Part shown: piece after piece, positions 1 to 33,748 of the stretch | Position numbering within the stretch: position 1 is the first letter of the stretch | Layout of the letters: each line of letters begins with the position of its first letter | IMG/VR virus record: IMGVR_UViG_3300021963_003854 | Coordinates: 1 to 33,748 of that record | DNA: 33,748 nt | Source of the DNA: a virus | Reading direction: 5' to 3' (one strand) | The notes under the pieces: model-generated | Databases searched by the model: none | What the model saw: the letters and a program-made list of their open reading frames with translations, nothing else | Told to the model about the DNA's origin: nothing | Made by a program: the position numbers and the translations under genes

Positions 1-64
1 GCACGGTGTACGGCTCCGCGAAATTCCCGATTTTTCAAAATTCAATGTTTGCGCGGTTTTTGCG

Positions 65-70
65 TAGACT
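65..70 (+). promoter_or_regulatory. Putative -10 element (TAGACT) for a leaderless transcript of the first gene
   Basis: TAGACT lies 7 nt before the ATG at 78, so transcription would begin at or within a base or two of the start codon. No Shine-Dalgarno sequence precedes this ATG. The same arrangement recurs at four other genes of the window. No good -35 hexamer is seen. Confidence 0.5.
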
Positions 71-77
71 GGTTTGC

Positions 78-551
78 ATGACTGAACTGCGCATTGAAAC
101 TGTAAACATAAACAGCTTGACCCCTGACCCGGCTAATGCACGAAAGCATGACGGCAAAAACTTGCAGGCAATAGCTCACTCACTAGAAAAGTTTGGGCAA
201 CGTAAACCAATTTGCGTAACGCCTGACTCAATCGTTGTTGCTGGCAACGGCACAGTAGAAGCTGCAAAGTCTTTAGGTTGGACTGAGATTGTGATTGCTC
301 GCACTCCTGTCGGTTGGTCGTGGGAACAGATACGCGCCTTTGCACTTGCTGACAATCGCACAGCAGAACTTGCTGAATGGGATGACAAGGTTCTTGCTGA
401 TCAGTTGCTTGAGTTAGATGCAAACGGTTGGGAACTTGAGCAGTTAGGTTTTGAGTCATTGCAACCACCATTAGGTGATCAGAGCGATGAACCGTTAAAA
501 TTCAAAGAGGATAAAGTTTGTCCAACTTGCGGTTCTTCAATTAAGGAATAA
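78..551 (+). CDS. ParB/sulfiredoxin-like nuclease domain protein
   Basis: A 157-aa protein with the ParB N-terminal domain pattern: an 'N-x-L-x-P-D-P-A-N-A-R' opening, a helix ending in 'SLEKFGQRKPI', then 'VVAGNGT.EAAK.LGW' and 'ALADNRTAELAEWD'. In phages this domain commonly lies beside terminase or methyltransferase genes and has been linked to DNA binding or nicking. The last 15 residues contain one CPTC pair, possibly half of a metal site. The frame is open from position 6, but ATG 78 is preferred because it begins the conserved domain and sits 7 nt after a -10-like hexamer; upstream codons give basic, non-domain sequence. The TerS gene starts 2 nt after the stop, so a packaging-linked role is plausible. 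Family clear, function inferred. Confidence 0.8.
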   Translation: MTELRIETVNINSLTPDPANARKHDGKNLQAIAHSLEKFGQRKPICVTPDSIVVAGNGTVEAAKSLGWTEIVIARTPVGWSWEQIRAFALADNRTAELAEWDDKVLADQLLELDANGWELEQLGFESLQPPLGDQSDEPLKFKEDKVCPTCGSSIKE

Positions 552-553
552 CT

Positions 554-1003
554 ATGGCTCCGCGTGGCAGACCACCAAAACCGATTGAACAGAAAAGACT
601 TACTGGCAACCCCGGCAAACGAACATTGCCAGATCAGAAAGAACTTGTGTTGTTGCCTTCTGCTTACGACATTCCAGAACCTAACCGCCCACTAGGTAGT
701 GCAGGCACAGAACTTTGGGAACGCATCTGGGGTATGGGTCAAACTTGGTTAAGTCCATTGACTGACATTGAGATTCTGCTTATGACTTGCGAGCTACTGG
801 ATGAACGCCGTAACTTGCGCATTCAGGTTTTGCAAAACAACAGACCAGACGAAAGAAAAGCCCTGCGCGATCTAGACCGTCAGTTAGTTGCTAACTTGTC
901 GCTGTTAGGTTTTACACCAACTGACCGTTCAAGACTGGGCGTAGCTGAAGTTAAACGCGCATCTAAGTTAGAAGAACTGAAGGCTCGTGCCAGCCAAAAT
1001 TGA
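554..1003 (+). CDS. terS: Terminase small subunit, P27 family
   Basis: A 149-aa protein whose N-terminus (RGRPPKP followed by LTGNPGKR) is the hallmark of the P27-type small terminase subunit of HK97-like phages. The small subunit recognises packaging sites on concatemeric DNA and loads the large subunit. The rest is predicted helical, with 'GTELWERIW' and 'LLDERRNLR' as usual in the family, and the length is normal. The large subunit gene starts at 987 inside its 3' end (17-nt overlap), consistent with translational coupling. The position right after the putative cos end fits a cos-packaging phage. Confidence 0.9.
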   Translation: MAPRGRPPKPIEQKRLTGNPGKRTLPDQKELVLLPSAYDIPEPNRPLGSAGTELWERIWGMGQTWLSPLTDIEILLMTCELLDERRNLRIQVLQNNRPDERKALRDLDRQLVANLSLLGFTPTDRSRLGVAEVKRASKLEELKARASQN

Positions 1004-2501
1004 ATCTTGGCCACCAACTTGGCTTACACCTGTGAACAAAGCTGCGCTTAATAAATCGCGTGGCTTACAAGTATCTGACTTCATAGATACCTTTGCTATT
1101 CAGACTAAAGAAACAGTTGCTGGTTATGCAGGTGACAAAATGCAACTGCGCGCTTGGCAACACGAATTGTTTAGGCATTTGTTTGCTGTTGGAACTGATG
1201 GCAAGTTTAGACACCGCACCGCGCTTATTGGTATGGCTCGCAAGAACGGCAAGAGCGCACTAGGTTCTGGCATTGGTTTGTGGTCGCTGATTATGGGGCC
1301 TGCTGGTGGTGAAGTTTATTCCTGTGCAGCTGATAAAGAGCAGGCTCGCATTGTCTTTGGTGATGCTAAGAAAATGATTCAGGCTGAACCAGAACTAGAA
1401 GAACTGTGCAACGTCTATCGGGATGCAATCGAAGTACCAGCAACGGGTTCTGTGTATCGCGTTCTTTCAAGTGAGTCGTTTACTAAAGAAGGCTTATCGC
1501 CAACAATGGTTATCTTTGACGAACTTCACGCAGCACCAAACCGCGAACTCTTTGACGTAATGCAACTTGGTATGGGTGCAAGACGTGAGCCAATGCTTAT
1601 TGGTGTTACTACTGCCGGGGTCAAGGCTGATTCATCCGGTCAAGACTCAATCGCATACAGCCTGTATCAGTACGGCAAGCGCGTAGCTCAAAAAGAAATA
1701 GACGATCCAACATTCTTTATGGCTTGGTGGGAAGCGCAGGCAGAAGCAGACCACCATTTAGAACAGACTTGGAAAGATGCCAACCCTGCCTTTGGTGATC
1801 TGAACGACCCTAAAGATTTTGAAGCAATGGTTAAGCGAACACCAGAAGCAGAGTTTAGAACCAAGCGATGCAACCAATGGGTAAGCAGTCAGACCGCATG
1901 GCTACCTAACGGTGCATGGGAACAGCTAGAAGTTAAGCGTGAGATTGGCGCAGATGTGCCAGTTGTCTTGGGCTTTGACGGTTCGTTTAGTGGTGATGCT
2001 TCTGTAATCATTGGCGTAACGGTAGAAGAACAGCCCTATGTCTTTATGGTCAAGGCTTGGGAAAAACAGCCTGAAGATGATTATGAATGGCGCGTAGACA
2101 TTCTTGAAGTTGAGAATACGATCATTGAATTCTGTGGCACACATAACGTAAAAGAAATTGCGTGTGACCCGTTTCGTTGGCAACGCACAATGCAAGTCTT
2201 AGATGAAGCAGGATTCCCGATTGTCGAATGGCCTTCCACTTCACCTGCTCGTATGGTTCCAGCCTGTGCCAAATTCTATGATGCAGTGGTATCTAACAAG
2301 CTAACCCATGACGGCAACCCATTACTTACGAGACACCTATCAAACGCTGTGGTTAAGACTGACAGACTTGGCCCAAGAATCGTGAAGGAACACAGAGGTT
2401 CACCGCGAAAGATAGATGCTGCCGTTGCTAGTATCATAGGATTTGATAGGGCAACTGTTTCAAGAGAAGAACCCGTTGTGCCACAGTTCTTTAGCTTCTA
2501 G
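987..2501 (+). CDS. terL: Terminase large subunit (packaging ATPase/nuclease)
   Basis: A 504-aa protein of usual TerL length. The ATPase half shows Walker A 'ARKNGKSA' (residues 84-91) and Walker B with the catalytic Glu in 'VIFDELH' (D178, E179). The RNase H-like nuclease half begins near residue 325 with 'GFDGSFSGDAS', whose Asp (about 331) is the expected metal ligand; 'ACDPFRW' further on is another typical acidic motif. It pumps DNA into the prohead through the portal and cuts concatemers. Start is GTG 987, overlapping terS. The HK97-like Terminase_1 group fits the neighbouring P27 small subunit and HK97-like portal. Confidence 0.95.
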   Translation: MPAKIESWPPTWLTPVNKAALNKSRGLQVSDFIDTFAIQTKETVAGYAGDKMQLRAWQHELFRHLFAVGTDGKFRHRTALIGMARKNGKSALGSGIGLWSLIMGPAGGEVYSCAADKEQARIVFGDAKKMIQAEPELEELCNVYRDAIEVPATGSVYRVLSSESFTKEGLSPTMVIFDELHAAPNRELFDVMQLGMGARREPMLIGVTTAGVKADSSGQDSIAYSLYQYGKRVAQKEIDDPTFFMAWWEAQAEADHHLEQTWKDANPAFGDLNDPKDFEAMVKRTPEAEFRTKRCNQWVSSQTAWLPNGAWEQLEVKREIGADVPVVLGFDGSFSGDASVIIGVTVEEQPYVFMVKAWEKQPEDDYEWRVDILEVENTIIEFCGTHNVKEIACDPFRWQRTMQVLDEAGFPIVEWPSTSPARMVPACAKFYDAVVSNKLTHDGNPLLTRHLSNAVVKTDRLGPRIVKEHRGSPRKIDAAVASIIGFDRATVSREEPVVPQFFSF

Positions 2502-2509
2502 GAGTTTGC

Positions 2510-2647
2510 GTGATCCCCTCAATCCTGCAAGTGGTTGGTCTAGCAACAATCTCGATAGGTCTAGGTTTGTTCATCCTGCCATTAGGAATAGTCGCAGCTG
2601 GCGTAAGTATTTTGCTTGTCGGTATCGCATTTGAGAAAGGCAAGTAA
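2510..2647 (+). CDS. Small two-span membrane protein between terminase and portal
   Basis: A 45-aa ORF starting at GTG 2510, preceded by an AGGAG-type ribosome site at 2500-2504. The protein is almost wholly hydrophobic from residue 4 to 40, with a Pro-Leu-Gly turn at about residue 24-26, suggesting a two-helix hairpin in the membrane; it ends with a charged 'FEKGK' tail. Its TAA overlaps the portal ATG (TAATG), so it is embedded in the packaging operon. I do not recognise the family. A role in head assembly at the membrane or in superinfection control would be speculation. Confidence 0.65.
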   Translation: MIPSILQVVGLATISIGLGLFILPLGIVAAGVSILLVGIAFEKGK

Positions 2648-4182
2648 TGCTTGGAAATTTGACCGGCGGTAATAAAGAGGAACGCGCAATTAGTTTCCAG
2701 TCAATCTGGGGTTCTGGCGATTCGTTTGCTTTCACAACAGAAGCAGGAACGAACATAGATCAGACACAAGCAATGAAGATAAATGCTTTCTATGCTTGTG
2801 TGCTTTTGATCTCTGACACTATTTCAACGCTTCCAGTTGATTGCTTTCGCAGAGTAGATGGTGATCGCGTACCATTTCGCCCACAACCTAGTTGGGTGCA
2901 AAGACCAGACGTAGACCTATTGCGTTCTGAGCATTATCAGCAAGTTCTTATTTCTCTATTGCTAGACGGCAACGCTTTCGTTCGTGTATTCCGTGATGGT
3001 CGTGGCGATGTAGTGAACCTAGTTTGCATTGCGCCTAACCGCGTTCAGGTTGTGCGCAACATTCGTACTCGTGAGATCGAATACATCATTGACGATAATC
3101 AAGAGATTCCAGTTAGCAAGCGCGACATGCTACAAATCACAGAGTTGCGCAAGGCTGGCGATCTACGCGGTACTTCCCGTGTTACAGAGATGAAAGACAA
3201 CCTTGGTCTTTCTAGTGCGTTGCAGTCTTTTGCTTCTCGTTTCTTTGGTCAGGGTGCAACTACTCAAGGCATCATTGAAACCCCACAAGACTTAAAGAGT
3301 GATCAAGCGAAGCAACTGGTTGATAGCTTTAGCAATCGTCACGATGGCTACCGCAAGGCTCACAAGACTGGATTACTTACAGGTGGCGCAAAGTTTGTAA
3401 AGACTGGCATTAACCCAGACGAAGCCCAGATGCTAGATAGTCGCAAGTTAGCCATTGAGGAAATTGCAAGAATCTTTAGAGTTCCACCGCACATGATCGG
3501 CATTACTACGCCGGGTGCAATGTCCTACGCATCAGTAGAACAAAACAACATTAACTTTGTAACTCATACCTTGCGCCCTTATGTCGCTAAGATTGAAGAT
3601 GCTTACAGCGCATTGTTACCTGACAACGCGTTTATTCGTTTCAATGTAGACGGCTTACTACGCGGTGACTTTGCTACCAGAATGAATGGCTACTCAATCG
3701 GTTCACAGGCAGGATTCCTTTCAGTCAATGACATTAGAAGATTCGAGGATTTGCGACCTGTTACAGGTGGTGACGTTTATCGTGTTCCTTTGGCTAACGT
3801 GGATCTGGGTGCTGCTTCACTCGTTGAAACCGACAAGCGCGTTACGATGGCTCAGAAACTTATCTATTCTGGGTTCGATCCTGCTGGCGTTCTGGCTGCT
3901 CTAAATCTGCCTGCAATAAATCACACAGGCGTTCCGTCTACACAGTTGCAACCGATTTCACAGATTGACCCAGAAAACCCGGAGTCTGTTTATGACGTAC
4001 AACGTACACACGATGTAAACGTTCAGATTCCTGAAACGGTTGTAAACGTACCGCCAGCCGTTATCAACGTTGCACCACCTAACATCACCGTTGAAGCACC
4101 ACAGCAACGCGCAATAATTCGCACCGTTGAGCGTGATGACGATGGCAAGATTGTTACTGTTACTGAAAGAGTTGAGGGCTAA
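2647..4182 (+). CDS. Portal protein, HK97 family
   Basis: A 511-aa protein following TerL directly, with the Phage_portal pattern: 'NAFYACVLLISDTISTLP' early on, 'LLLDGNAFVRV' near residue 110, then 'IARIFRVPPHMIG' near residue 275, which is highly typical of HK97-type portals. It forms the dodecameric channel at the unique capsid vertex. The C-terminal 80 residues are an unusual Val/Pro/Asn-rich extension ('VNVPPAVINVAPPNITVE') ending in a charged beta-like segment, longer than the minimal family core. The next gene starts at the A of its stop codon (TAATG). Confidence 0.93.
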   Translation: MLGNLTGGNKEERAISFQSIWGSGDSFAFTTEAGTNIDQTQAMKINAFYACVLLISDTISTLPVDCFRRVDGDRVPFRPQPSWVQRPDVDLLRSEHYQQVLISLLLDGNAFVRVFRDGRGDVVNLVCIAPNRVQVVRNIRTREIEYIIDDNQEIPVSKRDMLQITELRKAGDLRGTSRVTEMKDNLGLSSALQSFASRFFGQGATTQGIIETPQDLKSDQAKQLVDSFSNRHDGYRKAHKTGLLTGGAKFVKTGINPDEAQMLDSRKLAIEEIARIFRVPPHMIGITTPGAMSYASVEQNNINFVTHTLRPYVAKIEDAYSALLPDNAFIRFNVDGLLRGDFATRMNGYSIGSQAGFLSVNDIRRFEDLRPVTGGDVYRVPLANVDLGAASLVETDKRVTMAQKLIYSGFDPAGVLAALNLPAINHTGVPSTQLQPISQIDPENPESVYDVQRTHDVNVQIPETVVNVPPAVINVAPPNITVEAPQQRAIIRTVERDDDGKIVTVTERVEG

Positions 4183-4565
4183 TGGCTACTGGAATGAGCG
4201 CACACTTAGCGAATAGCTTGCTAAATGCTTTAGGCAATAACACTGCTTTTGCCGTGACTAGCGTTTATGTGCAACTACACATAGGCGATCCCGGTGTTGA
4301 TGGCACTGCCAATACTGCTACTGAAACAACTCGCAAGGCTGTTTCATTTGCTGGTGCTTCTGCTGGCTCTATCGCTTCTGATGCTGACGTAACTTGGACA
4401 AACATTAGCGGTTCACAGGATGCAACATTCTTCACCGCTTGGGATGGTTTGACTGGTGGCAGTTTCTTATTCTCTGGAACGATCACAGGTAACCCATACA
4501 CGGCAGGCGATACTTACACAATTTCGTCAGGTTCATTTACAACTTCGCTGACATTAGTGAGCTAA
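4182..4565 (+). CDS. Putative virion protein, tail-fibre-like beta fold
   Basis: A 127-aa Thr/Ser/Gly/Ala-rich protein. The opening 'SAHLANSLLNAL', then 'VYVQLHIGDPG', 'ETTRKAVSFA' and 'VTWTNISG' match a small protein that recurs in actinophage structural operons and is often labelled tail fibre-like. It should be a beta-sandwich. Its place between portal and protease, not in the tail cluster, would also suit a capsid decoration or head protein. Membership in the structural operon is well supported by the TAATG overlap with portal; the exact virion location is unknown. Confidence 0.6.
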   Translation: MATGMSAHLANSLLNALGNNTAFAVTSVYVQLHIGDPGVDGTANTATETTRKAVSFAGASAGSIASDADVTWTNISGSQDATFFTAWDGLTGGSFLFSGTITGNPYTAGDTYTISSGSFTTSLTLVS

Positions 4566-4568
4566 GAC

Positions 4569-5390
4569 ATGAGTTCATCTGAACTCAATAACTTTGAATT
4601 AAACCTTGACCGTTTAGCGCGACTTGCGCAGATGGTCTTAGACCAACGCGCTTTAGATTCAACTGTTATTGGTGGCAAGTCTGCCTATTCAGCAAATGAC
4701 TTAGTTTATGACTCAGCCGTATCTACTTATGACGGCACACTGACTCAGTTAGCCAGAAGTTCTGCAAGCCTTAATGGTCTAAGCGCAAGCATTGCATCTA
4801 CGCCAGTAGTCGTAGTTTCTGCATCTGGTGCTTTAGGTGGATTGACCAGTTCAAGCATTTCAGCAGTTAGCCACACGGCTTCATCTACCGCATCACTTGG
4901 GTCTATGAATTCCACAGCTACAACTATTCCACAGGTCTTGCCTGTTTTAGATGCTTCGCTTGGTGATCTTGCTAACTCTGTGAATGCAACCGTTACGCAC
5001 ATTGCAACGGCTGCATCTGAGCTAGGCGCACTAACTTCAACTGCAAATACTCTGCCAATAGTTAAACCCGTATTTATGGCTTCTCTAGGAACGCTAGAAG
5101 CAACCGCTACTGCAACTGTTATACCGCCAACACCACCAGAGCCAGTCGCACCGGGATACGGATCAAATCGCCCTTACCCTGCACCACCGCTACGCCAGCC
5201 AAAGGTTGAGCCAGCACCACAGCCACCAACGCCAGTAATCGTAGAAACACCACCAGCGCGACCTGTGAAAGTTCCTGCAACAATTACGGCTACAACATCA
5301 GCACTAAACCCAGCATTCTCGATTAGCGTTCAAGCGCAAGTAGAATGGTCAATACTAGAGGATGAAGCAGAGCTGCTTCTACTGCTTTAA
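4569..5390 (+). CDS. Repeat-containing putative structural protein
   Basis: A 273-aa protein with a helical N-terminus (residues 1-60), then about six degenerate repeats of 18-22 residues (about 66-183) built on 'A-S-L-G-x-L-x-S-x-A', then a Pro-rich linker (about 185-235, many P-x-P and E-P) and a final beta-like segment ending in an odd run of five leucines. Repeats of this kind are common in actinophage head-region proteins of unknown role. No catalytic motif is seen. It lies in the operon 3 nt after the previous stop. Likely a virion or scaffold-like protein. Confidence 0.6.
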   Translation: MSSSELNNFELNLDRLARLAQMVLDQRALDSTVIGGKSAYSANDLVYDSAVSTYDGTLTQLARSSASLNGLSASIASTPVVVVSASGALGGLTSSSISAVSHTASSTASLGSMNSTATTIPQVLPVLDASLGDLANSVNATVTHIATAASELGALTSTANTLPIVKPVFMASLGTLEATATATVIPPTPPEPVAPGYGSNRPYPAPPLRQPKVEPAPQPPTPVIVETPPARPVKVPATITATTSALNPAFSISVQAQVEWSILEDEAELLLLL

Positions 5391-5398
5391 GGATTTCA

Positions 5399-5674
5399 AT
5401 GCCACTATCAACAGCGCAGTTCACACTAACTGCAAACACACCGCGCCAGATAGTCCCACCTGATCGCATGAACCAACACGTTTGCATTCACAATCACGAA
5501 CATTCGCAAAACAGCGAGATTTACATCGGCAATTCTCACGTTACAACAACCACAGGAATCCACGCAGTTGCAACGCAAACTTCAATGATTACGATTGGCC
5601 CCGGCGATGATCTTTGGGCTGTATCCGATACCAATGGAGTAGAGATTCAAGTGCTAGTAGTTAAGCAGGACTAA
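5399..5674 (+). CDS. Small putative virion (decoration-like) protein
   Basis: A 91-aa protein predicted to be all beta: alternating polar/hydrophobic segments, 'CIHNHEHSQNSEIYIG' in the middle and 'ISIGPGDDLWAVSD'-like strands near the end (as translated: 'ITIGPGDDLWAVSD'). It is preceded by an AAGGAT site and followed by the protease gene with a TAATG overlap. The pattern resembles small proteins in structural operons that sit on capsids, but I cannot place it in a named family. Confidence 0.55.
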   Translation: MPLSTAQFTLTANTPRQIVPPDRMNQHVCIHNHEHSQNSEIYIGNSHVTTTTGIHAVATQTSMITIGPGDDLWAVSDTNGVEIQVLVVKQD

Positions 5675-6612
5675 TGCCGTATTTCATAACAGACACCGCA
5701 GAGGGTTGCTCAGGCTGGGCAACTATTAAAGACGATGGCGAAGTTATTGGTTGCCACACGACAAAGCAAGATGCCATAGATCAGATGGTTGCTGTGTCAA
5801 TAGCTGAGGACATGGAGCCGGGTGGGGAACGTACCGCTAATGATTTACAAAATGAGAAATGGCGTTCAATCGCGCTAAACTTAAACAAGGATGAAAGGCA
5901 GTCAATGACCACCAATGTAGAACGCCGAGTTAATACCGTTGAGTTTGATGTTCGTAATGGGGAAGCATCTAGCGATGGCATGAGTTTCACTGGCTATGCA
6001 GCCGTGTTCAATAGCCCGTCAGAGCCACTACCGTTCACTGAGGTTATTCGTGAGGGTGCATTCAAGCGTTCCTTGAAGTCACGCAATGAGATCAAGCTAT
6101 TTATGAACCACAACACAGACGTTGTTCTAGGTTCTACACGCGCTGGAACTCTTAAACTAACTGAGGATTCACGCGGTCTACTTGCTCAGGCTGAACTGCC
6201 AGACACAAGCGCAGGGCGCGACCTATCGGTTCTTATGAAGCGTGGCGATGTATCGAGCATGTCATTTGGATTTAGCGTTCCACCAAAGGGTGATGCTTGG
6301 TCAAGCGATGGCGCAACTCGTGAACTGCATCAGGTTCGTTTGCATGAAGTTTCTATCGTTACTGGATTCCCAGCCTATGAAGCAACAACTGCATCTGTTC
6401 GTTCCTTGGACATTTTGGCACAGCGCACTGCTGTTGATGTAGATGCTCTTAGCGATGCGATCCTAAAGCTAGAAGCCGGGGAAACTCTAGATGCTAACCA
6501 CGCTGATTTGATTAGCGAAGTAGTGCAGAAGTTACGCGCTGACCAGCCAAGCGAAGTAGACATGCTAGAGATCAAGCGCAAACAACTTGACCTAATGCTA
6601 AAAGCGTTCTAA
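5674..6612 (+). CDS. HK97-like prohead/capsid maturation protease with extra N-terminal domain
   Basis: A 312-aa protein. Residues 1-55 form a small domain with 'CSGWATIKDDGEVIGCH' and 'DAIDQMVA.SIAE', which I recall from other actinophage proteases. Residues 88-240 are the peptidase U35 core: 'SFTGYAAVFN', 'IREGAFKRSL', catalytic His146 in 'MNHN', the nucleophile Ser in 'SSMSFGF' (194-200) and 'LHEVSIVTGFPAYE'. It cleaves scaffold and capsid delta domains during maturation. An internal ATG at 5905 has its own AAAGG site, so a shorter form lacking the first domain is possible. The usual downstream partner, the major capsid gene, follows after a terminator. Confidence 0.9.
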   Translation: MPYFITDTAEGCSGWATIKDDGEVIGCHTTKQDAIDQMVAVSIAEDMEPGGERTANDLQNEKWRSIALNLNKDERQSMTTNVERRVNTVEFDVRNGEASSDGMSFTGYAAVFNSPSEPLPFTEVIREGAFKRSLKSRNEIKLFMNHNTDVVLGSTRAGTLKLTEDSRGLLAQAELPDTSAGRDLSVLMKRGDVSSMSFGFSVPPKGDAWSSDGATRELHQVRLHEVSIVTGFPAYEATTASVRSLDILAQRTAVDVDALSDAILKLEAGETLDANHADLISEVVQKLRADQPSEVDMLEIKRKQLDLMLKAF

Positions 6613-6625
6613 TCTAAATTCAAAG

Positions 6626-6667
6626 AACAGGCTCAGATGTGGGGAAGCATCTGGGTCTGTTTTTATT
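6626..6667 (+). terminator. Rho-independent terminator after the protease gene
   Basis: The arms 6626-6639 and 6648-6661 pair almost completely (AACAG...CTGTT outside, CAGATG...CATCTG inside, G-U or mismatch at two places) around a short purine loop, followed by a T-rich run (TTTTTATTT). It would end or attenuate the packaging/head transcript before the capsid gene. Confidence 0.8.
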
Positions 6668-6773
6668 TGTGCCATAATTAGATAAGCATTCTGTGGAGCC
6701 ATAGGTGCGCTACTGTCGTGGAGCCACGCAGAACCTGTAAGACCCAATCCAATCTAAGACTTTAGGAGTCCAC
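6668..6773 (+). promoter_or_regulatory. Leader/promoter region of the major capsid gene
   Basis: Between terminator and capsid start there are -10-like hexamers CATAAT (6673-6678) and TTAGAT (6679-6684), without a clear -35. The leader holds a direct repeat GTGGAGCCA (6693-6701 and 6719-6727), a compact hairpin (about 6713-6731, arms CTG/CGTGG with CCACG/CAG) and an 11-codon ORF. The capsid ribosome site TAGGAG is at 6764-6769. A separate capsid promoter is expected because this protein is needed in hundreds of copies. Confidence 0.45.
6705..6740 (+). CDS. Candidate 11-aa leader peptide upstream of the capsid gene
   Basis: GTG at 6705 opens a 12-codon frame (MRYCRGATQNL, stop TAA 6738-6740) with GGAG at 6695-6698, a good 6-nt spacing. 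The frame covers a hairpin whose folding would depend on ribosome position. It may be chance, a translated leader that controls capsid expression, or part of a structured RNA. Too short for composition-based support. Confidence 0.3.
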   Translation: MRYCRGATQNL

Positions 6774-7967
6774 ATGTCTGACTACATCCGTCAGCAAGCG
6801 GAAGCTCGTGCAAAGGCTTGGGAAGAAGCAAAGGCTCTTCTCGACTCAGCAGCAGCTGAAAAGCGCGATCTAACCGCAGAAGAAAACCAAACCTATGACC
6901 GCATCATGGCTGACCTTGATTCACGTTCACAGGTAATGGAAACAATGAAAGCCCAAGCAGAGCGTGAAGAACGTGCTGCAGAAGCAATGAAGGGCTTTGA
7001 AGCCCAAGTAAAGCCAGCCGTTGCATCTGTTCCAGAAATCAACGAAGCTGACCTAATCCGTTCCCTTGCTCGTGGTGAGATTCGTTCCCACTCGTTCGAG
7101 AAGCGCGATGTAACAAAGGGTTCAACTGGCGCACCAGTACCGACCTCTTTCTACGATCAGGTAATCATGCTTGCTCGTCACGTTGGCCCAATGCTAGAAA
7201 CATCCACCATTCTTAATACTGCTGGTGGGGAAAACTTGCAGATCCCGTCACTAAGTGCGTACAGCACTGGCACTGTTTCTTCAGAAGCTGCTGCTATTGG
7301 TGAAAGCGATCCAACATTCAACGCATTCAAGACCCTTGGTGCATACAAGTATTCATTCCTAACCCAGATCAGCCGTGAAATGGTTGAAGATGCAGGCGTG
7401 GACATTCTTGGATTCCTTGCACAGCAAACAGGTAACGCACTTGGCTACGCAGTCAATGGCGCACTAACAACTGGAACAGGAACAGTTCAGCCAACAGGCA
7501 TCGTAACTGCTGCTGGTTCAGGCATCACTGGTGGAACTGGCGTAACAGGCGCATTCACTGCTGACAACCTAATTGACTTGGTTTACAGCGTTGATACCGC
7601 AGGTCGCACCCTACCGGGTACAGGATGGCAGATGAACGCACAGTCAATCGCTGCTGTTCGTAAGCTAAAGGATTCAGCCGGACAGTACCTGTTCAGCCCA
7701 TCCCTATCTGCTGATGCTCGTGATCTATTGCTTGGATATCCTATTTTCGAGAATCCAGCAATGGCAGCTCCAGCAACAAGCGCGAAGTCAGTAATCTTTG
7801 GTCACTTGCCAAGTTACTTTGCTCGCACCGTTGGTGGATTACGCCTAGATCGTTCGGATGACTATGCCTTCCAAAACGATTTAATTACGTTCAGAGCGAC
7901 CCTTCGGGTTGACGGCAACCTCATCCAGACTTCACATGTGAAGTACTTTGCAGGTGCAGCTTCCTAA
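6774..7967 (+). CDS. Major capsid protein, HK97 fold
   Basis: A 397-aa protein. Residues 1-85 are a charged coiled coil rich in Ala/Glu/Lys, the delta/scaffold domain that the upstream protease should remove. The remainder matches HK97-type capsid proteins: 'GAPVPTSFYDQVI', 'GPMLETSTILNT', 'ESDPTFNAFKTLGAYKYSF', 'QISREMVEDAGVDI', 'RTLPGTGWQMN', 'LLGYPIFENPAM', then 'VFGHLPSYFARTVGGLRLDRSDDYAFQND'-type C-terminal strands (split here: 'IFGHLPSYFARTVGG' and 'LDRSDDYAF'). It has a strong AGGAG ribosome site and is flanked by terminators on both sides, so it is probably transcribed as its own strong unit. Confidence 0.95.
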   Translation: MSDYIRQQAEARAKAWEEAKALLDSAAAEKRDLTAEENQTYDRIMADLDSRSQVMETMKAQAEREERAAEAMKGFEAQVKPAVASVPEINEADLIRSLARGEIRSHSFEKRDVTKGSTGAPVPTSFYDQVIMLARHVGPMLETSTILNTAGGENLQIPSLSAYSTGTVSSEAAAIGESDPTFNAFKTLGAYKYSFLTQISREMVEDAGVDILGFLAQQTGNALGYAVNGALTTGTGTVQPTGIVTAAGSGITGGTGVTGAFTADNLIDLVYSVDTAGRTLPGTGWQMNAQSIAAVRKLKDSAGQYLFSPSLSADARDLLLGYPIFENPAMAAPATSAKSVIFGHLPSYFARTVGGLRLDRSDDYAFQNDLITFRATLRVDGNLIQTSHVKYFAGAAS

Positions 7968-7987
7968 TAAGGAAACCCCAAAACGTG

Positions 7988-8032
7988 GAACCCCACCGAG
8001 AGCGCAGGCTTGGTGGGGTTCTGCTTTTATTT
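7988..8032 (+). terminator. Strong Rho-independent terminator after the capsid gene
   Basis: A perfect 10-bp stem GAACCCCACC (7988-7997) with GGTGGGGTTC (8012-8021), 14-nt loop, followed by TGCTTTTATTT. It is the cleanest terminator of the window and separates capsid from the sugar cassette. Confidence 0.92.
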
Positions 8033-8082
8033 GACCATGTTTTAATGTAAGGTTCAAAGCACCTGCGAATAAAGGAACTCCT

Positions 8083-9258
8083 GTGTCAAAGCAATTAGCA
8101 ATCGGTTGGAATAGCAATGCACCTTGGGCTGCAACTGGTTATGGAACTCAAACAGCACAAGTAACTCAGCGACTAAAAGAACTGGGTCACAATGTAGCGA
8201 TCTTTAATAACTACGGTCTAGAGGGAAGCAACACAGACTGGAACGGAATGCCCGTTTATCAACGTGGCGCAGACCTCTACTCAAATGACGTAGTACCTGC
8301 TCACATGCACGATTGGACTTCACGCCACCCTAAACAGGGTCACATTCTTTTTACTCTTTATGACGTATGGGTATTTAAAGGCCCTAGATGGGCTGACTGG
8401 AATGTTGCTAGTTGGGTTCCCATTGACCACATCCCTGCACCGCCAGAAGTAACCAAGTGGTTGCGACAAGATTTTGTAACTCCTATTGCTATGAGCCAGT
8501 ACGGGCAAACAATGATTGAGAACGTAGGCATTGAATCCCTTTATGTGCCACACGGCATCGAGTCAGTCTTTAAGCCAATGAAACGCCATAAGGGAACTAC
8601 CGGCAGAGATTACATTGGAGTTGGCGAGGACAAGTTTGTTGTCGGTATGAACGCAGCCAACAAAGGCGTAAGCCCTAACCGCAAAGCATTTGGTGAGAAC
8701 ATCTTGGCGTTCTCTATGTTTGCTCAGATGCACGATGACGTAGTTCTTTATCTGCACACAGATCAGATGGGCGCACTAGGTGGAATCAAACTGATGCAGT
8801 TGCTTCAATCCTGTGGAGTGCCAGAGGACAAGTTTAAGTTCGTTGATCCTTACGTTTACCGCACCGGGATTGACCAGCAGACTCTAGCCACGATCTATAC
8901 GGCGATGGATGTTCTGCTTGCCACTTCATACGGCGAGGGCTTTGGTATTCCTACTGTCGAAGCGCAAGCCTGTGGCACACCTGTAATCATTAGCGACTTT
9001 GCAGCTTCAACGGAGCTACTAGGTGACGGCTGGCTAATTGACGGCCAACCGCTTTGGGATGCACCGCAATCTAGTTGGTTCCACATGCCTAGCGTTCCTG
9101 CAATCGTGGATGCCCTAGAGCAGGCGTATCAGCGTGGTCGTGGCAGATCAGAAAAGGCACAAGAGTTTGCCAAGGCGTATAACGCCGATACCGTGTTTGA
9201 GGAGCATTGGAAGCCTGCACTAAAGGTGCTGGAAGCCAAAGCCCTAGAACGGATGTAG
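8083..9258 (+). CDS. Glycosyltransferase, GT-B fold, family 4-like
   Basis: A 391-aa protein starting at GTG 8083 behind AAAGGA. N-terminal half: 'GWNSNAPWAATGYGTQTA...RLKELGHNV', the typical GT-B opening with a Gly-rich acceptor-side loop. C-terminal half: 'VGMNAANKG', then 'MDVLLATSYGEGFGIPTVEAQACGTPVI', containing the E-x7-E motif that binds the nucleotide-sugar donor in GT4-type retaining enzymes. It probably transfers a sugar to a phage or host surface acceptor in the cytoplasm. First of four sugar genes spaced by -4 to +3 nt, downstream of a strong terminator, so a separate promoter between 8021 and 8070 is expected. Confidence 0.85.
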   Translation: MSKQLAIGWNSNAPWAATGYGTQTAQVTQRLKELGHNVAIFNNYGLEGSNTDWNGMPVYQRGADLYSNDVVPAHMHDWTSRHPKQGHILFTLYDVWVFKGPRWADWNVASWVPIDHIPAPPEVTKWLRQDFVTPIAMSQYGQTMIENVGIESLYVPHGIESVFKPMKRHKGTTGRDYIGVGEDKFVVGMNAANKGVSPNRKAFGENILAFSMFAQMHDDVVLYLHTDQMGALGGIKLMQLLQSCGVPEDKFKFVDPYVYRTGIDQQTLATIYTAMDVLLATSYGEGFGIPTVEAQACGTPVIISDFAASTELLGDGWLIDGQPLWDAPQSSWFHMPSVPAIVDALEQAYQRGRGRSEKAQEFAKAYNADTVFEEHWKPALKVLEAKALERM

Positions 9259-9261
9259 AGC

Positions 9262-10065
9262 GTGAAAATCGGCTGGTACACACATCACACCGAGAATACG
9301 CAGAGCGTTCTTGTGCGTTCGCCTGTGAGCCAGCAAGGGCTATTCACGGGGCAGTTCGCAGGTGGGGCTGAAATGTCAGACTACGAATACCGCTTGCAAG
9401 CACCTCTAGACTACGAGATTGAGATTGTCACCCCATACACATTCGATACACACGACATACACCAATTCGATTCAGTCATAGTTACGGGTACAGATGCGTT
9501 CACAGATGCGCAGTTATACAGACTGGCTGAGTATGACCCGTTCGTATTTGTGCATCACTTACAAACTCCACGCGCAGGGCTTAATGCTTTGATTCGTGGC
9601 TCTCGCTTATTCGTAACCCATACCCCGGCGCACATGCGCAGAGAATTGGCTTGGAGTAAGCCACGCAAGACTGCGCAGGTTCTAAGTTATTTCGACACGA
9701 GCAAGTGTCACGATCACATGGACAAACAACCTTACGCATTGTGGGCTGCTAGGAATCACCCCTTAAAAGGTCAGCTACGCGCTCACGCTTGGGCAGCTCA
9801 GGCAGGCTACGAGTTCAAAGCTCTTACAGATGTACCGCGTGAACAAGTGCTAGATGCAATGGCAAGGGTGGAATGGTTTGTGCATTTGCCGTTAGCCTTT
9901 GAGTCAGAATGTCGCGCAGTAATGGAAGCGGTGCTTTCAGGTTGCAGGATTCACACGAACGAGAACGTAGGAATTACTAGCGTTGAAGATTGGCACGATG
10001 CAGATGCATTGCGCCACATGGTAGATAAGGCAGGCGATACATTTTGGAAACTGGTGCAGCAATGA
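9262..10065 (+). CDS. Putative glycosyltransferase (GT-B-like, divergent)
   Basis: A 267-aa protein starting at GTG 9262, 3 nt after the previous stop. The start 'MKIGWYTHHTENT' followed by 'GGAEMSDYEYRLQAP' resembles the N-terminal Rossmann half of GT-B enzymes; 'FDSVIVTGTDAF' and 'FVTHTPAHMRREL' continue it. The C-terminal part, 'VEWFVHLPLAFESECRAVMEA' and 'VLSGCRIHTNENVG', is the degenerate donor-binding half, where E...E spacing is retained. It is shorter than usual (about 350 residues). Next gene overlaps by ATGA. Confidence 0.65.
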   Translation: MKIGWYTHHTENTQSVLVRSPVSQQGLFTGQFAGGAEMSDYEYRLQAPLDYEIEIVTPYTFDTHDIHQFDSVIVTGTDAFTDAQLYRLAEYDPFVFVHHLQTPRAGLNALIRGSRLFVTHTPAHMRRELAWSKPRKTAQVLSYFDTSKCHDHMDKQPYALWAARNHPLKGQLRAHAWAAQAGYEFKALTDVPREQVLDAMARVEWFVHLPLAFESECRAVMEAVLSGCRIHTNENVGITSVEDWHDADALRHMVDKAGDTFWKLVQQ

Positions 10066-10736
10066 GAATGCTTACAATCATTCCGACAAGAGGGCGCAAC
10101 GATAACGCCATTAGATTATTTGAAGCCATTAACGCAACGGCAGACTTTACAGAAGTGGTCTTTGCCATAGATGCAGATGATGTTAAAACCTACAATGGCT
10201 TGATGGCAGAAACTGCTGGACTAGATAACGTCAAGGTCTGCATTGCCAACCGTATGGGAATGAACGGCACTCTTAATCATTGGGCTTTATGGTTCTCACC
10301 TGACTATGACTACATCTGTTTTATGGGTGATGACCACCTACCGCGCACAGGTGGTTGGGACACGAAACTTGCAGAAGCTATTGGCACAGAGCCGGGCATT
10401 GCTTACGGAAACGATTTACTGCAAGGCGAGAATTTGCCAACTGCCGTAGTAATGTCTAGCAAGATCATTAGGGCTACTGGCTTTATGTCACCGCCAGCCT
10501 TAAAGCACTTGTTCCTAGATAACTACTGGCTTGCAATGGGTCACGCTTTAGAGAATGTGAACTATTTGCCAGATGTAGTAATTGAACACATGCACTACAC
10601 AAACGGCAAGGCAGCCCATGACGATAGATACGCAGCCGTAAATAACCCTGAAATGCACAACGGCGATCAGGCTATCTTTGCTGAATACCTAGCCACAGAA
10701 TTTAGTAATGACGTTGAGAACGTAAAGGCTTGGTAA
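10062..10736 (+). CDS. Putative glycosyltransferase, GT-A fold (family 2-like)
   Basis: A 224-aa protein. 'MLTIIPTRGRNDNAIRLFEAI' is the classic GT-A nucleotide-binding opening, followed by 'VVFAIDADD', 'NHWALWF' and 'YDYICFMGDDHLPRTGGWDTKL', where GDDH takes the place of the DxD metal/donor motif. Later 'ATGFMSPPALKHLFLDNYW' fits the acceptor part. ATG 10062 is chosen because it overlaps the upstream stop as ATGA and begins the beta strand. Acceptor and sugar are not known. Confidence 0.72.
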   Translation: MRMLTIIPTRGRNDNAIRLFEAINATADFTEVVFAIDADDVKTYNGLMAETAGLDNVKVCIANRMGMNGTLNHWALWFSPDYDYICFMGDDHLPRTGGWDTKLAEAIGTEPGIAYGNDLLQGENLPTAVVMSSKIIRATGFMSPPALKHLFLDNYWLAMGHALENVNYLPDVVIEHMHYTNGKAAHDDRYAAVNNPEMHNGDQAIFAEYLATEFSNDVENVKAW

Positions 10737-11596
10737 TGAAGATACTGATTACAGGTCACAAAGGATTCGTTGGCCGTAACTTTGTAAAGGCTTTGCCAGA
10801 TAGTGAGATTACAGGCATTGACTTAAAAGACGGCAACGATTGCAGGGACTTCTTTAAGACCAACACAGATCAGTTCGATCTAGTGATTCACCTAGCAGCC
10901 ATCGTTGGTGGTCGCGCAACTATCGAGGGTGAGCCACTATCGGTAGCAACTGACCTGTCAATAGATGCTGAGTTCTTTAATTGGGTGCAGAAAACAAAAC
11001 CCATAAATACGGTTTACTTTTCTAGCTCGGCTGCTTACCCAATAGACCTGCAAACTGGACACCATAGAAACCGACTAGCAGAGCATGACCTAAACCTAGA
11101 TGCGGTTAGGAATCCTGACCTGACTTATGGCTGGGCAAAACTTACTGGGGAATACTTGGCGCAATTTGTAAGTGATTCCAAGGTGTTCGTCTTTAGACCG
11201 TTCTCAGGTTATGGATCAGATCAAGATGCTGATTATCCGTTTCCTAGTTTTATTGACCGCGCTCTAGCCAAGGCAGACCCGTTTGACATTTGGGGCGATG
11301 GCGAGCAGGTGCGTGACTTCATCCACATTGAGGACATAGTTCAGGCTGTTCTCTGGCACGTTCAGACTGGGTACACAGGCACGTTCAATCTATGCTCAGG
11401 CTTTGCCACTAGCTTTAATGACCTAGCAGAAATGGTCTGCGAGGAAGCAGGCTACAAGCCCGTGTTTAATCACATACGTTCAGCACCTACTGGGGTTATG
11501 TATCGCGTTGGTGATTCGCATTTATCGCACCAGTATTTCATTCCGCAGATTACTTTGCGTGAGGGAATTCGTAGGGCATTGGCAGAACGCAAGTAG
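10736..11596 (+). CDS. NAD(P)-dependent sugar-nucleotide epimerase/dehydratase (extended SDR)
   Basis: A 286-aa protein with the Rossmann motif G-x2-G-x2-G at the N-terminus (TGHKGFVG, G7/G10/G13), 'VIHLAAIVGG', 'VYFSSSAAYP' with the catalytic Ser, and Y131-x3-K135 in 'LTYGWAKLTGE'; 'VFRPFSGYG', 'IWGDGEQVRDFIHIEDIV' and 'GTFNLCSG' complete the pattern. It resembles GDP-L-fucose synthase/UDP-glucose 4-epimerase-type enzymes and probably makes the donor used by the three transferases upstream. Start ATG 10736 overlaps the preceding TAA. Confidence 0.85.
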   Translation: MKILITGHKGFVGRNFVKALPDSEITGIDLKDGNDCRDFFKTNTDQFDLVIHLAAIVGGRATIEGEPLSVATDLSIDAEFFNWVQKTKPINTVYFSSSAAYPIDLQTGHHRNRLAEHDLNLDAVRNPDLTYGWAKLTGEYLAQFVSDSKVFVFRPFSGYGSDQDADYPFPSFIDRALAKADPFDIWGDGEQVRDFIHIEDIVQAVLWHVQTGYTGTFNLCSGFATSFNDLAEMVCEEAGYKPVFNHIRSAPTGVMYRVGDSHLSHQYFIPQITLREGIRRALAERK

Positions 11597-11621
11597 AATA
11601 GTAAAGACTTTAGGAGTTACT

Positions 11622-12227
11622 TTGGCGATCAGCAACGGATATGCGACACTAGCGCAACTTAAATCCGCATTACGAATTAGTGATGCAGTAGATGATTCTC
11701 TATTAGAGATGGCTATTGAGTCGGCTTCACGAGCTATTGACGGACACGCTGGCCGTTACTTCTATTCATCTGGTACAGCCACGCGCTACTACGCAGCTGA
11801 CGATTCTTACATTACTCAGATTGACGATATCTCAGGTACAGCCTTAACGCTTCAAAGTTCATCTGCTGGTGATGGTGTCTTTGATACAACTTGGGCAGTC
11901 GGTGATTACCAACTAGAACCACTTAACGGCAACGTAGATGGTCTACAAGTTCCATACACACGCATTCGCGCTGTTGAAAATTACCTATTCCCGGTTGAAT
12001 CAGGTCAAGCACTTGTCAAACTAACAGCCGTCTTTGGTTATTCATCTGTGCCTATCGCTATCACACAGGCTTGCATCATTCAGGCCAGCCGTATCTTCAA
12101 GCGTTTAGATAGTCCTCTTGGCGTAGCTGGCTTTGGCGATCTTGGCGCGATCTCTGTAACTAGGGACATTGACCCAGACGTTGCACAGTTGGTAGCTCCG
12201 TATCGCCGTATGAGAAACTTTGCCTAA
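11622..12227 (+). CDS. Head-tail connector (adaptor) protein, HK97 gp6-like
   Basis: A 201-aa protein. The opening 'NGYATLAQLKSALRI' with 'DDSLLEMAIESASRAIDGHAGRYFY' is typical of the gp6-like connector ring that sits under the portal. The C-terminal 'CIIQASRIFKRLDSPLGVAGFGD' is also usual. Start is TTG 11622, 4 nt after TAGGAGTTAC; the frame is open further upstream (to 11508) but that overlaps the epimerase and lacks a ribosome site. The stop overlaps the next ATG. Confidence 0.82.
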   Translation: MAISNGYATLAQLKSALRISDAVDDSLLEMAIESASRAIDGHAGRYFYSSGTATRYYAADDSYITQIDDISGTALTLQSSSAGDGVFDTTWAVGDYQLEPLNGNVDGLQVPYTRIRAVENYLFPVESGQALVKLTAVFGYSSVPIAITQACIIQASRIFKRLDSPLGVAGFGDLGAISVTRDIDPDVAQLVAPYRRMRNFA

Positions 12228-12634
12228 TGGCTCAACTATCTGAAATCCGCACAGGGATTGCCACTAACCTTGCAAGCATTACCGGGCTACGCACAGCAGC
12301 CGTTATGCCTGACAACCCAAGTCCACCTATTGCAATAGTTCAGCCTGACTCAATTTCCTACGATGACACATTCCAAAGAGGGATGCAGACCTACACCTTT
12401 ACAGTAGTGGTTCTGGTTGGTCGCGTAGCTGAAAGATCAGCCCAAAATGCCATAGATGCTTTCTGTTCCAGCACAGGTGCATCCAGTATCAAGTTGGCTA
12501 TTGAGCGAGATAAAACACTTGGTGGGAAAGTGTATGATTTAAGAGTTACCGATATGAGAGCGTATGCCACGATCTCAGTTGGTGAAGTAAACTATTTAGC
12601 AGCAGAGTTCCTAGTTCTCTGCTTCGCAGACTAA
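12227..12634 (+). CDS. Putative tail terminator/tail completion protein
   Basis: A 135-aa protein in the position of the tail terminator between connector and tail tube. 'LSEIRTGIATNLASITGLRT', 'PPIAIVQPDSISYDDTFQRGMQ' (split: 'PPIAIVQPDSI', 'YDDTFQRGMQTYTF') and 'TFTVVVLVGR' fit the alpha/beta fold of gpU-like proteins that cap the tail tube. It overlaps the previous stop (TAATG). Assignment rests mostly on gene order and general pattern. Confidence 0.65.
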   Translation: MAQLSEIRTGIATNLASITGLRTAAVMPDNPSPPIAIVQPDSISYDDTFQRGMQTYTFTVVVLVGRVAERSAQNAIDAFCSSTGASSIKLAIERDKTLGGKVYDLRVTDMRAYATISVGEVNYLAAEFLVLCFAD

Positions 12635-12649
12635 GGGAGCAATAACAAA

Positions 12650-13060
12650 ATGGCCAAATTTGCAGCCACAGATTACAAGGTCACCGTAAACGGTACCAAC
12701 TTTTCTACAAACTTAAACAGCGTGGAACTTGCTATTGAGTCAGACGATCTAGAAACAACTGCATTCGGTGGCGAATTCCGCACCCGTGTTGGTGGTCTAA
12801 AGACTGGTTCATTAACACTTTCGTTCATGCAAGACTTTGGCGCAGCATCAGTAGATGCCACCCTATTCCCATTGCTAAACACTTTGGCTACCGTAGTAAT
12901 CGCTCCGACTTCTGGAACTGTAACTGCCACCAACCCAAGCTACACAGCAACTTGCTTAGTAAACAGCTACTCGCCGTTTGCATCCAGCGTTGGTGACATT
13001 GCAACCCTTTCCGTAACATGGCCAACATCAGGCACAATCACACGCGGAACGTCTGCTTAG
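12650..13060 (+). CDS. Major tail (tube) protein
   Basis: A 136-aa, mostly beta protein: 'YKVTVNGTNFSTNLNSVEL', 'DLETTAFGGEFRTRVGGLKTG' (split: 'DDLETTAFGGEF', 'RVGGLKTGSLTLSFMQDF') and 'TATCLVNSYSPFASSVGD', with 'TVTWPTSGTITR'-type last strand. This is the pattern of small siphophage tail-tube subunits. It lies directly before the tail assembly chaperone gene, as is nearly universal, and has a GGGAG ribosome site. Confidence 0.85.
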   Translation: MAKFAATDYKVTVNGTNFSTNLNSVELAIESDDLETTAFGGEFRTRVGGLKTGSLTLSFMQDFGAASVDATLFPLLNTLATVVIAPTSGTVTATNPSYTATCLVNSYSPFASSVGDIATLSVTWPTSGTITRGTSA

Positions 13061-13061
13061 T

Positions 13062-13313
13062 ATGAAGATCAACCTGCGCGTAACTTTTAACGACAAGACA
13101 GAACACCAAGTAACGGCTACTGCTCGTGACCTTGTTGCCTTTGAAGATAAGTTCACTAAATCAGTAACATCGCTAGAAAGTAATTTCCGCATAACTGACA
13201 TTCTTTGGATTGCGTGGCATTACCTGAAACGCACAGAAACAACAAAACTAGAGTTTGAAGAATGGTGCGACACAGTAGATGAAATTGAAGCGAGTGATAC
13301 AGACCCAAAATAA
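13062..13313 (+). CDS. Tail assembly chaperone, short form (gpG-like)
   Basis: An 83-aa acidic helical protein directly after the tail tube gene and before the tape measure region. 'ARDLVAFEDKFTKSVTSL' and 'ITDILWIAWHYLKRT' are typical of siphophage gpG-like chaperones, which bind the tape measure and recruit tube subunits. The zero-frame stop TAA 13311-13313 follows immediately after a slippery heptamer, so the same mRNA should also give a longer form. Confidence 0.85.
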   Translation: MKINLRVTFNDKTEHQVTATARDLVAFEDKFTKSVTSLESNFRITDILWIAWHYLKRTETTKLEFEEWCDTVDEIEASDTDPK

Positions 13314-13459
13314 CTGGGTTGGGTGACTCATCCCAACATTGGTATTTGGCTTATCTATCCGTTGAAACTGGTATTGCTCCATCAGTTCTAATGGAAGAAT
13401 CTGAACGCATGCTTTATACAATGGGAATGTATCTGCGCCATAAACATAGTCAGGGATAG
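13062..13459 (+). CDS. Tail assembly chaperone, long form made by -1 frameshift (gpGT-like)
   Basis: CCCAAAA at 13304-13310 is set in frame as C-CCA-AAA, an X-XXY-YYZ slippery heptamer, followed at once by TAA. A -1 slip gives ATA at 13310 and an open frame of 49 codons to TAG 13457-13459. The extension contains 'HWYLAYLSVETGIAPSVLME' and ends 'MGMYLRHKHSQG', the usual G-T fusion domain look, for a fusion of about 132 aa. The -1 frame has no good start of its own, so it would otherwise be an unexplained gap between genes. A downstream pairing GGGTTGGGTGA with TCATCCCAAC (13316-13336) could stimulate slipping. Confidence 0.85.
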
Positions 13460-13461
13460 CA

Positions 13462-13980
13462 ATGGCAAAGACTCCGTATGCAAGTGGTCGCGCTGGTAGC
13501 GCATCTGTTGAAATTCAAGTTATAGGTTTGTACCCGTTTCTTAAACGTGCAGCAGCAGCTGACCCATTGTTTAATAAAGAGATTCGCGCAGCATCCGTTA
13601 AGTTGATTGGGCAGGTTGTGACTAATGTTCAATCAGCAGCAGCAAGCGCACCTAATCGCCGGCAAGCAATCGAATCTGCAAAGGGCTTTAGAGCTAGACC
13701 AGACCGTGTGCCAGTAATCAAATTAAACGGTTCTGCCAATTTCGTATCTCAAAGCCGACCTAACAGAAAGCGCAAGAAAAAGGTCACTAGGGGTGACGTA
13801 TTCTTTGGCTCTGAATTTGGCTCTAACAAGCTAAAGCAATTCCCACCTAGATCAGCCAGTTTCTTTGGCGGTAACAGGGGCTATTACTTCTGGCCTACTA
13901 TTGAGCGAATGGCTGGGGATATTAGCAAAGAATACCTAAATGCCCTTGATTCCATTACAAATAAACTCAAGCATTTGTAG
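13462..13980 (+). CDS. Putative HK97 gp10-like minor virion/tail protein
   Basis: A 172-aa basic protein. An N-terminal helical part is followed by 'FVSQSRPNRKRKKKVTRGDV' and then 'FFGSEFGSNKLKQFPPR', 'GYYFWPTIERM', a pattern seen in gp10/tail-completion-like proteins of actinophages. The usual gp10 place is before the tail tube, so the location after the chaperone is a shuffled order. It starts 2 nt after the frameshifted chaperone stop. Function is inferred from pattern and context only. Confidence 0.55.
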   Translation: MAKTPYASGRAGSASVEIQVIGLYPFLKRAAAADPLFNKEIRAASVKLIGQVVTNVQSAAASAPNRRQAIESAKGFRARPDRVPVIKLNGSANFVSQSRPNRKRKKKVTRGDVFFGSEFGSNKLKQFPPRSASFFGGNRGYYFWPTIERMAGDISKEYLNALDSITNKLKHL

Positions 13981-14009
13981 TAGACAGACCGTATAACAAA
14001 TGCTAGAGT
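13981..14009 (+). promoter_or_regulatory. Promoter for the primase-like gene, probably leaderless
   Basis: TAGACA (13981-13986), a 17-nt spacer and TAGAGT (14004-14009) make a good sigma-70-type pair, with the -10 ending 7 nt before the ATG at 14017. A second -10-like TATAAC is at 13992-13997. No ribosome site precedes the ATG, which agrees with a leaderless mRNA. Confidence 0.6.
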
Positions 14010-14016
14010 CTGACCT

Positions 14017-14742
14017 ATGTACGCAGTTAAATGGTGGTCAGTCAAGGACAACAGGCCAAAGCCATACGCAGATGATTGGGCTAGCTTTGTAAGCCTGCTC
14101 TCGCATCACGCTGAACGTGAGGACAAATACAAGGGGCATCTATACAGCCCTGTGACCTACGTTGAGAACGGCTTTCGCGGTAACAAGAACGTAGTTGCTA
14201 TCAACGCATTCGTTGCTGACCTAGACGGCGAAGCCCTAGATGACACCTTAAAGAAACTAGATGGCTATGAATACATCATTTACACCACACACAGCCACAG
14301 CCTTGATGAGCAACATTGGCACATAGTTATTCCTTTCTGCGATCCAGTTCCTAGTCACGAGTGGTACTCAGTCTGGAAGCAGATGCACGAGTTCCTAGAC
14401 ATTGTTGGCGATCCACAGACTAGCGATCCAGCCCGTATCTTCTTTGCACCTCAACACGCACCGGGTGCAGAGTTTGAAACCTTGCGCGGATACGGCGAGA
14501 TCATGCAAGCCCCAGAATTTAGATACTCAGATAGACCGCCTGTATCACTAACTAAGCGTGATCCTCAAAGGACAACTAGCAACTGGGAATGCAGATGCAC
14601 ACTCACCAAGGTATGCACCAAATGTGAAATAGAATTTAAGGACATTGACTTATCTAGGTACAATGGAATGAGTCAAAAGGAAATACGGTCAGATATACGC
14701 CGTGAGTTTCTAGAGTTAATGGCAGGTGCTTCTGCCACTTAG
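14017..14742 (+). CDS. Archaeo-eukaryotic primase-like (PrimPol/RepB-primase type) protein within the tail cluster
   Basis: A 241-aa protein with the AEP order of motifs: a DxD in 'VADLDG' (D68, D70), 'IIYTTHSH' with His92/His94, 'HWHIVIPF' (about 100-107) and an Arg in 'DPARIFFAP' (R140). After the catalytic core comes a C-x-C-x5-C-x2-C cluster (C192, C194, C200, C203) that may bind zinc, then a helical tail with 'IRSDIRREFLELM'. Such proteins make primers for DNA synthesis or start replication. It interrupts the virion genes between the gp10-like and tape measure genes and has its own promoter, the signature of a separately acquired and separately timed gene. Family assignment by motif only. 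Confidence 0.68.
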   Translation: MYAVKWWSVKDNRPKPYADDWASFVSLLSHHAEREDKYKGHLYSPVTYVENGFRGNKNVVAINAFVADLDGEALDDTLKKLDGYEYIIYTTHSHSLDEQHWHIVIPFCDPVPSHEWYSVWKQMHEFLDIVGDPQTSDPARIFFAPQHAPGAEFETLRGYGEIMQAPEFRYSDRPPVSLTKRDPQRTTSNWECRCTLTKVCTKCEIEFKDIDLSRYNGMSQKEIRSDIRREFLELMAGASAT

Positions 14743-14750
14743 GAGTCTTG

Positions 14751-16652
14751 GTGGCAATAAGTTCAGGCAGATCATTTGAAGTTAAATTCACAGGTGATAC
14801 TTCCAACCTAACTAAGTCAATGAAGAACTTAGAAAATGACGGAAGAAAATTAGGCGATTCTTTATCTGGTCAATCAAGCATTCTAAAAACTGGTCTTGGC
14901 GTATTCACAGGTAACTTGATAACTGGTGCATCCGCAGCCATAGCTGGCGCGGTTAGTTCCGCAGTTGCAGCAGCATCTGAGTATCAGACTCTAGGAAACA
15001 AAACCGCAGCCGTCTTAAAGTCCACAGGCAACACCGCGAACACAAGCGTTAAGGGAATCCAGACTCTAGCTTCTAATCTTGAAACCTTGTCAGGCGTTGA
15101 TGAAGCCTTAATCATTAACAGCCAAAACGTATTAGCCACGTTTACCAAAGTCAAGAATGGTATTGGTAAAGGCAACGATGTATTTGATCAAGGTGCTAAG
15201 GCAGCTTTGAATATGTCTAGTGCGCTTGGAAGCGATTTACAAGGCGCGACTATTCAAATTGGTAAGGCGTTAAATGATCCAATTAAGGGAATAACTGCTT
15301 TAAGTCGTGCTGGAGTTTCGTTTACTCAGGAACAGAAAAATCAGATTAAAGCAATGGCTGCTTCTGGTGATGTTATGGGAGCGCAAAAACTTATCCTTGC
15401 TGAATTGAACACAGAATTCGGTGGAGCAGCAGAAGCAGCAGGTAAGGGTTTCGCTGGCTCTATGGCGCGGATGAAAGACAGCGTTAGTGATGCAACCCGT
15501 AATATTGCAATGGCGTTCTTGCCAACTCTTGCTGATTTAGCTGATGCAATTAGTTCATTAGTCAGAGGTGACTTCACAGCCTTTGCAGATAAGATGCGTG
15601 ACATTGGTGGCAACATCGCAGACTTCGCTAGAACCGCATCAGACAAAATTAGAGATGCATTGCCAAAGATTCAAGAACAATTACTTAAATGGTCAGGTGC
15701 TTTTGCAAATTGGTTGATTGAAGCATTGCCTAAGTTTGCTGCTGCGTATGTTGAATTTCAAGCATTTGTCTTAGGCAAGATAGGTGATGCAATCCCAGAA
15801 ATAACTGCAAAGTTTCAGGGTTGGGTTATGGCATTCTCTGACTGGATGGGTAATGTCTATCCAGAGTTTGCACTTCAATTTGCTGACTTGATCGTAAAGA
15901 TTTCAAATAGGATTACCGCAGCATTGCCTGAGTTCCTAGAGAAACTTAAAGCGTGGCAAAAGGGTTTCAGCGATTGGGTTCCCGGTGCTGTATCTAACTT
16001 GCTTCACAACTTGTCTAAGCTCGGTGATCGTCTAACTGAATGGATAGATGCCAACGGCGCAACTTTAGTTTCTAATCTTGTGCAATGGGCCATTGCCTTT
16101 GCAGAGTTTGTTATCAAATCTATTCCGGGAATGCTAGTCAATCTTGCAAAACTGATTGGTGTTATTGGTCATTGGATTATTACCGATGGCATACCGGGCT
16201 TATTGAGGTTCACACAAAGTCTTGGTAAAGCTATTCTTGAGGGCATCTGGGATGGACTATCAACTGCTGCTGGTAACTTTGTGACTAAGTTCAAAAAGTG
16301 GATTAAAGAAAATCTAGTTGATGTAATTAAAAACGTTTTAGGTATTTCATCACCATCTAAAGTCTTTGCTGAGATGGGCGCAAATACCGTTCAAGGGTTT
16401 ATCAAGGGCATAGATGGAATGTCTGGCAACTTGCAAAGCACAATGTCTGGGTTGGGCGTAGATTCAACGATTGCCTTTGCTAATGAAGCAGGCGTGGCAA
16501 GTGTTGGTTCAGGTTCAAGAGCAGGTGGAAACACAATCAACCTAACCGTAAATGCAGGTATGGGCGCAGACGGCGCGGTGATAGGTCGTGAGATTGTAGA
16601 TGCAATTAAGAGATATGAACGTGCTAGTGGCCCGGTCTTTGCGAGCGCGTAA
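14751..16652 (+). CDS. Tape measure protein
   Basis: A 633-aa protein that sets tail length; at about 0.15 nm per residue the tail should be near 95 nm. The N-terminus has 'SFEVKFTGDTSNLTKSMKNL', followed by an Ala/Gly-rich hydrophobic stretch (about 45-75). 'AGVSFTQEQKNQIKAMAASG' and 'GSMARMKDSVSDATRNIAMAF' (one residue beyond each omitted) are typical of TMPs. The middle (about 300-530) has Trp-rich helical repeats of the kind 'F..W..AF..W....P', and the end carries 'ISSPSKVFAEMG'. GTG 14751 is chosen over TTG 14748 because AGGAG (14741-14745) is then 5 nt away. Confidence 0.93.
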   Translation: MAISSGRSFEVKFTGDTSNLTKSMKNLENDGRKLGDSLSGQSSILKTGLGVFTGNLITGASAAIAGAVSSAVAAASEYQTLGNKTAAVLKSTGNTANTSVKGIQTLASNLETLSGVDEALIINSQNVLATFTKVKNGIGKGNDVFDQGAKAALNMSSALGSDLQGATIQIGKALNDPIKGITALSRAGVSFTQEQKNQIKAMAASGDVMGAQKLILAELNTEFGGAAEAAGKGFAGSMARMKDSVSDATRNIAMAFLPTLADLADAISSLVRGDFTAFADKMRDIGGNIADFARTASDKIRDALPKIQEQLLKWSGAFANWLIEALPKFAAAYVEFQAFVLGKIGDAIPEITAKFQGWVMAFSDWMGNVYPEFALQFADLIVKISNRITAALPEFLEKLKAWQKGFSDWVPGAVSNLLHNLSKLGDRLTEWIDANGATLVSNLVQWAIAFAEFVIKSIPGMLVNLAKLIGVIGHWIITDGIPGLLRFTQSLGKAILEGIWDGLSTAAGNFVTKFKKWIKENLVDVIKNVLGISSPSKVFAEMGANTVQGFIKGIDGMSGNLQSTMSGLGVDSTIAFANEAGVASVGSGSRAGGNTINLTVNAGMGADGAVIGREIVDAIKRYERASGPVFASA

Positions 16653-17960
16653 ATGTCTAATCCAGGAACTAAGGTTTACATTGCGTTTGATCTCACCGCA
16701 TCAGGTGGTTCGTTCTTTGCGCTCAATGATCCCGTTCGTGGCGTTCTTGATTCTCAGTATGTTCTGGGTGGCGATGTTCTGGTTGATGTTACTAATTATG
16801 TCGCTGCTGTATCTATATCTCGTGGCAAGTCACGCGAGCTAGACCGCTTCACAGCAGGGCAAGCATCTGTAACCTTGCACAATGACGATAGAACCTTTGA
16901 CCCGTTCTACGCTGATAGCCCTTACTTCTCACAAATCCTGCCCCGTAAGCAAGTGGTTATTGAGAGCAACGGCATACGCCAGTTCACAGGCTACATAGAT
17001 GACTGGGACTTGACCTATCAACTAGGTGGCAAGTCTTACGCTTCGATCAGTTGCATAGATGGTTTCTTGCAGTTGTCAGCTACACAGATTGACTCATTTA
17101 CCACAACGTCACAGTTATCTGGTGAACGTATTGAAGCAATCCTGAACCGACCAGAAGTAGCGTGGCCTGCTGGTGAGCGCGACATAGATGCAGGGCAAGA
17201 AACTTTAGTTGCCGATACTGTGCCAGAGAATACTAACGCTCTGCAATACCTGCAATTAGTTGAGTCCACAGAACCCGGCGCATTGTTCATGTCTAAGTCA
17301 GGTGCGGTTACATTCCGTGACCGCATCACCATTCCACCGCTTGTGGATACCCTGATCTTTGCTGACGATGAACGGCCTGAATCCGTGGGCTACTCAGACA
17401 TTCAAGTTATCTATGGATCAGAGAACCTTTACAATCGCGTTGTTGTAACCCGTGAAAGTGGAACGCCACAGGCAGTAGATAACTTTGCAAGCCAAGACAT
17501 ATTTGGCGTACAGACTTTATCCCTAGACGGTCTGCTACTGACCTCAGATGAAGATGCCCTAGTTCTAGCTGACTATTTGCTAGGTCGCTACGATCAGCCT
17601 GAACTGCGCTTTAGTAGCTTGCAGGTCAAGTTGCACGACAAGAACACAGCAGACCAAGCAGAGCTTCTAGCCGTAGAAATTCAAGACGTGATCAAGATTG
17701 TCTTTACCCCTAACGGCATAGGCGAAGCCATTGAGCGATACGGCTTAGTCACAGGCATTAGCCACAACATTGGGATTGACACTCACTCAGTCACCTTTGA
17801 CTTTGGTTCTGTCCAAGACTTCCCACTTATTCTTGATGATCCGATCTATGGCAGACTTGGTGGAGCCTTGCCGTTGTATGACGATATTGGCAGTAGTTAT
17901 GATGATGACTTGGTGCGATACGATGGAACAGAAGAATTTGGATACATACTTGCTTTCTAA
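16653..17960 (+). CDS. Minor tail protein (tail tip, Dit/hub-like)
   Basis: A 435-aa protein immediately after the tape measure stop. 'DVTNYVAAVSISRGKSREL' and 'FTAGQASVTLHNDDRTFDPF' followed by 'RKQVVIESNGIRQFTGYIDD' are hallmarks of actinophage minor tail proteins that start the tail tip; the later part is beta-rich with 'LLTSDEDALVLADYLLGRY' (one helical segment). It probably makes the distal tail hub to which the fibre-like proteins bind. The C-terminus is acidic and ends 'GYILAF'. This is the only large tip protein, so the tail tip is simple. Confidence 0.82.
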   Translation: MSNPGTKVYIAFDLTASGGSFFALNDPVRGVLDSQYVLGGDVLVDVTNYVAAVSISRGKSRELDRFTAGQASVTLHNDDRTFDPFYADSPYFSQILPRKQVVIESNGIRQFTGYIDDWDLTYQLGGKSYASISCIDGFLQLSATQIDSFTTTSQLSGERIEAILNRPEVAWPAGERDIDAGQETLVADTVPENTNALQYLQLVESTEPGALFMSKSGAVTFRDRITIPPLVDTLIFADDERPESVGYSDIQVIYGSENLYNRVVVTRESGTPQAVDNFASQDIFGVQTLSLDGLLLTSDEDALVLADYLLGRYDQPELRFSSLQVKLHDKNTADQAELLAVEIQDVIKIVFTPNGIGEAIERYGLVTGISHNIGIDTHSVTFDFGSVQDFPLILDDPIYGRLGGALPLYDDIGSSYDDDLVRYDGTEEFGYILAF

Positions 17961-17968
17961 GGTGAACA

Positions 17969-18505
17969 ATGCCGACTAACTTTCCAACTAGCGTGGACAA
18001 CTTTACTAATCCAACGGCTAACGATTCTCTCAACCTGCCATCACACTCAACGCAACATGCAAACGCTAATGATGCGATTGAAGCCATTGAAAGTTATTTG
18101 CTTAACGGCACTGGTGCTGGTTGGCAGTCATACACGCCAACACTTTCTGGTGGCTGGGCTAACGGTAATGGAACTTGGGATGCGCAATACACGCAGTTAG
18201 GCAAAACGGTATTTTGGCGAGGACTATTCACAGTTGGAAGCACAACGACCAAAGGAAGTATTATGGTTTTGTCCCTGCCTGTAACTGCTGAAACTAGCAA
18301 TGTAATTAACGCAGCAGGTTATCTAGTAACAGGTAGCACTAGATATGTTGCAGCAGTAAGTTATGACTCAACTACGACTTTGAAAGTTGGCACAAGCGTT
18401 GCAAGTGCAACTTATACAACTTTCAACGATATAACAGCAACTACCCCTTTCACTTGGGCAACTGGAAATGTTGTTATGCTGTCTGGAACTTATCAGGCTG
18501 CATAA
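17969..18505 (+). CDS. Tail fibre-like/receptor-binding candidate protein
   Basis: A 178-aa protein. The first 50 residues ('FPTSVDNFTNPTANDSLN', 'HSTQHANANDAIEAIESYL') form a motif found at the N-terminus of many phage tail fibre proteins that attaches them to the tip. The rest is a Ser/Thr/Gly-rich beta domain: 'GWQSYTPTLSGGWANGNGTW' then 'YTQLGKTVFWRGLFTVGS', a fold used in tail spikes and fibres. It should be located at the tail tip and may touch the host surface. Confidence 0.75.
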   Translation: MPTNFPTSVDNFTNPTANDSLNLPSHSTQHANANDAIEAIESYLLNGTGAGWQSYTPTLSGGWANGNGTWDAQYTQLGKTVFWRGLFTVGSTTTKGSIMVLSLPVTAETSNVINAAGYLVTGSTRYVAAVSYDSTTTLKVGTSVASATYTTFNDITATTPFTWATGNVVMLSGTYQAA

Positions 18506-18545
18506 CCACTAAACTTAGACACAGAAACAACACAGGAGTAAAACA

Positions 18546-19226
18546 ATGGCTGGTGCTGGTAAAAAGACATTCACAGCAGGTGAAACACTAACTGCAAGTG
18601 ATGTGAACACCTACCTAATGGAGCAATCCGTTATGGTCTTTGGTGGTACGGCTGCACGTTCGTCAGCTATTCCTACTCCATCTCAGGGTATGACTTCGTA
18701 TCGCACAGACTCACAGCAGATCGAATCTTATGATGGTGCTGAATGGCGTGGAATGTCAGGTTTGCAGTTAGTTAAAAAACAAACGATTCTTACAACTGTC
18801 TCATCTGTTGTCGTAACTAGCGCATTTAGTGCAACTTATGAAAATTACAAGATCATTGTTTCTGGTGGAGTTGCAAGCACTACATCTACCATTTCGTTGC
18901 AACTTGGTTCAGCAACAACCAACTATCAAGGCGTTTTGAATTATGCAAACTACGCTGGAACAACAGCAACACCAGCAGGAAGTAGCGGCTCAAACTTTCA
19001 ATTTGCTGGATCAGCAGATACAAATGCAATTCCATTTACTGCTGAACTTATAAATCCATTTCTTGCAAAACAGACTTACATCGAATCAACTTATATTGCA
19101 ACACTTAATGCTGGTAAATTTATTGGCCGTCACAATGCAAATACATCTTTTACCGATTTTACTTTAACTCCATCGTCAGGAACATTAACTGGTGGAACAA
19201 TTTACGTTTACGGATATGGAACATAA
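18546..19226 (+). CDS. Tail fibre-like protein
   Basis: A 226-aa protein. The N-terminal 75 residues ('KKTFTAGETLTASDVNTYLM', 'MVFGGTAARSSAIPTPSQGM', 'QQIESYDGAEW') are a widespread phage tip motif; the C-terminal part is a Thr/Ser/Asn-rich beta domain ending 'GTIYVYGYGT', a likely receptor-contacting jelly-roll. Base use in the C-terminal half is more A/T-rich by eye than in nearby genes, which is often seen in exchanged fibre tips. It has an AGGAG site and a 40-nt leader. Confidence 0.75.
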   Translation: MAGAGKKTFTAGETLTASDVNTYLMEQSVMVFGGTAARSSAIPTPSQGMTSYRTDSQQIESYDGAEWRGMSGLQLVKKQTILTTVSSVVVTSAFSATYENYKIIVSGGVASTTSTISLQLGSATTNYQGVLNYANYAGTTATPAGSSGSNFQFAGSADTNAIPFTAELINPFLAKQTYIESTYIATLNAGKFIGRHNANTSFTDFTLTPSSGTLTGGTIYVYGYGT

Positions 19227-19229
19227 CAA

Positions 19230-19340
19230 ATGAGCAAACCACTTATTCAAATAGATGATCTAGTACGCGAAATGACTGACGAAGAATTTGCAGCATACGA
19301 AGAACAGATTGCAAACTCACCTGCACTACCAACAGAGTAA
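19230..19340 (+). CDS. Short acidic protein after the fibre genes
   Basis: A 36-aa ORF starting 3 nt after the fibre gene stop. It reads as a single amphipathic acidic helix with 'IDDLVREMTDEEFAAYEEQI'. Very small proteins of this kind ('MT..EF..Y') regularly follow phage tail fibre genes and may help fibre assembly. Coding is supported by tight spacing, clear amphipathicity and lack of any other use of the space; function is unknown. Confidence 0.6.
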   Translation: MSKPLIQIDDLVREMTDEEFAAYEEQIANSPALPTE

Positions 19341-19380
19341 ACTTGTCCTAACACCCTGCGCTTAATCTTTTGGAGTTACA

Positions 19381-19623
19381 TTGAAGCGCAAGCAAGTCAA
19401 AGACATAATTACTCGCATGGTTGCAGTTGTTGTTGCATCCGTTATGGGAACAATCGGTGCTGGTTCTATCATCGGCGTTGAGTTGTGGAAGTCAGCAAGT
19501 ATGGCTGCAATTCTGGGTGTGGCTATCGTGCTTGAGGGTCTAGCTCGTGCCTACATCACAGACGGCAAACTTAGCGAAGATGAAATTAACGATTCATTCG
19601 GTAAGGCCAACGGCAAAAAATAA
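19381..19623 (+). CDS. Two-span membrane protein, holin candidate
   Basis: An 80-aa protein starting at TTG 19381 behind GGAGT. Residues about 12-34 and 38-57 are hydrophobic spans, with a basic N-terminus (KRKQVKD) and a charged C-terminus ending GKANGKK. Size, topology and place two genes upstream of the M23 endolysin fit a holin, which would form the hole that releases an endolysin with no signal peptide. Two other small membrane proteins lie in the same cassette, so which one is the holin cannot be decided here. Confidence 0.62.
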   Translation: MKRKQVKDIITRMVAVVVASVMGTIGAGSIIGVELWKSASMAAILGVAIVLEGLARAYITDGKLSEDEINDSFGKANGKK

Positions 19624-20724
19624 ATGAAGCGCATCAGGGTTGCCCTAACTGCGCTACTTGTCGGAGCATTTATGTTTGCAACACCTGCTAAGGCAGATGT
19701 TGTTTGTAACACTTACACCTATACCGGGCATGATGACACGGCTTATCCTGCCAACCTGCCGTTCACGCTAAAGCTAGGACAGACGGAATACGAGAACGTC
19801 TTTGTGACCACAAACGGCACTCTTACCTTTGGCAATCCTGATGCAACATTTCACGATTACCCACAGACCCCATCTTTGTCAGTTGCAGGTTATGACTGGG
19901 TGACATTTGGCGAGGGTGCTTATGTTTCCTTTGGCTCAACCGCTAACACGTTATGCGTTGAATGGAGTCTGCGCCCATTTCCACAGTTCACAGGTGATCT
20001 AACTCAGATACGTCTAGTGATTAACAAGTACCCTAATGGGACTTGGCATGGCGAGGTTACAACCTTTGGCTGGTTGCCTGACAATTTACGGCGCGGTATT
20101 CGCTACGAGCAGGGCGCACCTGTTGTGACTATTGAGGGCGCATTCGATGTTGGTAATGGTGGCGTTCCTGTTGAGGTAGAACCTGCACCTGCTCCAAGCT
20201 CATTTGTTGATCCTGTTGTTATACCTACGCCAATACCTAGCCAGACTCCAGAGCCTGAACCGACTGCAAGTGTTGTACCAACTCTGAACCCAGAGCCAAC
20301 GCCAATAGTTGAGCCTACGCAAACTGCATCACCAGAGCCAACGCCGACAGATACGCCAACGCCAACGCTAGAACCCATAATCGAAGCCACACAAGCACCA
20401 GAGCCTACACCTATTCCCGTAGTTGTGCCTGAACCTGAACCTAGCCCTAGCCCCTCTGAGATTGCTTCTGTGCCTGTCGTAGAGCCATCACCAACAGCAT
20501 CAGATTTAGCACCAGATTTAGTGCCAACAGAACCTGCACAAGTTGTCACTCTAGAAGCCCCTAGCGCATTGGCAATCATCCCCGGCATCACCGCAGTCTT
20601 TGAAGCTGCGGAAGCCTTTATGAACATCGGAAGCGACATGACAGATGAGCAACGCGAAGAATCGCAGTCTGTTGTTGTGGCTGCCGTGATCGTTGGACAA
20701 CTAGCAATAAGGAAAATGAAATGA
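19624..20724 (+). CDS. Secreted, Pro/Thr-rich stalk protein of the lysis cassette
   Basis: A 366-aa protein. A Sec signal peptide (basic 'KRIR', hydrophobic core, cleavage near 'PAKA-DV', residue 24) leads into a beta-rich globular domain of about 150 residues with 'NVFVTTNGTLTFGNPDATF', Cys pairs and 'IRYEQGAPVVTIEGAF', reminiscent of NIDO/PA14-like extracellular modules. Residues about 180-310 are a low-complexity stalk of P, T, E and V such as 'EPEPTASVVPTLNPEPTP'. The last 25 residues have a short hydrophobic stretch ('VVVAAVIVGQLAI') and a basic end 'RKMK', like a C-terminal membrane anchor. Role is unknown: wall-spanning lysis aid, surface exclusion or decoy. It overlaps the next gene by ATGA. 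Confidence 0.6.
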   Translation: MKRIRVALTALLVGAFMFATPAKADVVCNTYTYTGHDDTAYPANLPFTLKLGQTEYENVFVTTNGTLTFGNPDATFHDYPQTPSLSVAGYDWVTFGEGAYVSFGSTANTLCVEWSLRPFPQFTGDLTQIRLVINKYPNGTWHGEVTTFGWLPDNLRRGIRYEQGAPVVTIEGAFDVGNGGVPVEVEPAPAPSSFVDPVVIPTPIPSQTPEPEPTASVVPTLNPEPTPIVEPTQTASPEPTPTDTPTPTLEPIIEATQAPEPTPIPVVVPEPEPSPSPSEIASVPVVEPSPTASDLAPDLVPTEPAQVVTLEAPSALAIIPGITAVFEAAEAFMNIGSDMTDEQREESQSVVVAAVIVGQLAIRKMK

Positions 20725-20900
20725 AATGGTTAAAGACCTACCTGCGTGAAGTAACTGGTGAAACGTGGACATTCGTAGGTCTACTAACTGCCTATTTCAC
20801 GTTAGACGGATCAGCTAAAAAGGTGACAGGTTTGCTTATCCTAATTGGGGCATTTGTCTGGCTGGTAACATTGCCTTTAAGACAAGATGATGAGGATTAA
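20721..20900 (+). CDS. Second small membrane protein of the lysis cassette
   Basis: A 59-aa protein whose ATG overlaps the previous stop (ATGA). Hydrophobic spans are at about residues 17-29 ('TFVGLLTAYFTL') and 35-51 ('VTGLLILIGAFVWLVTLPL'), with a basic N-terminus and acidic end 'RQDDED'. It sits directly before the endolysin, the classic holin or antiholin position. Confidence 0.6.
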   Translation: MKWLKTYLREVTGETWTFVGLLTAYFTLDGSAKKVTGLLILIGAFVWLVTLPLRQDDED

Positions 20901-20905
20901 ATCAA

Positions 20906-21295
20906 ATGGGCTTACCAATTAAGGGTGGAAAGATTACCACCGCATACGGCAAAAAAGGCAAGATGTGGTCAAAGGGTTATCACACAGGAGTTGATTTTGC
21001 TTGCAAAGTTGGAACTGACATTGTTGCAGTTGCAGATGGCAAGATTGAGAACGCATCTTGGGGTTCTGCCTACGGCACTCAGTTGATACAAAAAGTTGAG
21101 GGTGGCTGGGTAATCTATGCACACCTTTCAAAGGCTCTTGTTAAGCCCGGCGATAAAGTTGTTAAAGGTCAGCACATTGCTGAATCAGGCAATACAGGTA
21201 ACAGTTCTGGGCCACATTTACACTTCGAGCAGAGGTCAAATATTCGCTGGTCAGCAGGCAAGGACATTGACCCAGCTGCGATCCTAGCGAAGTAA
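20906..21295 (+). CDS. Endolysin: M23 (LytM-type) zinc metallopeptidase
   Basis: A 129-aa protein that is little more than the catalytic domain. M23 motifs are 'YHTGVDFACKVGTDIVAVADG' (H and D zinc ligands; first residues cited only in part), 'VIYAHLSKALVKPGDKV' and the H-x-H of 'GNSSGPHLHFEQ'. It should cut peptide cross-links in peptidoglycan. No signal peptide and no wall-binding domain is present, so export depends on a holin. It is the only peptidoglycan hydrolase I see in the genome. Stop and next start overlap as TAATG. Confidence 0.9.
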   Translation: MGLPIKGGKITTAYGKKGKMWSKGYHTGVDFACKVGTDIVAVADGKIENASWGSAYGTQLIQKVEGGWVIYAHLSKALVKPGDKVVKGQHIAESGNTGNSSGPHLHFEQRSNIRWSAGKDIDPAAILAK

Positions 21296-21753
21296 TGCGT
21301 AGGCGAATAGCAACCTGCGCTATCGCTTTATCTCTAGTCTTTACATCACAGGTTCACGCAGAAGCCACGCAGCCTTACGTTGTTGCAACGGCTAAAAAAT
21401 CTGGCATCTGCAAAGTCACATCTGACCAAAGTGTTACTGGCAAGTGGCAGACGTTTAAGAACTGTAATCCATTTGTTCTAGGTGGTGAGCGTTCCTTGTT
21501 CTTTGTTCAGCTACACATCATGTGCGAGAAGCGACCTAAGTATGTCAAGTTGCGTTTAGCCCGGTTGCATCCTGACGGCACAAAAGATACAACAGGCACA
21601 ACCACGTTCTCATTTACCAAAGAAACAACACGCGACTGGCAAGGCACTATGTGGTGGGAATCGAAAACCAAGTACCCAATCGTGGCGCAGTATAAAGTGG
21701 TAGGCGGTAAGTGTTATTCAGATGAGCGACAATTTAAGTGGTGGCAACCGTAA
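21295..21753 (+). CDS. Secreted protein of unknown function, lysis cassette
   Basis: A 152-aa protein. The signal peptide is clear: 'MRRRIATCAIALSLVF' and cleavage near 'VHA-EA' at residue 23. The mature part has Cys residues near 'SGICKVT', 'FKNCNPF', 'HIMCEKR' and 'GKCYSDE', enough for two disulfides, and is predicted beta-rich. No enzymatic motif is recognised. Its position after the endolysin, in overlap with both neighbours, suggests a job outside the membrane in lysis or in blocking a second infection. Confidence 0.6.
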   Translation: MRRRIATCAIALSLVFTSQVHAEATQPYVVATAKKSGICKVTSDQSVTGKWQTFKNCNPFVLGGERSLFFVQLHIMCEKRPKYVKLRLARLHPDGTKDTTGTTTFSFTKETTRDWQGTMWWESKTKYPIVAQYKVVGGKCYSDERQFKWWQP

Positions 21754-22031
21754 TGGGACTAATTGAACTAGGGCAATACGCAGGCGCACTTTCAGCTATT
21801 GCATTACTTGCAGGCATGGCTATCAAGTGGGGAATCGTTAAGCCTATTAAGGCTTACATAGATCAGGCTACTTACCCAATTAGCCCAACTGCCAATGGTG
21901 GCAAGTCGCTCCCAGACATAGCGCACACAGTAAACCGAATTGAAGCCAGCGTTAAAGAACTTGATTATCGCCTTAACTCGATTGAGGAATTAGTTACTAA
22001 ACCGACACGCACCAGAAAAACAACAGCCTGA
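21753..22031 (+). CDS. Single-span membrane protein with coiled coil, holin-like
   Basis: A 92-aa protein whose ATG 21753 overlaps the previous stop. Residues 9-28 ('YAGALSAIALLAGMAIKWGI') form one membrane span; residues about 52-80 form a helix with heptads ('HTVNRIEASVKELDYRLNSI'), and the end is basic (TRTRKTTA). Proteins with one N-terminal span and a coiled coil are frequent in actinophage lysis cassettes. It could be a pinholin-like protein or an accessory factor. Confidence 0.6.
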   Translation: MGLIELGQYAGALSAIALLAGMAIKWGIVKPIKAYIDQATYPISPTANGGKSLPDIAHTVNRIEASVKELDYRLNSIEELVTKPTRTRKTTA

Positions 22032-22056
22032 CACACTTGCGCTCTAGACTTATCTA
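22028..22056 (+). promoter_or_regulatory. Putative promoter of the DNA metabolism module
   Basis: CTGACA (22028-22033), 17-nt spacer, TATCTA (22051-22056). The -35 overlaps the stop codon of the last lysis gene. A ribosome site GAAAGG (22060-22065) then precedes GTG 22074. It marks the change from late genes to a block of likely early genes. Confidence 0.5.
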
Positions 22057-22073
22057 GACGAAAGGTGGTCGCT

Positions 22074-22316
22074 GTGACCTTACTTGACGATTTAGAAACT
22101 GTGGTCAAAAGCAGTTACGAATGTTCTATTAAGCGCGTACTAAAGCAACTAAACGCAAACGAATCAGCAGCCCTAACAAAGCTCATAGATGATCCTGAAA
22201 CAAGTCCCACAAGTCTTGCGCGTGTATTAACTAAGAACGGCTTTGACATTAGCCGTCAGACAATTCATAGACACCGCAGGCGCGGTCAAGGCCCAGAGGG
22301 ATGTAAATGCCCATGA
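22074..22316 (+). CDS. Small helix-turn-helix DNA-binding protein
   Basis: An 80-aa protein starting at GTG 22074 (AAAGG 8 nt upstream; GTG 22065 would overlap the ribosome site). 'SLARVLTKNGFDISRQTIHRHRRRG' has the shape of a helix-turn-helix with a basic recognition helix (cited in part: 'GFDISRQTIHRHRR'), and the end 'GCKCP' holds two cysteines. The preceding helices ('VLKQLNANESAALTKLIDD') may form a dimer surface. It overlaps the phosphoesterase gene by 10 nt. It may regulate this module or help replication; not a recognised repressor. Confidence 0.65.
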   Translation: MTLLDDLETVVKSSYECSIKRVLKQLNANESAALTKLIDDPETSPTSLARVLTKNGFDISRQTIHRHRRRGQGPEGCKCP

Positions 22317-23491
22317 GTCTTACAGACGATCTATCAAAACTAGGCGATGACGAACAGCGTAAGCGCGTTGCTAAATCTATTCCAGCAGGATTTGAACCGG
22401 GCATTGAGTACGACTCAACTGGTGGCGTTCTAAAGTCAGTCCCTAGACCAGCAGGCGATGAACCTGATCACGCTGAATTGTTGGCTGAGTTTGAACTAGA
22501 CCCTGCCAAGTGGCGCATCACAGGCTTACGCCGTAGCAAGTGGCAGAGGTGGGATGGCGAGTGGCTGGAATCATTTAGAGCTACGTTTGTGCCGTCTAGT
22601 GGCTCTGTTCACGTTGAGCCAAAGGAACTTCTGGACATAGTTGCGAAGTGGAAGCCCAGCAATACCCCTAGAAAGCCCGTAAAGCCCTCTGTAAGCCCCG
22701 TAGCCTATGTTGTGGTACTTGCAGACACACAGGTTGGAAAGATTGACGGTGAGGGTTCTGAGGGGATTATTAAAAACGTATTACATAAGACAGATTTAGC
22801 CGTTGCCCGACTCAAAGAGTTGCGCAAGGCAGGTCGTGAGATTGACACGATCTATCTTCCGCAATTAGGTGACTGTATTGAGGGCATGAACTCGCAAGGT
22901 GGCAAGCACATCTGGCGTACTGACCTAGACCTAACTGCTCAGATTCGTGTCTATCGCCGTTTGCTTTTGCACATGGTTAAAACTTTCGCACCACTAGCTG
23001 ACAGAGTTATTGTGCCTTGCGTACCGGGTAATCACGATGAAGCGGTGCGCGTTGGAAACTCAATGGCTACCACTTACACAGACTCATTCGCGTTAGATGC
23101 TGCTTCTGCCGTTGCTGATGCGCTAGCTGATCATCCTGACTTTAAGCACGTTAGTTTCGTGTTCCCTAAATACGACACACTTTCAGTAACGCTAGATATG
23201 GCTGGCACAGTTGTCGGTTTGATTCACGGCCACCAATGCAGAGGTAAAGCAGTTGAGTGGTGGAAGAACATGGCACACGGTCAGCAAGACATTGGTGAAG
23301 CTACGTTGCTTCTGTCTGGTCACTATCACCATTTAAGAATTGAGCAGTCAGGTCGTAAGACTTGGATGCAAGCACCTGCACTTGACGGTGGTTCACAATG
23401 GTTCGAGAATTCATCAGGGCAAGCTGCACCAGCAGGGATGCTCACGCTAACAGTCGGACAAGGTAGGTGGGATGATGCCAAAATCTTGTAA
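22307..23491 (+). CDS. Calcineurin-like metallophosphoesterase
   Basis: A 394-aa protein. Residues 1-125 are an N-terminal domain with 'WRITGLRRSKWQRWDGEWL'. The metal site follows in order: 'VLADTQVGK' (D140; Gln142 takes the place of the usual His), 'LGDCIEG' (D189), 'PGNHDE' (N242, H243, D244), 'LIHGHQ' (about 304-309) and 'SGHYHH' (about 340). This is a binuclear-metal phosphoesterase; in phages related proteins may cut DNA ends like Mre11/SbcD or remove phosphates from nucleotides. ATG 22307 is 6 nt from AGAGGG, better than ATG 22313. Substrate is unknown. Confidence 0.82.
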   Translation: MPMSLTDDLSKLGDDEQRKRVAKSIPAGFEPGIEYDSTGGVLKSVPRPAGDEPDHAELLAEFELDPAKWRITGLRRSKWQRWDGEWLESFRATFVPSSGSVHVEPKELLDIVAKWKPSNTPRKPVKPSVSPVAYVVVLADTQVGKIDGEGSEGIIKNVLHKTDLAVARLKELRKAGREIDTIYLPQLGDCIEGMNSQGGKHIWRTDLDLTAQIRVYRRLLLHMVKTFAPLADRVIVPCVPGNHDEAVRVGNSMATTYTDSFALDAASAVADALADHPDFKHVSFVFPKYDTLSVTLDMAGTVVGLIHGHQCRGKAVEWWKNMAHGQQDIGEATLLLSGHYHHLRIEQSGRKTWMQAPALDGGSQWFENSSGQAAPAGMLTLTVGQGRWDDAKIL

Positions 23492-23576
23492 GCATGAATG
23501 GCTAGAGATTCGTTATGCAAGTTATTCCGTTGTGGAATGTCGCAAGTGTTACGAGGTGATGGAAATTGACAAGTGA
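23475..23576 (+). CDS. 33-aa C-x-H...C-x2-C zinc-knuckle protein
   Basis: A short ORF nested between larger genes: it overlaps the phosphoesterase end by 17 nt and the next start by 11 nt. It contains C5-x-H7-E-W and C22-R-K-C25, a complete set of zinc ligands in 33 residues. The same ligand pattern occurs in several other proteins of this phage. Coding is supported by the ligand set and the chained overlaps. Function is unknown; such mini zinc proteins often bind nucleic acid or host proteins. Confidence 0.6.
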   Translation: MPKSCKHEWLEIRYASYSVVECRKCYEVMEIDK

Positions 23577-23787
23577 AGAACTAGCTGACCAAGTAACTCG
23601 GTGCGTTGAGTCTTTGCGCTCACGGATAATGGGTACAGGTGACGAGCAATACAGTCGCGGTACACAGCAGAGCATTGAAACTAAATCAGGCGAGCAGATT
23701 GTTTTAGAAACGCTGGAAGAACTAGACGATGCGATTGTGTATTTGGCCCACTTACGCGCTAGACTGGGCAAACTTGCGCAGCTCTAG
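23566..23787 (+). CDS. Small helical MazG-like protein
   Basis: A 73-aa acidic protein starting at TTG 23566. 'GDEQYSRGTQQSIETKSGEQ' and 'ETLEELDDAIVYLAHLRARL' form a helix pair in which E-E-L-D-D-A resembles the EExxD metal motif of all-alpha NTP pyrophosphohydrolases (MazG/dUTPase-like). It is too short for a whole enzyme subunit alone but could work as an oligomer. Similar small proteins are frequent in actinophages. Activity is inferred. Confidence 0.55.
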   Translation: MTSEELADQVTRCVESLRSRIMGTGDEQYSRGTQQSIETKSGEQIVLETLEELDDAIVYLAHLRARLGKLAQL

Positions 23788-23805
23788 GCGATCCCTAGAC
23801 CGTAG

Positions 23806-23842
23806 ATGCCACCTGCTTATGCTTTGTCGGGTGGCATTTACT
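23806..23842 (+). terminator. Hairpin terminator candidate
   Basis: ATGCCACC (23806-23813) pairs perfectly with GGTGGCAT (23830-23837), loop 16 nt, followed by TTACTTTG. The T-run is imperfect, but it stands between two operons and just before the strong promoter at 23874. Confidence 0.7.
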
Positions 23843-23873
23843 TTGCCAAAAAACTCAACAGACACGCCCTAAT

Positions 23874-23902
23874 TTGACTTGTATTACATTTATTGTTATA
23901 CT
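23874..23902 (+). promoter_or_regulatory. Strong sigma-70-type promoter (likely early)
   Basis: TTGACT (23874-23879), a 17-nt A/T-rich spacer and TATACT (23897-23902): the closest match to consensus in the window. Transcription should start near 23909. It drives the two small genes after it and perhaps the following operon. Confidence 0.85.
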
Positions 23903-23914
23903 TAATGTATAGGC

Positions 23915-23928
23915 GCAGGGAAACCTGC
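23915..23928 (+). promoter_or_regulatory. 5' leader stem-loop with GAAA tetraloop
   Basis: GCAGG-GAAA-CCTGC is a perfect 5-bp stem closed by a GNRA tetraloop, only a few bases from the predicted 5' end. It may protect the mRNA from decay. The ribosome site AGGGG (23935-23939) stays free 6 nt before ATG 23946. Confidence 0.6.
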
Positions 23929-23945
23929 TAGGACAGGGGCTAGAA

Positions 23946-24194
23946 ATGGCAACAAAGCAAAAGGTAACAAAAGCACTAGCTGAACTAGGTGCGAGCTTTA
24001 GTCAAGATGCTGGCAAGTATCACTATGACGAAATTGAATTAGTAGCACCAACTGGAAAAGTGTGGTCTGCAAATCTTTGCGAAGTCTTGTGTTACGAATT
24101 CGACAAATACAGCATGACCAAAGCTGAGTTCTGGGATGAAGCTCTAACTGACATAGAGCAGGGCTTACTGGATGACTTGGAAGCAGGTAAATAA
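23946..24194 (+). CDS. Small acidic early protein, unknown function
   Basis: An 82-aa protein with a clear AGGGG site. It reads as helix ('VTKALAELGASFSQD'), beta hairpin ('YDEIELVAPTGKVWS'), then acidic helices ('AEFWDEALTDIEQGLLDDLE'). It shares the first 15 bases (encoding MATKQ) with the next gene. It is the first product of the strongest promoter, so it could be a host-takeover factor. No family recognised. Confidence 0.65.
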   Translation: MATKQKVTKALAELGASFSQDAGKYHYDEIELVAPTGKVWSANLCEVLCYEFDKYSMTKAEFWDEALTDIEQGLLDDLEAGK

Positions 24195-24196
24195 AC

Positions 24197-24439
24197 ATGG
24201 CAACAAAGCAACAGCTACTAAACAAAGCAAAAAAAGCAAACGTTGAAGTTGAGATTGAATTTGGCGATGGATACGTTGTGGTGATGATGGATGCTTGGGA
24301 TCAGCAATGGTCTGGGTATGAAGATGGTCACGGCTTTAGCGCATCAGGTGACACAGCTAGTGAAGCCTATGCAGATGCACTTATGCAACTAAGCACACTC
24401 GTACCTTGCAATGGATGCGGTGACAAGTACCACCGCTAA
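24197..24439 (+). CDS. Small early protein with C-x2-C...H motif
   Basis: An 80-aa protein. An N-terminal Lys-rich helix (QQLLNKAKKANVEVE) leads to beta strands with 'DGYVVVMMDAWDQQWSGYED', then 'TASEAYADALMQLSTLV' helix and a final C-N-G-C-G-D-K-Y-H-R that may bind a metal. The middle resembles small phage proteins with a hairpin followed by a long helix. It starts 2 nt after the previous stop. Function unknown. Confidence 0.62.
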   Translation: MATKQQLLNKAKKANVEVEIEFGDGYVVVMMDAWDQQWSGYEDGHGFSASGDTASEAYADALMQLSTLVPCNGCGDKYHR

Positions 24440-24450
24440 CTAATCCAGCG

Positions 24451-24480
24451 ACAGCCCTGCCTTAATCGGTGGGGCTGTTT
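24451..24480 (+). terminator. Hairpin terminator after the two small early genes
   Basis: ACAGCCC (24451-24457) pairs with GGGCTGT (24472-24478); inner GCC/GGT adds wobble pairs. The stem is followed by TTTGCATTTG, a modest T-rich tail. The next promoter elements begin inside its 3' end. Confidence 0.65.
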
Positions 24481-24505
24481 GCATTTGTCATACAGGTCGT
24501 ATAAC
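24478..24505 (+). promoter_or_regulatory. Promoter for the first methyltransferase gene, probably leaderless
   Basis: TTTGCA (24478-24483), 16-nt spacer, TATAAC (24500-24505). The ATG at 24514 is 8 nt after the -10 and lacks a ribosome site, so the mRNA should start on or beside the initiation codon. Confidence 0.55.
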
Positions 24506-24513
24506 GTCTGAGT

Positions 24514-25608
24514 ATGAGTAAAGCAAAAATAATTATTGGGGATGTTAGAACTGCAATGCAGTCAATCCCAGATCAGTCAATTCAAACCTGCGTAACATCA
24601 CCGCCCTACTGGGGACTGCGTGACTATGGCACTGGTACATGGTCAGGTGGTGACAGTGAATGTAGTCATAAAAGAGATAGCAAGTATTCAGATAAGACAA
24701 TTACTGGTCACAAGAATCCTGCCATTGGCGGTGTGGGTGATGCTATCTATAAAAGCGTTTGTGAACGTTGTGGAGCTACCCGTGAAGATGAGCAACTAGG
24801 TCTAGAGGAAACACCACAGCAGTATGTAGATCAGATGGTTGAAGTCTTTAGGGAAGTCTGGCGCGTACTAAAAGATGACGGAACACTTTGGCTAAACATT
24901 GGTGATAGTTATGCAGGCTCAGGTAAAGGGCCGGCTGGAAACTTAGGCGCGACACATAATGAACGTCACATGGAACATAAGCATTCAGCGATTGTGCCTG
25001 ACGGTCTAAAGCCAAAAGACTTGGTTGGTATTCCTTGGCGTTTAGCTTTTGCATTGCAAGCTGACGGTTGGTATTTAAGGCAGGACATTATCTGGGCTAA
25101 ACCAAATCCAATGCCTGAGTCAGTTACAGACAGATGCACCAAGTCACATGAGTACGTCTTTCTAATGTCTAAGTCACGGCAGTATTTTTATGACCATGAA
25201 GCTATTAAAGAACCTGTTGTGCAAGATTGGGGCAGTCGAGACAGAACCAATGGGAAATACCACAATGAGGGAACCGGATTAACTCCACATTCAGGTTTGA
25301 CCAAGACTTATGAAACTAGAAATAAGCGCGATGTCTGGAACGTTCCCACTAAGCCTTACAAGGGCGCACACTTTGCTGTAATGCCAGAAGCTCTTATTGA
25401 ACCTTGCATACTTGCTGGCTCATCTGTTGGCGATACGGTCTTTGATCCGTTCACTGGTTCTGGGACTGTTGGCATGGTTGCTCTTAGGCACAATAGAAAC
25501 TTTGTAGGTACTGAATTAAATCCAGACTATGCAGACTTAGCTGTTAATCGTATTTACAATGATGCACCATTACTAAATGAAATAGAACAGGAGTTGGCAA
25601 ATGGCTGA
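24514..25608 (+). CDS. Site-specific DNA methyltransferase, SPPY type (beta class)
   Basis: A 364-aa protein. Catalytic motif IV S29-P-P-Y32 ('TSPPYWGLRDYG') lies near the N-terminus and the AdoMet motif 'DPFTGSG' (311-317) near the C-terminus, the beta-class order. SPPY is more usual in N4-cytosine methylases, though N6-adenine cannot be excluded. A zinc-knuckle-like insert, C50-x-H52 ... C83-x2-C86, follows motif IV. No restriction endonuclease is next to it, so it is an orphan, probably masking phage DNA from host restriction. The RHH gene starts inside its 3' end. Confidence 0.9.
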   Translation: MSKAKIIIGDVRTAMQSIPDQSIQTCVTSPPYWGLRDYGTGTWSGGDSECSHKRDSKYSDKTITGHKNPAIGGVGDAIYKSVCERCGATREDEQLGLEETPQQYVDQMVEVFREVWRVLKDDGTLWLNIGDSYAGSGKGPAGNLGATHNERHMEHKHSAIVPDGLKPKDLVGIPWRLAFALQADGWYLRQDIIWAKPNPMPESVTDRCTKSHEYVFLMSKSRQYFYDHEAIKEPVVQDWGSRDRTNGKYHNEGTGLTPHSGLTKTYETRNKRDVWNVPTKPYKGAHFAVMPEALIEPCILAGSSVGDTVFDPFTGSGTVGMVALRHNRNFVGTELNPDYADLAVNRIYNDAPLLNEIEQELANG

Positions 25609-25759
25609 CGAACAGAAAGAAAACAAAGAAAATCTAGTTGCCCTGCGACTTAACAATGAGCAGATGCTTGCGGTTAAACAATGGGCGCACCAACATAACG
25701 CCAATGTAAGTCAAGTGATCCGTTCAGCGATTGAACTAATGACAGGAGCAAAACAATGA
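25601..25759 (+). CDS. Ribbon-helix-helix (CopG-like) DNA-binding protein
   Basis: A 52-aa protein overlapping the methyltransferase end by 8 nt. After an acidic/polar start it shows a strand 'LVALRLNNEQ' and then 'MLAVKQWAHQHNANVSQVIR' and 'SAIELM', the ribbon-helix-helix layout with the conserved 'N-x-S-x-V-I-R' turn. These dimers bind operators and may control this operon. Stop overlaps the next ATG. Confidence 0.72.
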   Translation: MADEQKENKENLVALRLNNEQMLAVKQWAHQHNANVSQVIRSAIELMTGAKQ

Positions 25760-26061
25760 GAACACCTAGCGAGCAGTTGATTCAAACAACATGGATGGCA
25801 GACCACAAGCTGTTTGCTAATCACGATGCAGTTACCCCAGTTGATTGGGCTAAGGTCTGGGAAGTTATAGACAACATAGATGAGCCAGAGTTTGACGAAC
25901 ACCAGCTAGTAATAGTTGCCGTTCTAGAGTTCTTGTGTGGTTCTGAAATGGTAGAAGTTAGCCTTGACGAGATTGCTAACTTGCCAGAGATTGAACGTCA
26001 AGCAGTAGCAGAAGCCTTGCGCTTGAAGTGGTCTAAGGTCGAATACCAAGAAAATCTTTAG
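25756..26061 (+). CDS. Conserved-looking small protein, unknown function
   Basis: A 101-aa acidic, helical protein with 'VDWAKVWEVIDNIDEPEFDE', 'LVIVAVLEFLCGSE' and 'LDEIANLPEIERQAVAEALR'. ATG overlaps the RHH gene's stop as ATGA. The last helix pair could be a helix-turn-helix-like fold but lacks basic residues. It ends an operon before a strong hairpin. Confidence 0.6.
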   Translation: MRTPSEQLIQTTWMADHKLFANHDAVTPVDWAKVWEVIDNIDEPEFDEHQLVIVAVLEFLCGSEMVEVSLDEIANLPEIERQAVAEALRLKWSKVEYQENL

Positions 26062-26072
26062 AGTAGAATAGG

Positions 26073-26108
26073 AATAGGCTCACGCCATTTCGACAACGTG
26101 AGCCTATT
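26073..26108 (+). promoter_or_regulatory. Perfect 12-bp stem-loop upstream of the replication gene
   Basis: AATAGGCTCACG (26073-26084) pairs perfectly with CGTGAGCCTATT (26097-26108), loop of 12 nt. No T-run follows, so it is not a standard intrinsic terminator. A second smaller hairpin (CACCT 26113-26117 with AGGTG 26124-26128) covers the ribosome site GAGAGG of the next gene. Together they may be a translational control element, an RNA processing site or an operator. Confidence 0.6.
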
Positions 26109-26131
26109 CAAACACCTAGTGAGAGGTGCTT

Positions 26132-26917
26132 ATGCACAATCTTAGTCAAGACACAGACGAAATCCACGTTGAGCCACTTCCATTCCAGCAGATACCTAAC
26201 TGGGTATTTGAGTCTGACGTTTCACCAACTGCCATAAAACTTTATTTAGTGCTGCGCAAGAACGGTGATAACAAACGTGGCACAAGCTACTGGTCACGCA
26301 AGAAACTCGCAGACCAAATGGCTTGCTCTATTGCAACAGTTGATCGGGCTAAATCAGAACTTATTTCTATCGGTGCTATCTGCTACATCAAGCGAAAGAA
26401 TGACACGGGTGACTGGACTTCTAATCTGTATCACATACACACATCCAGCAATCATTTATGCAAGTACCTAGCATCAAAAATGAGGGTAGGTAGCCCCAAA
26501 AATGATGCTACGGGTAGCCCCAAAAACGATGCACAAACTAATAACCATATAGAACTTAGAACCAATGAACTTAATACTCGCACCTACGGTGACGAGAATC
26601 ATCAGGCTTGTAATCTCTTAGCAGACCTAATTGAAGCCAACGGTTCAAAGCGACCAGCAGTTACGGATAAATGGTTAAGCGACATGGAACGCCTTAATCG
26701 AATAGATGAACGCTCATGGGAACAGATCACTAGAGCGATTGAGTGGTGTCAGGCTGATGACTTTTGGCGTGGCAACATTATGAGTCCAGCAAAGCTACGC
26801 AAGCAGTATGACCAACTCAGGTTGGCTGCACAGCGCGGTAACAAACAAAGCAAGTTCACTAAGACCCTTGACTGGATCAGGAACTTAGAGAACGAAACAA
26901 AGGAACTAGAGCAGTGA
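26132..26917 (+). CDS. Winged-helix replication initiation protein (DnaD/RepA-like)
   Basis: A 261-aa protein. Residues about 15-110 are a winged helix domain with 'QQIPNWVFESDVSPTAIKLY' and 'SRKKLADQMACSIATVDRAK', the usual start of Gram-positive phage replication initiators. A linker with a doubled SPKNDA peptide follows (nt 26489-26532), then a C-terminal helical domain with 'RIDERSWEQITRAIEWCQAD' and 'MSPAKLRKQYDQL' resembling the DnaD-like end that recruits helicase. ATG 26132 has GAGAGG 5 nt before it. It probably binds the phage origin. The helicase-loader-like gene follows with a 4-nt overlap. Confidence 0.8.
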   Translation: MHNLSQDTDEIHVEPLPFQQIPNWVFESDVSPTAIKLYLVLRKNGDNKRGTSYWSRKKLADQMACSIATVDRAKSELISIGAICYIKRKNDTGDWTSNLYHIHTSSNHLCKYLASKMRVGSPKNDATGSPKNDAQTNNHIELRTNELNTRTYGDENHQACNLLADLIEANGSKRPAVTDKWLSDMERLNRIDERSWEQITRAIEWCQADDFWRGNIMSPAKLRKQYDQLRLAAQRGNKQSKFTKTLDWIRNLENETKELEQ

Positions 26918-27255
26918 ACAAGACAGAGATAGCAAAACTACTAGCGATAGCAAGTGCAATAGATGCCCGGTTAGGTGCAGCTGATGAAAGCGGATTTAGG
27001 GCAAAGGTTGAGGGCTGGTCACTTGCTCTAAGTGAAACTATGGACTTTGAGTTTGCTTGTGATGCGATTGGAAAGCATTACAAATCAGCAACAGATGCAC
27101 TTATGCCGGCACACCTGAACGCAATGTGGACTGCTAATAGATCACGTCAGCACGAAATAGACAACGTGCGAGCTATTGGATCAAGCCCTAAGTCGCAAGG
27201 AATGCCTGACGATGTACGCGCCAAATTAGTGGAACTGGGACTTAAGCGACCATAA
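26914..27255 (+). CDS. Putative helicase loader/replisome organiser
   Basis: A 113-aa protein starting at GTG 26914, overlapping the initiator stop (GTGA). 'KTEIAKLLAIASAIDARLGA' and 'WSLALSETMDFEFACDAIGK' followed by 'MPAHLNAMWTANRSRQ' are a pattern that I know from actinophage proteins next to replication initiators, similar to the N-terminal part of helicase loaders. There is no ATPase motif. Role in loading host replicative helicase is inferred from pair-wise context. Confidence 0.6.
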   Translation: MNKTEIAKLLAIASAIDARLGAADESGFRAKVEGWSLALSETMDFEFACDAIGKHYKSATDALMPAHLNAMWTANRSRQHEIDNVRAIGSSPKSQGMPDDVRAKLVELGLKRP

Positions 27256-27256
27256 T
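27251..27256 (+). promoter_or_regulatory. Putative -10 element (CATAAT) for leaderless whiB-like mRNA
   Basis: CATAAT ends 6 nt before ATG 27263; no ribosome site is present. It overlaps the stop codon of the preceding gene, and the -35 region is weak (TTAGTG at 27226). Confidence 0.45.
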
Positions 27257-27262
27257 GGTCTA

Positions 27263-27601
27263 ATGCTTAAAGATTGCGACCATGAAGCATGGCTAGATTC
27301 AGGGATGTGCCTGATTTGCTCTGCGCCTGAATCATGGATGTATCTAGCAGAATGCTCAAAGGGTGACCCTGACGTTTGCTTTCCACCTGATGAAGAACCG
27401 CACCTGTACGCCATAGCCAAAAGAGTCTGCGAGGAATGCCCGGTATCAGGGTTCTGCCTAGAGATTGGCCTAGATGAGAAATGGGGCATGTGGGGCGGAT
27501 TGGATCCAATCGAGCGTTACAAATTAGCCAAGTCTCCTAAACTGCCAAAGGATCGGCTTGAAAGACGGCGGTTTTTACGGGTTTACGCCTACACAAATTA
27601 G
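27263..27601 (+). CDS. WhiB-like Fe-S transcription regulator with N-terminal zinc-knuckle extension
   Basis: A 112-aa protein. The WhiB core has four cysteines (C31, C56, C59, C65: 'LAECSKGDP' and 'VCEECPVSGFCL') that hold a [4Fe-4S] cluster, then 'GMWGGLDPIER', the turn that touches sigma-A, and a basic tail 'RLERRRF'. WhiB proteins are found only in actinobacteria and their phages. Before the core is C5-x-H7-x8-C16-x2-C19, an unusual addition resembling the free mini zinc proteins of this phage. It may redirect host RNA polymerase. A 130-nt intergenic region follows. Confidence 0.9.
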   Translation: MLKDCDHEAWLDSGMCLICSAPESWMYLAECSKGDPDVCFPPDEEPHLYAIAKRVCEECPVSGFCLEIGLDEKWGMWGGLDPIERYKLAKSPKLPKDRLERRRFLRVYAYTN

Positions 27602-27733
27602 AACATTTGTACGAACGGCGCGTTATCAAATTGTTACCAAATTAGTTGATTAAATGGCGTACATCCTGCCCTAAATCTGATACGTTATACATAACAGAGA
27701 GCGCAAGCTCTAAGAGAAGCAAAGGAATCAGAA
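27602..27733 (+). promoter_or_regulatory. Intergenic region with tandem repeat and probable promoter
   Basis: It holds GTTATCAAATT (27622-27632) directly followed by GTTACCAAATT (27633-27643) and a weaker AGTTGATTAAAT, an operator- or iteron-like array. A possible promoter follows (TTATAC 27685-27690 or TATACA one base later; -35 unclear). The ribosome site AAGGAA lies at 27721-27726. It could be the control region of the last operon or an origin candidate, since the replication genes lie just upstream. Confidence 0.5.
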
Positions 27734-27895
27734 ATGACAAAGCAAATTACTAAGACAGAATGTGGCCAGCACAGAATTTTAGGATACTCATACAACGCAG
27801 AACTAGAAATGGTTTGTAAGGGTTGCGGTCTATCACAAGACCTACACGAAACAAATGCAGAAACAATCGCTCGTAAAGAAAAGGTTGGTGCATAA
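27734..27895 (+). CDS. 53-aa Cys/His zinc-finger-like protein
   Basis: First gene after the intergenic region. Ligands C10-x2-H13 and C29-x2-C32 ('ECGQHR' and 'VCKGCG') are set about 16 residues apart, with 'ILGYSYNAELEM' between, as in a short zinc ribbon/knuckle. The tail is a charged helix ending 'RKEKVGA'. The stop overlaps the next ATG (TAATG). A regulatory or nucleic-acid-binding role is possible. Confidence 0.65.
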   Translation: MTKQITKTECGQHRILGYSYNAELEMVCKGCGLSQDLHETNAETIARKEKVGA

Positions 27896-28017
27896 TGCGT
27901 AACTGGAACTGGACACCACGAGCAAGATTCATAGGTGAACTGCTAACTGCAATCGGACTGGTTGCAGCTGGCTGGGTTCTATTTGTTGGCACTTGGTTTG
28001 CGTTAGGTGGTAACTAA
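27895..28017 (+). CDS. 40-aa single-span membrane protein
   Basis: Overlaps both neighbours by TAATG. A Trp- and Arg-rich start (RNWNWTPRAR) precedes a hydrophobic helix (about residues 15-36, 'LLTAIGLVAAGWVLFVGTWF') and a short end GGN. Positive-inside rule puts the N-terminus in the cytoplasm. Small membrane proteins in early operons may block other phages; unproven here. Confidence 0.6.
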   Translation: MRNWNWTPRARFIGELLTAIGLVAAGWVLFVGTWFALGGN

Positions 28018-28238
28018 TGGGATTCGTACCTTTTGGAATGCAATACGCAACTCTAGATGACAAGCACAAAGTCAGAAAGATGCTTGAATACTTAGGCATC
28101 ACACATCCAGCGCATCAGGTTGAGTTTATGTCAGCCCTACTTGATAGACCTTTTGACACAACCAAGATGAGCCGTCAGGACTTCTACACACTCGTAACCA
28201 AGATTCAAAACATACAAGAGAACAGGAACAAAGCATGA
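28017..28238 (+). CDS. Small protein of unknown function before the annealing protein
   Basis: A 73-aa basic, helical protein: 'DDKHKVRKMLEYLGITHPAH' then 'FMSALLDRPFDTTKMSRQDF' and a Gln/Asn-rich helix. TAATG/ATGA overlaps with both neighbours show that it is part of the recombination operon. No family recognised. Confidence 0.6.
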   Translation: MGFVPFGMQYATLDDKHKVRKMLEYLGITHPAHQVEFMSALLDRPFDTTKMSRQDFYTLVTKIQNIQENRNKA

Positions 28239-28819
28239 AACAAGAACAACAGGATGCGTTACGCGCACCGTTCCCTAAAGAGCAGATTCAAAAGCTACCC
28301 ACAGGTGGTCTGCAATTAGATTACGTGAGCCACGCTTGGGTAACAGATCGCTTGCTTGCAGTAGACCCAATGTGGACTTGGAAGCCCTTAGCGTTTACAG
28401 ATGCAGGACTGCCAGCGTTTGACTTAAACGGCGGTTTATGGATTGAACTAACTATCTGTGGTGTCACTCGGTACGGCTATGGCGAACCACAAGGGCGCGA
28501 CAAGTTCGACATGACCAAGGGTGCAATCGGTAACGCAATCAGGAACGCAGCAATGCGCTTTGGTGTCGCACTTGATCTCTGGGCTAAGGAAGCACCAGCA
28601 GAAAACACGAAAGCCACACCTTATGCAAAAGCAACGCCTAAAGCTACGGCTGAACTAAGCACAGCGACTCAGAAGATGATTGAACGAATCGGTAACGCTG
28701 GGTCACTTATTGAACTAACTGAGGTAGTCCCACTTATTCAGGGTGGAGCGTTTACAGATGCAGAAAAGCGCAACCTGCGACTTATCTTTGACAACAAGAA
28801 AGTTGAGTTAGGCGCATGA
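28235..28819 (+). CDS. Putative single-strand annealing protein (Erf/Rad52-like)
   Basis: A 194-aa protein. 'LDYVSHAWVTDRLLAVDPMW' followed by strands 'LWIELTICGVTRYGYGEPQG', then 'MTKGAIGNAIRNAAMRFGVA' is the order seen in Rad52-type annealing proteins, in which the last helix carries the 'A-R-x-G' DNA-binding signature. Then comes an Ala/Pro/Thr-rich linker and a helical C-terminus. It would anneal ssDNA during recombination-dependent replication, in agreement with SSB and RusA in the same operon. Family inferred from pattern. Confidence 0.65.
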   Translation: MKQEQQDALRAPFPKEQIQKLPTGGLQLDYVSHAWVTDRLLAVDPMWTWKPLAFTDAGLPAFDLNGGLWIELTICGVTRYGYGEPQGRDKFDMTKGAIGNAIRNAAMRFGVALDLWAKEAPAENTKATPYAKATPKATAELSTATQKMIERIGNAGSLIELTEVVPLIQGGAFTDAEKRNLRLIFDNKKVELGA

Positions 28820-28965
28820 GTTTTGTATTAGGAGCAGTCTTATTTCTGCTAGGTGGATTCTTTGGAATGCTGATCATGGCTTTTGCGCAATCGTTACCGC
28901 GCCAGATACAAGAACAGCAAGATGCGCTTGTGTCGCAGCTGAGATTGGTTGTAGACGATGAATGA
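28816..28965 (+). CDS. 49-aa single-span membrane protein with helical tail
   Basis: Begins inside the end of the annealing gene (ATGA) and overlaps the next start. An N-terminal span (residues 3-24, 'FVLGAVLFLLGGFFGMLIMA') leads into a Gln-rich amphipathic helix ('RQIQEQQDALVSQLRLVV'). Second of three one-span mini proteins in this operon. Function unknown. Confidence 0.6.
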   Translation: MSFVLGAVLFLLGGFFGMLIMAFAQSLPRQIQEQQDALVSQLRLVVDDE

Positions 28966-29254
28966 TCTAAAAGAATACGGAATGCAACTCGCTTTAGATG
29001 CCCAGCCTGTCTGGTCAGAGCAAGCCTTTGAAGCAATCAAACTGTTAGCAAGTCGCAAGGTTGAGTTCACTAGCGAGGATGTTCTAGCCCTTACCGGGTT
29101 GCCCTCTGGTGGCGTAGGTATGAACAAGAACAACGCATCAGGTGCAGTAATGAACAAAGCTGCTAAGGCTGGCATCATTCGCAAGGTTGGCTACGCCACA
29201 GCAAAACGTAAAGAGTCACACGGTTCAGTTCACGCAGTTTGGATAGGCGTGTGA
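28958..29254 (+). CDS. Conserved winged-helix-like small protein
   Basis: A 98-aa protein with 'EQAFEAIKLLASRKVEFTSE', 'VLALTGLPSGGVGMNKNNAS', 'MNKAAKAGIIRKVGY' and 'ESHGSVHAVWIG'. The helix set plus final beta pair looks like a winged helix, and this whole pattern recurs in actinophages near RusA genes. DNA binding is likely but the role is unknown. RusA follows with a GTGA overlap. Confidence 0.65.
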   Translation: MNDLKEYGMQLALDAQPVWSEQAFEAIKLLASRKVEFTSEDVLALTGLPSGGVGMNKNNASGAVMNKAAKAGIIRKVGYATAKRKESHGSVHAVWIGV

Positions 29255-29658
29255 TTAGTTACTTTGTAGAGGGTGAGCCAGCACCACAAGGCTCTAAGAA
29301 TGGCTTTGTTAAGAATGGTCGCATGGTCATGGTTGAGTCAAGTAAAAAGGTTAAGCCTTGGCGCGAAGCCGTAACTATCAAGACAGCGCAGCACATGAGT
29401 TGGGAAACACTAAACCCAATGACTACCCCGGTAGAGATTGCGTTGGTCTTTCACTTGCCTAGACCTAAGACCGTAAATCGTAAGTGGCCAAGCGTGAAGC
29501 CTGATCTAGATAAGTTGATTCGCTCAACCTTTGACGGACTTACAACAGGTGGACTCTACACAGACGATGCCTTAGTAATAGCTGTGAGCGCATCTAAGCA
29601 ATACGCCACAGACAGAATTGGTTGCCAAATTATTGCAAGCGAGGTGCAAGATGTTTAA
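29251..29658 (+). CDS. rusA: RusA-family Holliday junction resolvase
   Basis: A 135-aa protein beginning at GTG 29251 (an in-frame TTG at 29239 lies inside the prior gene). RusA motifs: 'VEGEPAPQGSKNGF' (start strand), 'HLPRPKT', then 'KPDLDKLIRSTFDGLTTGGL' with catalytic acids and 'YTDDALVIAVSASKQYA'. It cuts four-way junctions left by recombination or replication before packaging. Length is normal for the family. It overlaps the second WhiB gene by 8 nt. Confidence 0.9.
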   Translation: MISYFVEGEPAPQGSKNGFVKNGRMVMVESSKKVKPWREAVTIKTAQHMSWETLNPMTTPVEIALVFHLPRPKTVNRKWPSVKPDLDKLIRSTFDGLTTGGLYTDDALVIAVSASKQYATDRIGCQIIASEVQDV

Positions 29659-29983
29659 CACAGACGGCGCAGCCTGCATTGGGTTAGACCCAGAGCTATT
29701 CTTTCCAACCAATAACATCAGTCCCAAGATTGAGGACTTACTTAAAAAGACTTGCCTACGGTGTCCAATCTTTGATGCTTGCCTTGACTATTCGTTAAAG
29801 GTAAAGGTCGAGGGTTGGTGGGCAGGAACGTCAGATAAAGACCGTGTAGAACTACGCAGGTTCTTTCACATAACACCAATACGAATGGATGAGGAATACA
29901 AGCATCACTTCCAGCAAGAAACAAATCAAGCAAAGAATTCGCGCACATACCGTGAGCGATTAAGAGAAGCAGGAGCAATGTAA
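29651..29983 (+). CDS. Second WhiB-like Fe-S protein
   Basis: A 110-aa protein. Cysteines follow the WhiB pattern: one in 'AACIGLDPELFFP', then C36-L-R-C39-P-I-F-D-A-C45 ('TCLRCPIFDACL'), then 'EGWWAGTSDKDRVELRRFF' as the turn that usually reads GVWGG. The C-terminal half is charged (QAKNSRTYRERLREAGAM). ATG 29651 is chosen because it starts the domain; the open frame reaches back into rusA. It differs strongly from the WhiB protein at 27263, so the two were probably acquired separately. Confidence 0.88.
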   Translation: MFNTDGAACIGLDPELFFPTNNISPKIEDLLKKTCLRCPIFDACLDYSLKVKVEGWWAGTSDKDRVELRRFFHITPIRMDEEYKHHFQQETNQAKNSRTYRERLREAGAM

Positions 29984-30360
29984 TGGCACTACCAACAATC
30001 ACAGCAGTAGGAAACTTAGTCTTTGACCCAGAGTTTCGCGCTACTAGCTCAGGAATCAGCATGTGCAAGATGCGCATCGCCTGCAATGAGCGCAAGAAAG
30101 CACAAGACGGCACATGGTCAGACGGTGAGCCTAGTTACTTTGACGTGGTTCTGTGGCGTGGACTAGCAGAAGCAGCAACTGAAACCTTTAAGAAAGGCCA
30201 AGCGGTTCTAGTTGTAGGCAAAGCCAAGATAGTTAAGTACGAGGACAAGAATGGCGTTGAGCGTACATCGGTAGAGATTGCAGCTGATGAAATTGCAGCA
30301 GTAGTTAAAGCCAACAAAGCACCAGCAGTTAAAGACTTAACGGAAGATCCTTGGTTATGA
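29983..30360 (+). CDS. ssb: Single-stranded DNA-binding protein
   Basis: A 125-aa OB-fold protein: 'LPTITAVGNLVFDPEFRAT', 'MCKMRIACNERKK', 'YFDVVLWRGLAEAATETFKK' (cited in part) and 'GQAVLVVGKAKI' are classic bacterial-type SSB strands. The usual flexible linker is very short and the acidic tip reads 'TEDPWL' instead of D-D-I-P-F, though still acidic plus hydrophobic for partner binding. It coats ssDNA in replication and recombination. The start overlaps the previous stop. Confidence 0.92.
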   Translation: MALPTITAVGNLVFDPEFRATSSGISMCKMRIACNERKKAQDGTWSDGEPSYFDVVLWRGLAEAATETFKKGQAVLVVGKAKIVKYEDKNGVERTSVEIAADEIAAVVKANKAPAVKDLTEDPWL

Positions 30361-30560
30361 TTATCGTTTTAGTTTTATCCGTAATGACGGTGACAATAGT
30401 GACATTCCTTGCCGGGTATCGGTTAGCGATGTACCACCAAAAGATGTATGCAATGAGCCTGTTCGAGGAGGGCGCATCACTAGAGCCAATCTTTGCAAGG
30501 CTTGATCGTGAGTACGCATACACAGATGAACTAACAAAGCCATTTACTGATGACAAGTAA
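30357..30560 (+). CDS. 67-aa single-span membrane protein
   Basis: ATG 30357 overlaps the SSB stop as ATGA. The N-terminal 22 residues are a strong hydrophobic span ('IIVLVLSVMTVTIVTFLAGY'), followed by a cytoplasmic-type charged helix with 'FEEGASLEPIFARLDREYAY'. Third mini membrane protein in the same operon. Function unknown. Confidence 0.65.
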   Translation: MIIVLVLSVMTVTIVTFLAGYRLAMYHQKMYAMSLFEEGASLEPIFARLDREYAYTDELTKPFTDDK

Positions 30561-30819
30561 GTGCGGTGTCTGTCCCCGGTCATCCTCGAAAGGGGATGGC
30601 TGGTGGGCAGTCCACGACTACAAGACAGACCCACCAACTGTTTACGAGCTATGTCCTAGTTGCTATCGCAACAAGAGCCTTATCGCTTACAGGGACACAA
30701 TCATTGAAGCATTGCAAGAGATAAAGATTAGTGATCCTGACCCTGCACTTCATGTGGCAATGCAAGTTATGAAGCAAAGGTGTATGTCAGTAGTTAGGGA
30801 CACCGCGTTCAATGACTAA
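30550..30819 (+). CDS. Small C-x2-C / C-x2-C protein
   Basis: An 89-aa protein with C5-x2-C8 ('KCGVCPRSS') and, after 'GWWAVHDYK', C35-x2-C38 ('LCPSCYRNK'), a plausible zinc ribbon. The C-terminal half is helical. It overlaps the previous gene by 11 nt and the next by 8 nt. May bind DNA or host proteins; no family recognised. Confidence 0.62.
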   Translation: MTSKCGVCPRSSSKGDGWWAVHDYKTDPPTVYELCPSCYRNKSLIAYRDTIIEALQEIKISDPDPALHVAMQVMKQRCMSVVRDTAFND

Positions 30820-30919
30820 GCCAAATCCTTACACACCTGATCCAGACTGCCCTAAGTGCCAAGAGGACAACATTGCCTGCAAGGATCACTACATGGCTAA
30901 CGGTGGCTGGAATGATTAG
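30812..30919 (+). CDS. 35-aa Cys/His mini protein
   Basis: ATG 30812 lies in the end of the previous gene and the stop overlaps the HNH start. Ligands C12-x2-C15 and C22-x2-H25 ('DCPKCQ', 'ACKDH') fit one zinc. Coding is supported by the ligand set and by overlap with both neighbours. Function unknown. Confidence 0.55.
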   Translation: MTKPNPYTPDPDCPKCQEDNIACKDHYMANGGWND

Positions 30920-31184
30920 ACCACGCTCTAAAAAGATGGAAAGCCTGTATGCAACCCAACGGCGTAAGTTAGTCAAAGAGTTACTAAGGGATTTCCCTGC
31001 GTGTCAGCGTTGCGCCATAGCTTATGCAACAGACGTACACGAGATCAAGACACGCGCTAGAGGTGGAAGCATTGTGGATAGGGATAACCTTGCGCTACTT
31101 TGTAGACCTTGCCACACTTACATAACGCAGAACCCGGCAATCGGTAAGGCTGAGGGCTGGCTCAAGAATAGTTGGGATGACTAA
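30912..31184 (+). CDS. HNH endonuclease-like protein
   Basis: A 90-aa protein. C31-x2-C34 ('PACQRC'), then 'DVHEIKTRARGGSIVDRDNL' and 'LLCRPCHTYI' give the two zinc pairs and the H...N...H core of HNH nucleases. ATG 30912 follows the overlap pattern; longer in-frame starts are inside the previous gene. Being mid-operon it may act as a nicking enzyme in recombination or as a free-standing homing nuclease. The next gene overlaps by TAATG. Confidence 0.82.
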   Translation: MIRPRSKKMESLYATQRRKLVKELLRDFPACQRCAIAYATDVHEIKTRARGGSIVDRDNLALLCRPCHTYITQNPAIGKAEGWLKNSWDD

Positions 31185-31300
31185 TGACTGAACCTAATGG
31201 CATCTGTCGTGCTGGTTGTGATACACAAGACCACGAGAGTTACTGGGAATGCTTACAAGCAGCCAACGTGTCAATAGACAAATCAAGTCTTAGACCTTAA
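31184..31300 (+). CDS. 38-aa Cys-containing mini protein
   Basis: It overlaps the HNH stop (TAATG). The peptide has 'ICRAGCDTQDHESYWECLQA' and ends 'SSLRP', a signature that I recall from short actinophage proteins. Three Cys and one His could hold a metal. Function unknown. Confidence 0.6.
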   Translation: MTEPNGICRAGCDTQDHESYWECLQAANVSIDKSSLRP

Positions 31301-31306
31301 TAGACT
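31301..31306 (+). promoter_or_regulatory. Putative -10 element (TAGACT), leaderless arrangement
   Basis: TAGACT is 6 nt before ATG 31313, with no ribosome site. TAGACA at 31275-31280 could be a -35 but with a long 20-nt spacer. Same hexamer and distance as at the first gene of the window. Confidence 0.45.
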
Positions 31307-31312
31307 AAGCGC

Positions 31313-31609
31313 ATGAACTGGACAGATACTGTTGGCGTGACGATTCACAATGACCTAGTGCGGTCAGCGTTAAAAAACAAGCCAGAAGCAGACATTGACA
31401 AGCTAGAAGCCAGCATTAAGCGCATGAGCCTAAGCGTAGGCATTACACGCATGGCAATAGCATCAGTCTTAGATGCAGAGATAGAAGCAATGGCTGCCTA
31501 TCGCGTACTGGGTGATTCATCTATCACTAATGAATACCTAGCAGGGATGCAATCAGCAGCTGACTTAGTTAGATACGGCGTACACCTAACGGATGGAATA
31601 AAACTATGA
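31313..31609 (+). CDS. Helical protein of unknown function
   Basis: A 98-aa protein with long helices ('ADIDKLEASIKRMSLSVGIT', 'VLDAEIEAMAAYRVL') and no cysteines. It starts directly after a leaderless-type promoter and overlaps the methyltransferase by ATGA, so the two may be co-expressed. No family recognised. Confidence 0.6.
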   Translation: MNWTDTVGVTIHNDLVRSALKNKPEADIDKLEASIKRMSLSVGITRMAIASVLDAEIEAMAAYRVLGDSSITNEYLAGMQSAADLVRYGVHLTDGIKL

Positions 31610-32850
31610 ACTACGACCTGCGCAATGGTGACTGTGTTGAGATTATGCGTAGCCTGCCAGCAAACAGCGTGGACTCGATTGTTACTGACCCACCGTATGA
31701 GCTTGGCTTTATGGGTAAGTCTTGGGATTCAACTGGTATTGCATACAGCGTAAAGATGTGGGATGAAGCACTTAGAGTCTTAAAGCCCGGCGGTCACTTG
31801 CTTGCCTTTAGTGGATCACGCACTTATCACCGTATGGCTTGCGCCATTGAAGATGCAGGCTTTGAGATACGCGATCAGATTATGTGGGTCTACGGTTCAG
31901 GGTTTCCAAAGTCAATGGATGTAAGCAAGGCAATAGACAAGCAAAGCAATGTTCATGTCGAAGTTATTGCAACTGGTAAAAGTGGCAAAACGGCTATTTG
32001 GAATGAACAAGGCGGTATGGGTAATTTCAACATAACTGCACCGACAACAGACAAAGCAAAGCAATGGGCAGGATGGGGAACAGCACTAAAGCCTGCACAT
32101 GAACCAATAGTCCTAGCTCGTAAGCCCTTGATAGGAACAGTTGCAACTAACGTAATCATTCATGGCACTGGCGCATTGAACATTGACGGGTCAAGGGTTG
32201 GGACTGAAATTCTTGTAAATCAACCGGGTGGCATTCCTAATGGAGCTAATCATTTTGTCAATTCATCGAAAGAATTAAATCGTGATAGACCAGCAATAAC
32301 TGTGCAAGGTCGTTGGCCTGCAAACTTTATACATGATGGTTCAGATGAAGTAGTTGAGTTGTTTCCTGAAACAAAGCCAAGCAAGGCAAATCCTAGAAAC
32401 AATAGTGACTTTAAGTCAGTATCTAAGGGTAAAGAAACAGCGCACACAACACTTGGTCACAACGATAACGGCGGTTCAGCAGCACGATTCTTTTACTGCG
32501 CGAAGGCGAGTAAGAAAGACCGCAATGAAGGACTAGATGGCTTTGCAGAGAAACGCCCTGATGAAAGAAGTGAAACTGGCATGGGTACTTTTACAGAAAA
32601 GGGAGTTGCTAAACAATCAAACCATCACCCAACCGTTAAGCCAATTGATCTAATGCGTTACCTAGTTAAGTTAGTAACACCACCTAACGGAACAGTCTTA
32701 GATCCATTTATGGGTTCAGGCTCAACAGGCAAGGCGGCAGTCTTAGAACACTTTAGTTTTATTGGCATAGACCAAAGCGCAGACTACCTAGAGATTGCAA
32801 CGGCTAGAATCAAACACGCGCAAGAACAGATAGAAGGCCGGTTGTTATGA
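31606..32850 (+). CDS. DNA methyltransferase, DPPY type (N6-adenine/N4-cytosine)
   Basis: A 414-aa protein. Motif IV D28-P-P-Y31 ('VTDPPYELGFMGKSWD') is N-terminal and the AdoMet motif 'LDPFMGSGSTGKAA' starts near residue 365, so this is a beta-type order; DPPY favours adenine-N6 methylation. A long middle region includes 'GRWPANFIHDGSDEVVELFP' and 'ARFFYCAKASKKDRNEGL', common in phage and mobile-element methylases. It is an orphan like the one at 24514 but clearly a different family member. Likely protects against host restriction. Confidence 0.92.
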   Translation: MNYDLRNGDCVEIMRSLPANSVDSIVTDPPYELGFMGKSWDSTGIAYSVKMWDEALRVLKPGGHLLAFSGSRTYHRMACAIEDAGFEIRDQIMWVYGSGFPKSMDVSKAIDKQSNVHVEVIATGKSGKTAIWNEQGGMGNFNITAPTTDKAKQWAGWGTALKPAHEPIVLARKPLIGTVATNVIIHGTGALNIDGSRVGTEILVNQPGGIPNGANHFVNSSKELNRDRPAITVQGRWPANFIHDGSDEVVELFPETKPSKANPRNNSDFKSVSKGKETAHTTLGHNDNGGSAARFFYCAKASKKDRNEGLDGFAEKRPDERSETGMGTFTEKGVAKQSNHHPTVKPIDLMRYLVKLVTPPNGTVLDPFMGSGSTGKAAVLEHFSFIGIDQSADYLEIATARIKHAQEQIEGRLL

Positions 32851-33413
32851 CAACGATCATCACTACAACAGGCAACAACTTCTGCACACTTACAGCAGAT
32901 CAAGGGATTACATCAGACCTAATACATCCCGACATGCCTAAGATCGTTCAACAAGATACTTGGCTTATCGGTGTAGCCGGGAGCGCAAGAGTCTGCGATC
33001 AGTTGCAGTATTCGATTGAATACCCTAAGCCACCAGTTGAAGTGGTTAAGTCTGGTGAATGGTTACGTTGGTTGGTTACTAAGGTGATTCCACTCATAGA
33101 TGACATGATCAAAGATAGTGAAATGGATGCAGAAGCCTTACTGATCACACACGGCAAAGCATTCCTAGTAAGCGAGAACCTAAGTGTGCTAACGGCTAAC
33201 CCTTACTGGGCTATCGGATCAGGGGCAGACCTAGCACTTGGGTCATTAGCTGATAGGCAATACGCACCAGACTGGCACAAGAACCACGACCTATCTGCGC
33301 TACGAGCTATGGAGTCTGCAAGTATGCACGATCCAAATACTAGGGGGGGCATAGATCAGTTTCGTTCGTATGCCACAGGAAAAGTAATCGCTAGAGCCAA
33401 TGGCATTCAATAA
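32847..33413 (+). CDS. Proteasome beta/HslV-like Ntn hydrolase
   Basis: A 188-aa protein overlapping the methyltransferase stop (ATGA). After removal of Met1 the N-terminus is Thr-Thr ('TTIITTTGNNF'), Asp is at position 17 ('TADQG') and Lys at 31 ('DMPKIV'), and 'TWLIGVAGSARVCDQL' follows, the order and near-spacing of Thr1/Asp17/Lys33 in HslV and proteasome beta subunits. 'YWAIGSGADLALGSL' matches the later conserved Gly-Ser-Gly loop. No partner ATPase is seen. It may be a self-assembling protease acting on host or phage proteins; the substrate is unknown. Confidence 0.78.
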   Translation: MTTIITTTGNNFCTLTADQGITSDLIHPDMPKIVQQDTWLIGVAGSARVCDQLQYSIEYPKPPVEVVKSGEWLRWLVTKVIPLIDDMIKDSEMDAEALLITHGKAFLVSENLSVLTANPYWAIGSGADLALGSLADRQYAPDWHKNHDLSALRAMESASMHDPNTRGGIDQFRSYATGKVIARANGIQ

Positions 33414-33705
33414 GCCCTGCCTAAGATGCAAGGCACTACATAGAAACCAATCCATTTGCAACGATTGCCAACGTTTAGCAGATGCTGACAGGAACGCCAA
33501 TAGACCTCATTACAAAGGAAGTTACGCAAAGCAGGCCAAGCTAGTACGGGATACCGCCACTATCTGCTGGCTTTGTGGACAAGGGCGCAGGGTAGATGAT
33601 CCTTTTACTGCTGACCACTACTACCCCGGCGAACCAGCAAGCCCACTCATAGCAGCGCACAGATCCTGCAACAGTCGCAGAGGAAATAACCCCCCTACGT
33701 CATAA
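33400..33705 (+). CDS. HNH endonuclease adjacent to the putative cos end
   Basis: A 101-aa protein overlapping the previous gene by 14 nt. N-terminal C7-x2-C10 and C20-x2-C23 form an extra zinc pair set; the HNH core reads 'CWLCGQG', 'FTADHYYPGEPASPLIAAH' and 'RSCNSRRG'. HNH proteins next to terminase genes help cos cleavage in many Gram-positive phages; here TerS/TerL lie at the opposite end of the window and would adjoin in a circular map. The stop codon lies in the loop of a G/C hairpin. Confidence 0.88.
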   Translation: MAFNKPCLRCKALHRNQSICNDCQRLADADRNANRPHYKGSYAKQAKLVRDTATICWLCGQGRRVDDPFTADHYYPGEPASPLIAAHRSCNSRRGNNPPTS

Positions 33706-33712
33706 CGGGGGG
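33690..33712 (+). other. C6/G6 hairpin at the right end (cos-associated or terminator-like)
   Basis: CCCCCC (33690-33695), 11-nt loop containing the HNH stop codon, GGGGGG (33707-33712), then CGGGTAAAAATCTT. The G-rich strand followed by A-rich bases is not a normal T-tailed terminator on the + strand. G-rich tracts are frequent beside cohesive ends. Confidence 0.55.
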
Positions 33713-33728
33713 CGGGTAAAAATCTTAC

Positions 33729-33748
33729 AGCCGTACGCGCCACTAGAC
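33729..33748. other. Putative cos/terminal region: one arm of an inverted repeat shared with the left end
   Basis: AGCCGTAC (33729-33736) is the reverse complement of GTACGGCT at 8-15. When end and start are joined, the arms face each other over a 19-nt centre. This supports the idea that the two ends are adjacent in the replicating genome and that the junction is the terminase recognition or cutting region, between the HNH gene and terS. Confidence 0.5.

Follow-up and report, generated by a model that had tools for sequence, protein, structure and literature searches.

Why does a gene related to primase-polymerases, with a promoter of its own, stand inside a tail operon directly before the tape-measure gene, and what would its product do there? 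The question is raised by the virus record IMGVR_UViG_3300021963_003854, all 33,748 bases of which (positions 1–33,748; G+C 0.464) were analysed and are called the window here. The answer favoured by the sequence comparisons, with a probability of about 0.5, is that the gene encodes an accessory, stand-alone AEP primase-polymerase in a self-promoted, moron-like cassette, and that the protein serves neither as main replicative primase nor as part of the tail.

Genomic setting and relatives

The features of the locus are listed in Table 1. The host is probably an actinobacterium, because the window carries a WhiB gene and its terminase is most similar to the one of Pontimonas phage phiPsal1. Neither fused to the AEP protein nor adjacent to its gene was a helicase found with Pfam, PHROGs or among the neighbouring genes.

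Table 1. Features of the AEP locus and its flanks (window coordinates; residue numbers refer to the AEP protein)
Feature	Position	Strand	Remarks
Upstream tail-operon gene	13462–13980	+	TAG stop at 13978–13980
Promoter and AEP gene together	13981–14742		
-35 hexamer, TAGACA	13981–13986	+	immediately follows the TAG stop; the exchanged cassette has its left edge here
Conserved spacer element GTATAACA, possible operator	13991–13998	+	about 96% conserved
Extended -10, TGC TAGAGT	14001–14009	+	TAGAGT at 14004–14009
AEP primase-polymerase domain protein (predicted)	14017–14742	+	241 aa; ATG at 14017, stop ends at 14742
Motif I, D68-L-D70 (VADLDG)	14218–14226	+	invariant
Motif II region, Y89 to H102 (YTTHSHSLDEQHWH)	14281–14322	+	atypical; Y89 invariant
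Motif III and Arg: D132, T135, R140	14410–14436	+	invariant
Cys cluster C192, C194, C200, C203	14590–14625	+	close clade only
Tape-measure gene	14748–16652	+	TMP_2; PHROG tape measure

Relatives of the gene fall into two clades. The close clade comprises 38 loci, 35 found in a first scan at 80–96% identity and three in a second, the most distant at 74%; the distant clade, of which 44 loci were examined, lies at about 41–44% identity. A scan of genome contigs yielded no relative, and a viral scan with a Vibrio AEP as query gave no match. Wherever a contig reaches far enough, the AEP gene of both clades has the same gene before it and the tape-measure gene after it, a count that leaves aside the chimeric contig L007. 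The position before the tape measure claimed in the original prediction is thus fixed in two clades, but the name gp10-like, which it had given to the upstream gene, is a label only, as that gene has no family match in Pfam, PHROGs or NCBIfam.

Family, predicted fold and conserved motifs

The 241-aa protein is matched by PHROG profiles of phage primases/helicases (phrog_9765, E 7.8e-20; phrog_256, 5.8e-8; phrog_2135, 1.5e-7), and no match was obtained in Pfam, NCBIfam or PADLOC. Searches of cultured phages with tblastn led to the AEP regions of primase/helicase proteins, none of which spans 80% of the protein. An AlphaFold2 model built from 54 sequences reached a moderate pLDDT of 72.9 and superseded a first model with a pLDDT of 60. 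Its top match in the PDB is the AEP domain of the cyanophage S-2L PrimPol (Foldseek E 4e-6; Z 8.1; rmsd 3.5 over 138 residues at 12% identity), and the next matches include a CRISPR-associated Prim-Pol (CAPP), RepB' and LigD polymerase domains at Z 5–6; HP0184, a protein of unknown function, ranks in between at Z 6.9, and the TM-scores of the fold search are low. Sequence searches of the PDB with a close-clade profile and with a mixed AEP profile found no AEP. As modelled, the protein has the AEP (RRM-like) catalytic fold and belongs to the AEP superfamily. The AEP-type assignment made at the outset is therefore upheld by both the phrog_9765 profile and the predicted fold, and in the comparison with primases that had been proposed as a check, AEP domains head the fold search.

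The residues D68, D70, Y89, D132, T135 and R140 are invariant down to AEPs at 22–24% identity, D132 of motif III having been placed by sequence alignment. D68, D70, D132 and R140 occur in the same order as E85, D87, D146 and R157, the residues used by the S-2L PrimPol (PMC8065100). Motif II is atypical: its stretch reads YTTHSH...HWH, with more than one candidate for the His in the sxH of the AEP superfamily. H100-W-H102 is peculiar to the protein's own family, since position 100 is R, K or L and position 102 is R in the other aligned AEPs. Differences in motif II between AEP families are known (PMC5862659). Of the motifs originally named, the DxD and the Arg hold throughout, while the H-x-H is present but family-specific. 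The C-terminal Cys cluster was likewise seen correctly in the window, but it is not a defining feature of the family, because the distant clade lacks it. Within the close clade, dN/dS is about 0.10, which indicates purifying selection. The H-W-H also suggested a HUH-type Rep; the folds are related, but pMV158 RepB and circovirus Reps score no more than Z 3.9 versus 8.1 for the AEP, and this candidate was rejected.

Promoters of the AEP gene

In the window, TAGACA, a 17-nt spacer, TAGAGT and a further 7 nt precede the ATG. A lone match to such a consensus is at chance level, with three promoter-like sites in 5.5 kb versus 8.9 expected, and the case for the promoter is made by its conservation across relatives. 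Among 22 distinct 36-nt upstream sequences of the close clade, TANNNT lies exactly at -13 to -8 in 20 and is slightly shifted in the other two; it is accompanied by a -35 box with at least four of six matches to TTGACA in 19, and by a preceding TG in 18. The key promoter positions are about 96% conserved versus 72.5% at the fourfold-degenerate sites of the AEP gene, with similar conservation in the spacer element and in a GTCTGA near the start. From this conservation, the promoter of the AEP gene is judged to be real. No Shine-Dalgarno-like sequence occurs in any of the 22 (0/22), and because of this, together with a TANNNT 7 nt before the ATG, the AEP mRNA is probably leaderless. TANNNT promoters whose transcripts begin right at the start codon are a common type in Mycobacterium tuberculosis (PMC3898074).

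In the window, a TANNNT 6–9 nt before the start is found only at the genes beginning at 14017, 24514 and 31313, the last two of which belong to the non-structural half. As a separate observation, the DNA methyltransferase gene at 24514 has GTATAAC and GTCTGA before its ATG (24499–24514) and no Shine-Dalgarno sequence, an arrangement that resembles parts of the AEP promoter. Two other candidates were dropped: TATAAC as a -10 box, since the required -35 region is not conserved, and a second promoter copy in L007, since this contig is an inverted chimera in which the tail genes recur on the opposite strand.

In the distant clade, other promoter forms take the place of this one. At 32 loci, a promoter of the TTGCAT-16-TATCCT type, with small variants, is combined with an AGGAGG-like leader. 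In the other 12, a longer insert contains a small variable ORF together with an RHH_1 (ribbon-helix-helix) ORF, the stop of which overlaps the AEP start. Two TTGTCTTAC repeats, exactly 21 bp apart, flank a promoter-like stretch 340–500 bases before the AEP gene in L099, L117 and ten other distant-clade loci, with the small ORF and the RHH ORF after them, and may form an operator. Because one gene has three promoter forms, these arrangements argue that its separate transcription has been kept by selection. The claim of an own promoter is accordingly supported for the close clade and extended, in other forms, to the distant one.

Insertion and cassette exchange

Pontimonas phage phiPsal1 (MG835450) is the closest cultured phage, with 56% identity in the terminase and 57% in the major tail protein, and its structural genes follow the same order as in the window; it differs in having no AEP gene, and its gene 17 overlaps the tape-measure start. 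The phiPsal1 major tail protein led to 80 loci. In 53 of them the contig extends to a long ORF that was interpreted as the tape measure, and the AEP gene is absent from all of these phiPsal1-type tail operons (0/53).

The edges of the inserted segment can be read from pairwise comparison. When the window is compared with L002, identity rises from 0.53 (13917–13976) to 0.88 (13977–14036); it is 1.00 over 14637–14756, falls from about 14757 and is 0.3–0.5 from 14817 on, which places the left edge at the -35 box and the right edge at the tape-measure start. Across 27 loci, the identities of the AEP gene correlate weakly with those of its flanks (0.36 and 0.31), whereas the correlation between the two flanks is 0.60. 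The reverse case is L024, in which the flanks are similar (0.88 and 0.85) and the AEP gene is different (0.78). Strong conservation of the AEP gene alone could give part of the exchange pattern of the L002 type, but not the case of L024. By these comparisons, the promoter and the AEP gene behave as one cassette that is swapped between related phages.

Two marks of a moron are present, namely an own promoter, as judged by sequence, and insertion between two genes that related phages have side by side. Two others are missing: the G+C of the AEP gene (0.472) is not unusual against the gene mean (0.464, sd 0.024), and no terminator-like site lies between the AEP gene and the tape-measure gene, into which it runs. 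For want of a terminator, the cassette is called moron-like only; with this qualification, the insertion originally proposed is supported by the absence of the gene from the phiPsal1-type operons and by the exchange of promoter and gene as a unit.

Role of the AEP protein beside the replication modules

According to the preferred reading, two related groups of probably actinobacterial siphophages carry the promoter and AEP gene as a cassette immediately upstream of the tape-measure gene. Transcription from a host-type promoter with an extended -10 would yield a leaderless mRNA beginning at the ATG, and the AEP protein would be made apart from late tail transcription. It may then act in an accessory capacity beside the main replication system, making or extending primers on single-stranded phage DNA; possible tasks are repriming, gap filling and recombination-linked synthesis. 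Such primer synthesis or extension is putative, and is suggested by the conserved acidic residues and the AEP fold.

The original prediction spoke of a replication function, and one reading is that this is the main replication primase of the phage, oddly placed and expressed early from its own promoter. Phage AEP domains are usually replicative, the promoter could permit early expression, and by phrog_9765 the close-clade genomes show no other phage primase; in 18 of 18 records, the profile has a single match, the gene in the tail operon. A replicative primase is encoded with or fused to a replicative helicase, however, which is not so for the AEP gene. Furthermore, a RepO-like protein, which would recruit host helicase and primase, is present in all six close-clade genomes checked, and phiPsal1, which has an annotated RepO, does without the AEP gene. 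The one near-complete distant-clade genome that was read, G007, has a second AEP besides the tail-operon gene: its early region encodes a separate Prim-Pol-helicase of 610 aa, in which the Prim-Pol is joined to a helicase-like AAA_25 domain (L121, 573–2405, minus strand). A replication function as main primase is therefore doubtful. Because the AEP gene is kept beside different replication modules, the evidence, which comes from this one distant-clade genome and from annotation, speaks for an accessory role.

It is similarly unlikely that this AEP-fold protein has a different job, catalytic or not, in counter-defence, host takeover or gene regulation. The independent promoter, the exchange as a cassette, the atypical motif II, and the RHH gene and small variable ORFs alongside it at 12 distant-clade loci would all suit such a job, but there is no PADLOC match, and neither R140 nor the metal-binding acidic residues vary, a constancy that would be needless for a non-catalytic role. 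A related and equally tentative idea is that of a single-domain AEP as an independently regulated accessory factor, serving counter-defence, host takeover or virion-delivered priming, that kept its place next to the tape-measure gene through a replacement of the entire replication module. It is very improbable that the protein is a component of the tail or virion, or is packaged and delivered with the DNA: a constant position next to the tape-measure gene, shared by two clades at about 43% identity, would fit, but both clades have separate promoters, the gene is missing from all 53 phiPsal1-type tail operons, and AEP distances are weakly tied to those of neighbouring genes.

The accessory primase-polymerase and its cassette are best described as known kinds combined anew: a primase-polymerase domain of the AEP type, carried by a cassette that is moron-like and has its own promoter. 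A gene for a nucleic-acid enzyme would be kept within a tail operon, as a self-promoted cassette, by phages with different replication modules. An active protein would be a compact primase-polymerase of a phage that stands alone and has no helicase, and the locus also provides a predicted leaderless phage promoter.

Comparison with known systems

The S-2L PrimPol (PDB 6zp9) shares the AEP fold, but it carries a PriCT-2 and a further C-terminal domain, in contrast to the single-domain protein here, and is the proposed polymerase of its phage (PMC8065100). Primases of the phrog_9765 type, such as those of Streptococcus phage Javan385 and Enterobacter phage EcP1, have a homologous AEP region, but are long, multi-domain and mostly annotated as primase/helicase, whereas here the AEP stands alone in a tail operon. 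Short stand-alone AEPs are also encoded by Vibrio phage 2.058.O (308 aa) and Phage C48C1 (314 aa), both outside tail operons, the former among helicase, recombination and P-loop genes. RepE/RepS and PrimHYQ are AEPs of mobile elements that, as here, lack a helicase; they carry PriCT-1 and HTH domains after the AEP (PMC5862659), none of which was recognised in the 241-aa protein. Searches of open-licence papers brought up no description of a tail operon with an AEP gene.

Other features of the window

Several other features of the window deserve mention. A tail-assembly chaperone pair at 13062–13459 has a likely -1 frameshift, with a slippery C CCA AAA (13304–13310) just before a TAA stop and a hairpin at 13318–13337; the extension in the -1 frame, to the stop at 13457–13459, is conserved, and L077 shows the same extension. 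The major capsid gene is separated from the head-tail adaptor genes by two glycosyltransferase genes and a nucleotide-sugar epimerase gene (8083–11596). A gene for a proteasome/HslV-like peptidase (32847–33413) directly follows the second DNA methyltransferase gene.

Follow-up and report, generated by a model that had tools for sequence, protein, structure and literature searches.

A lysis cassette combining holin-like and M23 endolysin genes with an added set of genes for exported, lectin-type proteins is proposed for the window, i.e., the whole 33.7-kb stretch of viral DNA (an IMG/VR virus record) analyzed here. At lysis, binding of these proteins to glycans would aid cell lysis or progeny release, in a manner resembling the LysZ proteins of Corynebacterium phages; we give this reading a probability of about 0.5. 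The architecture of the two exported proteins, herein referred to as S366 and S152, is well supported, whereas their function is what we infer from it and from the genomic context.

The cassette includes six tandem ORFs, all located on the plus strand at positions 19381-22031 (Table 1). The cassette is conserved in more than 200 viral contigs. The first-pass annotation, made from the sequence alone, described six overlapping genes. The number of ORFs, their lengths, and their order stand, but only three of the five junctions are overlaps (4, 1, and 1-16 nt); one pair of genes abuts and another is separated by a 5-nt gap. The uncertain overlap concerns the last gene, m97, for which an ATG at 21753 is a better start than the one at 21738 and provides TAATG coupling.

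Table 1. Genes of the putative lysis cassette, with positions in the window.
Gene	Position	Strand	Protein	Evidence
hol80	19381..19623	+	80 aa, TTG start; two-helix membrane protein, holin-like	PHROG matches, family alignment, hydropathy
S366	19624..20724	+	366 aa; exported stalked surface protein	Sequence, AlphaFold2, hydropathy
m59	20721..20900	+	59 aa; two-helix membrane protein, S366 partner	Gene adjacency, fused forms
M23 endopeptidase	20906..21295	+	129 aa; bare catalytic domain, probable endolysin	PF01551, PHROG endolysins
S152	21295..21753	+	152 aa; exported soluble protein, predicted TNF/C1q-like jelly roll	AlphaFold2, Cys pairs
m97	21738..22031	+	97 aa; one-helix membrane protein, charged, probably coiled-coil C-terminus	

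Upstream of the cassette, the window contains genes for the terminase, portal, head protease, capsid, glycosyltransferase, and tape measure. The closest relative of the portal protein (49%) was found in Pontimonas phage phiPsal1 (MG835450), a phage of an aquatic actinobacterium, and the host is therefore probably an aquatic actinobacterium as well; a search of genomes for portal matches found no host. In phiPsal1, a bare M23 peptidase, a coiled-coil one-helix protein, and two-helix proteins are likewise encoded in tandem after the tail genes. In contrast to the window, phiPsal1 has no relative of S366 or S152 among its annotated genes, and no tblastn match to either protein.

Both conventional lysis functions can be assigned in the window, so the initial view that nothing like the usual holin and endolysin set is present was too strong. 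The M23 endopeptidase matches Peptidase_M23 (Pfam: PF01551) with an E-value of 5.7e-28 and 97.4 bits (cut-off 28.7) and has no second domain above cut-off, as expected for the bare M23 peptidase described at first pass. It also matches PHROG endolysins, has no signal peptide, and is the only M23 protein of the window; judged by these matches, it is the probable endolysin, with a putative wall-lytic role. For hol80, the main profile match is PHROG 26427 (E = 4.3e-25), labeled as a nuclease. This label looks like an error, being unfit for an 80-aa two-helix membrane protein. With the PHROG 443 holins, which we take to be r1t-like, hol80 shares the two-helix layout and a weak profile match (E = 2e-4), but differs from them in having PHROG 26427 as its main match. 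As a small membrane protein with at least two helices located beside an endolysin, it has the general layout of a holin. The family alignment also revealed a DGKLSxxEI tail in hol80. The hol80 family is wider than that of S366 and was found in phages without the S366 motif as well.

S366 consists of a signal peptide (residues 1-24), a head (25-186), a stalk (187-312), and a C-terminal module. The stalk contains 29% Pro, 13% Thr, and 11% Glu; the module includes an IGSDMT..ESQ motif, a short hydrophobic anchor (349-362), and the terminal residues RKMK. In the AlphaFold2 model, the head is confidently all-beta (31-186, block means 84-95), the stalk is disordered, and the C-terminus forms a helix. 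Thus, the signal peptide, globular head, and Pro/Thr/Glu-rich stalk noted at first pass were all recovered. In the viral collection, a scan with the head yielded 13 close relatives, and one with an alignment of the whole protein at least 212, so the family is widespread; 80 of the latter were fetched. All complete members start with a signal-type N-terminus, continue with a head and a proline-rich stalk, and end in a C-terminal module in which the motif GADMTPExRExSQ precedes a hydrophobic segment and basic terminal residues. By hydropathy, all 56 complete homologues (56/56) have hydrophobic N- and C-terminal segments and at least two Lys/Arg among the last seven residues, and for this reason the design is not attributable to chance. 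The C-terminal membrane anchor, originally suggested as possible, is in agreement with these data. In the window protein, the hydrophobic core of the anchor has only ~13 residues, which is short for a transmembrane helix, and anchoring via m59 is therefore plausible; the core is longer in other members. The stalk of ~126 residues, extended to up to ~400 in relatives, would reach ~40 nm by our own estimate (~0.3 nm per residue x 126), in line with the earlier suggestion of a reach across the cell wall. In total, these data strongly support S366 having the architecture of an exported, membrane-held protein with a stalk long enough to carry its head through the cell wall.

Neither S366, S152, nor m59 belongs to a known family in Pfam, PHROGs, or NCBIfam, where only spurious matches below cut-off were obtained; for S366, there was no Pfam or PHROG match and a single spurious NCBIfam match of 14 bits (cut-off 120). 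Sequence matches in PDB for the three proteins were insignificant or confined to the low-complexity stalk. The comparison of the S366 head with solved structures was not informative (best Z 5.1, to beta domains of sugar enzymes). A tblastn search with the head and the C-terminal module (E limit 1) found no match in 50,697 phage records, and a shallow pattern scan of genome contigs, with which a host origin remains compatible, found no bacterial homologues of the C-terminal anchor. A nidogen-like head was suspected from an NGTLTFG pattern and rejected, as Pfam found no such domain in 42 members. An enzymatic role of S366 was rejected as well, with no catalytic domain above cut-off among all the heads scanned.

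S366 and m59 were each found once, and adjacent to each other, in all 31 whole contigs. An alignment scan for m59 identified 62 loci. At every locus with enough upstream sequence, an S366-type gene lies directly before m59, overlapping it by 1-4 nt or at a distance of at most 21 nt; four loci first flagged as lacking the motif contain its variants IGQDMT or IGDDMT. In phages that have the hol80-type holin but lack the S366 motif, an m59-like two-helix hairpin forms the C-terminus of large exported proteins (L211, L219, L220, L222, L224, L227, and L238). Such a fused form is also present in the metagenome-assembled genome of Actinomycetia phage DSL-LC01, where it is annotated as hypothetical. 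The fused hairpin matches the m59 profile with a probability of 94 and an E-value of 9.5e-8 (hhalign), and homology is likely rather than proven, because two-helix proteins can match by composition and the single-sequence matches are weak. That S366 and m59 form one unit, with m59 as the dedicated membrane partner, is strongly supported.

The head of S366 is an exchangeable module, swapped between otherwise near-identical cassettes. Thus, the cassettes of L021 and L016 are 100% identical in m59, 96% in the holin, 86% in M23, 89% in S152, and 94% in the S366 C-terminus, whereas their S366 heads (164 vs. 73 aa) are unrelated. Conversely, the window and L011 have heads with 87% identity in cassettes that are otherwise 43-66% identical. 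Where sibling heads on the same anchor or hairpin can be recognized, they are of glycan-binding types. Pfam domains found in these proteins include PA14 (L156, L173, L224, and L227), the SUEL galactose/rhamnose lectin domain (L224 and L222, with L089 just under cut-off), and the L-type lectin domain (L211, 139.6 bits, and L222, 147.7 bits; cut-off 78.3). L219 has FN3 and a sub-cutoff match to C-type lectin. Two lectin types are combined in single proteins of L222 (L-type and SUEL) and L224 (PA14 and SUEL). The window head itself has no Pfam, PHROG, or convincing fold match, and it is by analogy with these same-anchor siblings that it may be considered glycan-binding.

The second exported protein, S152, has a signal-type N-terminus and five Cys residues, four of them in the mature part, consistent with the four or more reported at first pass. 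Cys39 and Cys57 are both missing in L011 and L014, and Cys77 and Cys140 in L064 and L081. Because the members of each pair are missing together, they probably act as disulfides (39-57 and 77-140). No lipobox pattern was seen in the N-terminal sequences of S366 and S152. The AlphaFold2 model of S152 (mean pLDDT 83; 95 of 152 residues at 90 or above) is closest to the cell-binding domain of the cyanophage A-1(L) tail fibre (Z 12.3, 125 residues, 5.0 A). The lectin BC2L-C (Z 12.0, 113 residues, 2.5 A) and the TNF-like lectin PLTL (Z ~12) come next, with many TNF-family chains close behind; Z values of 12 back the fold class and not the ligand, and a TNF/C1q fold alone would be no proof of lectin activity. 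S152 is thus predicted to be an exported protein with a TNF/C1q-like jelly-roll fold. It resembles BC2L-C, PLTL, and the A-1(L) domain in this predicted fold (Z ~12), but shares only ~10% identity with them and is a free, exported protein encoded in a lysis operon. Similar proteins without a signal peptide, the c40 family, are encoded beside S152 in some phages. They are homologous to S152 (hhalign 95.6%, E = 1.1e-8), a probability obtained from deeper alignments, two near-identical sequences alone giving 3.8%. Loss of the signal peptide in homologues had been named at first pass as an argument against this interpretation; the signal peptide is kept in 56/56 S366 homologues, but one S152-related family, c40, is without it. 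As for the other such argument, none of the homologues carries a virion-fibre annotation.

Linkage to lysis genes was analyzed across the 31 whole contigs (9-102 kb), with proximity defined as a distance within 3 kb and expected values derived from random placement. A holin-like gene lay within this distance of m59 in every case (28/28; 4.6 expected), and M23 did so in 22 of 28 (4.8 expected); M23 and S152 were within 3 kb of each other in 18 of 21 (3.3 expected). These counts overstate independence because the 31 records share ancestry and are not independent lineages. Proximity to both holin and endolysin far above random agrees with the first description of the region as a lysis cassette with extra exported proteins. 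The six exceptions for m59 and M23 are large phages, in which M23 lies 21-25 kb away from S366-m59 and the latter stays by the holin; coupling of the unit to the endolysin is therefore not obligatory. In these six phages, S152 is located with M23 in four and with the holin in two. The S366-m59 lectin unit thus goes with the holin, and S152 mainly with the endolysin. Three features go beyond what could be read from the window alone: the S366-m59 unit, the swappable head with its lectin siblings, and the predicted TNF-like lectin fold of S152.

The location of exported proteins of glycan-binding type together with a holin and an endolysin suggests action on the host envelope at lysis. In the proposed mechanism, S366 would bind host-envelope glycans from its membrane tether late in infection, and S152 would bind them as a free, probably trimeric lectin. 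After the holin fires and M23 cuts peptidoglycan, S366 and S152 would loosen or occupy the glycan layer. As a result, the cell would open fully, and the progeny would not be caught by host receptors on the debris.

The main rival explanation is superinfection exclusion, in which S366 and secreted S152 would cover receptor glycans and block adsorption of other phages or sister virions. Such masking would suit lectin-type heads that are often exchanged, the predicted similarity of S152 to a tail-fibre cell-binding domain, and its homology with a family lacking signal peptides, as expected if a receptor-binding domain had been copied as a decoy. Early expression, or expression from a prophage, is usual for exclusion genes. 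Unlike these, the genes studied here sit among lysis genes and track the holin (28/28) and the endolysin, and masking has no need for a membrane partner fused to the lectin; we consider this explanation rather unlikely. The tail-fibre resemblance of S152 could also mean that the proteins are virion fibres or tail components merely adjoining the lysis genes, since in small phages the cassette comes after the tail genes. This is improbable, given the signal-type N-termini and the hydrophobic, basic C-terminus of 56/56 S366 members, the joint loss of S152 Cys pairs expected for disulfides, and the flanking genes in the large phages examined, which are not tail genes.

Association of S366-m59 with the holin rather than the endolysin in large phages, together with the obligate nature of the membrane partner m59, would also be compatible with a sensor of lysis timing. 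S366 would then read the surface and signal via m59 to the holin, delaying or triggering lysis, as RI acts on holin T in phage T4. RI, an exported antiholin responsive to superinfection (PMC11413866), provides a precedent, and S366 resembles it in being exported, in being encoded beside lysis genes, and in possibly acting with a membrane partner. However, RI is a small protein at the membrane surface, without the stalk of 130-400 residues or the exchangeable lectin-type heads. Overall, a sensor role has a low probability, only slightly above that of a virion component. The least probable alternative, to which we give very little weight, is bridging, in which lectins on the infected cell would hold neighboring hosts so that progeny are released beside new targets. 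Such a role would fit the long stalks with their multiple lectin domains, which in some proteins (L222 and L224) are of more than one type, as well as hosts that are presumably dilute plankton, but no precedent was found in the literature searched.

The preferred reading, a lysis cassette with added surface lectins, has its closest parallel in LysZ. LysZ of Corynebacterium phages CL31 and Cog, as described at second hand in PMC13056207, is a membrane protein of 177 aa with one helix (N-in, C-out). Its outside domain is proposed to target lipid-anchored glycans, and in its actinobacterial host the protein adds to the effect of holin and endolysin by promoting lysis and release. S366 likewise is encoded by a phage, predicted to be held in the membrane, and would expose a domain to envelope glycans. 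It differs from LysZ, as described there, by its signal peptide, long Pro/Thr/Glu stalk, exchangeable lectin-type heads, C-terminal anchor, and obligate hairpin partner. By predicted topology (hydropathy of 56/56 members), S366 is not a LysZ. Spanins and LysB are similar to the proposed set as third-step lysis proteins acting on outer layers. The cassette differs from these systems in having neither an outer-membrane lipoprotein partner nor an esterase domain, and in the lectin-like ectodomain of S366.

In the PMC literature searched, no earlier account was found of stalked lectins encoded by phages or of lysis cassettes with PA14 proteins. For this reason, and because the DSL-LC01 form is annotated as hypothetical, the S366 family seems, within the reach of these searches, not to have been described before. 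The passage of phages of monoderm bacteria through the glycan layer outside the membrane after wall cutting is poorly known, LysZ being the only close precedent found. S366-m59 and S152 provide a concrete, testable gene set for this step, and the swappable heads are natural probes for the glycans on the surface of hard-to-culture aquatic actinobacteria. Tentatively, aquatic actinobacteriophages may possess a holin-linked system of exchangeable stalked lectin heads on a membrane hairpin, either paired or fused, together with a TNF-like lectin that is secreted. Such a system could serve generally as a third element in the lysis of, and release from, monoderm actinobacteria, or it could mask or bridge cell-surface glycans at release.

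Additional proteins are associated with the cassette in some phages. In small phages, m97 is kept beside S152. In L081, an NlpC/P60 enzyme and a second wall-enzyme-like protein adjoin S366-m59, the latter clustering with an aggregation-promoting-factor-type protein of L064 (124 bits).

A family of proteins of about 130 aa that lack a signal peptide is homologous to S152, the exported protein with a predicted jelly-roll fold (hhalign, E 1.1e-8), and adjoins it in several phages. These proteins are possibly a virion or cytoplasmic form of the S152 fold.

In phages whose lectin proteins have a membrane hairpin fused to them, the holin-like gene is followed by a further conserved membrane protein (LTPEELDARLKFVVGC...FITGTLAGLMISTGRN). 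The putative endolysins adjoining the fused genes resemble, as judged by eye from the sequence, differing enzyme classes, an M15-like peptidase and a GH25-like muramidase; therefore, the lectin unit may not be bound to a single endolysin type.

PHROG 26427 matches hol80, a holin-like membrane protein of 80 aa with two helices; the "nuclease" label of this PHROG, which would mislead annotation, looks wrong. DGxLTxxE / DGKLSxxE segments are common to the C-termini of hol80 and S366 (e.g., L011, L081); where S366 members are long, these segments make up repeats resembling EF-hand-like or helical ones.

The sugar genes lie between the capsid and tail genes, as in the Pontimonas phage phiPsal1. Their products could modify glycans of the virion or of the host, which could be relevant to the lectin heads. 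Two DNA methyltransferase genes of the same PHROG were found in this small genome.

Locations of the genes discussed
Feature	Location	PHROG
S152 homologs, no signal peptide	L322:6102-6494, L326:5517-5909, L324:5400-5783, L005:6666-7055, L014:5156-5545	
Conserved membrane protein	L211:5383-5748, L219:5976-6260, L220:5352-5729	
Putative endolysins	L219:3839-4666, L220:5726-6421	
hol80	window 19381-19623	26427
Glycosyltransferase; nucleotide-sugar epimerase	window 8083-11596	2170; 540
DNA methyltransferases	window 24514-25608, 31606-32850	67

Follow-up and report, generated by a model that had tools for sequence, protein, structure and literature searches.

A mini zinc-type site in three unrelated proteins of a phage genome, among them a WhiB-like regulator, was probably recruited separately

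Phages can encode members of the WhiB-like (Wbl) family, one example being the WhiB protein of TM4. Members of this family sense redox state and NO (cf. PMC3390391 and PMC3438311, both accessible in part). Phage WhiB members have been surveyed in PMC8612146, of which a part was accessible. A second point of comparison is Bacillus phage G, for which the accessible part of PMC7824862 describes a lineage-specific expansion of about 35 zinc-ribbon copies and proposes that such zinc ribbons and knuckles are transcription or DNA-binding factors. Such proteins are very small, rich in Cys and His and equipped with two pairs of ligands, and one phage has several of them; the same was found in the DNA of an uncultured actinophage that was analysed here (33,748 nucleotides, the window). 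In contrast to phage G, the window copies are not one expanded family, they reside in unrelated carrier proteins, and their first knuckle is C-x-H rather than C-x2-C.

An earlier note had ascribed the ligand plan C-x-H…C-x2-C to seven proteins of the window, to four of them in variant form. Translation revealed the strict plan in three of the seven, which are encoded at 23475, 24514 and 27263 (all features described here are on the plus strand). A fourth, the mini protein at 27734-27895, has only a variant (C10-x2-H13…C28-x2-C31); Zn_Ribbon_TF (E 0.16) and Lar (E 0.023), the curated families that it matched, both stayed below the threshold, and a search for relatives found only the protein itself among the ORFs of the loci examined and none in viral_contigs. 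The last three have other plans. The zinc-ribbon-type small protein at 30550-30819 has C5-x2-C8…C35-x2-C38, with both Cys pairs present throughout 28 distinct aligned sequences of its family. The mini protein at 30812-30919 has C13-x2-C16-x6-C23-x2-H26 (2 distinct sequences only), and the one at 31184-31300 has C8-x3-C12-x4-H17-x5-C23 (21 distinct sequences) and matches phrog_10483, a family of unknown function, with an E-value of 4.6e-6. The claim that the plan is used both alone and within larger proteins was verified, because it is found in a free 33-aa protein, in an insert of a methyltransferase and in an N-terminal arm of a WhiB-like protein. In these three the His is separated from the second Cys pair by 14, 30 and 8 residues, respectively, and therefore the three strict sites need not share one fold.

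The pattern C.H.{6,35}C..C was detected in 3 of the 53 window genes and in none of the 370 non-gene ORFs of the window. Residue-shuffled proteins gave a mean of 0.02, and not one of 2000 shuffles reached three genes. The excess was smaller in comparison with real genes: in unrelated phage contigs 40 of 3717 genes (about 1.1%) contained the strict plan, which corresponds to a binomial P of about 0.02 for the window, and when the simple gene caller applied to the background was run on the window the count was 2 of 62 (P about 0.14), because this caller skips the 33-aa gene. The background rate is in accordance with the view that Cys-rich small proteins yield meaningless patterns by chance. This view is practically negligible, however, in light of the shuffled mean and of the ligands, which are kept across relatives while the spacers vary, a conservation that refutes chance. 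The earlier note had also named a lack of ligand conservation in homologues as a result that would speak against its idea; this objection fails, because the ligands are kept. Two Cys/His ligand pairs that are retained in homologues, one of the features of a zinc ribbon or zinc knuckle, are present in these proteins.

The free protein (23472-23576) has 34 aa if translation starts at the ATG at 23472, instead of 33 aa from 23475, and its motif reads C6-K-H8-E-W10…C23-x2-C26. The start of the gene overlaps the 3′-end, including the stop codon, of a gene for a calcineurin-like phosphoesterase of an exonuclease family (22307-23491; phrog_284 "exonuclease", E 1.5e-70; Metallophos_2, E 1.3e-4, under the curated cut-off). 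The ligands were kept at this slot in 35 of 36 close loci, the exception being L036, which is devoid of the gene. Trp10 was found in 30 of the 35 loci, and F, M or Y in the remaining five. An alignment of 26 distinct relatives verified the conservation of the ligands, which stay fixed while the residues between them vary freely. Its most likely role would be that of a translationally coupled adaptor of the phosphoesterase/exonuclease. Such an adaptor role would not be general, because the more distant homologues of the phosphoesterase (L038-L081) had no 33-aa-type gene next to them at the loci with the flank present. Searches of Pfam and NCBIfam yielded no match to a curated family, and no solved structure was meaningfully related by sequence (best E 0.41). 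A weak match (E 0.0019) was obtained to phrog_7696, a family of unknown function that is longer, with 78 positions. A link to phage sigma factors had been suggested by a match of the other allele type of the slot (L003) to phrog_5767 "sigma factor" (E 1.7e-4). It was ruled out, because three of the annotated proteins behind phrog_5767 (L472-L474; 10 records matched) end in C-x2-C…C-x2-C and lack C-x-H, and the match consisted of W…C-x2-C-x-E.

The second carrier is a beta-class N6/N4 DNA methyltransferase (24514-25608; PF01555, E 3.1e-51), which shares the catalytic core, the motif IV TSPPY and the fold with CcrM, TTHA0409 and M.BceJIV. Motif IV S/D-PPY and the SAM-binding core, which define PF01555, are both present, and the fold was matched to 1g60 (Z 25.1), 2zig (Z 24.6) and 9c3s (Z 24.8). 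In contrast to these three enzymes, the window enzyme has an optional zinc-plan insert of 54 residues straight after motif IV (residues 40-93, 24631-24792; C50-S-H52…C83-x2-C86), which is located between TSPPYWGLRDYG and QLGLEE; in the alignment with TTHA0409 just five residues separate the two matched stretches at this position. The insert is present in 58 of 68 homologues and cleanly absent from the other 10, and all 58 inserts exhibit the ligand plan. In a tree of the methyltransferases calculated after removal of the insert, six changes of state were found, at least four of them forced by starred branches, and with the gains and losses that the tree requires the insert behaves as a clean cassette. 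AlphaFold2 placed the Cys-bearing ends of the insert in blocks of mean pLDDT 84 and H52 in a block of 60, while residues 58-75 were under 50. The insert would protrude at the loop that follows the catalytic motif SPPY. It most likely adds a contact to DNA or to a partner and would be dispensable for catalysis. Close methyltransferases with the insert and without it, the latter as in the L096 type, represent a natural test of what it contributes.

The third case, a WhiB-type regulator with an N-terminal mini zinc-type arm, is the most unusual of the three. The protein (27263-27601) belongs to the Wbl family (PF02467, E 5.2e-14, 53 bits versus a cut-off of 23.6), and it has the core Cys set, the G-x-W-G-G motif and the fold of the sigma-4-bound WhiB1 and WhiB3 in common with this family. 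The signature C…C-x2-C-x5-C plus G-x-W-G-G is present, the residues C31, C56, C59, C65, G75, W77 and G79 were invariant in 37 sequences, and the fold was matched to WhiB3 (8cwt, Z 9.5) and to WhiB1 (6ono, Z 9.3). From this fold match the core is predicted to bind a [4Fe-4S] cluster and region 4 of sigma-A. The protein differs from the family by the conserved arm (27263-27322; C5-D-H7-E-A-W10…C16-x2-C19), in which C5, W10, C16 and C19 were found in 30 of 30 distinct relatives and H7 in 29 of 30, while L096 has a Cys in place of the His. The mean conservation was 0.91 over residues 1-20, compared with 0.79-0.88 elsewhere in the protein; the pLDDT values of the arm in AlphaFold2 (42 and 47) were too low to define a fold. 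The homology of the more distant phage WhiB homologues listed starts near residue 23-25, and the arm was not seen in them. A tblastn search of INPHARED yielded 872 records with WhiB matches, and none of the five that were read (L229-L233) has a C-x-H…C-x2-C arm. When a host WhiB with the arm was sought in genome_contigs, tblastn, which detects close relatives there only, revealed no relative. In L036, which belongs to the group but is diverged, Cys and His are arranged differently upstream of the WhiB core. In fold libraries the cores of the methyltransferase and of WhiB were the only parts that could be placed, and the matches listed included none to the arm or the insert. Full-text literature searches, mostly of non-subscription articles and including the accessible parts of PMC8612146 and PMC6282962, mentioned neither a WhiB protein with a zinc arm nor such a methyltransferase insert.

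The arm might be a redox element or a second iron-sulphur element that cooperates with the [4Fe-4S] core, and not a zinc site, as its three invariant Cys near a known Fe-S domain and the redox and NO sensing by Wbl proteins would allow. This is unlikely, however, because C-x-H…C-x2-C with a His-to-Cys replacement, as in L096, is a typical zinc set, the Cys being another zinc ligand, and we know of no Fe-S motif with the spacing of the arm. As a zinc site, the arm would most likely widen the surface by which the Wbl core contacts sigma-4 and RNA polymerase, or brace the core. If it binds zinc, these WhiB-type regulators combine the Fe-S core with a neighbouring zinc site that is conserved, and a concrete construct is at hand for testing the action of a phage WhiB on host RNA polymerase.

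The earlier note had interpreted the copies as one module that spread through the genome. Neither the profile search nor the ligand-masked comparison supported this, and no special kinship among the three strict copies became apparent. The profile of the 33-aa family detected modules in unrelated viruses (L455, E 7.4e-5; L383, 1.3e-3; L411, 2.7e-3; L417, 2.9e-3), E-values that flatter the likeness because the target set was enriched in pattern-chosen modules. In contrast, it did not match the window's WhiB-like protein, methyltransferase or 27734 protein at E-values up to 50, and with the WhiB-arm profile the 33-aa protein had an E-value of no better than 43. The profile search that the earlier note had proposed as a check thus links the modules of unrelated viruses, leaving out the other window proteins. 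With masked ligands, the pairing of the 33-aa protein with the WhiB arm ranked 106 of 114 and that with the methyltransferase insert 109 of 114, against a background that was biased to H-[DE]-W; owing to the regular expressions, this comparison used only 12 WhiB and 37 methyltransferase modules. Against an unselected background the ranks were 22 and 21 of 38, respectively, and the pair of the 27734 protein and the methyltransferase insert ranked first, in a comparison of single window sequences with 37 background modules, one of them a relative of the window WhiB (contig L281/L028). Duplication within the genome was rejected, because with masked ligands the window copies on the whole resemble one another no more closely than they resemble those of unrelated viruses. 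The motif C-x-H-E-(x)-W, which the WhiB arm indeed has in common with the 33-aa protein, is common in the modules of unrelated viruses.

The spread of a single module by duplication within the phage lineage is thus very unlikely: modules of unrelated viruses score equally well or better, the profiles miss the other copies, and the spacings differ. In its favour are the three genes with one plan, two of them with the shared motif, their frequency relative to unrelated phage contigs, and the 33-aa family's pairings with the WhiB arm and with the methyltransferase insert, both of which were about 2 to 3.5 standard deviations above shuffled partners. Given the lack of special kinship and the different spacings, repeated recruitment fits better, and a mini zinc site that is very common in phages was probably recruited separately by three unrelated proteins. 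The site would be a stripped-down zinc ribbon or knuckle, in which one Zn2+ may hold a small loop or hairpin to which DNA or a protein could dock.

In viral_contigs the exact DNA patterns for C-x-H-[DE]-W followed by x9 or x12 and C-x2-C-G were found in 114 and at least 120 stretches, and 228 of the 234 matches listed were open through the module, compared with about half expected from codon arithmetic. The module C-x-H-[DE]-W…C-x2-C-G occurs in other viruses as a free protein, N-terminally, C-terminally and as a methyltransferase insert. It was found at the C-terminus of a phosphatase of the PNKP type (L234) and of a protein of 117 aa (L028), after a LexA DNA-binding domain (L150) and, in the form C-x-H-[DE]-W, in methyltransferase inserts (L323 and L242). 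An additional Cys at position -3 (C-x2-C-x-H-[DE]-W…C-x2-C-G) was present in 61 of 199 distinct matches listed (14 of 99 and 47 of 100). These copies suggest that C-x-H may be a CxxC ribbon minus its first Cys, and the 33-aa profile matches modules both with the upstream Cys (L383 and L411) and without it (L455 and L417). Descent of all copies from one ancient superfamily of zinc ribbons, a mini domain passed from phage to phage whose sequence is too short for proof, is therefore possible, though not favoured: the two DNA patterns predetermine much of the likeness, and the 8 residues between His and Cys in the WhiB arm would be too few for an ordinary ribbon hairpin. With repeated recruitment as the preferred explanation for the recurrence of these mini sites in phages, proteins of one genome that have a ligand plan in common are only weakly indicated to have a common origin.

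One more speculative idea, considered doubtful, is that in this actinophage group the mini zinc proteins serve as adaptor cassettes that can replace one another at fixed slots, with a constant scaffold and a fast-changing surface. The surface would follow a host target that itself changes, for instance RNA polymerase or a protein of host defence; the WhiB arm would then be a cassette that became fixed in a transcription factor. At the slot after the exonuclease gene two very different alleles occur, also between genomes in which the adjacent gene reaches an identity of 99%. The slot of the 27734 protein, which follows the WhiB gene, is hypervariable, and in relatives it is occupied by other small proteins, several of which have a zinc plan.

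An earlier note had proposed that seven proteins of this 33,748-base IMG/VR virus record share a recurring zinc-ligand plan, C-x-H…C-x2-C, four of them in variant form. The strict plan was confirmed for three of them, i.e., the 33-aa protein at 23475 (34 aa if translation starts at ATG 23472; C6, H8, C23 and C26, plus W10), the methyltransferase at 24514 (C50, H52, C83 and C86) and the WhiB-like protein at 27263 (C5, H7, C16 and C19, plus W10). The protein at 27734 has a C-x2-H variant, and those at 30550 (C-x2-C…C-x2-C), 30812 (C-x2-C-x6-C-x2-H) and 31184 (C-x3-C-x4-H-x5-C) follow different plans. The strict plan is present in 3 of 53 window genes versus a shuffled mean of 0.02, none of 2000 shuffles reached three, and it is absent from 370 non-gene ORFs. 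In unrelated phage contigs, 40 of 3717 genes contained it (about 1.1%; 4 to 10 after shuffling); genes chosen by pattern had been left out of this background, and the contigs had been picked for holding one module, which possibly raised their own rate. Compared with this rate, the window count of 3/53 yielded P of about 0.02, and the same simple gene caller applied to the window gave 2/62 (P about 0.14). Because of the excess over shuffling and these P values, the plan is regarded as real, but its enrichment in the window is at most mild.

The exact DNA pattern C-x-H-[DE]-W-x9-C-x2-C-G matched 114 stretches of viral_contigs, and C-x-H-[DE]-W-x12-C-x2-C-G matched at least 120. Among the matches listed, the reading frame was open through the module in 228 of 234, and 61 of 199 distinct matches had an extra Cys three residues upstream, which gives a classical CxxC ribbon. 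Contexts elsewhere include free proteins, a position behind a LexA DNA-binding domain (locus L150), the tail of a PNKP-type phosphatase (L234, Escherichia virus TH27) and a methyltransferase insert of CDHEW form (L323). The LexA-type domain (PF01726, E 1.7e-11 in L150) is followed by C-x-H-D-W…C-x2-C at L149 5819-6193 and L150 5700-6074, near a related methyltransferase. In the relative L028, consecutive small Cys-rich proteins are encoded at 18226-19955; two carry C-x-H…C-x2-C, one of them as C-terminal tail of a 117-aa protein.

When a profile of the 33-aa protein (25 modules) was run over 41,236 ORFs, it matched modules from unrelated viruses (L455, E 7.4e-5; L383, 1.3e-3; L411, 2.7e-3; L417, 2.9e-3), and up to E 50 it matched neither the window WhiB protein nor the methyltransferase nor 27734. 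The methyltransferase-insert profile (38 sequences) found no other window module protein, and the WhiB-arm profile (13 sequences) gave the 33-aa protein no better value than E 43. With ligands unscored, 114 other-virus modules, a background chosen for H-[DE]-W, were on average nearer to the 33-aa family than were the WhiB arm, at rank 106, and the insert, at rank 109; against an unselected background the ranks were 22/38 and 21/38, respectively. Likeness above shuffled partners shows no more than general module resemblance. The idea of one module spread through the genome was not borne out by these comparisons, which showed no particular kinship between the window copies; one exception points the opposite way, with 27734 and the insert (rank 1/38 from one side, 6th from the other, unselected background). 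A common phage mini zinc site, presumably binding metal and used for docking, was probably recruited repeatedly into three jobs, which would be a free adaptor, an optional methyltransferase insert and a WhiB arm. The first two are new examples of already known kinds.

When window positions 20000-33748 were compared by megablast with 50,697 phage records, none matched. The phosphoesterase at 22307, used as query, yielded 80 loci, 36 of which (L002-L037) are close relatives (76-96% phosphoesterase identity over near-full protein length); further loci came from a WhiB scan (67) and a methyltransferase scan (80). Directly after the phosphoesterase, which belongs to an exonuclease family (phrog_284, E 1.5e-70), 35 of the 36 close loci encode a C-x-H…C-x2-C protein; only L036 lacks the gene. 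The Trp is present in all 30 slot proteins found by BLAST, and it is replaced by F or M in L025, L031, L033 and L035 and by Y in L028. The slot holds two allele types, CKHEW… and CSHDWLY…; in L003-L006 the 33-aa protein is 48% identical to that of the window, the next gene (p23566) 97-99% and the phosphoesterase 90-92%. L020 and L026 have an HNH gene between phosphoesterase and 33-aa gene; this endonuclease gene (L020 11178-11714) overlaps the phosphoesterase 3′ end, resembling a homing insertion. The 33-aa protein may be a free adaptor coupled to the exonuclease-family gene, which is a tentative suggestion.

The methyltransferase core fold matches MboIIA, TTHA0409, M.BceJIV and CcrM (Z 22 to 25), and the zinc-plan stretch is an optional insert that follows the catalytic loop. 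Of 68 homologues, 58 carry it, each with the ligand plan, and it is tracelessly absent from ten; one additional homologue was excluded because its N-terminus was cut. On the insert-removed tree its presence changes six times, at least four of them forced by starred branches, and the starred group of six that includes the window protein contains members with and without it. In the model, C50 falls in block 41-50 and C83 and C86 fall in block 81-90, where mean pLDDT is 84; it is 60 in the H52 block, and pLDDT is under 50 at residues 58-75.

The host is inferred to be actinobacterial, because the window has two genes of the WhiB family, at 27263 and 29618. In the former, C5, W10, C16 and C19 of the arm are found in 30/30 distinct relatives and H7 in 29/30 (Cys in L096). 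Conservation is 0.91 over residues 1-20 versus 0.79-0.88 elsewhere, and more distant phage homologues start near residue 23-25. The AlphaFold2 core resembles WhiB3 (Z 9.5, rmsd 1.6 over 68) and WhiB1 (Z 9.3, rmsd 1.7 over 67), each bound to sigma-A region 4; pLDDT of the arm is 42-47. The zinc-plan arm is a new variation within the Wbl family. It would serve as a docking part and may, again tentatively, contact RNA polymerase. The second WhiB-like protein (29618-29983; PF02467, E 8.6e-12) has no arm, and its gene overlaps that at 29239. Between the WhiB gene and the conserved gene that follows lies a hypervariable slot (27602-27895), and differing small zinc-plan proteins occupy it in the window, L002, L005, L006, L007, L009, L020, L024, L032, L035 and L090, with C-x2-H…C-x2-C forms in L006, L007, L020 and L024.

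Further Cys-rich proteins were seen. That at 31184-31300 (CRAGCDTQDHESYWECLQAA; phrog_10483) is nearly invariant in 21 distinct relatives, and in L087 (9965-10171) and L094 (10399-10608) its type is fused behind an N-terminal, zinc-ribbon-like C-x-C…C-x2-C stretch. A primase-like protein (14017-14742; phrog_9765 DNA primase, E 7.8e-20) has a C-terminal C-x-C-x6-C-x2-C, and its gene is located directly before the putative tail tape measure gene, apart from the replication genes.

Follow-up and report, generated by a model that had tools for sequence, protein, structure and literature searches.

A predicted proteasome-like N-terminal threonine peptidase of an actinophage branch

Group I of the proteasome homologs, as described by Fuchs, Alva and Lupas in 2021, comprises HslV, BPH, AAH, CPH, PPH, RPC and DPH (PMC8665760). 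Phages are among the carriers of AAH and PPH, but the authors found none specific to Actinobacteria that had AAH, and no AAA+ partner was identified for the new homologs, including by co-occurrence (PMC8665760). The cellular role of most group I proteins is not known, and phage copies are perhaps the easiest place to find one. A proteasome-like family in phages is already known, and its actinophage branch is thinly described. In the papers searched, the literature on the function of phage HslV-like proteins consists of annotation only, and no activity is shown for any phage member.

The stretch of DNA analysed here in full, referred to as the window, is 33,748 nucleotides long and represents an IMG/VR virus contig of the HK97 siphophage type, with genes for terminase, portal, head maturation protease, capsid and tape measure (Table 1). 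WhiB is a marker of actinophages (PMC6802176), and two WhiB-like genes are found within this one small phage. An actinobacterial host, assumed in an earlier note on this DNA, is supported by both genes and by terminase large subunit (TerL) and capsid sequences nearest to those of an actinophage; the window probably stems from a phage of a freshwater actinobacterium. The nearest named phage is Pontimonas phage phiPsal1 (MG835450; TerL 56%, capsid 44.5%), which displays a similar architecture; no Ntn protease is listed for it and tblastn found none. Positions 8083-11596 of the window, in the structural region, accommodate a glycosyltransferase-like run and an NAD-dependent epimerase-like gene, both named from sequence, and at a comparable position phiPsal1 likewise has glycosyltransferases. 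The host of the window phage could be acI or Luna-type Microbacteriaceae.

Table 1. Features of the window considered in the text, with the evidence for each
Feature	Position	Strand	Evidence
ParB-like, terminase small and terminase large genes	6..2501	+	synteny
Head maturation protease, HK97 type	5674..6612	+	PHROG 80 E=6.9e-67
WhiB-like regulator	27263..27601	+	PHROG 472 E=9.3e-17
Second WhiB-like regulator	29618..29983	+	PHROG 472 E=3.1e-13
98-aa all-helical protein	31313..31609	+	AF2, synteny
N6/N4 DNA methyltransferase	31606..32850	+	PF01555 E=1.3e-34, PHROG 67
Predicted proteasome-like Ntn (Thr) peptidase, 188 aa	32847..33413	+	ATG start; PHROG, Pfam, profile, alignment, AF2
HNH endonuclease-like protein, overlaps protease 3' end	33400..33705	+	PHROG 338 E=6.1e-6, synteny

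The protease reading frame lies exactly where the earlier note had placed it, and its product, which begins MTTIITTTGNNFCTLTADQGITSD, matches PHROG 1040 ('peptidase HslV family') along almost all of its length with E=5.7e-20. The same profile also matches the homologs of Planktophila, Arthrobacter and lake actinophages; it is broad, with further matches in E. coli and archaeal genomes, and membership therefore denotes the superfamily and not the function. With the Pfam Proteasome model the window protease remains sub-threshold, at 19.0 bits against a cut-off of 22.4, which is passed by a 54%-identical relative (22.6 bits) and clearly passed by a cultured-phage homolog (25.5 bits). A profile made from nine divergent members retrieved from the PDB HslV (1.7e-8), archaeal 20S beta (5.8e-7) and, at nearly full length, BPH (2.2e-8). 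Scans of viral contigs yielded 39 loci and further, more divergent ones, and a pattern scan detected no close homologs in bacterial genomes. The family evolves under purifying selection, with a median pairwise dN/dS of 0.11 and a maximum of 0.24 across 317 usable pairs. A chance match was rejected on the strength of the PHROG 1040 E-value, the fold matches described below and the dN/dS values.

An AlphaFold2 (AF2) model of the protease, computed from 21 sequences, reached a pLDDT of 87 and a pTM of 0.85. The order of strands and helices is that of a proteasome subunit, with both H1 and H2 present (helices at 47-56 and 72-88); the model stops after the last strand and the C-terminal S12/H5 element is absent from it. 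In Foldseek searches against the PDB, 20S beta subunits and BPH were matched at a probability of 1.0, the TM-scores of ∼0.6-0.7 and rmsd of about 5-7 A indicating a match of fold class and not a close one. Lack of an alpha-beta-beta-alpha sandwich had been named in the earlier note as counting against its proposal; the model is of the alpha-beta-beta-alpha type and matches proteasome beta subunits. The best match among viral models is UniProt A0A6J5RF45, and further matches are partly labelled HslV or proteasome. The central proposal of that note, a proteasome- or HslV-like Ntn protease carried by a phage, is thus borne out by PHROG 1040, the PDB profile matches and the fold.

The predicted catalytic set is complete and conserved. 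Thr1, Asp17 and Lys31, numbered after removal of the methionine and singled out in the earlier note, are indeed present and are invariant among relatives. When actinobacterial PrcB and E. coli HslV, the latter sequence checked against PDB 1e94, are included in the alignment, Lys31 coincides with Lys33 of HslV and PrcB. In the same numbering Gly44 is the oxyanion-loop glycine, and Ser124, Asp161 and Thr164 are also listed. A set of nine sequences reaching down to 22% identity shows no variation at Thr1, Asp17, Lys31, Gly44, the GxG loop or Asp161/Thr164. The same positions, and with them the whole initial Met-Thr-Thr-Ile, are constant in these nine and in 28 close relatives. In each of the 32 homologs whose 5' end is intact the start codon stands directly before the threonine, and an upstream in-frame start is present in none of them, which argues that there is no propeptide and that removal of the methionine would free Thr1. 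Methionine aminopeptidase prefers small second residues.

Set beside the computed family, fold class, catalytic set, purifying selection and absence of a phage-encoded ATPase, the reading of the protein as an active N-terminal-threonine peptidase of group I, self-assembling and ATP-independent, appears reasonably likely. Host methionine aminopeptidase would remove the methionine and expose Thr1; identical subunits may then come together as a closed ring or double ring, by analogy with BPH and HslV, and the particle would cut small or unfolded polypeptides during infection without a dedicated ATPase. Many phage proteases act on one target, which speaks for another possibility: the same active site might carry out a narrow reaction, a peptide ligation or a specific single cleavage that inactivates, for instance, one host defence or regulatory protein. 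Connectase, which combines the same fold with another chemistry, counts against the peptidase reading and is an example of such a change in the proteasome superfamily (PMC8665760). A narrow reaction of this kind is nonetheless unlikely, as the window protease has no insertion of the connectase type between strands 3 and 4 and the genome suggests no target.

In a maximum-likelihood tree, the window family and the Planktophila phage homolog form a group at 86/89. Together with further homologs from phages and a clade of AAH type (99/99), the window family stands apart from HslV and PrcB (100/97); the order inside the AAH and phage group is not resolved, and two rows are long-branched. The label AAH rests on taxonomy and sequence as judged here and not on the set of PMC8665760. 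An identity as HslV proper was rejected, since no NCBIfam HslV model matched and the tree branch is separate; the sole NCBIfam match is a weak one to archaeal beta, 17.4 versus 224 bits. A 20S beta subunit (PrcB) was likewise rejected, given the separate clade and the lack of a propeptide. A profile of the window family revealed AAH-like proteins in 25 of 297 Actinomycetia genomes, all of at least 4.9 Mb. Among plasmids searched for homologs there was one match only, an AAH-like gene of Rhizobium etli (plasmid pRetNXC12d, 4741-5549). It is preceded by an 87-aa ORF with a four-base overlap, a phage-like layout in which the small protein looks unrelated.

The phage encodes no ATPase partner, as the earlier note had maintained: AAA (PF00004) and AAA_2 (PF07724) are absent from the window and from 17 related phage records, some of which are fragments, and all controls were positive. 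The putative host type was surveyed in eight freshwater acI genomes, only some of them complete, which include LanE-43, the host of the cultured phages E7 and F5. They were reached via a 16S rRNA motif, whose matches comprised LanE-43, other actinobacterial records and one record labelled Omnitrophota, the last being left out. These eight genomes contain no PF00227 protein, no HslU over the cut-off and no Mpa/ARC OB domain. ClpX-like and ClpB/C-like ATPases are found in acI genomes, with AAA_2 proteins in all eight, and make a host partner possible. The protease could accordingly work with a host ring ATPase of the ClpX, ClpC or ClpB type that lends the unfolding power of the host to a phage-made chamber, in the manner of HslV and the 20S proteasome, which use ATPases. 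We regard this as rather unlikely, for HslU, the sole known partner of HslV, does not exceed the cut-off in the acI genomes, the Mpa/ARC OB domain is missing there, and the survey of Fuchs et al. records no AAA+ protein co-occurring with the new homologs (PMC8665760).

The same genomes bear on the suggestion of the earlier note that the protein might mimic or interfere with host proteolysis. The proteasome is present in 51 of 60 sampled genomes of the same class (Actinomycetia), which speaks for a protein that imitates the host 20S proteasome or HslV or serves as a decoy of either. The window protease, however, groups with the AAH type and not with PrcB or HslV, and the eight acI genomes yielded no proteasome, no HslV, no HslU over the cut-off and no Mpa/ARC, which for a host of the acI kind makes mimicry unlikely. 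With acI genomes standing in for that of the actual host, this result only lowers the standing of the mimicry idea, which on the combined evidence is very improbable.

Related contigs that are opened at another point show the gene order SSB ... 98-aa - protease - HNH - ParB-like - TerS - TerL on one strand, and the HNH gene followed by ParB-like and terminase genes places the protease just upstream of the packaging genes. The 98-aa gene on one side and the HNH gene, next to the terminase, on the other are its conserved neighbours. The earlier note had pointed to methyltransferase genes as the company in which to look for relatives; this turned out to be no family trait, because apart from the window only four of about 38 relatives carry a methyltransferase that separates the 98-aa gene from the protease. 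In the window the methyltransferase stop overlaps the protease start (ATGA). The optional insert is positioned exactly between the two genes, with the ATGA overlap kept on the protease side.

In 24 relatives the 98-aa gene runs up to or into the protease start, mostly with an ATGA overlap, and in nine it is absent from that place. The protease is also found in all 25 evaluable viral contigs with the 98-aa gene, a 26th match ending at the contig end. Every contig of the TerS lineage with enough upstream sequence carries the protease anyway, and the linkage of the two genes therefore derives partly from shared ancestry. The predicted 98-aa protein is all-helical (AF2, pLDDT 89.6), and it matched nothing in named phages and no fold in the PDB. 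It may be a partner of the protease in many of these phages; since its gene is missing from some relatives, it cannot be strictly required. A more speculative, and doubtful, proposal is a phage-specific two-gene module in which the chamber peptidase and the small helical partner, serving as adaptor, activator or gate in place of an ATPase, would be brought into proteasome-less cells and act on packaging or host regulatory proteins.

Homologs occur in Arthrobacter phages Pitbull and Hum25, where they are annotated 'protease', in Microbacterium phage Pumpernickel and lake phage DSL-LC01, and in the cultured 'Ca. Planktophila' phages LanE43-AprE7 and F5 (OX376640/OX376641; PMC10202952). The latter two are sequenced phages of the proteasome-less acI strain LanE-43, so that the use of a proteasome-like protease by a phage becomes testable in a phage-host pair. 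In E7 (OX376640) the homolog, at 7500-8036, comes directly after the portal gene, a frequent place of a head maturation protease, and no other head protease was found among the ten proteins scanned. The Pitbull homolog is located near HNH and terminase genes at the joined genome ends. These positions, together with that of the window gene directly upstream of HNH-ParB-like-TerS-TerL, would suit a role in head assembly or packaging, in which the protease trims a structural or terminase-associated protein. Such a role has a low probability: the window phage and Pitbull encode head maturation proteases of their own, and the homologs of Pumpernickel, DSL-LC01, Tunturi_5 and Vibrio phages are surrounded by other kinds of genes, for example nucleotide-metabolism or tRNA genes. 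With a separate HK97-type enzyme in the window, the Ntn protease is not needed for head maturation here and was rejected as the principal enzyme of that step in this phage.

The preferred reading, a self-assembling and ATP-independent peptidase, can be set against the described members of group I, whose traits the window protease shares: a compact subunit, no propeptide and no C-terminal S12/H5 (compare PMC8665760). AAH has this same compact organization without propeptide or C-terminal H5; the AAH-type rows, however, begin with Thr-Cys and constitute a clade of their own (99/99) that excludes the window protein, which is thus not assigned to AAH. PPH is likewise phage-encoded and of group I, and was rejected as an identity: it has ∼140 residues and lacks helix H2 (PMC8665760), whereas the window protease has 188 residues and possesses both H1 and H2. 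The likeness to HslV (ClpQ) resides in the Thr-Asp-Lys active site, the direct Met-Thr start and a similar size, the difference being the separate branch and HslU, found neither in the phages nor, over the cut-off, in the tested acI genomes. BPH (PDB 5ovs/5ovu), which works without a known unfoldase (PMC8665760), resembles the window protease by profile (2.2e-8) and by fold (TM 0.66/0.67 with 5ovs_K); with about 15% identity in the fold alignment, this likeness is one of subunit fold. The closest match among viral models, A0A6J5RF45 of an uncultured Caudovirales phage (46% identity, TM 0.91/0.88), belongs to the same narrow family and is already deposited, listed merely as an uncharacterized protein. 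Since homologs are now apparent in several actinophages, the actinophage branch, which purifying selection maintains in many environmental phages, extends a known family modestly, and on sequence comparison the window protease is a member of this branch, beside AAH, BPH and HslV.
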